Shown here piece after piece: positions 1 through 64,000 of a stretch of DNA of 64,000 bases. The notes under the pieces were generated by a model, which was given only the letters and a program-made list of their open reading frames with translations, was not told where the DNA came from and made no database searches. Positions within the stretch are counted from its first letter, which is position 1, and every line of letters begins with the position of its first letter. The position numbers and the translations under genes were made by a program. The stretch is from Sphagnum magellanicum (lineage: Eukaryota; Streptophyta; Sphagnopsida; Sphagnales; Sphagnaceae), in the NCBI GenBank assembly GCA_021904315.1, contig CM038918.1, positions 10,617,349-10,681,348 on the forward strand, given 5' to 3'.

Positions 1-3000
1 TTCTCAACTCCACAATCCCAAACCAAGAGTTGCCAAGAAACACAATTCATTAGGAATATGAAATTTGGAACATGATATATACGAAATTTGGAACTTTCAA
101 GATCATTAAATAGATGATGAAATTCAAATTCAAATTTTTTTTTGTCTACAACAAGAAAATAATGAATAAAACCATTTTCACATTTTGAAACCACAAAAAC
201 TTTAACTTCGAACTTAACCAATTAGTTTCACTTAGAAATTAACACCATGAAACAAATTAGAACACAAATGCTTAACCTTGTCTTTAGAGGCATGTTCAAT
301 TTCCATGGTCAAAATTTGCATTGATACACATTTTTGTCCATTTTTGGCATCATTTCGTTAATTTCTTTAGCCACGTAATGCATTTTTGAAAATACACATG
401 GGTAATCTTGATCAACATTTTATGTAGTCCAACAAAGACCTCTTTCTCCATTGTACCATATTGACACACCTTTAACATGGTGTGCCCAAAACATGTGCTT
501 CAAGGAAAGGCTCCTGCAATTTTAAATTGTCACAACTTATCACAAATTTCAAAGTTATGGTCATCATTCCCAAGTTCAATACCTCGTCTTTGACATACTT
601 ATTCAAAAGAGCTTGGAGATTCAATGTCAATGCTTGGCTAGTTGTTTTAGTAGCTTCAAACAACTTTGTGGTCACTTGCTTTGGTTGTTAATCTACATTA
701 ATAAAGTTCGCACCCATTGACATTTAAAGATGGAAGGTTGCTATAAAAAACAAACATTTAAATAAAGGAGGCAACACATGCAAAAATTTGGCATTTTCGA
801 CCAAATCAAGTAGCACATTTTCCTTGAAGACTTTTTGAGAAGGAAAACCAAGCCAAGGACATAATCATAACCCCATCCATTATAGCAAAATGTTTTTAAT
901 AATCTGAATTGGTAAACAACTCTTTGTGATGAAAAGAACATTGTGATGAAAAATGCTTGTTGTTATTCATTGTCTTTTTAAAATGCATCAACCAACCCAA
1001 AGAAATTTAAAAACATAGTTGGATTTATTCTAGGACTCTTCTTGGAAACTTGTTAAACAAATGTAATTATTGCAATGGTACATTTTCAAATAGTTATGTG
1101 CAAGTTTAAAATGTTTGACAAAAATGTACTTTGTCATGGCCATGATGCCATTCACTTTTATGTAAGTAATAAAACTTTTTTTTACATCTAGTTATTTGAA
1201 CAAGGACATCAAAACCAATTACTTCATTGTAATAGACTATGCATCACATCACTTCAACATTGATAAGGTGTACAAGTTTGTCATCATTCAAACAAAAAAG
1301 GTCGATGTCACTTAGGAGGTGTAATTTTAAGGTTTCGAAAACTTAGCTTGAAAACATAAAACTTTCAATCTATTTTTTTGTAGTTGGTGACCTTTTTATA
1401 AAAGGTGATTTAGGATTGGCAACTCCTTTTTCATGTGATAAGCTTGGTGCCTTGAACACAACATGATTTAAGTTCATGTGTAACAAACTTGGCACCCTTA
1501 TTAAAATGTTTAAATTTTCAACATTTTGAGGATTTGCAACACAATTTTTAATTAGGAAATGCATCATAGGTCATAAAATGATCAAATTGACATCCTTGAT
1601 CATCAACCTCCATTTTGATGGATAATGGGTTGCAGTTGGACATTGAACATTCAAAAGTTAAAACATCTTTTGCACTATGCACCTCATGTTGATTGTTCGG
1701 TTACAAACTTGTGAAAGTTGGAACAAAACAACAAAACCTATAGCTCAAAAACTTCACATTTCACAAAAGCTAAAAGCTACAAAAATGTGCATTGAGAATC
1801 ATACTTGCCACCAAGTTGTTAATGTCATTGTTTGTTGTTGCTTCTTTTTAATGTTGTGCAACTTGTAACATACAAGTAAAACCTTCAACAATCAAGTGGG
1901 CATGCCTCAAAAGTTGTGTGTTGCCAAAAGCTCCAAGCTCTTTTAAAATTCAAACAAACAACTTAATCTTTGTGACAACCCCAACTTAATTTTTAAATGC
2001 CAAAAGTTATAACATCTTATTGCCAATTCTTTTGTGTTTCAAGGCTCTTTCCTTGATTAACTTTTGATGGTTCCTATAGGCCTTGGTTCTCTTTGATTTT
2101 CATCCCTATTGGTTAAATGAACTTATATTCAAGTTGATAACCTATGGGTATTTGTAATAAAGTCTAATAATTGCCCAACACTAATTTTTATGCACATAAG
2201 GATGGTTATTTGAAATGCGATACCTTTTTTGTAATAGCTTTGATTCATTTGTGTGTAAAAACTTTTGCCTTGCATAAAGTTGTCATTCCTAAAATAATTC
2301 CTTTTTGAGTCCTCACCCTACATTACATGCATACATTCACTATGATAAAATGGGCAGGAATTGTTTCGCACAATTGTTCGTATTCCCATTTTGCAAGAAA
2401 AACATTGTACCACAATGTATTGTAGTTCTTGCAAAAAGCAAATATGCATGTGTCACCCAAAAGAAAAAGGTAGGGGATGTGATTTCTTCAACCACTTGTC
2501 CTTTCATAGATCTCATAAACAACAATCAAGCTTGGACATTCTATGAATCTATTAAAAGGAAAACACCATCACCACACTTTTATTTTAACTTTACAACATG
2601 AATTTATGCAATCACATAATATTCTTAAACACAATCATATACTATAACATATAGGCAACTAATGGATTAGACCTTTTTGGATTTTCTCTCATGAGTTATT
2701 CAATATTTTTCATGGCATTATGTGATCACCAAAACCCAAAACTCATTTCTATTGACATAGTTATTCCCAACCTTAAACATTGATACCAAATCCCAACTCC
2801 CACAACAACACTTCCCTTATATGCCTATAATCCTAAAAGCTTTGACAAGTGAGATGTTGTCTTTTAGTTTCTAATCAATTGCATCCTTCATACCTCTCAC
2901 TATAATTATTCTAACAACTCATCATACATTCCCATATAATCCATAGTAAACCCCATCTCAGAACACCCATTTGTATAGGTACTCACTTCCCTTATCTACC

Positions 3001-4360
3001 ATCCCATTGTTGCTTACAATGATCAAAATCCCTTGTAAAATTTGAAGTATATTGAACTTGAAATGTTAATGTCATCACAAACTAGCTTCACAAATCCCCT
3101 ATGGATCTTCATAATCTCCATAACATGCCTTTAACATAATCATTCTAGTGAATGTTTTTGCTTTTCTAACTTAGAGCTTCTCGACACAACATAAAATTTG
3201 GAGGCTTAATGATGGCAAAAGACATTCATGTTATAAACTTTTTTTTTCTCAACAATCACACTTTTCACTTTGTAAACAATCATTATATTCATTCATCTCA
3301 ATAGGATTCTTCCCAAAAATAAATTTGAAAAAAAATCAAATTACAACATTCAGGATTATGAACACTTAGCTTTTCTCAATGCTTGCTTGCTCCATTAATT
3401 CTTGTCTCTAATTTATTTCCAATGCATCAACAAGTTCATCACCTCCAAAAAAACAAGAGATAGGTAACAACCCAATAATAGATTTGTAGCTTTAGTTATT
3501 AAACATCATGAAGACCTCCACAACAAAACCAACAAACCATTCGTTCTCGAAAGACAATGCATGCTTTGCCTACATGAACAAAACACCAAAATCACCCTAA
3601 AAAAACACTAAACATATTGTTGGTATTTATTCACCTACAAGCAAACAACACACATAGTGCAATTTGTAGAATAGTCCAAAGAGATACACCCATTTTCCTT
3701 AATTGCCTTTGATCGTTTCCCTAATCTTTCCCATACACACACCCCAAAAACATTCTTGCTTTTCTCTTGTCGACATCCTCTTTTTTCTTTTCATCAACCA
3801 TCCAATTAGGTTAAACACTTCAACTATGTTCCCCACTTGCTAAAAAATGCCTCATTATCATTCTATTCTATGTCACACAAGAATAAAGTGTAGGATAAAA
3901 ATTCGAGGTCATAAGCTTTGCCGAAATATGGGCCTATGTGATGCGGAGTTGAATGTGGGCTTGATTTTATTAAAGCACTATGACCAAGGGCTTTATTGAG
4001 CGTAAAGACCTACTTTGATCTATTTAAAATTTTCCTCATGATACTTGTTGGGTATCATAGGGGAGGAAAAAAAAAGGCATTTTGAAGAATGGAATACCCA
4101 TTAGATGTTAGAGTGGGCATTCAAACGCCCACAAAAAATAAAGAAAAAAAGGTGCACCTTGTAAGATGCACTCCAATTACACAACAAAAATTGGAGCAGG
4201 TCTTTATGCATAGGGTAAAGCTTGAGGGGGCGGGGGTCTTTATGGGAAGAAGGGCCCTGTGAGACAGAGCCTAGCATGGGTCCCAATTCCCTTAAAGACC
4301 TACGCCCAGGGCCTTGTGTAGGGCTTTATGCGGCGGCATCAATGGCGTTTTTTTGGAATT
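1..4360. other. AT-rich spacer, no supported gene
   Basis: Reading frames here are short, random in composition and lack recognisable motifs. The stretch is AT-rich with many homopolymer A/T runs. I see no splice-consistent coding, RNA gene or transposon ends. The last 400 bases become richer in G and C as the metaxin promoter is approached. An imperfect palindrome of the TGATAC...GGTATCA type lies near 4038-4059 and is treated under findings. Confidence 0.5.
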
Positions 4361-4364
4361 TTTT

Positions 4365-4760
4365 TTACCCTTCCGGGTATTTATGAGGAAAAATAATGAT
4401 GACCGGCTTAAAAAAAAGTGAAACGGTCACCTCTGCGGGCACTTCACTTTTCTTAATGTCTGCTTGGGCAGTGATAATATTCAAAAAAATTAATCTGCCC
4501 CCTGAAGTGATAAATTTCTTTACTTCTGCCCCGGGCAGGAAATGGGAAAAAGCCAGACAGAGGGGCGGGCTTGTTAGTAGGAAGGGAGCGAAGGCGGAGA
4601 AGCGGGAGATGGCGATTGCTTCAGCGATGGTAGCTTCTCGCGACCTCGGATCGAAGCAGACGCGCAACATGGCAGAGGAGGAGCTTTGAGCTTGCATCTT
4701 CTCCTCTCTCACGAACGTAGACTGAAGAGTATCTACCCAGTAGTGGCGTCAGAAGAAGAG
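4365..4760 (+). promoter_or_regulatory. Presumed metaxin promoter and 5' UTR
   Basis: The base composition shifts sharply to GC-rich here, ahead of the metaxin start codon, which is usual for a plant promoter and 5' leader. No convincing TATA box was found at a normal distance. An upstream in-frame ATG at 4686 would add 25 residues that do not resemble the family's N-terminus, so this part is more likely leader. The exact transcription start cannot be read from sequence. Confidence 0.35.
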
Positions 4761-5780
4761 ATGGCAACAGTAGCGGAGCAAGGAAAACAGGAATCTCAGC
4801 TCGTGTTGTTGGTCAGAGAAGGAGGTTTCGGACTTCCCACGGCGTGCCCTGCATGCCTGCCGTGGTTTCTTTACCTCAAGCTCTCCTCGGTTTCCTTCCA
4901 GACGCAATACAGCGGCGTGGAGCCGGACTCTGAGGATCTCCCTGCTGTGGAGTACGGGGAAGCAGTAGGGTTCGCTAGCGAGAGCGGCGGGATTTTGGAG
5001 TTTCTGAAGAGGGAGAAGATTGCGGATCTGGATGCCGCTCTCGCGGAGGGGGAGAAGGCGGAGCTGGAGTCGTGTAAGGCCATGGTGGAGTCATGGATCG
5101 TTGATGCGAGTTTATATGAGATTTGGATGCGTGACAACGATAAAGCTGTCAGAAAAGTTTACTTCGCGGCATTGCCAATGGGATTGTCGTATGCCCTTGA
5201 TTGGAAGCAGCGCCATTCTGTCATGCAGCGGTTAGGGGTCACCACCGAGAATGCCAAGTCCAGAGGCGACGAGCTTTTGAGAAAAGCTGGGATGGCGTAC
5301 CAAGCTCTCTCTGTCCGTCTCCAGGACCAGAAACTGTTCTTCGGTGATCGACCCACGAGCTTGGATGCTTTGGTCCTCGGGCATTTGCTCTTCCATCTCA
5401 ATGTTTCCTTGGAGGTTTCCAACCTGAGGGAAGAGATCTCCAAATATCCCAACCTCGTGACCTATGCTCAGAGTCTGAAGAGTCAGCTGCTGGGAGGAGA
5501 CGATGGCGTGCCAATGGGCTCTGCGTTTGGAAATCCCAAGGCTCCTCCTCCTCCACCCCCGCCACCACCAACTTCTACCACCCGTCAATCCTCCTCACCT
5601 GATACTTCTGACAAGGAGAAACCAGCCAACAAATCCAGGAATGAGAAGGAGAATTCGTTCAAAAAGAGGGCTAAGTATTTTGTAATTGCACAATTTGTGG
5701 CAATTATTATGTATGTTGTGTTTGCGGGCATTGATTTTGAAGATGATGCTCAAGATGATGATGGTAGTGATGATGAATAA
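4761..5780 (+). CDS. MTX: Plant metaxin, mitochondrial outer-membrane import protein
   Basis: Encodes 339 residues from the ATG at 4761, close to the roughly 315 residues I recall for Arabidopsis metaxin. An in-frame ATG at 4686 gives 364 residues, but the extra part lacks family features. The N-terminal thioredoxin-like part carries the family signature FGLPTACPACLP at residues 23-34. The central part matches the GST-C-like domain, with YEIW near residue 90 and a DRPTSLDALVLGHLLF block near residue 200. A run of nine prolines (residues 262-270) and a basic linker lead to a single hydrophobic helix at about 306-324 and an acidic tail, as expected for a tail-anchored outer-membrane protein. 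In plants metaxin helps beta-barrel precursors reach the outer membrane. The frame is one uninterrupted exon with no decay. Family assignment is firm; the start is the main uncertainty. Confidence 0.93.
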   Translation: MATVAEQGKQESQLVLLVREGGFGLPTACPACLPWFLYLKLSSVSFQTQYSGVEPDSEDLPAVEYGEAVGFASESGGILEFLKREKIADLDAALAEGEKAELESCKAMVESWIVDASLYEIWMRDNDKAVRKVYFAALPMGLSYALDWKQRHSVMQRLGVTTENAKSRGDELLRKAGMAYQALSVRLQDQKLFFGDRPTSLDALVLGHLLFHLNVSLEVSNLREEISKYPNLVTYAQSLKSQLLGGDDGVPMGSAFGNPKAPPPPPPPPPTSTTRQSSSPDTSDKEKPANKSRNEKENSFKKRAKYFVIAQFVAIIMYVVFAGIDFEDDAQDDDGSDDE

Positions 5781-5789
5781 CTACTGTAT

Positions 5790-5795
<6 letters not shown>

Positions 5796-5834
<39 letters not shown>
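5796..5834 (+). repeat. (TC)n microsatellite
   Basis: About 20 perfect TC dinucleotides start 15 bases after the metaxin stop codon, so they probably lie in its 3' UTR. The length is likely variable between individuals. Confidence 0.95.
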
Positions 5835-5838
<4 letters not shown>

Positions 5839-8162
5839 TCCTTTTTTGTAGGGCTGGAGAGGAGGCAGAGGACAAGTGTACCTCTTCGTCAATTTGACCT
5901 TTGTCTAAATCCAGTGTTGAGGAATGGTGGCAGCACCACCAACAACCCAATGCCATAAAGAATTGAGTTCACTCATTCTCCCATCTGTCTGTTTCTAGGT
6001 ATTGTTTGAGGATTAGGGTTGAAGGATGGTGGTTGCTCGATTAGACAGTAGTGATCATAAGTAGCTCACCCTGATTTAGGGTTTCTTCAATTCCTGGCGG
6101 AAAAGCAGCAACATATATGGTGATGTTTGAAGGTGTATTGTTGGTGCCTTGCCCTCTCTGTATGTCCCTTGGTGGACATTGATGTCAAAGGATGTTGACA
6201 ATGGTTCAGGTGGAGATCTATGTGTTCTCTTCTATGAGCTTCTTCACTTGCAAACAAAATTATGGTTGGATGATTGCATCAGTGGAGAAGCCTTTTGTCT
6301 TATCTTTTCCTAGGAGTTTGTACATATGGGATTGAAGTATGGTTGCAGTAGAAGCAATCATTGGGGGGCTTCATAGTGGTCACTCCCCTCTGTGTTTAGG
6401 GTTCCATGAGGCAACCTGTCAAGCAAGACAAGTCAAAGGAATTGTGGGTCAGTATGCAGTCATCTGGGATGCTCATTTTGATAGTGAAATAGTCCTTGGG
6501 TTGTATTTGCAGATACTGTCAGATTTGTGTTACCATGGTGTTGTCCCCCTGCTGAAGACACGTAACATGAGTTCAGAGCAAAGCAGGCGAGAGTAGAAAA
6601 CTGAGGGCAAATTTATGAGTGAATTTTATTTGTTTGTGAACCCATCAGCCATTCCAGGTTGTAGAGCCTGGGAGAGATCAGAATTCTAGTGAGCAGTCAG
6701 GGCCTGAGCACAGTGCATCATGTGTTTCATTCATGGTTGTACATTCCAAAACTTATTCAAACTTTTCAAGCTGCAGATGGGTTGCATTATATCAATTCAC
6801 AATCTTTTAATAGATTTCTCAGGGACAACTAAATGTTTTTTTTTGCATATTCTGGCCATGAACTAGTCTAGTTGTGGGTTTCAGTTTCAAGGGACAATGT
6901 GTACATGAACCACCCCAAAGCCAACTTCTATAAGAGTAGTTGTTGATAGGGAGTGAGTTCCAGGACTTTGATTGCCCATGGAATGCAGGTTTGTTGTTTA
7001 TTCTGGTTGTGTGTTGGTATCCAGTCATGCAGTTTGTAACTTGTAAGTGGCTGGTATCAATCCATAGTGGCCAACAGAATTCTGATTACCCTTCATAGCG
7101 AGTTTTGTTTGTGTAAAATTGAAAGATTTTAGTATCCACGAAGATTAGAGAACACATTTTTAAATGCTGGAAGTCAAAATTTATGTGTGCAATTGCCTTG
7201 TTTGCTGCAACCTTGTACTGCACATGGGTTCCTCTAGCAAGAGCAGTTTGGTCTTCCAGCCCAGATTGCACAGGAAACTTGGACACAGGCACAGATGTGA
7301 TGACTTATTAATGTTGGACCTTACCATTTGCTGATGGCATGAGAAACCCGGTGAAAAAGATTTTGGCCTCAGCACCCAGTGACTACAGTTTTGGCGTCAG
7401 CATTTGATGCATCACATGCAGACAAAAGGCTTCTGGATCCTGACTGAGCACTTGCTGCACCATCTGTTGAGATCCACTTGGTGTATAAGTGGTGTGTTCT
7501 ACATAGAAAGATGCATTTGGCTCTGGGTTCACAATTTTTGGCATGTGGCTTCACACCACGTGGCATAGAGCCTTCACCAGAACATTAGAAGATAACTATA
7601 GCAGGGTAGAACTTTCAAGGGACTTGGGGCTCAAGGTTGATCTGCATTCAAGCAAGTTTCTATAGCTAGGTTCTTGTCTTGTTCTGTCTGTGTGTTTTCA
7701 CATTTCCTTGCTTGATTGTTAGAACTTGAACACCTCTGTGATCTGTGGCCCACTTGTTTTTCCTCCTATACAACAATACTGCAATTTCACCAAGCAATCA
7801 TGGAAATATCATGTTTCAATCAATCCTCCAGAATGAGATTACTGGATCAAGGTCCACCTAATAGAGGAAGACCACATATCAATGAAATTGCAAAGAGATC
7901 TTCACAACAGCAATTTAATGCGAACATTACAGTGAGTGCAGTGATTTAACTTTTGAGAGTCACTCACACAGAGCCAGACAATCACCTTCATCAAGAATAT
8001 CAGTGATAAGCTGCTGTGCCATTTCTTTCCATGAAATCTACAAATCTCAGACATGCAAAGTTTTTAGTGAACTGATGCATCAGGTTTTACAGAATAATTC
8101 AGCTTGCCACCAGTCACACACATGCTTGCACACTTTGCTGATATTATAGAAACTTTTCCACA
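5835..8162. other. Metaxin 3' flank and spacer, nothing recognised
   Basis: The first few hundred bases may be metaxin 3' UTR. Beyond that, reading frames are all under 90 codons, lack motifs and cannot be linked by plausible splice sites. Composition is more balanced than in the AT-rich deserts, so this could be old promoter-proximal or transposon-derived DNA, but I cannot assign it. Confidence 0.4.
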
Positions 8163-8399
8163 GAGCAAATTCACCTCAGGTGAACAAAGTAATCATGAAG
8201 TCATCAATAGCAAATGGAACATCAAGATAGACAAGATTTTCTGAGCAAATTCACCTCATGTACAGAAAGCAAATCTGAAATCATCACTAGCTAATGGAAC
8301 ATCAAGACACACAAGATTGTCTGAGCAAATCCACCGACTCACATGTACAAAGCAATTTGAAATCATCAATAGCTAATGGAACATCAAGACACACAGGGT
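8163..8399 (+). repeat. 80-bp tandem repeat, three copies
   Basis: The phrase GAGCAAATTCACC or a close variant recurs at 8163, 8243 and 8323, followed each time by a similar block containing AATGGAACATCAAGA. Spacing is 80 bp each time. Copies two and three are more alike than copy one. Confidence 0.85.
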
Positions 8400-9040
8400 G
8401 GAGCTTGAAGAATGTTGCAGACAAAGGTTTGGCAGAGTGTGCATACTCATGGCATGATTTCATGGTACAATCAAGGTGCACCTACATTCCGAGGTGCTGG
8501 AGAGGGAACAACCCCAGATGCAAAGGAGCTAGCTATGGAACCCCAAAAAACCAAAGAGACAAAAATGTCAGATCTATCGTGCTTCTACTTCTTCTTCTTC
8601 TTCTTATTCATGGCCAACATAATTTCAGCTGGATACAAAGAAAAAAACATGAACAAGAAAAAAACACATCAGGGCCGACCCACAACTCCTCCATCTTAAG
8701 ATTTTCCAATTAAATGTAGATACTAGGGATCATGTGAACAAAAGGCAGATGGCTACCTCATTGTGACATTCCTACTGTTGATAAACCTGAAGAACAGGGG
8801 GGGTGCTATTGGCTGCACAAAATGGAATCAACTTGCTTGGTCTAAGAGCAACTCCACTGGTGGGTGCTCAGTTTGTGATGCTGCAAATTACAATTGGATG
8901 AAGAAATGTGAAAATTTTGACTCAGCAAAAATGGTTTTGGCGCAACATTTCTGCATGCACAATTTGCTGAGGCTTGTAAAATGGCACAACCAATCGTAAC
9001 ATCTGTTGTTGATTGGTTAGATAGTTTGATTGGTCCAGCT
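8400..9040. other. Spacer with possible MITE remnant
   Basis: A short (CTT)n run lies around 8585-8605. From about 8846 the words CACTGGTGGGTGCTCAG, GATGCTGCAAA and GACTCAGCAAAAATG resemble, in order, words in the MITE at 38911-39245. This suggests a diverged relative cut off at 9041 by the copia LTR. The resemblance is partial and was judged by eye. Confidence 0.3.
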
Positions 9041-9248
9041 TGTTGGCGCATATTAGTGTCAGCAACTCTTTCTTTTAGTTTTAAGTTATGATTCATTAGT
9101 TAAGTCAATAGATGTTGTTACTTAAGTTTGTAAGGACATGACTATTCGGGTCTTCTGTATAAGAAGACCTTCTTCAATAGAATTCATTTCATTATTCTCT
9201 CTTAAAAGAATCTCTTGTTGTTGTTGTTGTATGTTTTGCTTTCTCTCA
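9041..9248 (+). repeat. 5' LTR of the copia element
   Basis: A 208-bp segment starts TGTTGG and ends CTCTCA, so it has the canonical TG...CA ends. The primer-binding site follows without a gap. An internal TGTATAAGAAG near 9157 could be its promoter TATA. The first 60 bases resemble the start of the 3' LTR at 16218, sharing the words TGTTGGC, AGCAACTCTT and TTTAAGTTATGA. Confidence 0.85.
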
Positions 9249-9260
9249 TGGTATCAGAGC
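9249..9260 (+). promoter_or_regulatory. Primer-binding site for initiator tRNA-Met
   Basis: TGGTATCAGAGC directly follows the CA end of the LTR. This is the standard plant copia sequence complementary to the 3' end of initiator methionine tRNA, used to prime minus-strand DNA synthesis. Confidence 0.93.
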
Positions 9261-9444
9261 AGGTTTGAAAGAGGTCCGATTTTTTAAAAATCATGCCAAT
9301 GATATTTTTTTGATTCAAATCTGAATAAATCTTGTTCTTGTTATTTTTTTTTTAGGAAGTGAAGTTATTGGTAAATTTTTGTGCAACAACAAAAACACAC
9401 CATGGCATTCGTCTTTCATTAAAACTTATCACATGGGGTATAAG

Positions 9445-9692
9445 ATTGAAATGTTTGTCATTTCATTGCGGCAATGGGGGAGTAGTTGATGGAAGCCAAC
9501 CTAATCCGGGTCCATTTGATCTTATTAAGTTTGCAAACTAGATATCAAAAGATACGTGCTTTGAAATCTTTTTGATATATTCAATATGCTAATTTAATAA
9601 GGTTAGATGGGCCAAGGTTAGGATTATCAAGATTGAAATGTTCATCATTTCATTGGAACAATGGGGAGTAGTTGATGGAAACTAACCTAATA
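9445..9692 (+). repeat. Direct repeat inside the copia gag region
   Basis: About 60 bp beginning AAGATTGAAATGTT and containing AGTAGTTGATGGAA occur at about 9445-9505 and again at about 9630-9692. The intervening sequence is AT-rich. It looks like a local duplication within the decayed gag region, which has no readable gag frame. Confidence 0.75.
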
Positions 9693-10221
9693 TCATTTTT
9701 CATTGTGAAGAAAAAAAAACTTTGGTTAAAATCTCTTAAAACATTCAATTTTTTTTGGTGTAGGCTTGAAAGTATAATTTATGAACTTTCTAATTCTGCA
9801 TCACAAGTTTATTTTCACAAAAAAGTTAACTCATCTCACATTAATAGAATTAAAGTTAGTGAATGAGTTTCTTAAAGAGTCGCAAAACACTCTTGAATAA
9901 ACTTTTATAGTAAGATTAAATTTTATTGGACAACAAGAAATTTCATTGTTTCTTTCATGTCTACTTTTTTCATGGCATGGTTTTGTTTCAAGTCAAGTAG
10001 GCATACCAAATCTAAATCTACAAATAGTAATGGCAAGCATGAGACAAAAATAAATTAACATTAAAATCAAAAATTGGAAATGAAAAGTCGACAACATTAT
10101 TTATAAAAGTAAAATATTTTAACAAAAATAAATTCAATTAAAAAATCATTGCATTCACAATCAACATACCAAAAATCATCTTTTAATCAATCTAAACCAA
10201 CAAACAATTCCCCAAAACAAT

Positions 10222-10263
10222 TGTCATTATTGTGACAAACCATCACACATTGTTCCAAATTGT
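10222..10263 (+). pseudogene. Gag CCHC zinc knuckle remnant
   Basis: Fourteen codons read CHYCDKPSHIVPNC, a perfect CX2CX4HX4C nucleocapsid knuckle. It lies in the right place between the primer-binding site and the protease/integrase remnants. The flanking frame is broken by stops, so no full Gag can be made. Confidence 0.88.
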
Positions 10264-11049
10264 AAAGAAAGAACAAAAGATTGATCTACTGGGATATATG
10301 AACCACATTCCTTTGCACTTGCATGTAAATATCCAAATCCACAAGCTATGCTATTTCAAATAATGAAGAAACACAAGTTTTATATTTGAGCTTTTATCAT
10401 ACCTAGTACATTGATTTTAGAACCGCACAAGATATGATTCCTGAAACAGAACTTTACACTAATTACCAAACATTGTCACAATTTCAAAGGGTCAAAGCAA
10501 GATAAAATATATAAAAAAAATAGATGTTTCCATTTAAACCATGTGTCACACATGTTTTTACAAAAAAGTAGCATCAAATTAGGTGAAAGTATATGTCAAA
10601 TAACATGCATTTGTTGCATAAAGTTTATAACATATTTCCCAAAACTAAAAAAGTAAATGAACTTTAAAAATAGATGAAAAATAGATTTGAAACTAATTGA
10701 TTTATATGTGTTCAAACTTATTTTTTCATTTAAAAAAAATCAAATAGATATGTACTAATTTATTATATGAAGATCATCATCTATTTTAATGAACCATCCA
10801 TTTTTTTTCTTTTTAAAAGTTTTATTAAACCCTACTTGACACCTACTTGAAACCTTCTTTTATAAGTTGAAAATTGAAAATTAATGCACATTAGTGTAAA
10901 AACATCTTATCTTTTATCATTCAAGAAAAAATAAATAAAATCATAATTTTATGATGATTTTAATTATTATTTAAAATTTACTTGTTGCAATTTTGACAAA
11001 GTAAAAAAGTTGTTCGCTTTATCTTGCTTATACCCCAAACCATTTTTGT

Positions 11050-11480
11050 TGCAGATGATGGACAACAACAAGCTATTAGGATTGTCTCCATTTCCATATG
11101 TTTGAATATAAGAAAAACAATTTTTGTTGATAATGTTCTCCATGTTCTTAGTTTAAGAAAAAAATTCATTATTTATTAGTCAAATTATAAATAAAGGGGA
11201 TGAGAATCATATTGTGTTGTTTACAAAAAGAATGTGTACAATTATAGCAATTGACATCCATAATCAAGAAACTATCATTGAATGCCCTCGAGATGGAAAA
11301 CTTTTTCCTTTTGGAGTAAGTGATGTGAATAATCAATCAATTGACTCTTTTTTTTTAGTTATTTCCCAATCAATAAAGCTTGAAACCATAAGATGGCACA
11401 ACAAGCTTGGTCACATAAATTTTCAATCTTTCCAGAAAATGCAACTTATTTTGGGGTTTTCCTTCCTTTGAAATTTATAT
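11050..11480 (+). pseudogene. Copia protease tail and GAG-pre-integrase remnant
   Basis: Around 11130-11170 one frame reads VLHVLSLRKKF, like the end of the copia protease-linker region. In another frame the 11214 reading frame ends in WHNKLGHINFQSFQKM, the conserved HH part of the integrase zinc-binding domain. A following CEGVLWENI fits the CC part, with the second cysteine lost. The frame change between them shows decay. Confidence 0.85.
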
Positions 11481-11619
11481 TTCAAATTTTTGTGAAGGTG
11501 TATTATGGGAAAACATTTAAAATCAAAATTTCCAAAACATAGTTTTACACATCTCATCACTTTTAGATTTGAATCCATAGTGATGATTGTGGTCCCATCC
11601 AAACTCAATCAATTGGTAG

Positions 11620-11943
11620 CTCACTTACTATTCTATTACTTTTATTGATGTGTTTTCTCAATTTACAAAGGTTAATCTCATGCAATTTAAGTTTGATGTT
11701 TTCTCAAAATTTCAAATTTATAAATTATTTGTAAAGAGTCAAATTAGAAAACAAATTAAAATTCTTCATTCAAACAATGATGATGAATACAAATTTGTAG
11801 AATTCAACAAATTTTTTGATGAACACGACATTCAACATCAATTTTCCACTCCATATACCCCCCAACAAAATGGGATTGTTGAAGGGAAAGATTGCATTTT
11901 GATGGAATCTCAAAAGTTTGCTCCAATCAACCAAACTATTTAA
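11620..11943 (+). pseudogene. Copia integrase catalytic core remnant
   Basis: The frame reads from FIDVFSQF through a segment ending TPYTPQQNGIVEGKD, which aligns along its length with the plant copia integrase core. The first catalytic Asp (FIDVFS) and the Glu (IVEGK) are present. The middle Asp of the usual SDNGGEY motif is Asn here, in HSNNDDEY near 11770. Together with stops on both sides this means no active integrase. Confidence 0.9.
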
Positions 11944-12789
11944 TTGTTTTTGGGGTCAAATAATTTCTACAATTGTTTATTTTCAAAAAAAATCATTCAC
12001 ATCTTCTTTGAATAGAATAACACCCTATGAGGTTTAGACATGATTTAAACTTGATTTAAGTTTCCTATGGGTGTTTGGATGGCCAACATATGCTAATGTT
12101 CCAAATGAGCTTTGGAAAAAATAAAACCCCAAATCAAATAAATGTATATTTGTGGGTTATGGTGAATTTTTTGGAGGTAAAGGTTATAGAATATTTGATA
12201 CATCTATTCACATGTGTTCATCAATAAAAATGTCATATTTGATGAAGATTTCATCTTTCCAATTTTGGCCGGTTTTTTCATCAATTAAAGTGAGATGTTG
12301 AAACTTCTCTTTTTGATAATGACATTGTTGAAATTCATGAAAATGAGGGGTTTTGGCGTTTAATTGCCATTATTTTTTCCCTTCTTCCTCTTCTTCCACC
12401 ATTTCCTAATTCTCTTAATAATTTAATTCCATTACATATGGCTCCAATCACTCTAGTACATTATGCAAATTCACCTACAATCTCTTTTACACAATCACCA
12501 CCCATTTCTCCTCCACCTAGTGCTCAATCACCATTTGGTCAAAAGCCAATATTTTGGCTTCATTACCAACCTAAAATTCCCATTGTTTCATTTTAATCTT
12601 TTAGTTCCCAACAAGTCTTTTCTTCAAAATCCAACTTGATTATTCGTCATTCCAATAGACCAACTAAAGGTGTTTGGTAATTTGAAAAATATCATGATGA
12701 AACCCATTTTGCATATGCATCTATGGTTCGTGTTATTGAACCAATTTTTTTCTAAGAAACTCTTGATGGTTTTAATGCATCATATTGGA

Positions 12790-13004
12790 AAATAAACCTT
12801 GACATAGAATGTAATTTTTTAATGAATAATGAAATTTGGATTTTGTTGGATCAACCACTTCATTAGTTTGTGGTGATTTCTAAATGGATTTTTCAGCAAT
12901 ACAATGTAGATGGCATTCTTGCTTAATACAAGGTTTAGTTGGTGGCATGTGGTTTCACCCCAAAACTTGACATTGATTCCAAGGAATTTTTTTCCCGAGT
13001 CCAA
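12790..13004 (+). pseudogene. N-terminal part of copia reverse transcriptase
   Basis: The translation contains NEIWILLDQP, VVISKWIFQQYNVDG and LVACGFTPKLDIDSKEFFSRV, interrupted by stops. These match the usual copia blocks NTWELVDLP, KWVFKTKxNADG and LVAKGFTQxxGIDYxETFSPV. The match stops abruptly at FSRVQ, where the nested insertion begins, and resumes at about 15266. Confidence 0.85.
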
Positions 13005-13432
13005 ATTCTTTAAGGTGTATCATTAAGGACAAAAAAGACCTAGCCCTTAACAAAGTCTTTTAAAATTTTTATATTAGCCTGTAAACCCATTTTGTAAGCA
13101 AAATGATCAAATAAGTGCATACCTTTTTGTCCCACATCTTAAATAAAGAGACCGGTCTTTCATTTTGGCCCTGATGATGATCGGCTTTGATTTTTTTTCT
13201 CAAGTTGTACATGGTTTCTTTGTCACATTGTGTGGGTGAGGAAAAGGGCGAAGGGCCCCCCTTGAATGTTGGCTTCACTGCTGTTCGTCACGGCTAGAGC
13301 AAAATGATCAGAAGAAAGGATTGTGTGCAACTGTAGTTTGATGTGTAACTTGATGTAATTACACAATTACTTAGGTAATTGTTTAAAAGGGTAAGTTGAG
13401 TGGTAGGATTCCATAATTTGGTCATGGTGCCT

Positions 13433-13715
13433 CATGTGATATTATTTCCTTGTGATTAATTGTGGAATCACATGTGCACCATGTGATATTGTTCCTTTGT
13501 GATTAATTGTGGAATCACATGGGGAATCATGTGATATTGTTTCCTTGTGATTAATTGTGGAATCACATGTGCACCATGTGATTATGTTTCCTTGTGATTA
13601 ATTGTGAAATCACATGTGCACCATGTGATTATGTTTCCTTGTGATTAATTGTGGAATCACATGGGAGACCATGTGATTTTGTTTCTTTTTGATTATTTGG
13701 AGAACCATGTGGTGG
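13433..13715 (+). repeat. 47-bp tandem repeat of self-complementary units
   Basis: Six units start CATGTGAT at 13433, 13480, 13528, 13575, 13622 and 13670, so spacing is 47-48 bp. Each unit ends ATCACATG, the reverse complement of its own start, with TTGTGATTAATTGTGG in the middle. Every unit can therefore fold into a hairpin. The last copy is degenerate. Confidence 0.92.
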
Positions 13716-14097
13716 ATAAGCTTTAGGAAGTTTCTTGACTAGTTTCCTTTTGGTTAGTATATAAGGGGGTGTTTGTGACCTTGAAAAACACCTTCACTTA
13801 TACAAAGTTATTGTATGAATGCAAAGTTTGTGAGAATTGAAATTTTGGTTTTGAAAGGCATTTGGTTTTGAATGGTTTTAGTGTTGTTTGTGTTTAGATC
13901 ATGGTAGGAGAAAGGTGAGGCTTGCATAGACAATAGAAACGTGATAGAATAATTTTGCAACCAAAAACATAGATTTCATAGTTATGTAGTAATCATACAT
14001 AATTTCAGTTCCAAATTTATTCGTGTTGTACACAACCTCCTAATTGAATAAATAATAAGTACCCCAGTTTATAATGGGGGTATTAGTCAAGGTTGAA

Positions 14098-14974
14098 AAC
14101 GGTGCCAAAAAGTTTTGGGAATAGAAATTTCATGCAGCCAATGGGAAGGCTCAACCTGCATTCAAGGTGTCTTGTTTTTTTATTTTAAGTTTTGAGGGGG
14201 AAAGGGGGGGGGGGAAGAGGAAGATTTTTTTCATTTTCCCTTTGTTCCAACAGGTTCCTAATGTGTTCCCCATGGGTTTTCTTTTAAGTTTTGGGGGGGA
14301 GGGGGGAGGGTGAAGGGAAAAAGGAAGATTTTTTTCATTTTTCTTTTGTTCCAACAGGTTTTCAATGTGTTCCCCATGGGTGTTCCCAATCGCACCTTGT
14401 TTTAATCCCATATGTTTTGCTCAAAATCTTCCCCTTCTTACATATATCGATGGGCCAAAGGGGAGGCACTCCATTTGTCCATACAATTTTCAATTTTTGT
14501 GAGCCTTCATAGTTTCAATTTTTTTTTGCTGGGGCCAATCAAATTCAATAAAAAAAAAGTTGACTTGTGAGGGGTAAAGGTCAAGCAAAAAACGGTGATA
14601 AATTTTTTTGAGAGGAGAAATTTCATGCAGCCAATGGGAAGGCCCAAGCACACACTGAATGTGCCTTGCATTTTTTCCTTTTAAGTTTTGAGGGCGGGGG
14701 ATTTAGAAGGGGATATTTTTTAGTTTTCCTTGGTTCTCATTATGTTGACCATCCCACCATCCGCTCACTTTGGCTGGCCAAAAATGGTGATAAACTTTTT
14801 TGGGAGGATAAATTTCATGCAGCCGATGGGAAGGCCCAAACACACATTGAATGTGCCTTGCATTTTTTCCTTTTAAGTTTGGGGGGTGGGGGATTTAGAG
14901 GAGGATATTTTTCAGTTTTCCTTGGCTCCCACTATGTTGACCATCCCACCATCTGCTCACTTTGGTTGGGGCCT
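14098..14974 (+). repeat. Duplicated G-rich segments (192 bp and 104 bp)
   Basis: Two adjacent 192-bp copies (14591-14782 and 14783-14974) share TTCATGCAGCC, GGGAAGGCCCAA, TGTGCCTTGCATTTTTTCC and CCATCCCACCATC. A partial older copy starts at about 14098. Inside it a 104-bp duplication has TTCCAACAGGTT at 14245 and 14349. Long G runs occur on the plus strand in every copy. Confidence 0.85.
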
Positions 14975-15265
14975 CAAGGGAAAGGGTGGGTGGGGGGGAG
15001 GGGGCTCCAACCAATCATGAATTACCGCATCAAGACACCGACACCCATTTCTTTATAGTAGTAGATTTTGATTCACATCAATATTAATGAGTCAAAATGT
15101 GTCAATTTTTCTTATAAATATCATATTTTAAACCATTACAATTCTAGATTCCATCAATCTCATTCATTTAATGTTTTTACATGGTTAAATAAGATTATAT
15201 AAAATAATATGAAAATAGTGACATTATCACAATATTTTGGTACTTTAAATTTTTTTTGAACCCCC

Positions 15266-16160
15266 CTTGTCACAATGACATCATTTAATGTGCTCATCTT
15301 CATTGTTGTTGCCATTTATAATTACCATATTCGTCAAATGGACATTCATTACTATTGCATTTTTATGTGGTCATTTGAAGGAAGAAATTTATTTTGAACA
15401 ACTAGAAAGTTACATCTCACCACATGATGAATTTAAAGTATGTTGGTTGCTCAAGTCACTTTATGGGCTCAAGCAAGCCCTTCATGTGTGGTATGCCCCC
15501 TTCAATGCTCATCTTTTGAACATTAGATATATTCAATGTTTCTCTTACACAAATTTTTATATTGTATGCACTCGCATATTTTTTATTATCATTGGGATAT
15601 ATGTCGACAATCTTGTTATTGTTTCAAACAATTTATCATACTTGAAGGATTCTAAAACTCTTTTGGCACAAGAGTTTACTATGACCAAAAATGTCAACAT
15701 TGAATATTGTTTGGGTATTCAAATCGAACATGATTGAACTTGCAAAATCCTTTTTCTTTTGCAAGAGAAATATATTTATGATATTTTGCATAAGTTTCAC
15801 ATGGAAACTTGTAAACCCATTGCCATTCTACTGAGTCGAAATATATTGTTGTTGATCTTAAGGAAGCTTTCTGGTTATGACAATTATTTAAGAACTTGGG
15901 TTTTGTTTGAGATGGTCCAACATGGCTTCGCTGTGATAATCGATCTTTGCATAAAACTCATTCAAAATTCTTGTTTTCACGATCGATGCAAGCACATTGA
16001 ATTACAATTTCACTTCTTACAAGAAAAAGTTTGATCTTTAAAAATTGAAACTTCATTTCACATCAACTGAAACCAGTGGGCTGATATTTATTACAAAATC
16101 TTTACCCATGCTCAAGCGTGTACTTTGCTCTAAAGCATTGGGGATTACTTAGACACACGT
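15266..16160 (+). pseudogene. C-terminal copia RT and RNase H remnant
   Basis: Translation gives QMDIH, then after a frameshift AFLCGHLKEEIYFEQ, LLKSLYGLKQALHVWY and IGIYVDNLVIVSN, then LGIQIEHD and QEKYIYDILHKFHMETCKP. These follow the order of copia RT. The catalytic YVDD box is YVDN here. Further on, ITKSLPMLKRVLCSK near 16100 resembles the end of RNase H. Several stops and shifts separate the blocks. Confidence 0.9.
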
Positions 16161-16207
16161 GCAGATGAAAGGGCCATGGTCATTGATTTTAGCTTTACAA
16201 ATTTGCT

Positions 16208-16265
16208 AAAGGGAGAATGTTGGCAGAATGTTAGCAACTCTTACTTTAAGTTATGAATTAACAAT
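16208..16265 (+). repeat. Polypurine tract and truncated 3' LTR
   Basis: AAAGGGAGAA at 16208-16217 is followed at once by TGTTGGCAGAATGTTAGCAA, matching the start of the 5' LTR. Similarity is lost after about 48 bp. The rest of the LTR is missing, and a different dispersed repeat begins at about 16305. Confidence 0.82.
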
Positions 16266-16304
16266 TACTTTGAAATGACTTTTCCTCCAATCAAAGCTTT
16301 ATAG

Positions 16305-16625
16305 GGTTTGCCTTGGTAGGCAAGGATATTGTGTTTAGATTCAGTATAGAGTATATAGTAGCTGAAGGGATTTTGGCCCCTAGGTAATAAATAGTAGGTC
16401 TATTTTTATATGAGGGATTTTGAAAGATGATAGTTTTTTGGCTTGTGTTGAAACTTGAGATTAGTTATAGAGTTCTAATATCTTGAAGGATTTTGGTTTT
16501 TGTTAGAGGATTTTTGGAAGATTATAATTTTTGTGTGGTTGAAATATTTGAGTTTCCATAATTCTTCTTTTGCCTTAAGATACTTTTAAATGTAAATGGC
16601 AAGGCCATAGTGTGACACACCCCCC
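16305..16625 (+). repeat. Dispersed ~320-bp repeat, copy A
   Basis: Nearly colinear with copies at 37681-38003 (+) and 39315-39625 (-). Shared words include GCAAGGATATTGTGTTTAGATT, TATTTTTATATGAGG, GGCTTGTGTTGAA and TTCTTCTTTTGCCTTAAGAT. It starts at a short palindrome (TTGCC TTGGTA GGCAA) and ends near a GTGTGACACAC palindrome. No coding. It could be a MITE, a TRIM or a solo LTR. It lies 45 bp upstream of the TATA box of the ARM-repeat gene. Confidence 0.88.
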
Positions 16626-16669
16626 TTGTTTGTTTTTTTTAATGATCATGGGCTTTTAAAGTTCTAGTG

Positions 16670-16677
16670 TATAAAGA
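16670..16677 (+). promoter_or_regulatory. Candidate TATA box of the ARM-repeat gene
   Basis: TATAAAGA lies 144 bp ahead of the preferred start codon, which leaves room for a transcription start near 16700 and a leader of about 110 bases. It is the only good TATA candidate between copy A of the dispersed repeat and exon 1. Confidence 0.5.
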
Positions 16678-16813
16678 GGGCCTCTGGCTCCAAACAATCA
16701 TTCTTTTCTTAGCTTTCCAAACTGTAGGCTGCAAAAATTAGAACAGTTTAAACCTAAACCTTAATTGTGCGTGAATACAATTGAAAGGTTTAGAAAGGAA
16801 GAAAGAAAAAAAA

Positions 16814-19800
16814 ATGCTTCAAGAAGAAGGTGATGATGATGATTCTGCGGCTCGCATGATGTTGTGGGAAACGAACAACAGAAGAGCTGCTGCACTCCCA
16901 CCTCTTGGCCGCGTCTTAGCTACAATCTTTGCAGCAGAATATCGAGAAGTTGAAAAGAATTTGGTCTCGGACAGTGCACGAACAAAGCAAGGTAAAAACC
17001 CTAAACCTTTTCTTTTTTTCCTCAATTCCCATGAGTTGCACATCACTCTGTGGCAACCAATCTTTTTTTCATTGCCTTAAAAACCCTAAACCCTTTCTTT
17101 GTTCTCAGTGCATATGAGTGTACATCACTCTGTGGCAACCGATCTTTTTTCATTGCCTTAAAACCCTAAACTGTTTCTTTGTTTTCGATGCATATGAGTG
17201 CACATCACTCTGTGGCAACCAATATTTTTTTCATTGCCTTAAAACCCTAAACCCTTTCTTTGCTTTCAATGCATATGAGTGCACATCACTCTGTGGCAAA
17301 CAATATTTTGTTCATTGCCTTAAAACCCTAAACCCTTTCTTTGTTTTCAATGCATATGAATGTACATCACCATGTGGCAACCAATCTTTTTTCATTGCCT
17401 TAAAACCCTAAACCCTTTCTTTGTTTTCAATGCATATAAGTGCACATCACTCTCTGGCAATCAATGTTTTTTCATTGCTGTAAAGCCCTAAACCCTTTCT
17501 TTGTTTTCAATGCATAAGAGTGCACATCACTCTGTGGCAACCGATAGTTTTTCCATTGTCTTTGATGCTGCTGTATGACAGAAATGCTCAAATCTGTGTT
17601 TGAATTATTAGGGTCAGTGGGGCGAGCTGTAACATCACTCCTTCAGCATGTGGATAAAGGATTGCAAAGTGGATCATCATTGGATGAGATCCACATTCCT
17701 TTGCTTGAGCATGTAAGGACTACAGCAAACACTTGTTGGTTGCCATTGCGTTGGTTGATAGATCTTCGAAACTAGTTTTGTTGCAGAAATTTTCAACTCC
17801 ATTGGGCCTACTAATGTGTGAGTGGATGAACAATGAGCATTATCCTAAGTCTACCTTGTTCATTCACTGCTTTTCTCATGAAGATATATTTGACATTTGT
17901 GTCAATTCCCATACTCATTCTCATGCTCCCCACTCACTAACTACTTTAGGCTTAGGTGGGTAGCTCGAAAGGATCCCATCTAGTGACTTTCCAAGTTGGA
18001 TTGTCTAACTGGTGCAGGCTGTGAAGTCAAAAGACCATGGCAACCGCAGGAAAGTTGTTGCTCTCATGCAATGGCTGTTGAAGGCAAGTGAATTTCGGAA
18101 ATCTCTAGGAGATAGCTTGGCAGCCATAATAGGAGCTTCACAATGGGATAACCGGGTCAAACTTGGTTGGTGTGTCGTGGTTCGTGAGCTAGTGGAGCTG
18201 GGCTCTCTCCTGTATGATGTTTCTCCAGCTTCTTCAGGTATATATTGCCTGGTCATCATCTTCATGATTAGTTCTTCTTACTCTGCTCTGTAATTTTTCA
18301 TCTCACTTATGGATTTTGGTTTGCATGTCCAGGACAGATAGACAAAGGGCTCTTTCAGCTTTCACCCTACTTTATGAGCTTTGTGGCTTGTGTGCCTCTT
18401 CTCGTGCAGATTGTTTCCAATGCAAGGTAAGCCTTTTGTCAGCCTTATGTCAAAGAATTTGATGTCTCTGCATTCAATCCTTTCTCTAATCATCTGCACT
18501 TGGAAGCATGTCTGCTCCAGTAGTGCCAGCAATGTATCTCCAAGGTAGACGGTTGAGGGTGGTCTTCTGGTGTCAGGTTTATGGTCTATGTTGGAATCAG
18601 GGTGCCTACAACAGATTCCATCTGAACCTGAAAGCAAGTAGTGGCTACTGGAATTAGCAATGTATGTTTACTCCAAGTAGTATTGCAACCATTTGGGTAG
18701 ACAAAAACCTGGAGGATGTTCATTTCTTTCCTGATGAAGGCATTATATAAGATGGCAGTGTGAAGGAGGAAGGGAAGCAGAGGGCACCAACACGCCTTAC
18801 AATTGCTGCGGCGGATTGCAGTATAGTGATTACAAGACAGCTAGCAACAGGACCATCTTCACAATTTAACTTGACAGGGAAACCAAAAGAACCAAAAGTT
18901 GAAATCCAACCACAAAAGAAGGTCCTTATCACACCTGCCAGTTCCAGATCCTTAGACTCAAGATCTGCAAGGGATGGTGTCAGCCATTTGAGTGAGGATG
19001 ACAATATCACAAGCACATCAGGCATCTATTCTGAATTCACTCTCCCTGTCCTCTACTCCCTTCTTTGCAACAAGGTGATATCTTATGAGTACTATTGCTC
19101 TGTTTCTGTAATGGGAATTGCTTATGTTCTCAAGTTTACTGCAGGTAGTGTGCCACAGGCTGTCTCCAAGGATTATGTGGAACAAATGCTCTGGGACATC
19201 TTGGATGATGTCATCCTCCTTGTCACAGAGCTTCATGAGGTGATTCATCTTGCTTTTGTGGTGGTTTTCTTGTATGCTATCTGCAAGGATGGTAGTGTAA
19301 GCATATACTGTTTCAGGTGTGGAGTGCTATTTCACCATATTCTATTTCAGGTATACTAGTTCGTCTTCAGGTTCTCATGAAGTCAGTTGGGAGGGATGGC
19401 ACCTAGTCACTGTCATCCATGAAGGCAGTGGTCTGACACTTCATGAGTGAGGCTCACAAGGCTATGACCACACTCTTTCTTGTTATGTTTGTGTTGGTAT
19501 TGCTGGAACTGATACAGTGATTACCTTCAAGTTGTTATTTGGAGTTTCCTCTGCAATCTTGTGGATATATGTCAGGTGCCAAGTGTAGTACACATAAGCC
19601 TCAGCACACTGCTTCACCATTATTCATATCTAGAGCTCTCAATGGCATTTACACCCATGCAAGATTCATCTTCCTGTCCTTTCTGGAACGTTCTATGCAG
19701 TGGAATCGCAGAGGACGGCTGTTGCATGCTCAAGGGCTCCAGCAAGTTCAAAAACGATTGCAAGTCTTGGCGAAATTTCGAGACTCCTTGCAGTCACAGG

Positions 19801-22800
19801 GTGCAGGTAATCTAATTGATGTATTTGTGTGGAACCCCAGGAGCCAATTCTTGTATTTGTATTTACTCCACTGACTAACCAAAGGCTATTTGTGGTACAA
19901 GATGACAAGTGTGTCTGAGACCTTCCAAAGGCTATTTGCAGTAAAAGATGACTGCTGTCAATGTATGTGACTGTTGTTCTAACTGCTCTGCAATTTTTTC
20001 TGTGTTTTCCTACAGTGGGTTCTCCTCTTTTTCTTTGTTCCTTGTAACCTTATTGTTGGGTCATCTGTTGGTTCAGTTTCGCTTAAAATGTAAGTATGGG
20101 AAATTCTCAACACTTATGAAGATATTAAATGAAGCAAAGGTAGATAAGCAAGTTATCCAGGGTGATATTTCAGTTATGCACTTGTGGATTACAGTGTCTA
20201 AGTCAGGTTTGCTCTGTAATGGACAGGGGAAGCTGACATGGCTGTGGGAGTGGCTGTAATGGCGGCATGCTGGCGACACTATAGTGGCTTGATACTGCTG
20301 GAAGATTATACTCTTTCATCTCACCCACAGTCTGCTATTGAACACTGGCTTGGAGCCTTGCAGGTAAGTTTGCTAGAGGATGTAATATAATGATTCAAAG
20401 GCCTCAGAAGTTCTGAATGTATGGGTCCAGGCAGCATCCATGCAAGAGAATCTAATCTTTGCATTTGCTTTGACAGCACTGGACACAGGAAGCTCAGGAG
20501 TCTGCACTAACAGACTCAAGGAGAGCAGATGAAATGCGGGGCTATGCATTGACCTGCCTTGCATTGGTAATAGGGCGTCTTGAACCTCAACGTCTGGAAA
20601 CCATTCTGGAGGCATTTGAGGGACCTCTCTTTCAAGCCTTACTGAGTCAGGTACTTCCAGTTTTGGAGCACCAATGGTTCAGTATCCCTGTTCTATTGCA
20701 AGCAAGCCAGAAAGAGAATATATCCAGGCTGTGTGAGCACATCACTATATGTGACTACATGGAATACTTTCTGCTTCTCCTTTGATCAGGTGCGTGGAGG
20801 AGACGATGAGATTGTAGACCTTGCAGTGGCAGTCTTGCGAGCCCTGTTATTTCGACCCCCACCAGCCACATTGAAGGCAAATGTCACAGTGCCAAGTATT
20901 TCTTCAAGGATGGAAGAAGTAGTGCCCATGCTAATGGACATGCTAGACTCCAGAGATTCAGCAGCTCGGGCAGGGGTGCTTCTTGTTGCTGAGTTTTTTG
21001 CTTTGTATCCTCTCCATCTTGTCAGACCAAATAGAATGTTGTTGTCTTTTGCTCTGCAGTTGAACTCTTAGGCATTACCATGTGTCTCTTCTGGACAGAA
21101 GAAAGCAAAATGCTTTGTCTGCATTACAAATGTTGTAGATGTTACAAGGTTGTTGCAGTGTGTGAACAAGCGTGCAGTATAGGTTGTGTGAGCTGTTACT
21201 TTGACTTCAAGACAGGAACCCAGAATCATCAGAGCTGGAAAAGCTGTTTGCAAGGCTTGATTCAAATGAGACTGTGCAGCGAAGAAATGCACTTGATGTG
21301 TTGGCAGAGTTGCTATCTATCAGCACCAAAAATACAGACACAATTGATTCCACTTTAAGGTCTTCTACTGTATATCTTTCATCACTGCCAGATTGATATA
21401 TATTTTTTGACATTTATGTGGTGTTTGAATTGTGTGGAAAGTTAAGAGTTTATTCCTGGTGATTTTCTCACTGGTCATTGATACATACATGATTCGATGT
21501 ATGCATTGCAGTCATACCATTGCAAAACATTTATTTTCACGACTTGGTGATGAGGAGCTGATGAATCGGGTGGAAGCATCTTCTCTGTTTGCTAAGCTTG
21601 GTAATTAAGTTCAACTTCACACTATTCTGGGGCATTCCGTGCTCAAATATTCAACATTTTGTATTTTGAGCTGTTGGCCCCAGAATATTGTAGAAACTCT
21701 GTATGATGCATGGTTTCATCAAGAAGGGACACAGAGATTTTGCAGCCCAAACTTATAAATCAGTTACTGTGAGATATCTATAGGATAGTGCATTAGAGTG
21801 TGATGTGGTTGTTGTTGGGTTCACTAGTTTCATCCATTACACATGTCTATGTATGCAGATCCTGCATTCACATTGGCTACATTAGTGCGCCTAGTTTATT
21901 CAGCAGATATTCGACTCCGGTCAGCAGCAACCTTGGCTGTGGAAGCTGTGTTGAACGGCCATGCCAACCAGTGCCATACAGTTTTTGTGCTACTGGATTG
22001 CCTCCGGTGCGAGCTTCTCTCATTAGCCCAGTATCCAGTGTGATGAATGGGGCTTTGGTTGTCATGTGTTCCTCTGTACTGAATTTTAAATACCATGCAT
22101 TGATTGGTTTATCTCTTGCACTATACACTTGTATTCGAACTCAGTTTGTTATATGAGGTATTGGAAAGTTGAAGTCTCAAAGTTTAAAGTCAGCTTCTCC
22201 AAGGACCTGAGTACTGCCAGAATATAGCAATAGCGAGGTACCTTAGAATGCTGTACTTTAGACTTAGCTTTCATGTGTTCACTTGTGTAGTGACTTGGTG
22301 GAGGAGAAGAGTAGTGGTCCACAGATTGTGGACAAAGGCAAAGAAGCTGCTACAAAAGCAGGTAGGAGACTTTTGCTCCCACTCAGAATTTAGTTTGTTG
22401 CAGTAAGGTAAGGGAATGGAGATGCATTTGCATGTTTTGTCCTGGATGATATGGTTAATGTGTTTTTACATGCACATGTTGTTGCCTCTGCAGGAGCATC
22501 CTTGGATTTAGACAGGGTCTTGCGTGTTATACCAGCATGGGCTTCAAGGGTAAGACAAGCACTCAGTTGGATGAAACTGACTTTTATAAATTTCCATTTT
22601 CAGTTGCCTTGTTTGTAATCTAAGAACATTTCTCATGGAACAGGAAATTTTACTGAGTTCTTCAACATTTTGGGGACATTTTTGTGTCTTGCTTAAATCA
22701 GTAAGTGATGAGTTGTAACTGCTGAGTCATAAGCTGTGATTGAATGATGAAGCAGGTCCAAAATTGGGAGTCATTGATCAGGCCACTCTTAAATAAGATG

Positions 22801-25800
22801 TTTGCTGAGGCATCAAATCCAATTATCCCCCGCTTTTTGAGCCATATTAGCAGCCATCTGTCTGACAAGCCACATCTTGTCTTCCCTTTGATTTGCCAAC
22901 ACATGCAGGAGCAACCAATGTGAGCCAATTTCACTGAGTTCTATATGCTGTATTAAGCTATAATGTTCTACTGCAGGTCCAAACTTGCGTACTGGTTTGA
23001 GAGAGATTGGATACTGTAAAAATGTGGTGCTGTATTTGCATTTCCAAAGCACCAAAATTGGGTACTTAGTTTTGAATCTGTTATACTCTTGACAGGGTCA
23101 GGTTTTGTACTTGCAAGTATTTGTGATCTGTTCAAAGCTTGGAAGATACATTTGACCCTGGACTGCAGTTACAACAATTGTGTTCTTTAAGGGATCATGC
23201 TTGTAGTACAGGTTGACTCAAGAAGTAATTCACAAGTTGAGTAAGGATGAGGACGCATTAGGTCAAATGCTCTTCCAGCGTCTCAGTCCCATGCTTGCTC
23301 TCAGAATCCTCTCTCTTCAGGCATTTGATCAACTTGACTTCCTGGATCTATATGGCAATCTACGAGGCAACAACAATGCAGAGAGAGGACCATGTATTGC
23401 AACCCTTCTACTTGAAAGGTATCTTCCATCTTTCTCTTTGATTGTGAGGATCTTTCAAGCCCAGGTGGCTTACTTCTGCTGGTGGATTGTTGATTGATTT
23501 GGGTGATTTCTAAAACTATAATACTGCTGTATGCAGTACTGTGACTGGTTAGGTGTACTTATACTCTGATGGGTTCCTTTGGTTGTCCATGGGCAGAATG
23601 TGTGACCGTTATGAATTTGATGATGTTCGCAAAGTGGCCTCAGAACTTACTGGCCGTCTTCTCCCAACTGTAAGATGATTTGTCCACATCTCTGTTTGGC
23701 TTTAGATTGGCATTGTGTCGTGTCTGTTCTACTGCCAGGTTTCTGGCTTGCAGTTACTCCTTGAGTGTACTTTTATGTATTAGAGTCAAACTTTTAACAT
23801 ATTTCAGCCTTGCAGGTAATGTTGCCTTTGGTGACAGCTCAGTTGGAAGGAGCTACCACTACTAGGGACACACGGAGGGCCAAGGCTTGTCTCTTCACTA
23901 TCTGTACCTCTCTGATGGTAAAGTTTGAATGCTAGGTTCTACACACATCTCAAACCAATGTATATCTCGCACATGCTTTTCTTGTGGGCTGGAAGCTATG
24001 TGTTTATTTCACATTTTTGGATACTCTTGGTTGCAGGCTGTTACGAGAGATTAACTGAAGGTGTCTTTTAGTTCAGTATTTTTGGTTCCAATTGGTGCTT
24101 TATCTCAGTGATCACTGGACATTGTAAACTTTGTCTCTTCCCATCCCTCTGTTCTGTTCACTGGCTTGTAATTGTCAAGTTTCCTTTCCAACGATTCAGT
24201 TTACTGTAGTGCAGATAAGGGGAAGAGACACCCTAGACCATCCACGGATGAAACATGTGCAGCAGTTGCTGTCAACTATCCTACTCTGGCCTGGAGGTAA
24301 TTTTAGACATGCTGTTTCTTGTGATTGTCTATTGGGGATTTAATCTGTACACATTTAGAGGTTAAGGAGCCTCCAAGGTGATGATCAGAGTCTGTATCAG
24401 ACCACCATTATCAGAATAACATTCTTTTTGGGTATGAATAATGAGGCAGTAGCACCACTTCCCTTTCATCTGGAGCTTTTGTAACATAGAGTTCGGGTTA
24501 CATCTTGACTGCTGTCAGGGATATCAACAGGACAAGTAGGAATGATGCTTTTCAACTGCTATATAGAGTAAGCTTGAACTTCTTTAAAATTTTGCAGGGT
24601 CTTCAGAGATTGTGAAGGCACAGCATGGGTGCATTGACTGCTATGCTGCAATGATTTGCGTGGAGTTTCAGACTAATGCAACCATCACTCAATCTCCACA
24701 GCCTCAGGCAAGTAAAGGAAAAACTAAGATTATAGAGGAGATTCCTGAAGGCCAGTCACATATCCGTGCTTCACAAGGTATGGGGCCTGTCCATGATGAG
24801 TATTCTTACTGTCTCTGAAACTTCTAAAGTTCTTTTACCTTCTGCTCTTTGGAAAAACATTCCAGCCCTTCTTTGCTCTGCAGGAATGGTATTCTTTACT
24901 ATGGACAATGTGATCATCTTCCTGACTGCAATTCATGTTGGTTTTTTCAAAACAGGAGAGGTTCACCAGGACCTCCAAAGACAGTGGACAGTTCTCCATC
25001 ATGTCATCTATTGTTTGACAGGTTATCATCAGGGAATTGCATTTGCGCCCCATATAAAGCAAGAAATTTTGCTGGGCCTGGTTCAAACTGGTGAAAATAT
25101 TGCCATTCAAGGTAGAGAAATCTCCACAAGTGTCTTCTCTTTGAATCAGCTGGTGTCATTTGCCACCATGGCATATGGCAGGCACATCCTTTGGTCATGA
25201 CAGGTCTCTTGAACTGGAAAAGAGCACTTTTTTTTATGTTGGACTCTGGAAGTTTCTGGTGTTGGCCACTGCACAGGAACATTATCATGCTAAGGAATGA
25301 CACATGTTGGCAGTTCACACTGCCAAATGCAAGCTGCTGGCTCCTTAATTTTATCACAGGATTTCTTAACATGGTTGATTAGTTTAGAGTATCTTTGAGA
25401 ACATTCCTGGGATGTGTCTGGCTTGCAACTTGGATACTGGTGCATTTATGGAAGGGGCCAGAAAAAAGAGAGGCTGCATATTGAACAGAAAGCTGGATAA
25501 CAGCAAAATGATGCAACTGTGAATGGGATGACCTCTTTCAGGCAGGCATGCATTGGACTACTTTACTGTAGTATGAAGTAGATTTGCAGTTTCTTATTGG
25601 TTGTTTTGTTGTCACACCAGAGGGTGAGTGTCAAGCAACTGAGCAAGCTCCCATGGTATTCCGTGTATGTATGGCAAATGTCCTCATCAGTGCTGCACAA
25701 AAGATCTCAAGCAGCAGCCGCCCAATGTTTGCCAAGATGATAATGCCACCATTGTTGAACTACCTTGAGGTTCTCTCCAATTTCCAGAGATTTTTTGAAG

Positions 25801-26494
25801 TATTTCAAACTCATTTGTTTCAAGGGAAGCAGTTAGAGAAGCTGGTATGGTGCCCCTCTCAACTGGATCAGCATCAGGAATTTTGGTAAATTACAAAGCT
25901 CAGGTGTTACCAGAATTTTCATGCTTTGGATATGGGCTATTTTCAGGTGGGCACAGAGACACAAATAAGAGGTGCTTGCCTGCAAGTTCTCTTTACAGCA
26001 GTCTACCATCTCAAGGGACCAGCAATACTTCCATTTGCTAATGACCTCCTGTCCTTGTCAGTTGCCACCATTCAAGGATATCATTCACCTGAGGTGACCA
26101 ATTTCACCATGGCTCAGCTTGATATAGATTGTTAGCATCATAATAAGCAATAAGTATGCACCCCCAACTAGGATTCAGGTGCTTCAAGTTTTTTCTGGAT
26201 TGCTCATTAGTAAAGCACTTAATTAAAAGGATGGGGTTGGGGTTTTTGCAGGAGCGCATGGGCAGTGCAAAACTTTTGGCCTCTCTTTTGGCAGCAGATG
26301 AAGAAATAGTAAAGGAGATAGCCCCAAATCTTGTCAATGCTCAAATGGCCATTGCTGCGGTTGCCAACATGGATGCATCCTCAGAGTTACGTGCTTTGTG
26401 TGAGCAATTGCTTTCTTGTATGACTCCCAGCAGTGATGCAGTGTTGAGTTCTTCACCTTCTAGCTCTCTCCCTAGCTTTTCACTGTATGGGTGA
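16814..26494 (+). CDS. Plant ARM-repeat superfamily protein, 25 exons
   Basis: Joining 25 exons gives 1,190 residues without a stop. Exons: 16814-16991, 17582-17712, 18018-18237, 18333-18426, 18759-19074, 19159-19239, 19701-19806, 20227-20363, 20477-20650, 20790-21004, 21216-21359, 21512-21600, 21859-22006, 22291-22361, 22494-22549, 22756-22919, 23212-23418, 23597-23669, 23816-23917, 24215-24296, 24598-24777, 24956-25021, 25621-25769, 25947-26093, 26252-26494. All introns are GT-AG and phases agree throughout. The product is an all-helical ARM/HEAT-type solenoid. I recognise it from conserved blocks such as RVLRVIPAW, KAQHGCIDC (about residue 935) and FRVCMANVLISA (about 1024). It belongs to the uncharacterised plant family that I recall as represented by Arabidopsis AT3G57570. 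Function is unknown; a scaffold or adaptor role is only inferred from the fold. The start could instead be the in-frame ATG at 16781, adding 11 residues. Exon 22 (66 bp) and the weak donors after exons 11 and 23 are the least certain. Confidence 0.88.
16994..17560 (+). repeat. 81-bp minisatellite with telo-boxes in intron 1
   Basis: Seven units fill almost all of intron 1 of the ARM gene. The word CATCACTCTGTGGCAA (or close) occurs at 17041, 17123, 17203, 17284, 17365, 17445 and 17525, giving 80-82 bp spacing. Each unit also has AAAACCCTAAACCC, a plant telomere-like word containing the AAACCCTAA telo-box, mutated only in the last unit (AAAGCCCTAAACCC). Because the unit is close to 27 codons, chance open frames run through it, but it is intronic. 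Confidence 0.93.
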
Positions 26495-29400
26495 AGTTTG
26501 TGACAGGTAAGTGCAAATGAGATCTGTTTCTTAGTTTGAGACGAGGACAGTTTTGTCTGCCAAGATTGTGAATTGCTGATTATCTCACTTTTTCACAAGT
26601 GACTCTTCTTGGGCTGGGGTATAGGTACATAGGCAAACAGGGTTTACAGTATTGTCAGGTTTTGTGGTTCAGTGCTAAATATGTAAGTTCAAAACTAGAT
26701 TATATATTTGCAAGTTGTGGAGTCACAAGTCATAAGCATCTCAATTCTCAAGATCCATGTGAGGTTCAGCACAAAACCCTAGTCATTGACTTTGATTGCA
26801 ATATTGTCCAAGCTTTGAATTGAAACATCAGTTTAATAAGAGGTGACAGAAAACTTCTTTATTTTCTTATGGGTTAGGTACAGTTGTATCAAATACCAGA
26901 AGTAGATTGGGATAAAAAGGCTGGAATTGCATGTTATCATCTGTCCTTTATTACATTTGTGATGAATAACCAGGCATACAAGGGGGTTCCTTCTTAGCTA
27001 TGCTCGCAAGAGATCTCAAGGTGTGAATCAGTTGATATGAGTCGCAATTCAGTCAATTGTAGAAGATTTTAGTGATTCCATTTTCAAAATGACAGAATTG
27101 TTGGTACTGTGATGTACTGGTTTGCTGATGGATAAACATGAAGAACATTCGTTTCTCCTTGCACCTTGAACAACAATAGACAGAAGGAGTCCTATGTTGC
27201 CAAATTGTTGGTATTTCTCCTTTCTATCAACACCCCAAAACGCCTACGGGCAATCTTTTCTTGCATGTTGCACCAAGAGTGGAAAAGCAAGTTTCATTTG
27301 TGGCATTTGTTGTGGTCCACTTATGTGAAATTGATTTTTGTTCTATGCCAATAGTGCAACCCCAAAAATGAAAATAGGCAAAAATGTTAACAATATAGAG
27401 CTCTAAAATGGAGTGATTGTCCAGGTTGTTATCAGGTGATCAAGTAATTTACATATTAACATTGTTTTATGACAAGAAATTGGATGTGGCTTTTAATAAA
27501 AAATTGTAGAAGACCAAATGTATAATCTTTCTTTGCTTTTCTCATCATTTTGAAATTGAATGTGTTAGTGAAAGCTTGAATGTGAGTTTTTCGCTACATT
27601 ATCATGTGTTTTTGCTTTGCTTGACTAAATTGAAATGAGCATAGAACGAGGCTTGAGAAGTTGTAGCATAGTTTTCCATTCCTCTTATGCTTGAATAGCT
27701 GGGGGACCAAATCCTGGTTGAAATAGAAAAGCAAGATGTTATGGAGTGATGAGTAGTTGAAAAATTGTAAAGTCAACAAATATTGTCAAATCTTAGGTGA
27801 GAAAATGGAATGGAAGGTAGCTAGACAAACTTTTGGGTGTGTATTTTTAAGACACAAAGCAACACACTTCCAATGTGCTAAAAAGCCAATTTGAATAGAA
27901 GTAGGATTCATAAAAAATGACAGACATCTTTGGCAAAATGTCAAGTTATTGTTTTGTGATCGTGGTTTCTAGAATTACTGGACGCTGGTGAGGCCAAGTT
28001 GCACCATCATTATTCAAGATCCCAAACAAGATCGTATGTGTGCAAAACTTTATTTTAAAACCCACTGCAGATTCCAAAAATGTACAAAGGAGTAGTGAAA
28101 AGAAAAGAAAAGGAATAAAAACCCTAAAATTTGCGGCCACTTTAATCCACCTGCTGTGTTCACACTCTCAACATCAAAAAATCCATTTCAATGTAAACAG
28201 TCTAAACACTTTCATCAAATAAACCGGTTCACCTAATCTGAAACCGGTTTTAATAAGGCAAAACTTGCAAAACTCAATGCGGTTGTCCCTGTGTGGGCAG
28301 GGCCCAACAAATTCATGAGCTTGCATCTTTGGTGTCAGAAAGGGTGATCATTTATCATCTGATGCTCCATGTCTACTGTTTACAGGGAAGGTGTTCAAGA
28401 TTGCTGCAAGAGTGCAATATGAATTTTCAAAGTACAAATGTTTGCTGGAAATGTTTGTATTGAAATGGGCTTGCACAATTTCAAGCTTCAACCCCTCGTG
28501 TGCAAAGATTGTATTCTCCAAGTTGGATGATCCAGACCTGTAGAATGGAGATGATTGAAGGCCATTATGAGGACATGAATGGACAACATGGTGGAATGCT
28601 GAAGTGAATCTCCCAATTTCTTCATTACTACATTTGGTTTTTACCCAAAATCACATTCGAAATTCTTTCCTGATTTTTTATAAATGACAATTGGAATGAA
28701 AACAATTGTTGTTAAGGTGGCTAAGGCTACCATCATGGAATGGACCCTATGACATTGCAACAATATGAACATTAGGGGTCTCCATGAATGTAACAGGGAA
28801 TAAGAACCCAAGAATTGTTGTCATTCCTACAGAATCATCTACTACCGTGATCAATTCACCTATATTGGATTGGTGGCAAGAGCACACTAGAGGTGATGAA
28901 TTCACAGGCAGTTTCTCTTAGACACTACAAGCATTTTCTGCAACACTAGGTGGAATTATTGGGAACCCAACTGACTAAGGTTTTCCAACTGAAGAAGCAT
29001 GCTTCATCTATGTTGAAGCTTCCTTTCAACAGTGACAATTACTGATCCATGCCCCAAGAACCTGTTCCTCTAATCCAGTAAGAAGACACTGGAGGAAGCT
29101 TGCCATTTTGAAGTTCACCTTAGGCCATATAGTCATGATATAGCCCACAATGATTCCAAAGATGATTTATAGACCTTGTACCTTACGAATCACACTTGAT
29201 TCTCATGCAATTTTGTCCAATATTTGCAGCCTGTATCATTGCTCTTGGTGTATTTCTCCAATTGTTCTAGCAGTGTAGGATAGATACCAGAAAAATTCAA
29301 CTTGCTTTGGAACATCCTTTGTACCAGTAGTAGAATGCCAGGTCTCCCACCTGTTGTATTTTCTATGTATTGGTATACATTAATAAATGGAAAAATGTAC

Positions 29401-32400
29401 CAAGATCCGCAGATGTCTTGTTTACAACTTTGCAAACTGAGTTTCCCTTTCCCCATATTATCAATATGGTGCTCTTTGGACCTTGGTGAGCCTCTCCAGC
29501 TCAAAAGCAAACATTTTCACGAATCTTACATTTCGTAGTTTTATATTAAGAAGTATGTTCAAATGTCTGCCCCCAAGTCCCAAACAATCTTGCCCAATTT
29601 ACTTTGATTGAATGGCTCTTCAAATATGAAATTATTTCTTCAATTTTTTACTACTTTGTAGGAATGATGTTGTCAAATAGGCCTTCTACTCCCACCAATG
29701 GGGCCTCCTAGGCCCTTAGTGGCTTGTTGTTTCTATGTGTTTATGATATATGCCATTAGGTTAATGTGGTTGTGTCTTGCATAATGGGACAAACATGTGA
29801 TATGTGACATCAATTGATACAATAGACTCCAAATTATGAACCAACTAATTTGGGCATATTTTTCTTGCACATCAAAAGTAATAAAAGGGCGTATAGCAAT
29901 TGTCTCTTCTCTCTTTTGGGGGGGTTTGTGGACTGGGGGGTTCATTTTTCATTGCGTGGTCTTTGGATTTCATGGAATTCCTATGGTGTGTAGACAGGAA
30001 GAATAGAAAACCATGATTGAAAAGTACCCATCAATTGTGTCGCAAATCAAAGAATCTCCTTCAGCCTTCTATCTTAGCATGTTTGTTGATAGAAGTTTTG
30101 TTGGGAGGGGGATCAAAACCTAGCCCAAAAATGGAATAGTGTCTCATGAAGATGTTACCAATTTGTCCCTATGCCCACAACATATATGATATTATATATA
30201 ATGATATCCTTCTTCTCAATGATATTATATTATATTATATTATCAATAAAACAATTCTACCAATTCTTTACGACATTTTATGGTGAATTATCTTGAACAA
30301 TTAGAGTCATCAATGCATTTCTACTATATATGTGGAGGGCACTTTACCCTTGTTAATAAAAAATGAAGAACCTTATGCATAAGGTGCCTCTTATCCATCT
30401 CAAACAAAATTGCAAGTATTAAAATTCTACAAGCTAGATGAGGACCTCAAATGGGGTAGTTCTATGAACTCAAGTCCCACACTTAGCTCCCACAACACAC
30501 TTGACCCTCATTCCTGGGATATCATAAAGCTTTCATTTGAAACAAAATGTTGAAATTTAGAACATTTAGATATCATTATGATGTGTAGGTCAAGAATTTA
30601 ATTAAGATTTATCTTTCAAAACATAAATAATGCATTATTTGATAGGTCATTAAACCTAAAAGTGTAGTTGAATGAAAAGGTGAAATGCAAATGCACTTGA
30701 ATGTGACTCATGCACAAAAAAAAAGTTGATACATAATGACTATAGCTTGAAAGATATGTGATTTATGGTTTAACATGCAATTGATTTAATCAAAATATTA
30801 AATCTTTGAATAATGTAAAATTTGAAATCAAAAGTAAAACTTTGAACATGTTTCAACTACATAAGAAATGAAAAAAAATTATAATTAAAAATATTGAAAT
30901 TGTTGTGATTAGCTTGTATGGTTTTTAAAGTTTTGCCCATCTCAATTTGCACCCAATTTGCAAGCATTAGTGTATTATTAACAAACTAGGTCACCTTTTT
31001 TTTGCCACCTTTTTTGCTAATTTCTTTTTTCCTTGTTGTAAAGCTTCTATGGAAATAAGTCCTTCATCCTCCCATGGATTTGGTTCACCTAATGACACAC
31101 GTTGAAAAAAGTTGCAACCCATACAACAAATTCATGGGATGTAAAATGCACACATGATTTCATAGATTCGTAATACGTTCAACATTATTTAAATACATTT
31201 GATTTATGTATTACAAAAGTAGCTTCAACATATGTTTGTAGAATAATTACTAAAGTTTGAAATTTCTAATCAAAACTAAAATATTCTTGAATATTTCAAA
31301 AGATTTTATTTTCTTTCACAATGTTTTTTTTGAAAATTATAACATTTGTACAAATAATACAATTAGTGTCAAAGATGCCAAGGTACTATGATCATAAATA
31401 AATTATAGATATAAAAATGACATTCATGTACGACAAATTATGTAATAACAAGATGTTTTATTTTTTTCTAGTAGGTCACATTTGTATAAGGGAGAAGGTG
31501 ATACCAAATGAGTTTTTAAAATATTCAATAATTTGATCTCATCAACTAATGTTTGTTTTATGGCAACATTTTCATTGTTGATCCTCTTTTACAATGTCAA
31601 TAACAATTTTAAAGGTTCCCATAAGTTACAAAGATATTTTAAATTCTTATAATAGGAAATCATGAATTTTTATATTGTAAATTCATTAGAATTTATCATC
31701 AAGCAATGACATTTGTAATGAGGATAATGTTGATCATCTATCCATATACTTAATGGTGTTTTAAATTGAATTTTTAAATAATGAATTTTCAAAAAATACA
31801 TCGAAAACATCACAAACTTAATCCATCGTGAATTAATATAAGGATCATTTTTATTCAATAGAAGATTCATGCAAAAGTTTTTATCTATATATGTGATACG
31901 AAAATTTAATTGTCAAACATGCTTTATTTGTCACAAGACATGCACAAAGTTATTTTAGTTCATTTGTTCATATTATGCACACAATCTTGTAACAATAATC
32001 AAATGACATTTTGTATGCATAATATTTTATAAATACTCATAAATCCTTATTCAATTTTGTTAAAGATTGGTTTTGTGAAACAACAAAATGTCAAATGTGG
32101 ATTTCAAAAACAATTTTATTTGCAAGTATGCCTTTTTAATCATTATTTGATCACTTTTCTTTTATATTATGTCCTCTTTAAAAAAAATTATCTTTTGTTT
32201 CATCTTTTTAAATAGTTTGACAAATATGCAGATTTTAAGTGTTCATGGGTTTTTTAAAAAAAAATTTGTGATGCATAAAATTTAATCAAATTATCAAAAC
32301 ACATATCAAAATATCTTTTTAGCCCTAAAAAAAAACATAGGAAAAACATTGAAAAAAATAATACATCTTTTTTTTTTTGGTCCATTAATTCTTTCAACCA

Positions 32401-34415
32401 TTTCTTTTCACATAATGCACACATAATGAAGTGGACATCACTTGTTGTGTATCAACTTAAGTGATTCAAAACCACAATCAAAGAGAAAAAAATATGCGCA
32501 TGTTCAAACATAGAAAACTCATGACAAAAAATGCTCGATCAAAAATCACAATCTACATGATAAAAACACAATTTTACACAATTTTAATATCTTTAATCTT
32601 ATAGTCAATATTCATTCTTGTTTTGTGTTCAAAACACATTTTCATTAGATCATTACCAAACTCAGAACATGCTTTAGCATTTTCTACCTCTTGCACTTTG
32701 TGCTTATAACTTGCACATAATATTTACATAATTGCAAGAGATCCCATAAATTTATATGATTTATAATCTATGAACCAAGAAAAGAAATAAAGAGAAGTTT
32801 GAATACCATGCACAATATCAAAACAACTCAATCATAGTTATTTTTACATGCTACATGGAAAGGCATTTTTGCATTCTCACATTTTGCATTAACATATGCT
32901 CCTTTGTTAGCAATCTCTTGAACAATGTCAACATATTCTCATATAGCCTAATTAAACTACACATTTTCATACATGTCAATGACATGACATGTTAAAATAA
33001 CCTTAATATCAATGAATTTGACCAAAGAGTAATAATGATATGATGCAATTAGTAATGTGCAATAAATCTTTTTTTTTGCACCAAGATTAAAAGCATTAGA
33101 AAAAAAAAGAAAAGACAAAATCTCTTTGGAAAGCAAGAAATTAAAAAAACGTTCTTGAAGCATGAGACACTAATTCATTCCTATATGAAATTGAAACATG
33201 AACATGTTATGGGCAATTTGAGCAATTTCTCCAAGTAGCATGCAAATTTCAGAAGTGCAACTATGAGTGCATGTGTGGGTTGACTACAATTACAAGGACA
33301 ATTTCTATTTCTGTAACTTAACAAAACAAGGGTTGCCTAAGATTGCAGCCCCAGTTACTTGGGAACCCAAGAGCACTATTATATCCCATCAATATGATGA
33401 CTTGCCAGATTCAAGATGCATTGCAGGATGTATGTTTAGGGCAATGCCTCAGGGCCTGGGCATTGTACAGTGTAACTGCAATGGGTTTTTACTTTTTTTA
33501 CAGTGATACCCACTGGGTATCATGATAAAAAATAGAATGTAATGTAGGCAATTTGTAAAGCAAAACACTGACCTCTGTAGTCATTTTGCTTTTCAAAATG
33601 CCCACTAGCTCTTGCCAATGGATTATTGTACATATAAGGCACCCTCCATTTGCACTGCCACAAAATGCAGAGTGGTCAATTGAGGTCCATTTCTGCCTGC
33701 ACAGTGCAAGAGCAGGCTTGGATAGATATTTTACTGTAGCACTCCCACCGCACACCACTCCTTTATTCTTCTTTCTACAATTTCATTCCAAGTAGAGTCA
33801 AAACCCAAGCAACTTAACTTGTAACTGTCATCCAGTCCCAATGACTGAAGCTGCCATGGTTGAATCTGCAAATTCTTTAGATGGGAATTTGTGACCTTTC
33901 TACATTCCAGCCCTCTCATCCCTCAACCTTTACTCACTGAAAGAAGATCCAATAGATTTCCTCAGCAGTATCAGTTTGAGCTGATTCTATGTTCAACTAA
34001 TGACCTGTTACACATTGGCAATAAAATGTTTTCAGCTTCACAACAATGTTAACAGCACAATTGATGGGAAACACTTGTTCCAAAACAAATGTACAATTAA
34101 AATAAGAATGGCCACCTTCTGAGATGGAAAGCAGGACCGCATAAACAGATAAAATTACAAGTTACTACAGTTGAGCTACAAAACTATACATCGTATGAAG
34201 TTTCTACAGAAACTTATTGCCAGACCTCAGGCCAAAAGCAGTCTCTTCCTTTCTAAATAGAAATTGAGCGACAAAATATTGCCAACATCATCCCCAAATT
34301 CTCCAAGATTCTGTTGCCACTTTAGTCCCTCAATGCACAAGAGAAATGAGCAGCAGAAATAAGGTTCCTTTACTCCAGCCAAGGACTGTCATTGGTTTAA
34401 GATCTGAAGCTTATA
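26495..34415. other. Spacer between ARM gene and CPP1, no supported gene
   Basis: After the ARM gene stop there may be several hundred bases of 3' UTR. From about 27 to 33.2 kb the DNA is very AT-rich, with a TA-rich tract near 30186-30243 and many homopolymers. Frames are short and without motifs. A pair of AACCGGTT words lies around 28222-28250. A 19-bp perfect palindrome sits at 33504-33522. I see no RNA gene or transposon protein. Confidence 0.45.
33504..33522. repeat. 19-bp perfect palindrome
   Basis: TGATACCCA and TGGGTATCA flank a single C. Related but imperfect arms occur near 4038-4059 and 50781-50803, so this may be a recurring transposon end or binding-site-like motif. Confidence 0.85.
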
Positions 34416-36471
34416 TCACTGAAGGTATAAAGAGGAGGCCCAAAGTGAAAATAGAACAAATTCACTAACCACAGCTGCTGGTGATCCAATCCCTAAAACA
34501 GGCACAATGTCCACACGTAGCCATGACTCAACCAATCCACCCAACCCAGCCCCCACAACCATTCCTGCTACAGTAATCAAAGTGGCTTTTCCTGCACACA
34601 CCAGGTTGTTAATAAGAGGAAGAATACAACATGGGAGAAAAAGACAATGAAAGAACAAACATGTCAGATGACCAGGAATACTTATTGTATAATCTGTCTT
34701 CAAGACAAACACTTGCACCAAACTAGGGCTGGCTGGTAGAGGAGCAATAACCATTATGCCATGCCCAACAGCAGCTTCAGATCCAAAAGCATTTGACATG
34801 GCCATTGGACACATGCAGGCAATACGAATGCAATCAGTATTCCCTTCTGAATATGGCTTGGAGTATGGCTACTCCTCTTTGGACAACTAGACACCTTTAG
34901 CTTAGCCTCAACAATTTGAATACTTTGACTAGTCTCTTGAGGACTAATAGCATGCCAACTGTGGTGGCTTAGCTCTTCTCTCAGATTGTTCATAACTGCG
35001 TGTGTAAGACAAAGATGAAAGAATTTCTCAGCTGACAGGAGAAGAATGGGGTGCAACTTCTGAGACTGAAAAGAAGAACAAAATGTCAACAAAGAACTGG
35101 AAACCTCCTTGGTATGGACAAAAACAGAAGGCACAATTTAAATATCCATCATGCTTACCCAGTTTCATTTTCTGCTTGGACAGAAAGTAGACGGAGAGTC
35201 CAAATCCAATTGCCAAAATGACACCAGGGACATCAGCCTTGCCAGAAACAGAAAGTTCACCGGGTGATGATGTAAGTGCAGATGCAAACAGCCATACACT
35301 AAGTGCCACATATACTCCAGTTTGTATACCAACTGTAGATAAAGATGGTGTTTGAAATGCAACTGGGGCAGTTTTTAGGGCGGTTCTTAGCCATTCAACT
35401 CCTGATCCTGAGACAGGAGACTTTGCCTTTCGGACATCAGCGTAACGGATGGTGTTATCCACAACTTTGCCTGCTCGACGTTGTGACAAGCTCTGCATCA
35501 GCATGATGTCATATGCTGCCTCTACCTGAAGTTTCCAACACATGACCAGTTACGACCCCTCTATTTGCAGAATTATGAAACAGGAGACACCTGTCATGCT
35601 GTGCTGAAATTTGAACATAAAATAGATATTTTGAACCTGTTCATGAAATTCGCCAATTGCACTGTAGTTGAAAAGATTTTCATCTTCATCTACTTTAGCA
35701 TACTCCTATTATCTCTTCCAACTACATCCAGTCAGCAGGAAAAACAGGGCAGCCATGCGTGGATCTACCAAAGGACTGTAACAACAGGAATCACCAAGCT
35801 TGCCATTCCTGAGTTGCCTACAACACACAGACTTCCAAATAAGCTTTGGCAATTGGGGGAAGTCTTTTCACAAGCTTTATCATGGTTCATTTATCAATGA
35901 GCCTAGTTTGGCTTGATAGGCACATTAGGGGTTAAAGAGTTGTCAGTGGCAGAATGCCCTTGTTACAGACTGTTTGCTGTGTGCTCTTTGCTGAATGCCT
36001 GGAAACAGAGCAGACAAAAGATGGCATTATCAAGCCAAAACAAAACTGGAGGCCCTGGATTAGACGGATAACCTGGGTAATGTGTGCTTGATCTCCATTG
36101 CAACTGTCCACCATTGTCTTCTTGGCTGTAAGAATCTCTTCAAAGGAAGCACCTTCTCTAACCCCCAGCAGCCTCATTGCATTCTCCAAAGACATTTCAG
36201 AAGGGAGGGAGTCATCAGCCATGGAATCATTTGCCTTTGCAAGCAGTCGCAAGGACCGCTGTTGTGAGTCCCTGCTCTTGGAACATGGTTTCCAGGCCTG
36301 GTTCTTTACAAGGGCCAACCTTACGAAATTCCACATGCTTTGTCCATGTCTTGAGCTCTTTGTGGAAGGTGCATTTTCAGCCTGCACAGTATTTGCTGAT
36401 AAAGGCAAGCATAGGAAGCTACTCCACTGAGATGATGAGAAGGCTTGAGAAAAGATCACTGAAGAGCTCAT
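34416..36471 (-). CDS. CPP1: CPP1/CDF1, chloroplast chaperone-like protein of POR
   Basis: Three exons on the minus strand, 36471-36073, 35525-35159 and 34591-34416, join in phase to 313 residues. Residues 1 to about 80 begin MSSSVIFSQAFSSS, a serine-rich, acid-poor start typical of a chloroplast transit peptide. Residues about 90-165 form the J-like region, with SEMSLENAMRLL, EGASFEEILTAKK and QRRAGKVVD. Four hydrophobic helices follow at about 199-217, 232-250, 257-280 and 293-313. This is the DUF3353 family. CPP1 is known to stabilise light-dependent protochlorophyllide oxidoreductase in plastid membranes, and its loss impairs chlorophyll synthesis. Arabidopsis CPP1 is, as I recall, about 258 residues; the extra length is in the transit region. 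A methionine three residues earlier (36480) or a later one could be the true start. Family assignment is firm. Confidence 0.92.
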
Positions 36472-37175
36472 TGTGTGCATCAGGAACCCTGATGTTGGGC
36501 AAGGGGAGCATGATGAATTCTGGCACAACATGCAGAACTGCAACTGCAACATTTGAATGTGAACATGTTTTCAAGGTACATTGCAGCAGACTAACTGACC
36601 TGAGGCCTACAGCATGATAGAAGCACTTGAGATTGTAAACATCCATGCAGTGCCATCCCAATCCAAAACCCTGGAATCACCATCAGCCAACTCACCTCTC
36701 AGATGTATTATACAACTGAGATCAAGCAGCGAGCAAACCCAGAAGCATTCTCGCATTGAGAAGTCTTAGTACGTACCAAAATCCACTCCACACCAGCATG
36801 CATTCAGAGAAAGAGGTTTGAAGACAGCGTAAATGAAACCAGAATCTCCACATCAAAAGCATTTATTTGCAGCATTTGCTTAGAAGAACAGGATGAGGAA
36901 CAAAGCACAACAGAAAACCTAACAGAACCTCGAACCCAGATCTAGATGGCTCAGTGGGAAATGGATCACCAAGCTCCCTGAGCAATTCGACTGAAGCAAA
37001 AAGTTTGAACATAAACTGACGTATCTGATGCCTGACACACTAGACTCTGTAAATTCCACGACCATAATATATTGCTTCAGAGAAGCAAAATTCACAAAGG
37101 GAAGCAAGCGGTCAAGAAACAAACAAAGCCGAAGGCAAGAAAGAAAGGACGAAACAAGAAACCGTCCCCACTTAC

Positions 37176-37430
37176 CCCAAGTCTCTGAGCCAGGAAGCTG
37201 CTGCAGATGGATACCTATTGCAGAAAGAAAAAAGGTTGTCAATCCATCAAGGCCTTCCTTCTCCTGCACAACAATCCTGTTTTCACACCAAAAGAGTGGG
37301 GATGAAAATACTCTCTGTAATAGGGACTGCTCAATCCTGTTTTCACGCCGAAACAGTGGGGATGAAAATACTCTCTGCAATAGGGACTGCTCGATCGCTA
37401 GGATTTTACGAAGGCGATGGCGTCAGGGCC
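37176..37430 (-). other. Probable non-coding first exon of CPP1
   Basis: On the minus strand a strong donor GGGGTAAGT lies at 37175. Acceptors (GTTGCAG) lie near 36545 and 36539, just ahead of the coding exon, so a 5' UTR intron of about 630 bp is plausible. The segment has no ATG opening a long frame. Its upstream edge is only a guess. Confidence 0.4.
37272..37391 (-). repeat. 60-bp perfect-length tandem duplication in the CPP1 leader
   Basis: Two adjacent 60-bp copies (37272-37331 and 37332-37391) begin CAATCCTGTTTTCAC and end AATAGGGACTGCT. They differ at only a few positions and have no indel, so the duplication is fairly recent. Confidence 0.93.
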
Positions 37431-37503
37431 ATGGGCGACGCAAGCAAAACCCCAACTCCCAAAAAAACACATTCGCCGCAAGGCGAGGGATATGACGAAC
37501 GCG

Positions 37504-37509
37504 CACGTG
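37504..37509. promoter_or_regulatory. G-box in the presumed CPP1 promoter
   Basis: CACGTG lies in a GC-rich patch about 75-110 bp upstream of the presumed first exon. G-boxes bind light-related bZIP and bHLH factors (HY5, PIFs), which would suit a gene supporting chlorophyll synthesis. The link is inference. Confidence 0.45.
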
Positions 37510-37680
37510 AGTGTCGACCAAGCGCCCAGGCTAAATGGGGTTGATTTGTCTAGCATTTTCTGGAGCATTTATGTGGCAGCGCTAGGCTGGGTGGTCCTCG
37601 GAGATGTTTGTTCCGAAACTGTGGTCAGTAGGGTCATTTTTATTAATGAAACAGTGCCTTGTTTTTGCTTTTGTTTTTTG

Positions 37681-38003
37681 GCCTTGCCTACCAAGGCAAG
37701 GATATTGTGTTTAGATTCATTCTAGAGTATATAGGTAGTAGCTTAAGGGAGTTGGCCCCCAGGTAGTAGGTCTATTTTTATATGAGGATTTTTGAAAGAT
37801 GATCTTTTGGCTTGTGTTGAATTAAACTTGAGATTTAGTTATAGACTTCTGATATCTTGAAGGGTTTTGGTTTCTTTTAGAGGGTTTTTTTTTTAAGATT
37901 ATATTTTTCCATGGTGAAATATTTGAATTTCCGTAATTCTTCTTTTGCCTTAAGATACTTTTTTAAGTAAATGGGGGCAATGCCATAGTGTAACACACCC
38001 CTT
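37681..38003 (+). repeat. Dispersed ~320-bp repeat, copy B
   Basis: Colinear with copy A (16305-16625). It begins with the palindrome TTGCC TACCAA GGCAA, whose middle six bases are the reverse complement of those in copy A. It ends ...GTGTAACACACCCC. It lies about 170 bp beyond the CPP1 G-box, upstream of that gene. Confidence 0.88.
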
Positions 38004-38006
38004 GGA

Positions 38007-38186
38007 GTTGACATGTTGTTGAAAATCATCATAATTATCATAGGCCACAATCCGAATAATTTCACTACTCATGCAACAATATCATAATAGATCATGGAAA
38101 ATTCAAATTTTTCAAAAACGAATTAATTTTTTGAAAAAAAAAAAATATTCATTTCTTCAATGTGGAAACTAACCCTAGGCTACCAT
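38007..38186 (+). repeat. Second dispersed repeat family, copy D1
   Basis: About 180 bp resembling 50353-50543. Shared words in the same order: GTTGACATGTTG, AATAATTTCACTACTC, CAATATCATA, AACGAATT and TCAATGTGGAAACT followed by ACCCTAGG. It abuts copy B directly, so the two may have moved together or one targets the other. Confidence 0.82.
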
Positions 38187-38910
38187 AATCAGCAGATTTT
38201 GACAAAATTGGCAATACCCAATTTTTCGAACCCAAAAAATATAAATGAACAAAGGTCTGGCAGCCCCCGATTTGAGTATTTCAGGATTTCAACAGTCAAT
38301 TATAAGTAGGCAGCAGGGTCTCCCAACCCGTGATTTTTCTCAACAAATTTTGTCATTATTTTGAAAAGTAAATTGAAATTTCTTGGGAATTTAGAAATAT
38401 ATCTAGTTTAAATTCAACTAAATTTACTATTTTTTGGGAAAAATGAGCCAAATTTTTTTATATCAAAGAAAATTGAAAAAGAAATAAATCTGTGCCCCCA
38501 ACCATTTTGATTTTACATACTTCCGTAACGTGGTGGTCTGAACTACTCCAGATACACCATACTGAGTAAGCAAAGAGTTCAGTTCCTTAGCTAAGGCCCA
38601 CTTTAGACAAGGGTCCAGGGTCCAATTTCCTAGGATCCAATTTGGACTAATATGAAGCAAATTGAATCCTTGTCTCGGACTCATTCTTGGTTCTCCAAAT
38701 CAGGAGCTCTCCTTTTAGCACTGTTTTTATTGGTCCAAACCAATTAATTTTCCCTCTAAAACAGGTGCCATGTAGGTTTAGCCTCAATTTGCCACTTTTT
38801 GGTCTTGGACCCTCATTTAAAGGCCTTGGGACCAATTTAAATCTTTCGACAAATAAATTTTCTTGAATTCATTGGTCCCTGGACCTTGGACCCGTCTAAA
38901 GTCGCCCTAC

Positions 38911-39245
38911 ATCTCCAGCAGTGCTCAGTATGCGATCCTGCAAAGTAAAATCGGATCAATAAAACTCAAAATATGCCAGTTTGGCTCAGCAAAATTGCAC
39001 AGTTTGCGGTGGCTGGTTAAAGGCGCTGCAACGCTGTGAACCAGGAAAGAGTGTAATAAATTGAATCTGACTGATGCTGCTCAGGCCCATCGTAATGATT
39101 GGTCCAGGTGGTTTGCTATTAGTAGTCCCCCACCTATTTGTTGTCCAAACTTCAATTTCATGTGTGAAGTTGAAAAAAAGTAAATAACTAAACTTGGATG
39201 TAAAATATATGTTTGGAGGGTCCCATACTGAGCACTGCTGGAGAT
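38911..39245. mobile_element. MITE with 22-bp perfect terminal inverted repeats
   Basis: The left end (38911-38932) starts ATCTCCAGCAGTGCTCAG and the right end (39224-39245) is its exact reverse complement over 22 bp. The element is 335 bp with no coding capacity, as expected for a non-autonomous DNA transposon. The CATCTCCAGCAG-type end is reminiscent of plant PIF/Harbinger MITEs, but a target-site duplication was not clear, so the superfamily is tentative. Confidence 0.85.
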
Positions 39246-39314
39246 ACTCTTAGAGCAGCTCCACCAAAAGGAGAGAAAAAGAGTGTTATCTCTATTTTTA
39301 ACGTCCAATGTTAA

Positions 39315-39625
39315 GAAGGGGTGTGTCCGCACTGTGGCATTGCCATTTACATTAAAAAGGCTCTTTAGGCAACATAAGAATTATGGAAACTCAAATATTT
39401 CACCATGCAGAAATATAATCTTCAAAAATTCCTCTAAAAGAAACCAAAATCCTTCAAGATATTATAACTCTCTAACGAATCTCAAGTTTCAACACAAGCC
39501 AAAATATCATCTTTTAAAAATCCTCATATAAAAATAGATCTATTACATAGGGGCCAAAATCCCTTAAGCTAGGGTACTCTATAATGAATCTCGACACAAT
39601 ATCCTTGTCTTGGTAGGGAAAGCCA
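39315..39625 (-). repeat. Dispersed ~320-bp repeat, copy C (inverted)
   Basis: The reverse complement matches copies A and B from the terminal palindrome region to the ACACACCCC end. It lies in opposite orientation to copy B, about 1.3 kb away, with the MITE and copy D1 between them. Confidence 0.87.
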
Positions 39626-39753
39626 ATAAAAATTATCTGCCTCAGGCTGCACCCATTAACAATAAACATTACACACTGTTATTCTGTATTCTGAGTTTGT
39701 AGCTAAAACCCACACTTGGGCCACCCACAAATTGGGAATGCTCTCAACATGAG

Positions 39754-39779
39754 CCCTAAACCCTAAACCCTAACCCTAA
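39754..39779 (+). repeat. Interstitial telomere-type repeat
   Basis: Two CCCTAAA units are followed by two CCCTAA units in tandem. This is the canonical plant telomere repeat in a short internal block. Confidence 0.9.
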
Positions 39780-42700
39780 TAATAAAATTCTGACTGACTA
39801 AGGAAAAGCAACATTGTTCTTTGCCAAAGGTTTTCAAACCTTCGCCATGCGGCTCCTTTTTAGTGGAAGTGATTTCTTTTCAGATGGAGGTCTAACATCT
39901 ATATTTCAATAGTGACTAGTGTAGCCTGTGCTGTTGGCCCAAGTGTGAACACATTCTATATTTTTCACATTTCCAGAATTGAAATTTTATAAATTTGGCA
40001 ATGTGAACACGTTGAGGGCTCAACTGATTTTTCCTTCCCAACCCAATTTTTGCAATTTGTTTGAATTTCCAGCAACAAAATCCACTCAAAACTCAATATC
40101 ATCCACATCTTAGCTCTGAAAATTGTGAAATAAACTCTATTAAATCTGACTCACTGAGGGTTTTCTAACAACATCAAGAACACCCCCAAATTTCAATAAA
40201 ATTTTCAGTTTTGATTTTATTTAATTTTCATTGAAAAAATGGTTTAATAATCAATAGCTTCCACACTGTAGCTCCAAACAGTCTCAAACCAGGTCAATAC
40301 ACCCCTACCCATCAAGAGCTTTCCAAAGATACCAAGAATGCGGCATGAAACAAACATCATAGTTTGAGAGATCTTGGCATGACAAACAAAATGAGCTACC
40401 TTGCTTCATACATAGATGTTTCGAAAACAACTATTATTTTTCTTTAATTAAAGTCTTCAATGGAAATAAAATCCATATTACCTAGGTTTTCTCAATGGGG
40501 GATTTAAATGTTGTGATTCTTTCAAAGGTGTAAGATTTTGAAACTTTGGTGTTATGTTTGTTAATTATTGTTCCAATATGTATTCATGTGAATCTATTTT
40601 CTTGTTTGATGTTGTTTTACCTATTTATTTAACCAAAAATTATGGTTTTATGTCTAATTTTGAACAGTGAAAATCAACCCAAATTTAAGTTATCAATTAC
40701 AATATGGGCTAAATTTCATATTGTATTTGTATAAATTCCAAAATAGTTTTGTTCATACAAAACTAGGATATGTTAATCAAAGGATATGACATATTCTAAA
40801 CCATATGTTGCTATGGCAATTGGAATGTATCTATGTTCACCGTTGTATTATTTTATTTTTTATAATAAAAATGCAAATGGTTAATAACATTTCAACTTTT
40901 TTGGAAATAATTCATGAATAATAAAAATGAACCTGGTAACCCATAAACCTTTCAGCTTCAAGTGCTATTGTTATGTTGCTTTTTGTTGGAATAACAATCC
41001 TAAATATATGAATTAATTAACACAATTGGAATATTGTAGAAAATGTCCAAAAAAAAAGAATTGAATATTATATTCACATTAATAAGTTGATGAGAATCAA
41101 CTACAAAATTTAATATTTCCTCCATATTGAATAAAGTTCATTTGTCATTATTCATTTTTCATTAGATGAAAAATATCATCCATAATTGTTAACTTTTTAA
41201 ATCCATTATATAATTTGGCAAATAAAAATAGAATTAGGTCTCAAGAAAGCTTTCATGACCTACATGTTCACACATGTATACATAGAGGTAATGCAAGTTC
41301 TCATTAACTTCAATCTAATCCAAACAAATATGAATTACAATCTTACAAAATAACATTATTCATTTGCACGTTCTTTTTTTAATGTTCATTTTTTTCATTT
41401 ATGAATAAATGTGTTTAAGATATTTGTTGTGCTCTAGTTCATCTTTGTCATGTCTATGCATGGTTGAGCTCTTTTTTTGGGCTATGCCCTTATCATTTAA
41501 GGACATTTTTGTATTAATAAATACTATTCACATCAATGTTGTTGGTGATGTGTTCACATGCTTAGTAGGATGGTTTGGTTTCAACATGATCTAATAGTTC
41601 TTCACATTCATGGATTATTGGATAGTTAGGTTTAGGTTCTTTTGAAATTGGTGGAGCATGTGGTCATGGAAATGGTTATTTTGCAAGAATTTGTGGTGTT
41701 GCTTTTCATTCAAGTAGATTACTTAAAACCCATTAATTGCATATGTGATCACCTCATGTTTTTGCATATCCAACTAATGGGTGCATATATGGCCAATAAC
41801 ATGGATGATTTTTCACATTTTTCATCCAAATGAACCTTTCAAACCTCTTTATAAGTTTTATATTTGACCTAGGATGCTAATTTGGCTAAATAGTTAAACT
41901 ACCTATGATATGTTACTTAAACTACATGCATTAAAAAAGCTAGTTAGGCATTAGGCTAGGCTTGGTTGCTTAACCCACCTAGGTTATGTAGACTACTTAG
42001 GATACATGGGTTAAATTAACCTAAGTTAAGTATTTATGTTCCTAATTAAGTTAGATTAGTTCAATTAAACAACTTAGATAAATGTTCCAATACCTAATTA
42101 AGCTAGCTAGTAATGTACTTATTTAGGTGGGCAAAAATATCCTTCACATATAGCACTAAGAATGTCACATTTTCATTTTATTAAACCCATCAAAATTTTT
42201 AAAATATAAGAAAAATTTAAATAAATATTTTCATTTTATATTTTTGTGAGTACATTTATTAGGTTGTATAGACTTTGAAAATTTAATGATATCAAAAGTA
42301 TTTTGTATTTTGATGTCCTTAATAATTGCATTTAGAAAATGATTCAAGAATGTAACAATGTCCCCTTTCTTTGAAATTTTTGGTTAGAAACACAAGTTTT
42401 GAAACATGTTTTGATTTTTTCTTGAAGGAATGTTTTTCTAATTAAATGCCTTTGATATTATTCTATTTGATTTTTTAAATGTAACTAATTGAACAGGTGT
42501 AATTTAATTATGAATCTTCAAAGTTCAAGAATGTGAATTTTGAAAAGGTAATGACAATTAAAAATACAAATTTGCATTGATTTTCACCTTTTTATTCTAA
42601 TAAAAACTCGAGGTCGTATACTTGTGCATGCCATGGATAAACATGAAAAAAAAAATTATAATTGTGAAAACATTTAAAGAAAAAAGCCCAAGAATACTAT

Positions 42701-45700
42701 TTGGCCATTTTTGGTTCTTTAAGAATTCTTTGAAGTGGTTCTTAGTGGTATTACCCAAGGATACTTTTAATTAAGTTGGCTACACTATTTACTTACCTAC
42801 CTTGGCAATCAACCTATTGAAGCTACTTACATACATATGAATTTACTTACATACCTAAGCTATCTATTTGTTTCTTATTGTTAAAATGAACTTTAGGCTT
42901 ACTATAGTCATTATATAGTTATTGTAAAAGAAGTTAATTAAGGAATTATACAAGGTAAATTTATTTTCCCTGCCAACCCCCTTGATTTAAGGAGGGACTA
43001 CTAGATTAGCTCAAGAATACATGTTGGAAAGGTGAAATAGGAGAAATAATAGGATTTTACCATGAGGTAACCACCATCTAATGTCATAGTGACTAACTAT
43101 CTAAAGGAGGGTGGAGATTTGGGACGTGTGTGGAATGTGAATGCATGTATGGGTGATTTGAGGGTGTGGAGGAAACCCATTGGAATAACAAAATAATAAA
43201 AAGCTTATTTAATCTATTTAGATTCTAATAGCAATGGCTACTTGTATTGGATTTTGATTTATGAAATTTTTAATTATTAGTTTGAGTTCAATGGAAAACA
43301 TGTGTTCCATTATTGCAGATGTTGTTTTGTTGTTTCCCTTTGTATTCTTATTCCTATAATAGTTTACCTATTTACCTATAACAATTGTAGATTAAGTACA
43401 TGTTCCCATTGTTTTTTATTTAATCTAGTACATTGAACTTTAAATGAGTGCTACTATGGTCACAATGTTGTACTAATGGCCTTGTACCTTTAGCTAAAAA
43501 ATTGTTTGTTGTGTTTCTTTTCCTAGTATAATTGCACAAAGTTGCATTTCCAACCAATCATTTTTTAATACTAAATGGATGAAATAGTATAGTCATATTG
43601 TAATTCATTTATCCAATATCGGTTAACATCATTATGTTATTGTGTTGCATGCAATGGGAAATCAATTGCATGCATAGTTGTAAAGACACAGAGTTGCACG
43701 TGTATTTAATGTGTTATTAATCACATATGAAACATTTAGATATAAACTAATGCTAGATGCAAATGTTTTTAAATGCACATAACTTAAGTTGCATGTCACA
43801 TAATCAAAACTGACTAAAATTGTTTTGTTGGTATTATTAGGACTTTTTAGCATTGTGTACTAGTCCTTAACAAGGTACCTTAATTGTGACTATGGTCAAG
43901 TAATGGACTTTCAATGTTTTGTAAGTTAACAATTTATCTTACATCAACAACCTTTATTCAAATTTGCAATGAAATTGTTAAAGATGACCAACTCAAACAC
44001 ATTCAAAAAGGATATAATTATGTGCAAAAAGCTCCAATTTTTACCCTCTATAACCATGTCTATGTGATTGTCTTTGGAAACTTGCTTGCGCAAGTTGAAA
44101 CAAAATGAAACTTTACCATAATATTGTTGTAGCTTAAATTAGGATACAATTGAGTTGTTGTTTTGCTTCCGAAAACATAAACAATGGTGATTAGTAATGG
44201 TAGATTATCACTGTCATTTATGATGACAATGATGGACACATTATGAATAAGATTTGGTAAGATCATGATCACATTCATTCTTTTCATGCCTATTTGTTGA
44301 AAACTAAAATGATGGTCATTTGCTTATGTGACTTATTTGATAAAACGCAATCTATTTAGTAGGAGCAACTTTGTTGCTTTGCATTTGATGTGCATTTGTT
44401 ACATGGTCATTTTGTGGTTTTATCCATTAGATATTGAACTTGACAATGAGTAAATAAGGATGTAAAAAGTTGCTTGAAAAATATAACTTATATTATTTTG
44501 TTCCTTTTGATTGTTGCAAGTCATATTATTAATTCTAGTAACAAATTCAAGTGTTGGAATGCATACAAAGCATTCTAACATACATATATTGCTTATCTTT
44601 CTCATATTAGAAATTTAATTTCTAATCATGTTGGTTATTTGAACTTCTCCTATCTTGGTCATCTTGAAATTTGAATTTTTGTCATATTGGAATCTTATAA
44701 TTACTAACCATATTGGTTATATATTGGTAATGGGTTAATTAATTGGATTTTGATTGGCACTGAATTTTTTTTCATGGAAGCTAGTTTGAACACACATGTA
44801 TACTTAATAAATATGATGTTTTTGTTATTGTTTTAACATATTTTCTTCATTCATTGGTTCTTATACTCATTTTGATGTCATAAAATGAAATTTTGATATG
44901 TTTTTAAAGTTTGGTTATATTAGGTTGGAAGTATAGCTTATAAGTGATGTATTAGTTTTCACTAATATGATTGTTTTTGGGTTTTAAGTAAAGGTTTATA
45001 TGCAAACTTGGTGTCTTTGTTCCTTTTTTGAGAATTTTTTTCAAATTCCTTTGTTCACATTCTTCTTTTGATGTTGTAAAACCAAAATATATTGTGTGTC
45101 TATGTTTTGGTTTTGTTAATTCATACAAAATTTCAAAAAATTGTGTTTTTACATGATGTAAAACATTCACATGGTGAGTTACATATTAGGTTTTTAGTTT
45201 GCATCAATAATAATTTGTGTTACTTGTTTAAATTCTTCAATGGGGCTTGTACACATTGTAATGATAATATTCACATTGTAAACATTTTTTAAATCATGTT
45301 TTACATAATTTTGCAATTCACAAACAAAGGCACATATTTATATTCACAAATCCCTTTTGAAACATTTATTTATCTAAAATATTTTTAAAAATCATTATTA
45401 GATTTTTTTTCATCAATCAATATATATCAAATTGATGTTATGGCAAGTGCCACATTTCTTTGATGCCTTGTTTTAAGCTTGTCATTTTGAAATTCATTGT
45501 AGGGGCTACACTTGTGGCATTTGCCATGCATGTCACATTTTTGAAACACTAATTATTATCAATTTTAGAACTTTAACTATCCCATAAGATGTTCTTGGGA
45601 ACATGTTCCCTAGGCAATGGTAATGGAACCCCTTAAGGTTTTACAAGACCACCACCTTGTGTGCACATAATTCTTGTAACGACTTTTGTTGGTTTTGTCT

Positions 45701-47949
45701 TAGAGGGTAGAAACTTTGATTCTATGTAAGATTTGGAATGAAGTTTTGGTTTAAACTTTGTATATGTATGTGTGGGTGATAGGTAGAAATTTGGTTGTAT
45801 TACTTTGGTTACATTTCTAATCTAATTCATCTTCCACTCACATTACTTAACTATATAAAAGTCATTTTCCAAGGACCACATGTGAAACATGGCATTCATA
45901 TGTTGGTATATAATCCTAATGTAGTTTTCATACTCAATTTATTATTATGTGTTAGATATAAATATTTTGCACTATATCTTGATCTTATATCATGCATATT
46001 ATGCATTCATGTCTTTTGTCACATAAAAATGAATAGTTTTTGTTCAAGTCACATCCTCAAAATTCATAATTTTTTAGGCCAAAATGACATTTGAACCATT
46101 TCACTCAAATGTGTTGTTAAAAAAATTCATCAATTTTAATTTTTTTTGTTCTTTTAATCATCAATGTTAAAATCCTCTTCAATTTTAAGAAGGAATGGTG
46201 CACATTTTATATATAAAAAAAATGATGTTTGAAAAAAAAAGTTGTACATTCAAGAGATTTGAATGCTTTAAACATGCAAAAACATTTTTTACTTGCATCA
46301 AATTTTGAATATTGAAACTTTGCAAGTAATGGAACCATATTCCCGAAAAGATTGACAATCCAAACTATTGTGTTCCCTTTCTGATTCTTTCAAGGATACA
46401 AAAATATAATTTTAAAAAATGTCCACCCACTTAGGAGGTTCCTTCAATTGTGATTTTATTATGTTGCATGGTTTAATATCTCGACCATTTGCATGATTTT
46501 GTTTGAAGGTGAAGTTTAAAGCCATGAGACAATCATTCATTTGTTGTCATATTTTTTTGACTTTAACCAATGTAAGCACAAGACTTTATTTTTTAAAGTC
46601 TCTCCCCCCATCTAAAAATTACTTATCATACAAATATTGTATATGTGTCCTAAACTATCCAATTTTCTTCTCAAATAACTTACATCATCATCATTTAATA
46701 CTTTTAACAAGGATCAAAACTCCACATCTAAAATCTAGACACAATATTATTCTTCTAGAATTACATTCTTGAGATCAAGGTTTTGTTACAACCTTGAAAT
46801 GCCCATGTGCAATGATTGCTTATAAACATTATGAATATCTACATGTCTTAATATTAAACCCTAAAAGCTTAAGCCCTCTTGTGAAGTAATTTTCATAAAA
46901 AGAGCTCTAAACATATTTCTTCATGAATCTATGCACATATTTAAAAATAGAAGAAATACAAAATTAAATTTGAAGAACATAATGAAATTTTTTTAAAAAA
47001 AATTCAATACATTTTATAAACACCTTAGGAAGATTGGGCATTTAAAATGCACTGACTAAAGGGGAGTAGCTCTTGGCCAAAGTGATGGCAAAGTTTTGAA
47101 TGCCCCAAAAAGAATATTGAGACATTAACAATTCAATTGAACTTCACAACAAAAGATTACAATGTTAGCTATCCCATGTTTAAATTTCAATTCACATGGG
47201 GCTAGACTGAGTCAAATCTAACACTCCAATGAATGAGCACCCTGTAATTTTGTGCTTGAAAAAAAAACTCTCACGTTGTGTAACAATTGCCCAATTAGCA
47301 ACACCTAGCCCAACAAAAGGGATTGATTAGGCACCACCTATTACCGTACACTAATAGAGGATAGGTGTTTAAGGGTTAATTTAATGTTTTTAGAGTCTAA
47401 GAATTCCTAGGTTAAATATAGTCACTAAAAGGTCCTAAGATATAACCGTTGCCTCATATGGACCTATAACATAAAATATAAGTAAACCCAAATAAGTATG
47501 TAAAACATGGGAACACCTATTGTGTGATTAGTATAATGTGTTGTGGGTGCATGCAAAACTCAATTTTTTTTCTTTTTGTGATGGGCCTCTTTGGTTGGGC
47601 CATCACATAGAATTTGACCAAGCATTGGATATTCCCAAAATAAATATAATGTAGTTTGACCTAGAAATAAAGGTTACAAGAGTCCTTTGCACAAAGGACA
47701 TGGGATAAAATGTGGTGCTTTTGGGAACAATTTGGGGATTTGTATATCAAGATAGTTGTTTGTTTGTTTGTTTGTTTGGATGTGACAAGGATGTAGCCCT
47801 CTCAAACAATGGAGCGCTTTGCTCCAATTTTGGTAACGCCCAAAAGCCCTTAACAAAGTGGTGCACACATATGTTGTTTTGTATGTTTTGGAGCAATTTA
47901 TAAAATGTGTATGAAATCAATTGAAAATCTAAAAAATGTTTTTTTCACA
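39780..47949. other. AT-rich spacer, nothing recognised
   Basis: Eight kilobases of AT-rich DNA with frames under 100 codons, none with motifs or conserved-looking composition. Around 41925-42120 short words such as CTTAGG, TTAAGT and AGCTAG recur irregularly without a fixed period. From about 47540 the base composition becomes more mixed ahead of the 5S-like segment. A (GTTT)n run lies at 47757-47777. Confidence 0.45.
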
Positions 47950-48010
47950 AGAACTTTGGTAAGTTAAGCCCACTCCAACCAATATGGTCTTGGGGATGGG
48001 TGACCTTATA
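47950..48010 (+). pseudogene. 5S rRNA-derived promoter remnant
   Basis: GAACT, AGTTAAGC (47962-47969) and GATGGGTGACC (47995-48005) match the middle of plant 5S rRNA, including box A and box C of its internal promoter. The distance from box A to box C is 33 bases here against 32 in 5S rRNA. The 5' third and the 3' end of 5S are not recognisable. This is either a worn 5S pseudogene or the 5S-derived part of a Cassandra-type TRIM retroelement LTR. Confidence 0.72.
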
Positions 48011-48785
48011 AAAGGATTAATATACTTTGGCCAACAACACAAGGGCCCAATAGTCAAGTTGGAAACATCATTAAGGAACCATATGGAACAAGTTGGGAAC
48101 ACCAAGATTCCAAAGTTCTCAAAAAGTTGCATGGACCAAATTATGGACGAGGTACCTGGTGAGAGCCTGCCGGTTACTAGAAATAGTCAAGGCATGATAT
48201 TGCCAAGGCTACCTCCAGTAGCCAATCACCTCAAGCTGGTTACCATGCACAACTAACTGTTGTGGTTAGTTATGAGAATTGAAGGACCAGCCCTACTAAG
48301 TCAATTGGAGTCAATCCCATTTTGAGTATCAAACATTTTTTAATTTTGTACCTATCTATTATCATTTTTGTCATTAAGGAAATATCTGAAATGAATGTAC
48401 AAAGATCATTATTTTCATCCATGATGGAAGCACTTATGATGTTTTCATCTAGGAACCAAGATGGTTATGAAAAAATAGGACCAATGAGAACTGAGGGTGA
48501 TGCCCAGAGCTGTCAATAAAAATGAAGGTTGATTGGTTATTCCTCATCACTTATGACTTGATAACCAATCAAGTAGTCAAGATTCTCACAAGAGTTAGTT
48601 ATGTATTACATCATTGTCCCCAATGTTGCTCCCATGGACTCATCACCCCAACTCACAATCCTTCTCTACATAGGACATCTTTCCATTAGGCTGCTCTAAT
48701 TCCAGATTCAGTGATCTCAACAGTTTTCCATTGAGTTTTTTTCGATTAGATGTGCTCTTAAACATGTCATAGCTCTAGGGATCCA
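48011..48785. other. Spacer after the 5S-like segment
   Basis: Includes one 90-codon open frame (47984-48256) that overlaps the 5S-like segment and has no motif. I did not find a second 5S-like copy that would mark a paired LTR. Nothing else was recognised. Confidence 0.35.
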
Positions 48786-49104
48786 GCATTGACCAATTGC
48801 AGGAGCTGTGAGAGCAGTGAATCAAACTATGAATCATCATGCATTGACATCTGTCCCTTATTTTTTAAAGAGAAAATGTGTTCGCAAAGTTCTTCCTCAC
48901 ATAATTAAAGTACATATTTTCAACCCAATTGCAACTCTCAAAGCAGCATTGACCAATTGCAGGAGCTATGAAAGCAGTGAATCAAACTATGAATCATCAT
49001 GCATTGACATCTGTCCCTTATTTTTTAAAGAGAAAATGTGCTCGCAAAGTTCTTCCTCACATGATTAATTACATATTTTCAACCCAATTGCAACTCTCGA
49101 ACGG
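48786..49104 (+). repeat. 160-bp tandem duplication
   Basis: Two adjacent copies (48786-48945 and 48946-49104) begin GCATTGACCAATTGCAGGAG and are nearly identical through AACCCAATTGCAACTCTC. Differences are a few substitutions and two or three bases missing in the second copy. Confidence 0.93.
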
Positions 49105-50352
49105 AAAGGAACTGTCTCTGCAGCAAGAATCAGGGCCCTATGTTAGTGACATTCCATTAGGCTGTTGTGATCAGAGAAACTGTGTGTGTAGGTATCTGTG
49201 ATCACAGGAGCACTTAATGGAAAGAGAGAGAGACCTTTACTGGCCCCTAATAGGCCTACTACCCACAAAGCTGCTTGCTGCACATGGAAAGCTGCTGCAC
49301 TCTATTCTACTACATACATACATACTTACCTAATACCAGAGAAGCGCACATGAAAACATGGGATCCAAAACCGGCTCCACCACATCTGGTGTCAGCAGAA
49401 GCTACAGTAGGCTCATATCTGTTATATTACGCAAGTACCAAAATTTATGATTCAGCCCCCGTGCTGCGCACATGGGCTGCAACAGTACTTTATTTGTTTT
49501 GCATGTTAGAGATCTCGACCGAGTCCAATTCTCATCACGTGAGCACACACCGCCCTCTTGCCCCCACTTACCACTTCCGCGCGCCCACGCCTTCACGTAT
49601 GTTTTGGCGTAAAGGGAGAGAGAGAGAATTCAATCTGGTGATTGTCGTCGAGTCACAGTCTACAGACGCTGGGTCATACTCACATTTACCTGCGGCCCAC
49701 CCACCCATTCATTCACCGGGCTTTCTTTCTTTCTTTCTTTCTTCTTTTTGCTTCACTCCCTGAACAACAATCCTGCGTTTCCAACTTCCAATTTGCGTCG
49801 CGGAAGGCGCGCACAGCGGGCGAGTGCCGGCAGCGTCACGGCTTCGTAAGCTGTGATGTGATGATGATCATGATTCATCATAGCGTGGCATGAGAGGGAG
49901 GAGGAGGAGGAGGAGGAAGTGGGGGGCCCAGGGGTGAGAACTTCTCCTCAGATGCGCTTCTGTGGGTCCTTTTGTCTCCGATTTCCCTTGTCTCCTCATC
50001 CAACTACCAGATAGCGATAAAAATCGGTCAACGAGAAAATCCTCGCACCTAGTAAAAACATGGTACTTCAAATCTTATCTGGATGAACTGATGAGTGGCA
50101 TGGAAGGCTGTTGTTGGTTGAGCATCAGGGCTGACAGACATTGGTACCTTCTTCCCACTCCCTCCTCGTACCTTCCACCACAGAAGATCCCCCTTGCTGG
50201 TACCTTCCACCGCACAAGATCCCCCTTGCTGAAAACAGGTTTCTTCAGGCAGGTAATGGAGCTGTGAAAATACAAAAGGAAAAATCCACGCAGTGCTTTA
50301 TGTCATTAAATAATCCCCAAAATAGTGAAATGAAATTTTGTGAAAAATGTGA
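49105..50352. other. GC-rich island, possible promoter or non-coding exon
   Basis: Composition becomes clearly more GC-rich around 49550-50050, like the promoters of the intact genes. It holds a (GGA)n run at 49897-49917 and a (TTTC)n run near 49723. A 32-bp direct repeat starts TACCTTCCACC at 50169 and 50201. A donor-like CAGGTAATG lies near 50250. The open frames here (up to 162 codons) lack motifs and look like chance, so I do not call a gene. Confidence 0.35.
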
Positions 50353-50543
50353 AGTTGACATGTTGAAAAGTCATCTTAATTATCAAAGTCTACAACCCTG
50401 AATAATAATTTCACTACTCCTATCACAATATCATAGTAGATGATGGAAAAAAATCATAATTTCAAAATTTTTAAAACGAATTCATTTTTTGAAAAACATA
50501 ATTATTCACTTTGTCAATGTGGAAACTGACCCTAGGTTACGAT
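50353..50543 (+). repeat. Second dispersed repeat family, copy D2
   Basis: Matches copy D1 (38007-38186) in the order described there, without an accompanying copy of the A/B/C repeat. This shows that the two repeat families are separable. Confidence 0.82.
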
Positions 50544-51350
50544 ATTGTCCTGATTTTCTAACCTGAGTTTAAGAGAAAATGTCATTTGGGTAAGCTGGTT
50601 TTCTAACAGTGTTTTAGCCAATATAATTTGAGGTCACTTCCTACCTGCCTCCCCCCGCCCTAGGACCAAACCTATGTTGATTTTCATAGTGTAGTTGGAG
50701 GGCACAATGCGGGCCAATTTTTTTCCTCTGTGAAGAAGGGTGGGCATTTCATTTCTTAAAACACTTGCTTTTGTTTTCCTTATGATAACCATCGGGTAGC
50801 ATGAGTATATATATATATATATATATATTCAGAGCTTTCTTTTTTTTTAAATTTTTTTTGCTTGGTAGTAAAGCCCTTGGCTGTGCGCTTTACCCTACAT
50901 GTAAATTGTTTCAGACTCCATAGTTTCCAAGTGGGTGGGACCTGTTACTTAATAGGCAGAGTCCTATCGGATACTATGGCTGCCTAAGAACAGAACAAGC
51001 CCAAACAAGATGAGTTGCCATTTCAAAAAGGCTATAATAGGGTTTTTCCAGGGGTTGTTCCAAATTGTAACCAATTTTCTCACATACATTCACATTTCAA
51101 TAGCATTCTCAATCATAGATTCAAATTAAAACACACATTGACATCACAAAACAATAAAACCAAGCCTGCATATGACTGCCTTTCTCATCTGGAAAATGCT
51201 TGAAAAACCAACGAAGTAGGGGCCAACCAAAATGAACCAGCACCCACCAGCACACCATGAAGGATGAATGGTAAGTGGTCAGGAAACAGTTTTCTGTTTG
51301 GTTCCAGTTCCCTAGCTAACCATGGTGGTTACCTTAGTTGCTTTTTTTCC
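50544..51350. other. Spacer with (TA)n tract
   Basis: A perfect (TA)n run spans about 50806-50828. Just before it, GATAACCATCGGGTAGCATG resembles the palindrome at 33504. No gene was recognised. Confidence 0.45.
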
Positions 51351-51399
51351 CTACCTACCTACTAACAACCTGCTGGGCAGGTTGTTAGTAGGTAGGTAG
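51351..51399. repeat. 49-bp perfect hairpin
   Basis: Arms of 23 bp (51351-51373 and 51377-51399) are exact reverse complements around a TGG loop. The left arm begins CTACCTACCTACTAACAACC. Pairing stops abruptly at both outer ends. Confidence 0.95.
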
Positions 51400-52699
51400 T
51401 AAAAATGCCTTTACCTATGTATAAATCATCTACTTACCTACTAGTTACGTATTTTCCTACCTATTTACCTATATATGAGACCTATTTTCCTACAGAATTG
51501 GTTACAAAGGTTAAACCAAATTTATTGTTTTATAGGGTTCTATAGGTTTTTATGTAGTTTATGAGTTATCCATAGAAACTACATGGCCTGTGGTAAAAAG
51601 AGAAGACTTAACATGGCCTTTTGAGATCATAACATAACTTTCAGAATGGGAAATGAGTAAAAAACTTGGTCCTACAGTAAACCACTTTATAATCACACCC
51701 ATTTTAGTCACATACTTGTTTGTGTCACTTTGTTTTTTTTTGGGTAACCATTCATTTTGGGAAGAAACATCATTCTTTAAAATCACTATCCCCTTTAGTC
51801 ACATATTTTTTGGTCACATATTATACCTTTACCAAAAAATCACACTTAGTCACAAATTTTGTCACTATTAAGTTTGATTTTCCGGTAAAGGTATTACCAA
51901 ACTAAGAAGTGAAAGTAACTAGTAGATTAAATATTAGTGGCACACAATGCAAATGATTTATGTTTTAAAAAATTTAAGTGAATTACAAATAGTGCTAGAA
52001 TATGATGGAGAAGCTTATCTTGATGTAGCTTTGTTCACATGCTTACACGTACTTGAATTTGTTGGTTTTAAATTTGTTCAATGATGTCATTTAAATCCAT
52101 CACCATTTCTAAATGTTTTTTTTTTGGTGTAATGAAGGCAAATAAATGCATCCTTTGATTTCAGATGAGTCATTGTTAGATTGTCACGTCATGTGGGAAA
52201 ACATCATATTTTAGAGGAGTCCATCTTTCTTAGTTTAGTGTGTACCATTTGGATCCTAGAATGGATTTTAGACTTCTTATGGACCCAAATTTGTTCAAGA
52301 ATTATGGAGTAGCTCGATGGTTAGGATTTCAAGTGAGTTCTTGTGATGTTAATGTACAATTTTGCCTATTGTCATATTGCTAACCCCTTTGACTAATATG
52401 GTTAGGGCTTAAGGTGTGGGTGTTTTACATAATTAAAGGGTGGAACTTTCCATCATTGTCTATGATTTCATGTGCATATCCAATAGTTCTTTGAGTTTAT
52501 CTTTCTTTGATTATTGACCATAAAGTCATTACTAATTGAAATCAATGGAGTTGCATTAGTTTCTCATTGTCATGCTTATGCCTTTTGGTTAAATCCTTGT
52601 TAATAATGAAAGGAACAAAGGATCTACATTTGAAGTGGGGTTTGTGACTAGTCATGATGTTGTTAAGTTAATGAAAAGGTTGTTGTCATGTTTCTGTCA
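51400..52699. other. AT-rich spacer
   Basis: The words AGTCACATA, GGTCACATA and related forms recur between 51700 and 51860 without a fixed period. No gene or transposon end was recognised. Confidence 0.4.
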
Positions 52700-53290
52700 T
52701 TTTCGCATGAACTTAAATTTTACAACATGTGAAATTGAACCATGGACCAAAGAATGGATGTCATGGAGGTTTTGATTCCTAATGATACAACTTTTATATG
52801 GGATGCCATGGAAGTGGCTTTTGAAAAAAATGATTGGGATGGTATGGAAGAATGGTGACCACTTAGCATCATTCTTGCAACATGGGGACAACTTTGCTAT
52901 TAAAGCAAAAGAGGATAATGTGGAGGGAATGGAATTCTACATCATAATTTGCACTAACATTATTTTCATTGTTGAAAGTGATTTTTGTTGTTGTTAGGGA
53001 ACATGGTTGCAATAGCTAGTAATTTTTATCAAAAATGGGGACATTGTACCAATAGTTATATCTTGCTTAGATATTCACATCCTACATATGTTCATGTGTC
53101 CCATGTGACAATTATTAAGTTCCCAATGTTGTTAGCACAACATAGGGTTCAAGATAATGATCATGTCTACTGGTTTCCAATCAAATGTTAGAAGGAATCA
53201 ATGATGCTTTAACAACATTGAATTGAGTTGATGAATAAATCATTGTGGCTTAATCCTTTGTTGTGCCATGTTGGACTAGGTGGAACTCTA
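52700..53290 (+). pseudogene. Decayed coding stretch of unknown family
   Basis: Adjacent frames read MEVLIPNDTTFIWDAMEVAF and EKNDWDGMEEW, then LASFLQHGDNFAIKAKEDN, then YQKWGHCTNSYILLRYSHP and HRVQDNDHVYWFPIKC. They have protein-like composition but are joined only by frameshifts and stops. I do not recognise the family; a transposon-encoded protein is likely given the setting. No intact product is possible. Confidence 0.45.
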
Positions 53291-54499
53291 TTGATTTCAT
53301 TCATGGATCATGGTTCATGTGTTGTGTGGGTGGGTGTGAAAACAATGAACTTGAAAGTGTGAAATGCCCAAGATTTTTTTTCCAATGTTTGTTATACTTG
53401 TTTGTATTCGTTTGCATTTGTTTACGTGATGTATAACATTATCTTCAAAGTAGACTGAAAATTATACAAGGTAAAAAAGGCATAAAAATGATGTGATATG
53501 ACTCATTCTACATGCATTTTGGAATTGGTGATTAACCATAAACCTAATGCCATTGATTATGTGGTTATTGCACTTGGTTTTTGCAAAGGAAATTCTCCCC
53601 ACTCATGTAAAGCTATAACAATCTTTTTTCTTTTGTTGTTTAAACATGTTTCTCCTATATGTACATTGCAAATTAATTGTGTGACATTGAACTAACATTT
53701 TGTCTCTTTGTTTATGCATGTGTGGGTTCAAGATTTTGCTAAAAGTACTTTGAGTCACAAGTTTCATTGTGGAATTGGTAAATGAAAGTATGATGTTTTG
53801 TGAAATGCTTCTCTCATGACATCTATTATTTTGTTGTTTTTGTAATTTGCCTTTGGGTGAACTTTTGTACTAAAAAACCACTCATATGTGTGTCAAGTAT
53901 TTACGTAGTAAATCTTTGTACAACAAATTTCATATCAAACTACCTCATGGAGTTTCTAATGTTAACATAATGTAGAAAGACAACTCATGGAACATGATAC
54001 CCATCAAATTCATATTATGGCATTAGATGTTTTGCACAATGCAAGATTTGTGGTGTCTTGAGATGGGCCAACAATTTTTTTCATGAGAAAGTTCAAGAGT
54101 TTCCACATTCATTGAAAAAAAAAACTTGAAGGAAACTGTCACGGGCACAAAAACAACCAAGTCTATAGGATTTCTTCACCAAGATGAGAACAAAGGTGGG
54201 CCTAGTGCCAAATCCAGATCGTGAAACAAGAAAAACAAGAACAACAATATGACATGTGCGAAACAATAATCCAACAAGATTTAATTGCAAGGAAGAAACA
54301 AAAAAAGAATAGGGTTATGATAAGAAAACATACCCAAAATTAGTGTTGAAAAAATTGAAGGTAATGGGGAATTCTACTTCTATTTATATCTATTGAGCAC
54401 CTAGTTCAAAGAAGTTTTTTAAGAAACTTCCAACCTACATGTGGCCCATGTTCACCCATATGTGCCCATGTGTGGCCCATGTGTATGTGAATTATGAAT
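53291..54499. other. AT-rich spacer
   Basis: A short protein-like frame (53498-53695) may continue the decayed coding stretch just upstream. Between 54430 and 54490 the words GTGGCCCATG, TGTGCCCATG and TGTGGCCCATG form a short local repeat. Nothing else was recognised. Confidence 0.35.
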
Positions 54500-54752
54500 G
54501 AACTAAAACTTAGCTAAAAGTGAACTATAATTCAATTAAAAATTAATTAAAATTCAACTAAGAATGACCTAAAAATTAACTGAAAATTAATTAGAAGTGA
54601 ATTAAAAATTAATTAAAAGTCAATTAAAAGTGAACTAAAATTTAACTAAAACTGAACTAAAACTTAATTGGAAGTGAACTAAAATTTAATTAGAAGCTAA
54701 CTGAAAATGAACTGAAACTTAATTAGAAATTAACTAAAAATGAACTGAAATT
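54500..54752 (+). repeat. 11-bp satellite, 23 units, no indels
   Basis: From 54500 the sequence divides exactly into 23 consecutive 11-bp units of the form (G/T/C)AA(C/T)T(A/G)(A/G)AA-N-T, for example GAACTAAAACT and TAATTAGAAGT. Units differ by substitutions only. A-tracts recur every 11 bp, close to one DNA helical turn. Confidence 0.95.
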
Positions 54753-57700
54753 AAAATAAAAATTAAGTACAAGTTCCAAGTCATGAATGAACTCCATGAC
54801 ATTGGCATCCGTGACACAATGGCTTAAAATCTTTTTAAAATGGTGTTATAATGTATGTAGTCTAATGACATGAATAAGGCATTTACAAGTTGGCTTTTGA
54901 ATGTACATTGATTACATAGTCATGTACATTATTTGAATGTTCAAATGTGGTCAAAATTCAACAATGGTAGAAATGGTTAGTCACAATTTAGCCCAATCTA
55001 CATATGTAGATTTTTAATTTTATGTGAAATATGTTTTCTTCAAGTAAATTTTCAATGACAAAAGTTTCTTGAACTTTGTGCAACTATTCGGGCTTTTGAC
55101 ATTTGGATCTCATCCATACATCTTTGTTCAATGGTAGTTTGCATAATTATAACGAGAAATTGATATCCAAAAAAATAAATAAAGAACATTAGGTTGAATT
55201 GTCAAAATGTTTCATGTTCATTTATTCCATTGTCTTAAAATTTTGATGATAGGATTATTGATCATGTGTCCATATGGATTAATGCATGTTGGTTGTAAAA
55301 GATTCCATAAAATATGAACAAGTAAAATTGCAGGCAATGGACGTGTGAAAAGGATCTTCAATGCAATCATCCCTAAATCTTGTTGGGTGATACTAAAACT
55401 ACAATCATTTTTAATTTGTGGAGATTTTAATTGTGCATCAGTGGTTATTAACTTGCAAAAGTGACTTGTAGGAATTTCCATTCACTTAGGCAAAGAGACA
55501 ATTTTTTTAATGTACTTATGAAAGCATCCTCCCCTGCATGAATTTAGAAATCCATTGCAATTAACATTCACATACTTTGGTGAACATGCTCATTAATCCA
55601 CATTAGTCAACATAGTCCATCTAATTAGACATATCCATCAAATTTGGATTATTATATTTAGATTCTTGCAAATTAGATTACAAGCTAACATCTTCCCTAT
55701 GCATATAAATAAATTTGTTATGTTAGATTAATTTTGCATCCATGAATTCTATATTTACTATAATTGGTTTTAACATATTCAATACTAACCTTCTTTTGTC
55801 TTTTAACAATGCTTGCCATTTAAACCATTAAACTCTTGAAAAATTGAACTTTTATTTGAAAGATGATCTTCTCACTCAAACTTCTATGCAATTTCTCTAG
55901 CTAATAGGTCAAATTTGCAATTTGGTTTTGATCATCTTTGTAAATTTAGTTGGAGCATTAAATACTTCCAATCACAAATGAAATAACATGTTACACACAC
56001 CAAACAAACATAAAAACCCATTGTAAAAGATCATATACAATCAAATTAATCTTGTTTTTCCTATTTACTAATATAATCACTTCATTTCTTAGTTGGATTT
56101 GTTCCATTTAACATTAATTTATAAGTACAAAAAAAAATTCATCAAGTGTTACAACACCTTTTATGTGTTTTTGATGTATGTTCTTGAAGCAATCTACAAA
56201 TCCTAGCTCATGTTAGTGGCAATGGCATATTCTTACAACAAATTGGAAACAATAATGACATCTTCCTACAAAAGAGTGGAAAGTTGAAGGATAATGACAA
56301 GCAAGAAAGGAAGTGACATCCAAGAGTTCCAAGCACTATGAGAAATCGTGTCCATAACAACTAAACTACCTTGCAATTAAAACTCCAAAACAACTAATAT
56401 ACAACTACATTATAGTTGTCCCATGGGAATATGGGGAATTAATAAATAAAATGCTAGGTTAAAAAATTAAAGAATTGCACAATAGTTGCAAATTAGTTGC
56501 AAGATGGACATCTATATAATAGAATACATGTACACACTATATATATAATTGTAGTCAATGATGTTTGACTTTGTTGGTAAATTGCACTTGAATAACGTTT
56601 AATAACTACATTACAACTAGGGTAAACGGAACATCTAATTAGTGATTACTTTACAATTAGTCTATAACTTTAACACATATGATCATATCACATGTATGCA
56701 TTTTCACCACCCATTATATATAACATTTTCAACTTGTTTACAATTAGTTGTAAACTATGATTCACATTGATACAACTAGTTATGCCATTAGGTTGCCACT
56801 ATATATAAGTGCTACTTTTCCATTATTTTGTGATTGTACTCAACTGTTTTATTACTAATTTTCCATTACAAACTTTTTGGACCATAGAATTTAATGAAGA
56901 CCTATGAAAGTTTACTCTTGAAATGAAATAAAAAGTAATGTGTATATTGTATTACAAATTCAATTAAGGTGTACATATGGATCTACCTTTATACCATAAA
57001 CATCTAACTACTACATTGACAAAGGTTGATTCCTTCAAGTTAATCATGTGCCTATAATTATTATCAAAGAAATTCAAGATGAATTACAAAGGATAATTGT
57101 TTTTTCTTCTAACAAGTAACATCTAATAAACATGTAAATCAACATAACCAAATAAGCCAAATGAGTATGTGAACACATTAATCAAATCAAATCAAGTCAA
57201 CCATGTGATCATTGTGAACAACTAGTATGCAATCAAATTTCAATTTAGAATTTGAAATTTGGGTGGTAAAATATTAAACAAATGATACATGATAAAAAAA
57301 ATTAACATATTTTCACCATTGCATCAATAACCTTCATGCACCTAAATGCCTAATGTTAAAAAACTCAAGATAAATTAAAAAGGAGAATATATTTCACATG
57401 AAAAAATTTGTGCATTTTTTAGTTTTTTGATGATGTAATTATCATATCATGTGTAACATAACTAAGATTTTATTTTTCCTAGTTTAAAAGTAAAATTGAA
57501 ATGTTATTGCAAGTTTTTTGTTCATTTAAAAAACTTGGAGGTTGAAGGGATTTTTTTTTTCTTAAAGGTTGAAAGTTCTTGTTTTTGTTCTTAGAATTTG
57601 AAGGGTCATGATTCTTGATTTGTTTATTTTCACATATTAAAAGAAATGGTGTGAAAAAATCTTCCATTTTATTAGAATTCGATTTGTAAGGTGTAATTTA

Positions 57701-59133
57701 TAATGATGACGGATTTGTGGGGGGTGAATATGTTTATGAAAATCATGTTATGATTTTGTTTTTTGTTTGAGCATTTGAATTTTTTAAGTTAAAAGTAGAG
57801 TTGAAATAAAATTAATCAAACATATTATTTTTGTACATTTATGATGACTTTTTCTTATGTTATAGGGTCAAATTTTGATAATGTTTAAATCCATCAAAAT
57901 CAAAGTTGTGCATACAAAGTAAGGTTTTTTCAAAAATAAAATGTGATTTTGTTTGAAAAAATAGTTTTAAGTAAAAAAATGCACATATAATTTGATTAGG
58001 TTGTTAATAATTATGTCAAATTGAACATGTTGTTTTTTGTGTAATAATCTAAACCAATATGTGCAAGAAGACAAATTCCAATACAACAAAGATGAAACAT
58101 TTTTTTAAATGGTGAATTTTAACCTCAATACTCCAAGTAGTGATTTTGAAAACCACCATTGTATACAAATGTAATTAATTACAATTTAATTTGTATCAAT
58201 GTTATGCATGTTGCATTTTAATGATAAATGAGTTTTGTTAGTGCCATTGTAGTTGTAAACTAGTTTTATTTAAATTGAAATGATGGATTGTTAGTGATAT
58301 AATTTTGCAAGTGGTAATTCTAATTTTTCCATGAATAAATTATCTACCTCTATATCACTACTAGGTCCATTTGAATGAGTACCATGTAAACACCCTAACT
58401 ATGACAACATTAAATTCTTTCTAAGTCTGGAGATACATTCAATTAATTCCACATACAATATTCAAGTACTAAGAATGGAAGAAAGAACATCCTTTATATT
58501 TCCATAAACCATGAAGCTCTACAATGTTTATCTCGCTTCCTTTCTCTCATAACTCTTCTATTTGATTCTTCTCTTAAAAAAACATCCATAACATACAAAC
58601 AATAAGCATTCGAACCCCCCCCAAGTTAGTTGAAATGCTCTTTTATATTCCCCACAAAACAATTATAATTGTTTAACTATCTCACAAATCGACTTGCCAC
58701 AAATCGACTACACTATGTTGACATAACAATCTGTTGCCGTACCAATTTGCCTATATTGTCATACTGATTTGCTTACTTTGTCACATTCGCTTTTTAATCT
58801 ATCATCTCGACTTGTTTGTCTATCAACTTGCCTATATGTTTATTACTCTATCTCCATTTCCTAACATTATTCCCCTCTTAATTGTTTGTAGTGTCCCCAC
58901 ATAGTAAGTAAGCTCCTAAACCTAACTAGGATGTCCAATATTCTTAGTATAGAGCACCATCTGAGCAAAAGTAAGATAGTTGTCTATCTCATTGTCAAAA
59001 GATTTTGTTCCATCCTTTGTTGTAATTCGCTCACCCTTCACATATTGGTTGATTCAATTAGGTTTCACCAAATGAAGAAGACACTATTAATAATGTACAA
59101 TCTTACTAATGCATGGTCAATTTATCCACCAAA
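54753..59133. other. AT-rich spacer, nothing recognised
   Basis: AT-rich throughout, with short frames lacking motifs. I found no tandem repeats, transposon ends or RNA genes. Confidence 0.45.
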
Positions 59134-59561
59134 TGTTGAATGTGAAGAATGGCCAATTGTAAGTACAATGCATTTTGGCCAAGATGTGCATCTACTGCCT
59201 AAAACTTTATAAGTTCACAACTTACCCTCCACGTAATTGCCAAGGATAGGGTTGCGACACAAAAGGTAGAAAACAAATATCAAGCTACCAACATGGACAG
59301 AGAGTGGGTAGAGACCAAAATGAGGAGATGATTTATGGAATTGTTGCTCTTAAAGTTGAACATCTAACCCTGGCAAAAAAGGCAAGTGTCAAGTCGTATT
59401 CCAAAAGTGATATGGTACATATGATGCTAGAATTGGAGTATGTTTTGCCATTGTTGCCAAATCTAGTAACATACTACTTGTTGTATTGTTTTCAAATTTG
59501 ATTTAGGGTAGGGGTAGCATTGCTAATACTAGAAGGCCATATCATTGAGTAACAATTCTTA

Positions 59562-59942
59562 GCGATGTGGGCTGTAGATGATTTAGAGTGGAAAAAATTT
59601 CTAGCCTATAACATAGTATGTTATTACATTCAGTACCATCAAGTAAGAAGATATGGATTGTTAGAGTTCGAGGTGGGTTGTTTGGGGCTCTATGCCTTGA
59701 GGTACTATTGTAGGTTAGAGTATGCCTATTAAAAGCATTACCACCGACACCATATTGTTGTTTTTAGTAGACCGATTTTTGCCATGACGTGAATGGAGAT
59801 TATCCTAAATCATGTGGTAAGTCAAGTTCATGCCGACTCTAAGTAATGGAAGCAACTAATGGATCACTATTGGGAGCTTGTTTATTTCATTAACTTGGAA
59901 GATCGTGCAATGGAGGCAAAGACTTGCAAAGGTGTGGGCTAA
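59562..59942 (+). pseudogene. Decayed coding stretch (plus strand) of unknown family
   Basis: One frame of 126 codons from 59562 reads AMWAVDDLEWKKFLAYN, GLLEFEVGCLGLYALRYY, HRHHIVVFSRPIFAMT and WKQLMDHYWELVYFINLED. It is interrupted by only three stops (TAA, TGA, TAA), each one C-to-T change from a CAA or CGA codon. The same frame seems to extend upstream to about 59500. Composition is clearly protein-like, but I do not recognise the family. It converges on the minus-strand coding stretch further right. Confidence 0.5.
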
Positions 59943-60684
59943 GAGTGAAGCCCATGAGTCACGTTTCACGCTCCCGAGAATGTAGGAGAGTGTGAGGGAA
60001 TGAACCCACACACTCCCAAATGGGCTTTCATTTTGGGAGCTGGAGTCCCGATGGACTCTCGAATTTTCAGAGAGTAATTTCAGGGGACAAAGCTCAATGG
60101 ATTGAAGAATTCCTTATACAATTAAAAGACTCTTGAAACGTAAATGTTTAAAATGGGTTCCCATGACCCATTGAAGTACTTAAAACACAAGTTTTGGTCA
60201 AAAGAAAGGTCAAGAGTTAGAGTGTCAATTTGACTCCCGACTAATAAAAGTGAAGAATCGACCTAATTTACTTATGTAAAGGTGGCGTTCCTCATATCAT
60301 TGGAAAGATCTCGACAAGGGTTACAACTTTGCTTTAAATTTCACTTCAATTGGAAGTCTCCACAAAACGTTATGAACCTCCAAAGTTGCAAAAATCTCAA
60401 TTTCGAGAATTTCGAGAGTCACGACTTGGGAGTCCCGGGACAAAATGACATTTGGGTGCAACCCACGTGGCCAGGCACAAAAAATATTATAAAGGTGAAG
60501 GTGGTGTCTTCCCCCAAGTTTGGGCCATGGTGAATTTTGTGAGTATGTGTATGGTCGTGGTTGGTCCATGCACTAAAAATGCTTCAACTACACATTAACC
60601 AACTTGTTGCTTGGTTTGTGTAGGTTCATGTGAATAATTGACCCACTTGTCATTCGTTTTAGTCCTCATCTTGAAGCTTCAACA
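59943..60684 (-). repeat. Possible LTR of a minus-strand element
   Basis: On the minus strand a purine-rich AGGGGTAGAGGGGCA (60685-60699) is followed at once by TGTTGAAGCTTCAAG. This is the arrangement of polypurine tract plus TG start of a 3' LTR. The far edge is unknown; I place it before the plus-strand coding remnant. No second LTR lies in the window to confirm it. Confidence 0.4.
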
Positions 60685-60789
60685 TGCCCCTCTACCCCTA
60701 AAATGCTTTGAGCTAACGAGTGTACCCCAACTCCTTCTTCTTTCATTGTTTTACCTTTGGACCCGTAGTTGTGTTAGTTAAAGAGTTTG

Positions 60790-63700
60790 GGGGTGCATCA
60801 TTCTATTATTTTGTTTTACCTATTCTTGTAGGATTTACTACCTCTTGTTTCCTTATCAACTTTTTGATGGATGTGGTCTCATCCCCATCCTCTTTTAACA
60901 AAGAAACTTGTTTCGCCTCTTCTTTAATTGCTTCCTCATTAACAATTTCCTTTATGTTGTCTTCCTCGTATTTCCTTTCAAGCTATCAAATACTTTCATA
61001 TGTAGCACCGAGAGCAATTGTGTATTTCCTAATTTGCTCGAAGTGCCACCTGTTGAATTCTATTTTAACCTCTTCCAAGAATTGATCCATTTCCATTAGG
61101 AGTCACTTGATGAGTTTGTCATCTAACGGTGCCTTGGTTTTATTTTCAATGGCCACATTTTCCCAATCATTAGCGGTTTGTAAAGTAAATGACTCTACTT
61201 TGTTTTGTGCCATTTGTAACTCCTTCCATAATGTCTTTTCTTTTGCCACCAAAATCTTTTGATCCTTTTGATGATTTTCATGAACATTCTCCACAGAAAG
61301 TAATGATGGTCACACATAAGCCATCGGGTCGCACGACAGAATAACACCCATAACAAAGATGCAAACTCCTCCATGTGAAATCTTCATAGTCATGGGAACT
61401 TTTTGAAAGTCATGACCAACATTTATCAGTCTTTTTGGTAAGGCGCGAACAATAAAAAAGATATTCCAATTATTTTCGAAAACAAAAAAAAGAGCTTGCA
61501 GAAAAGCAAGCAGAAAATAAAGAGCCAAAAATTTGGCTTTTTCGTTGAGGCCGAAGGTTTCTGAAAATCGCAACAAAAAAATCAAAAATATTTTTGATTT
61601 TTTCTCTTTTTCCAAAAAAGAAAAAAATTCTCTCTTTTCATTTTTGCCTCTTTTCTCGTCGGGCCAAAGTGCTTGGCGCTTTCTTCTTTGTGCCTGCTTA
61701 CACCCACCAAATACTCAATTCATTTTCTCGTTGGTGCAGAACCTCTTCCATCCCCTTCAATTTTTCATATAGGTTGAACTACTCATTTTTGAGTGATTTG
61801 ATTTCCTTGTTCCTAAAGTTGATTTTTGCATTAGCCTTCATGATAATCTCTTGATGGTGTTTTAGTCCTTCCTTATTTTCCATCTCTGTAACTTCCCTCA
61901 CCATTTCCAATTCCTCTAGAACTAATTCCTCTTGAGTTTGTGACTTCCTAAATTACTAGTGTAGTTGTTTGATCTTCTATGTTTCTTTCAACAACCTCTC
62001 ATGGTTTGACTTGTTTTGTGTTAGTTGAGCCTCAAGGTCGAGGTTCCTGTTTTATACTTCTACTAAGACTTCATTTGTTTCCCTCTTTTCATTCTCTAAA
62101 GTATAACTCTTGTCTTTAGCTAACACATTTCTTCTCTTGAAATCCTCTAACTTTCTTCATAAATTGTTTTCTCCACTTGGTTTGCTAGTTGCTTATATGT
62201 TTCCTCCGGTTGTTTTGCCATCCTTTCATTTTTTTTTGCAATTTTTGAACTTTCCCATTTTTCTTCCTAATCTTCTATGCTAACATCTCCAACTATTCAG
62301 CCATGGCATCCAAATCCCCATTGGTGGATGCACCACTCTCCATAACCACTAATTGTTTTGCCATATCATTAACAGCTTCTTGCCATTGTTGATCCATCAC
62401 TACTAATGCTCTTGTATGCAGTTCTTCCTCCATTTGTTACACTTTTCCTTCCTATTGATTCTTCCTTGTCTGTTCATTTTTTTTAGATTGCATTAACAAT
62501 TCATTTTCCAGTTGTTGATGAAATGGTTTTTTTATTGCAATGATCTCCACATCCTCATCTTTAAAGTATTGAGATTTGTGATATTTTCCTTCAATAACAT
62601 TGACTACCTCATGTACTTTCTCCTTCTCCATATCCACATTTGTTGGAACATTTTACATACCCTCTTTTTCTACCAATTGTGTTTTTACTTCTTCTACAAT
62701 GGGTAATAAGGGTTTTGCCATTACCTCACTAGGTATTTCAACATGCTTCCCTCCAATCTCACTTATAATGTTTGAAGCTTCAATAACTTCACCAAGATTC
62801 CCCTCTTGGATTGGAGATACCTTTATGATCTCCTTGCTCGTGGTTACAATCGATTTGCTCTTCTTCTTTTTCTTCTTCTTTTTCTTTACTAATTGGATTG
62901 CATTAACATCCACAATCATCTTTTTTTTCTTGTTTTGGGTCTTCTTCTTGGTCCCAATAAATTCTTCTTTCTCTGGCTCCAACTATTTCAAATAATGATG
63001 ACCAATAATGGTCAGAGTTGGTCCGGCTAAGGTATTTCCAATTTTCTTGTTTTGTGCTAAATTGCAATGATTTCATTTTGCAACTTGTGTGAAAACCAAA
63101 CAACCCAATTCAATTCCTCCTTTTTTACTGCTAACATCGTTGAAATTAAAGCACCTGGAGCAAACTTGTTTCCTTGTTTGAAAGACATAATCTCTGGTAA
63201 TGCTTCTATTCTAACTACCTTCCATCTGCCATTTGCTTTGGTAATTAAATAGCTTGAGCATGGTATGTAATGTTCGGAACAAACCTCTCTACTTGCTTTG
63301 CCTTCATGTACTCCTAGACTTGTAGTAGATTTGACTCAAGAGCATAATCACAATCATCCCGCTCCTTTTCCTAGAAAACTTGAAATTTTCCTTTCTCCAT
63401 AGGCACCTCCATTCAATGCAATTTTTCTTGACACTCCTTCACATTCAGATGGGGGTGATTAAAACTCCACACATCTTCAAAGTTAAAACTCTGAAGCGTT
63501 GTCATTCTATAATTACTATCTTATTCACTTCTAGTTTCTTCCTCCCTAGTCTTTCTTATTCTCTGGTCTGGTGGTTTATACAAAGTTCTTCACTAATCTA
63601 GGGTTACAGATCGAGAAGCATGTCGTTTCTACACATATTCTTCTGCAAATCTCTCTCCACTAAACTTCCTAGTGTATGGCTTGAACCAAAAATCTTTTGG

Positions 63701-63960
63701 CACTCCTTGTTTTACAGCTGTTATTCTACTACAAATTTTTTTCTCGCGCATTTCTCTTGCTCTTGCATTCCACTCAACAATCTACTCATTATCTCTTTCT
63801 GAGTAGTCCTTCCACACATGGTATTTATGTTTGATGGCTTTCAATTCGGCTAACTCTTGAGGACATAATAGTTAATGGCCATATAGGACGCAACTCATTC
63901 ATGGGCATGTTGAGCATATCATGCACTGTTTCCTTCACACAAGTTAATCTAGGTTGTAAA
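60790..63960 (-). pseudogene. Decayed long coiled-coil protein, possibly from an LTR element
   Basis: On the minus strand, protein-like sequence continues for about 3 kb with frameshifts and many stops. Segments in order include ETVHDMLNMPMNELRPIWPL (near 63930), KKKKKKKKKSKSIVTTSKEI (near 62860), MEEELHTRALVVMDQQWQEA (near 62420), MAKQPEETYKQLANQVEKTI, QEELVLEELEMVREVTEMEN, EKLKGMEEVLHQRENEL, then LLMEMDQFLEEVKIEFNRWH (near 61090) and TTSIKKLIRKQEVVNPTRIG. The middle is rich in E, K, Q and L, as in a long coiled coil. Many stops are TAG or TAA where CAG or CAA would fit. An unrelated block at about 61310-61730 interrupts it. I do not recognise the family. The decayed state and the adjacent LTR-like edge suggest transposon origin. 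Confidence 0.55.
61310..61730. mobile_element. Probable small insertion within the coiled-coil remnant
   Basis: The coiled-coil reading breaks at about 61730 and resumes at about 61300. The block between has different composition and holds three hairpins in a row: GCTTGC/GCAAGC (61494-61511), AGCCAAA/TTTGGCT (61523-61538) and a 28-bp perfect palindrome (61576-61603). Ends and target-site duplication were not resolved. Confidence 0.45.
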
Positions 63961-64000
63961 CTAGTTTTCCTATTTTTATAGCTCCTTTTTTTATTTACAT

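Follow-up and report, generated by a model that had tools for sequence, protein, structure and literature searches.

At the right-hand end of the window, by which we mean the whole 64,000-nucleotide stretch of Sphagnum magellanicum DNA that was analysed, the minus strand carries coding-like sequence (60685-63990) that an earlier note could assign to no described family. That note took it for the 3' portion of a retroelement whose coiled-coil open reading frame lies outside gag and pol, or for a non-autonomous element with a captured host gene, and it set the element's 3' edge, a polypurine tract (PPT) followed directly by the start of an LTR, at 60685/60684. The locus therefore raises the questions of what kind of element this is, and where it ends. 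The proposal of a retroelement with such a frame held, as pol domains lie upstream of the coding-like sequence and a PPT and 3' LTR lie downstream of it. The proposed edge did not, because 60685 lies inside the LTR of another, high-copy family, and the true PPT and 3' LTR of the element occupy 58879-58289. We conclude that the sequence described here is probably an old, 5'-truncated and inactive copy of a Ty3/gypsy element, whose family carries a sense accessory frame (the extra ORF, or eORF) between the integrase and the 3' LTR. The parts of the window copy are listed here from low to high coordinates, with reference to two other copies in the genome, C8 (loci L029 and L030 joined) and C15 (locus L032).

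58289-58866, minus strand: the element's true 3' LTR (TGTTAG...CTAACA), which aligns with both the 5' and the 3' LTR of C8
58867-59240, minus strand: last part of the element's interior, which contains the polypurine tract AAGAGGGGAATAA (58879-58867), by comparison with C8
59240-59259, plus strand: flipped tail of the nested LTR, which shows where an inversion ends, compared by eye with the LTR ends of relatives
59263-59919, plus strand: inverted block holding the C-terminal part of the eORF, a reverse match to L029 and L032
59914-60800, minus strand: LTR that belongs to another family of high copy number (TGATGCACC...) and is taken to be a nested solo LTR; 10 of 10 compared copies share its start base
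60801-61293, minus strand: eORF continued (coil part and after); 61296-60832 matches L032 at 78%
61294-61708, no strand: insertion of about 415 bp and obscure nature within the eORF, absent from L029 and L032
61709-64000, minus strand: decayed eORF, from its N-terminal domain through the lysine-rich segment to the first coil part, 83% identical to C8 in DNA, with stops and frameshifts
63275-63276, minus strand: deletion point, at which 582 bp of C8 are missing (14374-14955 of the joined C8 locus, unmatched)

The coding-like sequence is a genuine but ruined reading frame. Three frames are needed to follow it from 63990 to 60685 on the minus strand, with stops throughout. We compared the lowest-cost path of stops and frame changes through 60745-64000 (minus strand) with that through dinucleotide shuffles, and obtained a cost of 26 against 40.0 ± 3.3, with none of 200 shuffles as low. 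The signal comes from 62200-64000 (0/200 shuffles as low). Path costs on the minus strand were not significant for 61690-62200 (141/200 dinucleotide shuffles as low) or for 60745-61310 (78/200), and in the latter interval the plus strand gave a better result than the minus strand (4/200 as low). We nevertheless take the frame as real because homologous copies exist in the genome, even though the parts near the proposed edge are nonsignificant by path cost; these copies and the shuffle test together rule out a chance coding signal. Both the lysine-rich segment and the E/K/Q/L-rich part that had been described were found in their places on the minus strand. The description of about 3 kb of protein-like sequence was right as to its coding-like character and concealed two events, the insertion of about 415 bp (61708-61294), which contains a 28-bp palindrome at 61576-61603, and the 582-bp deletion at 63276/63275. 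Several other eORF copies likewise have gaps of about 560 bp between their N-terminal and C-terminal matches. With its stops, frameshifts, deletion, insertion and nested LTR, the window copy would make no eORF product.

The decayed eORF runs on past 64000 into an integrase on the minus strand. Beyond the window, directly upstream and on the same strand, a Pfam search detected RVT_1 (E = 3.3e-12) and Integrase_H2C2 (E = 2.2e-11), so the pol domains that the earlier note had suggested looking for are present. Searching the genome (439 Mb, 31 contigs) led to the C8 copy, which aligns to the window at 83% from pol through the eORF and which supplied the paired LTRs. These are direct repeats of 556 bp with TG...CA ends, at 6815-7367 and 17704-18257 of the joined locus, 84.7% identical (K2P 0.166 over 549 sites). 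The sequence TTTGGCGACC stands after the 5' LTR of C8; a candidate primer-binding site (PBS) there reads TTTGGCGACCATACG. The 3' LTR of C8 starts with TGTTAG, ends with CTAACA and is preceded by AAGAGGGGAATAA; a PPT of the form AAGAGGGGAATAA or AAGAGGGGAGTAA stands ahead of TGTTAGG in the window, C8 and C15 copies alike. The flanks of the C8 element, TGTTT and TTGTT, form no exact, clear TSD.

The domains follow the Ty3/gypsy order of reverse transcriptase (RT), RNase H and integrase. In C8 the RNase H match was above the Pfam cut-off (1.1e-15) and the rve (6.8e-5) and RVT_1 (7.3e-4) matches were below it, and the RT and the integrase zinc domain were above it in the window copy. Three short gag-like pieces and one protease-like piece had no Pfam match and were read by eye only, and Pfam detected no chromodomain after the integrase in L029:3110-3688, a decayed copy. 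In its full form the element has a 5' LTR, a PBS-like site, gag-like and protease-like regions (these two by eye), then RT, RNase H and integrase, and after them the sense extra ORF, the PPT and the 3' LTR. At C8 it is about 11.4 kb long, of which about 4 kb follow the integrase.

The letters on which the proposed edge was based are present, with AGGGGTAGAGGGGCA at 60699-60685 and TGTTGAAG at 60684-60677 on the minus strand, and they would suit an element that ended at 60684 with its PPT and 3' LTR there, the LTR and the coiled-coil ORF forming a single element. Their reading as a PPT and LTR start was not confirmed. A 401-bp query across the edge gave 4,246 first-look candidates, of which the best 40 were scored, and all 40 matched (the window's own included). 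From the 39 scored places besides the window's own we fetched 10 with their flanks as the comparison set; L002 and L007 were left out. In all 10 the repeat begins at the base corresponding to 60800, at TGAYGCACC, 116 bp upstream of 60684, so that the purine run AGGGGTAGAGGGGCA is internal to the LTR rather than before it. All 10 have TG...ACA ends. One BLAST alignment among the edge relatives extends 10 bp further.

Exact 5-bp TSDs flank the LTR ends of this family in six of the 10 relatives, two more have TSDs with one mismatch, and two have none (C16a has an exact TSD match at other ends, which we left out of the count). No partner LTR was seen within about 18 kb (eight copies) or 8 kb (two copies) upstream, or within about 1 kb downstream. 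We read the 10 repeats as solo LTRs of another family, although the two without a TSD could have a 5' LTR outside the stretch searched. In the window, the flanks of the nested LTR give the TSD TAGAA/CAAAA, whose two halves differ by two transitions. The host element, by comparison, is uninterrupted in L032 at the counterpart of 60800, an empty site, and five loci (four copies) of the host element that were tested contain no match to this LTR. A PPT/LTR edge at 60684 is ruled out by the start at 60800, the TSDs at the LTR ends and the empty site in L032, and with the element's own LTR beginning at 58866, a single element ending at 60684 retains next to no probability. The false edge would have joined two unrelated elements into one.

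The sequence between the nested LTR and the true 3' end has been rearranged. Comparison with the other copies indicates that, after the nested LTR had inserted, an inversion flipped its last bases and some 650 bp of adjoining element sequence (59919-59263), leaving the C-terminal part of the eORF on the plus strand. Within the window only the 3' LTR of the host element was found, with no 5' partner.

To see whether the eORF is part of the element, we searched the genome with the protein sequence of its N-terminal part and found 83 matches, two of them in the window itself, which form 59 clusters. We fetched 20 copies with 1.3 kb of upstream sequence, from 28 candidates; an integrase C terminus lay upstream on the same strand in 14 of them (0/20 in a reversed control), and six had none within that 1.3 kb. 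The element's LTR has at least 41 matches in the genome, counting the window's own (best 40 of 57 candidates scored). Among these best 40 of 57, a same-strand LTR lay within 20 kb of at least 15 of the 59 clusters (window included) and on both sides of at least 5 (C8 included), compared to none when strands were flipped and a mean of 0.15 (maximum 3 in 1,000 runs) under random placement, for which contigs without a stated length were taken as 15 Mb. With the LTR pair of C8 among these both-sided cases, the refuting condition set in the earlier note, copies elsewhere that lack flanking LTRs, does not refute the retroelement reading. On the same best 40 of 57 LTR candidates, 44 of the 59 clusters lack a match to this LTR within 20 kb, and no eORF lies near 20 of the 41 LTR places. 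We assume that LTRs of other subfamilies, solo LTRs, decay and the restriction of the LTR list to the best 40 of 57 account for both.

Among close copies, substitutions were spread about evenly across codon positions in most pieces, pol included, a near-neutral pattern as in dead copies. In the coil pieces the second-position rate was 0.06-0.09 versus 0.17-0.25 at the other positions, and one long eORF piece compared with the window gave 0.10 at the second position versus 0.21 and 0.15; the element's LTR displayed no lowered second-position rate. The distant copies L054-L057 (four loci) share 27-57% amino acid identity with L033. Seven comparisons involving these four loci gave dN of 0.26-0.75 and dS from 1.63 to saturated, with dN/dS about 0.3 or less in each, a rough bound in that dS is partly saturated and choosing the stretches by similarity lowers dN. 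These values show purifying selection among diverged subfamilies on the N-terminal domain, the part of the eORF that was compared. Such selection is evidence that this eORF had a function, and it makes the element a specific example of a retrotransposon whose extra gene has been conserved between diverged subfamilies.

The eORF is about 4 kb in its whole length. Its frame in L032 crosses the point at which the nested LTR inserted and goes on through 3000-3833, where it meets four stops, and the broken eORF frames appear to go on to the PPT. Stop-free stretches reach 318 aa in L029 and 354 aa in L033, above the 250-codon minimum for a sense extra ORF. Pieces of the eORF from decayed copies had no significant match in Pfam or PDB; the PDB sequence searches, one of them with a 151-aa piece, returned nothing, or only T-cadherin at E = 0.52. 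For the 151-aa piece, the sole PHROGs match was phrog_2312 at E = 0.084, and three stretches of IMG/VR contigs fitted a pattern, none of which was confirmed. A search for the eORF in plasmid DNA gave no result. Weak Pfam matches with E values of 0.01-1 (LCM, z-alpha, AntA, SYCP2_SLD, WWE, DUF5070, NADH5_C, SecM, N-glycanase_N, Crust_neurohorm and Chordopox_A35R) were below the curated cut-off and were taken as chance. A likeness of the N-terminal domain to the plant transposon-protein domains PF20167, PF04195 and PF10536 was considered and gained no Pfam match.

Of the coiled coil proposed in the earlier note, the composition and a predicted helix stood, and the heptad periodicity was weak. 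A 57-aa stop-free coil piece was predicted from its single sequence as one helix over residues 7-56 (50 residues; mean pLDDT, 94.6). When five pieces were scored for heptad periodicity, 19 of 300 shuffles did as well as one piece, and 53 to 255 of 300 as well as the other four. A second test gave 78, 12 and 65 of 200 for coil pieces, and 8 of 200 for a piece meant as a non-coil control. Because these tests were weak, the coiled-coil label rests on composition and the predicted helix.

What might such a protein do for its element? Tentatively, we propose that the eORF protein, which has a further C-terminal part besides its conserved N-terminal domain, lysine-rich stretch and helical part, would oligomerize through its helical segment, bind the element's RNA or DNA with the lysine-rich stretch, and serve as an accessory factor of the element's RNA or RNP in packaging, nuclear transport or integration-complex handling. 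It may have been made either as an extension at the C terminus of pol or from a separate message, and the element would otherwise be an ordinary copy-and-paste Gypsy retrotransposon. In evolutionary terms, and just as provisionally, a bryophyte-lineage Ty3/gypsy group may have kept this gene of ~4 kb after the integrase, in which no domain is recognizable, under purifying selection through deep divergence, for a self-associating basic protein of the RNA or integration complex, having acquired it independently of the extra ORFs of seed plants.

Other origins and roles have to be set against this proposal. One that is compatible with it, and that we regard as possible but doubtful, makes the eORF a long tail at the C terminus of the gag-pol polyprotein instead of a separate gene. 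A stop-free stretch in the window, from 64226 to 63828, joins the integrase tail to the eORF start, and the same two parts share one frame in L029 with several stops between them; the copies, however, have decayed so far that original stops and later ones look alike. The eORF could also be a captured host gene carried as a passenger, given that plant elements seem to have drawn their extra ORFs from many sources, according to one survey (PMC6317226). Its position after the integrase in 14 of 20 copies and the selection across subfamilies argue instead that it has long been a working part of the element, which makes a passenger unlikely; a host relative may still be present among the 83 genome matches, of which a minority were viewed in their gene context. 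An envelope-like gene conferring virus-like spread, as speculated for SIRE and OTA elements, would fit the sense position downstream of pol and the helical, coiled-coil-like part. We consider such a gene very improbable, since the nine eORF pieces, which cover part of the ORF in decayed copies, contain no 19-residue window above KD 1.39 and no clear membrane helix, and eORF pieces of these copies have no Pfam envelope match; the lysine-rich segment, moreover, fits contact with nucleic acid better.

An extra ORF of this kind has company among known elements. In plants, sense extra ORFs between pol and the 3' LTR have been given a class name, eORF-3'F (Neumann et al. 2019, PMC6317226). In that survey, Ty3/gypsy extra ORFs fell into 314 groups, 21.4% of extra ORFs had a CDD match, and function was left as an open question. 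The ORF described here, a sense frame of more than 250 codons between pol and the 3' LTR with no known domain, resembles the eORF-3'F of plant Ty3/gypsy and SIRE elements as they are outlined there, and it is a further group of that kind rather than a new kind of system. The same survey describes Phygy (Physcomitrella) and Selgy (Selaginella) as non-chromovirus clades of short elements whose polyprotein coding spans nearly the whole interior. Compared by description, the C8 element differs from both in its length of about 11.4 kb and in the roughly 4 kb that follow its integrase.

Retand elements with TRP28 ORFs are likewise Gypsy elements with a long coding region between pol and the 3' LTR; those ORFs (PMC11963269) are antisense, whereas the window eORF is sense and had no PF04195 match in our Pfam scans. 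More generally, the eORF pieces had no Pfam match to PF04195 or PF10536, the eORF domains of Tat elements (Retand, Ogre). Some bdelloid rotifer LTR elements also carry an extra ORF3, in some cases with coiled coils (PMC5408684); those ORFs are Env-like or enzymes, unlike the eORF, in which we found no such domain. The CERV protein of C. elegans Cer1, which is reported to be needed for genomic RNA export (PMC10309623), is an extra protein of an LTR element and offers a model for a possible RNA-export role, as a functional analogy only. No paper describing this ORF was found in the literature searched, which is not proof that none exists.

The genes around the element look plant-like. In the window they include one with GST_N_4 and GST_C_6 domains at 4686-5780, which we take to be metaxin-type, and one for a CPP1-like protein at 35.0-36.6 kb. 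A phytochrome is encoded beyond the window.

The family to which the nested LTR (59914-60800) belongs is abundant genome-wide, with 4246 first-look candidates, 40 of which were scored. At the 10 family copies that we compared, no partner LTR was seen within the stretches searched, which extended ~18 kb (8 copies) or 8 kb (2 copies) upstream and ~1 kb downstream; a complete element of this family was therefore not found within that reach.

A second insertion, of ~415 bp (window 61294-61708), lies within the decayed extra ORF of the element and, as comparison of copies revealed, is absent from the related copies L029 and L032. It contains a perfect 28-bp palindrome, and no clear target duplication was observed around it.

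Directly upstream of the element's truncated pol, we observed hAT-transposase-like remnants outside the window (about 69500-68000 on the window scale, in the same-contig stretch L009), with a Dimer_Tnp_hAT match that falls under Pfam's cut-off (E 0.003). This stretch has a counterpart in L032, located 3' of the LTR, with 65% identity. Farther along the contig is a phytochrome gene with PAS_2, GAF, PHY, and PAS domains (L010 269-2452; window scale 74269-76452), which starts ~6.5 kb upstream of the point where the element breaks off.

The window also contains other repeats:

13423-13707, tandem array, unit of ~47 bp
16298-16623, 37674-38003, and 39318-39630, ~330-bp interspersed repeat, three copies (one inverted), 82-83% identical
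16993-17562, tandem array, unit of ~81 bp
54457-54796, tandem array, unit of ~11 bp
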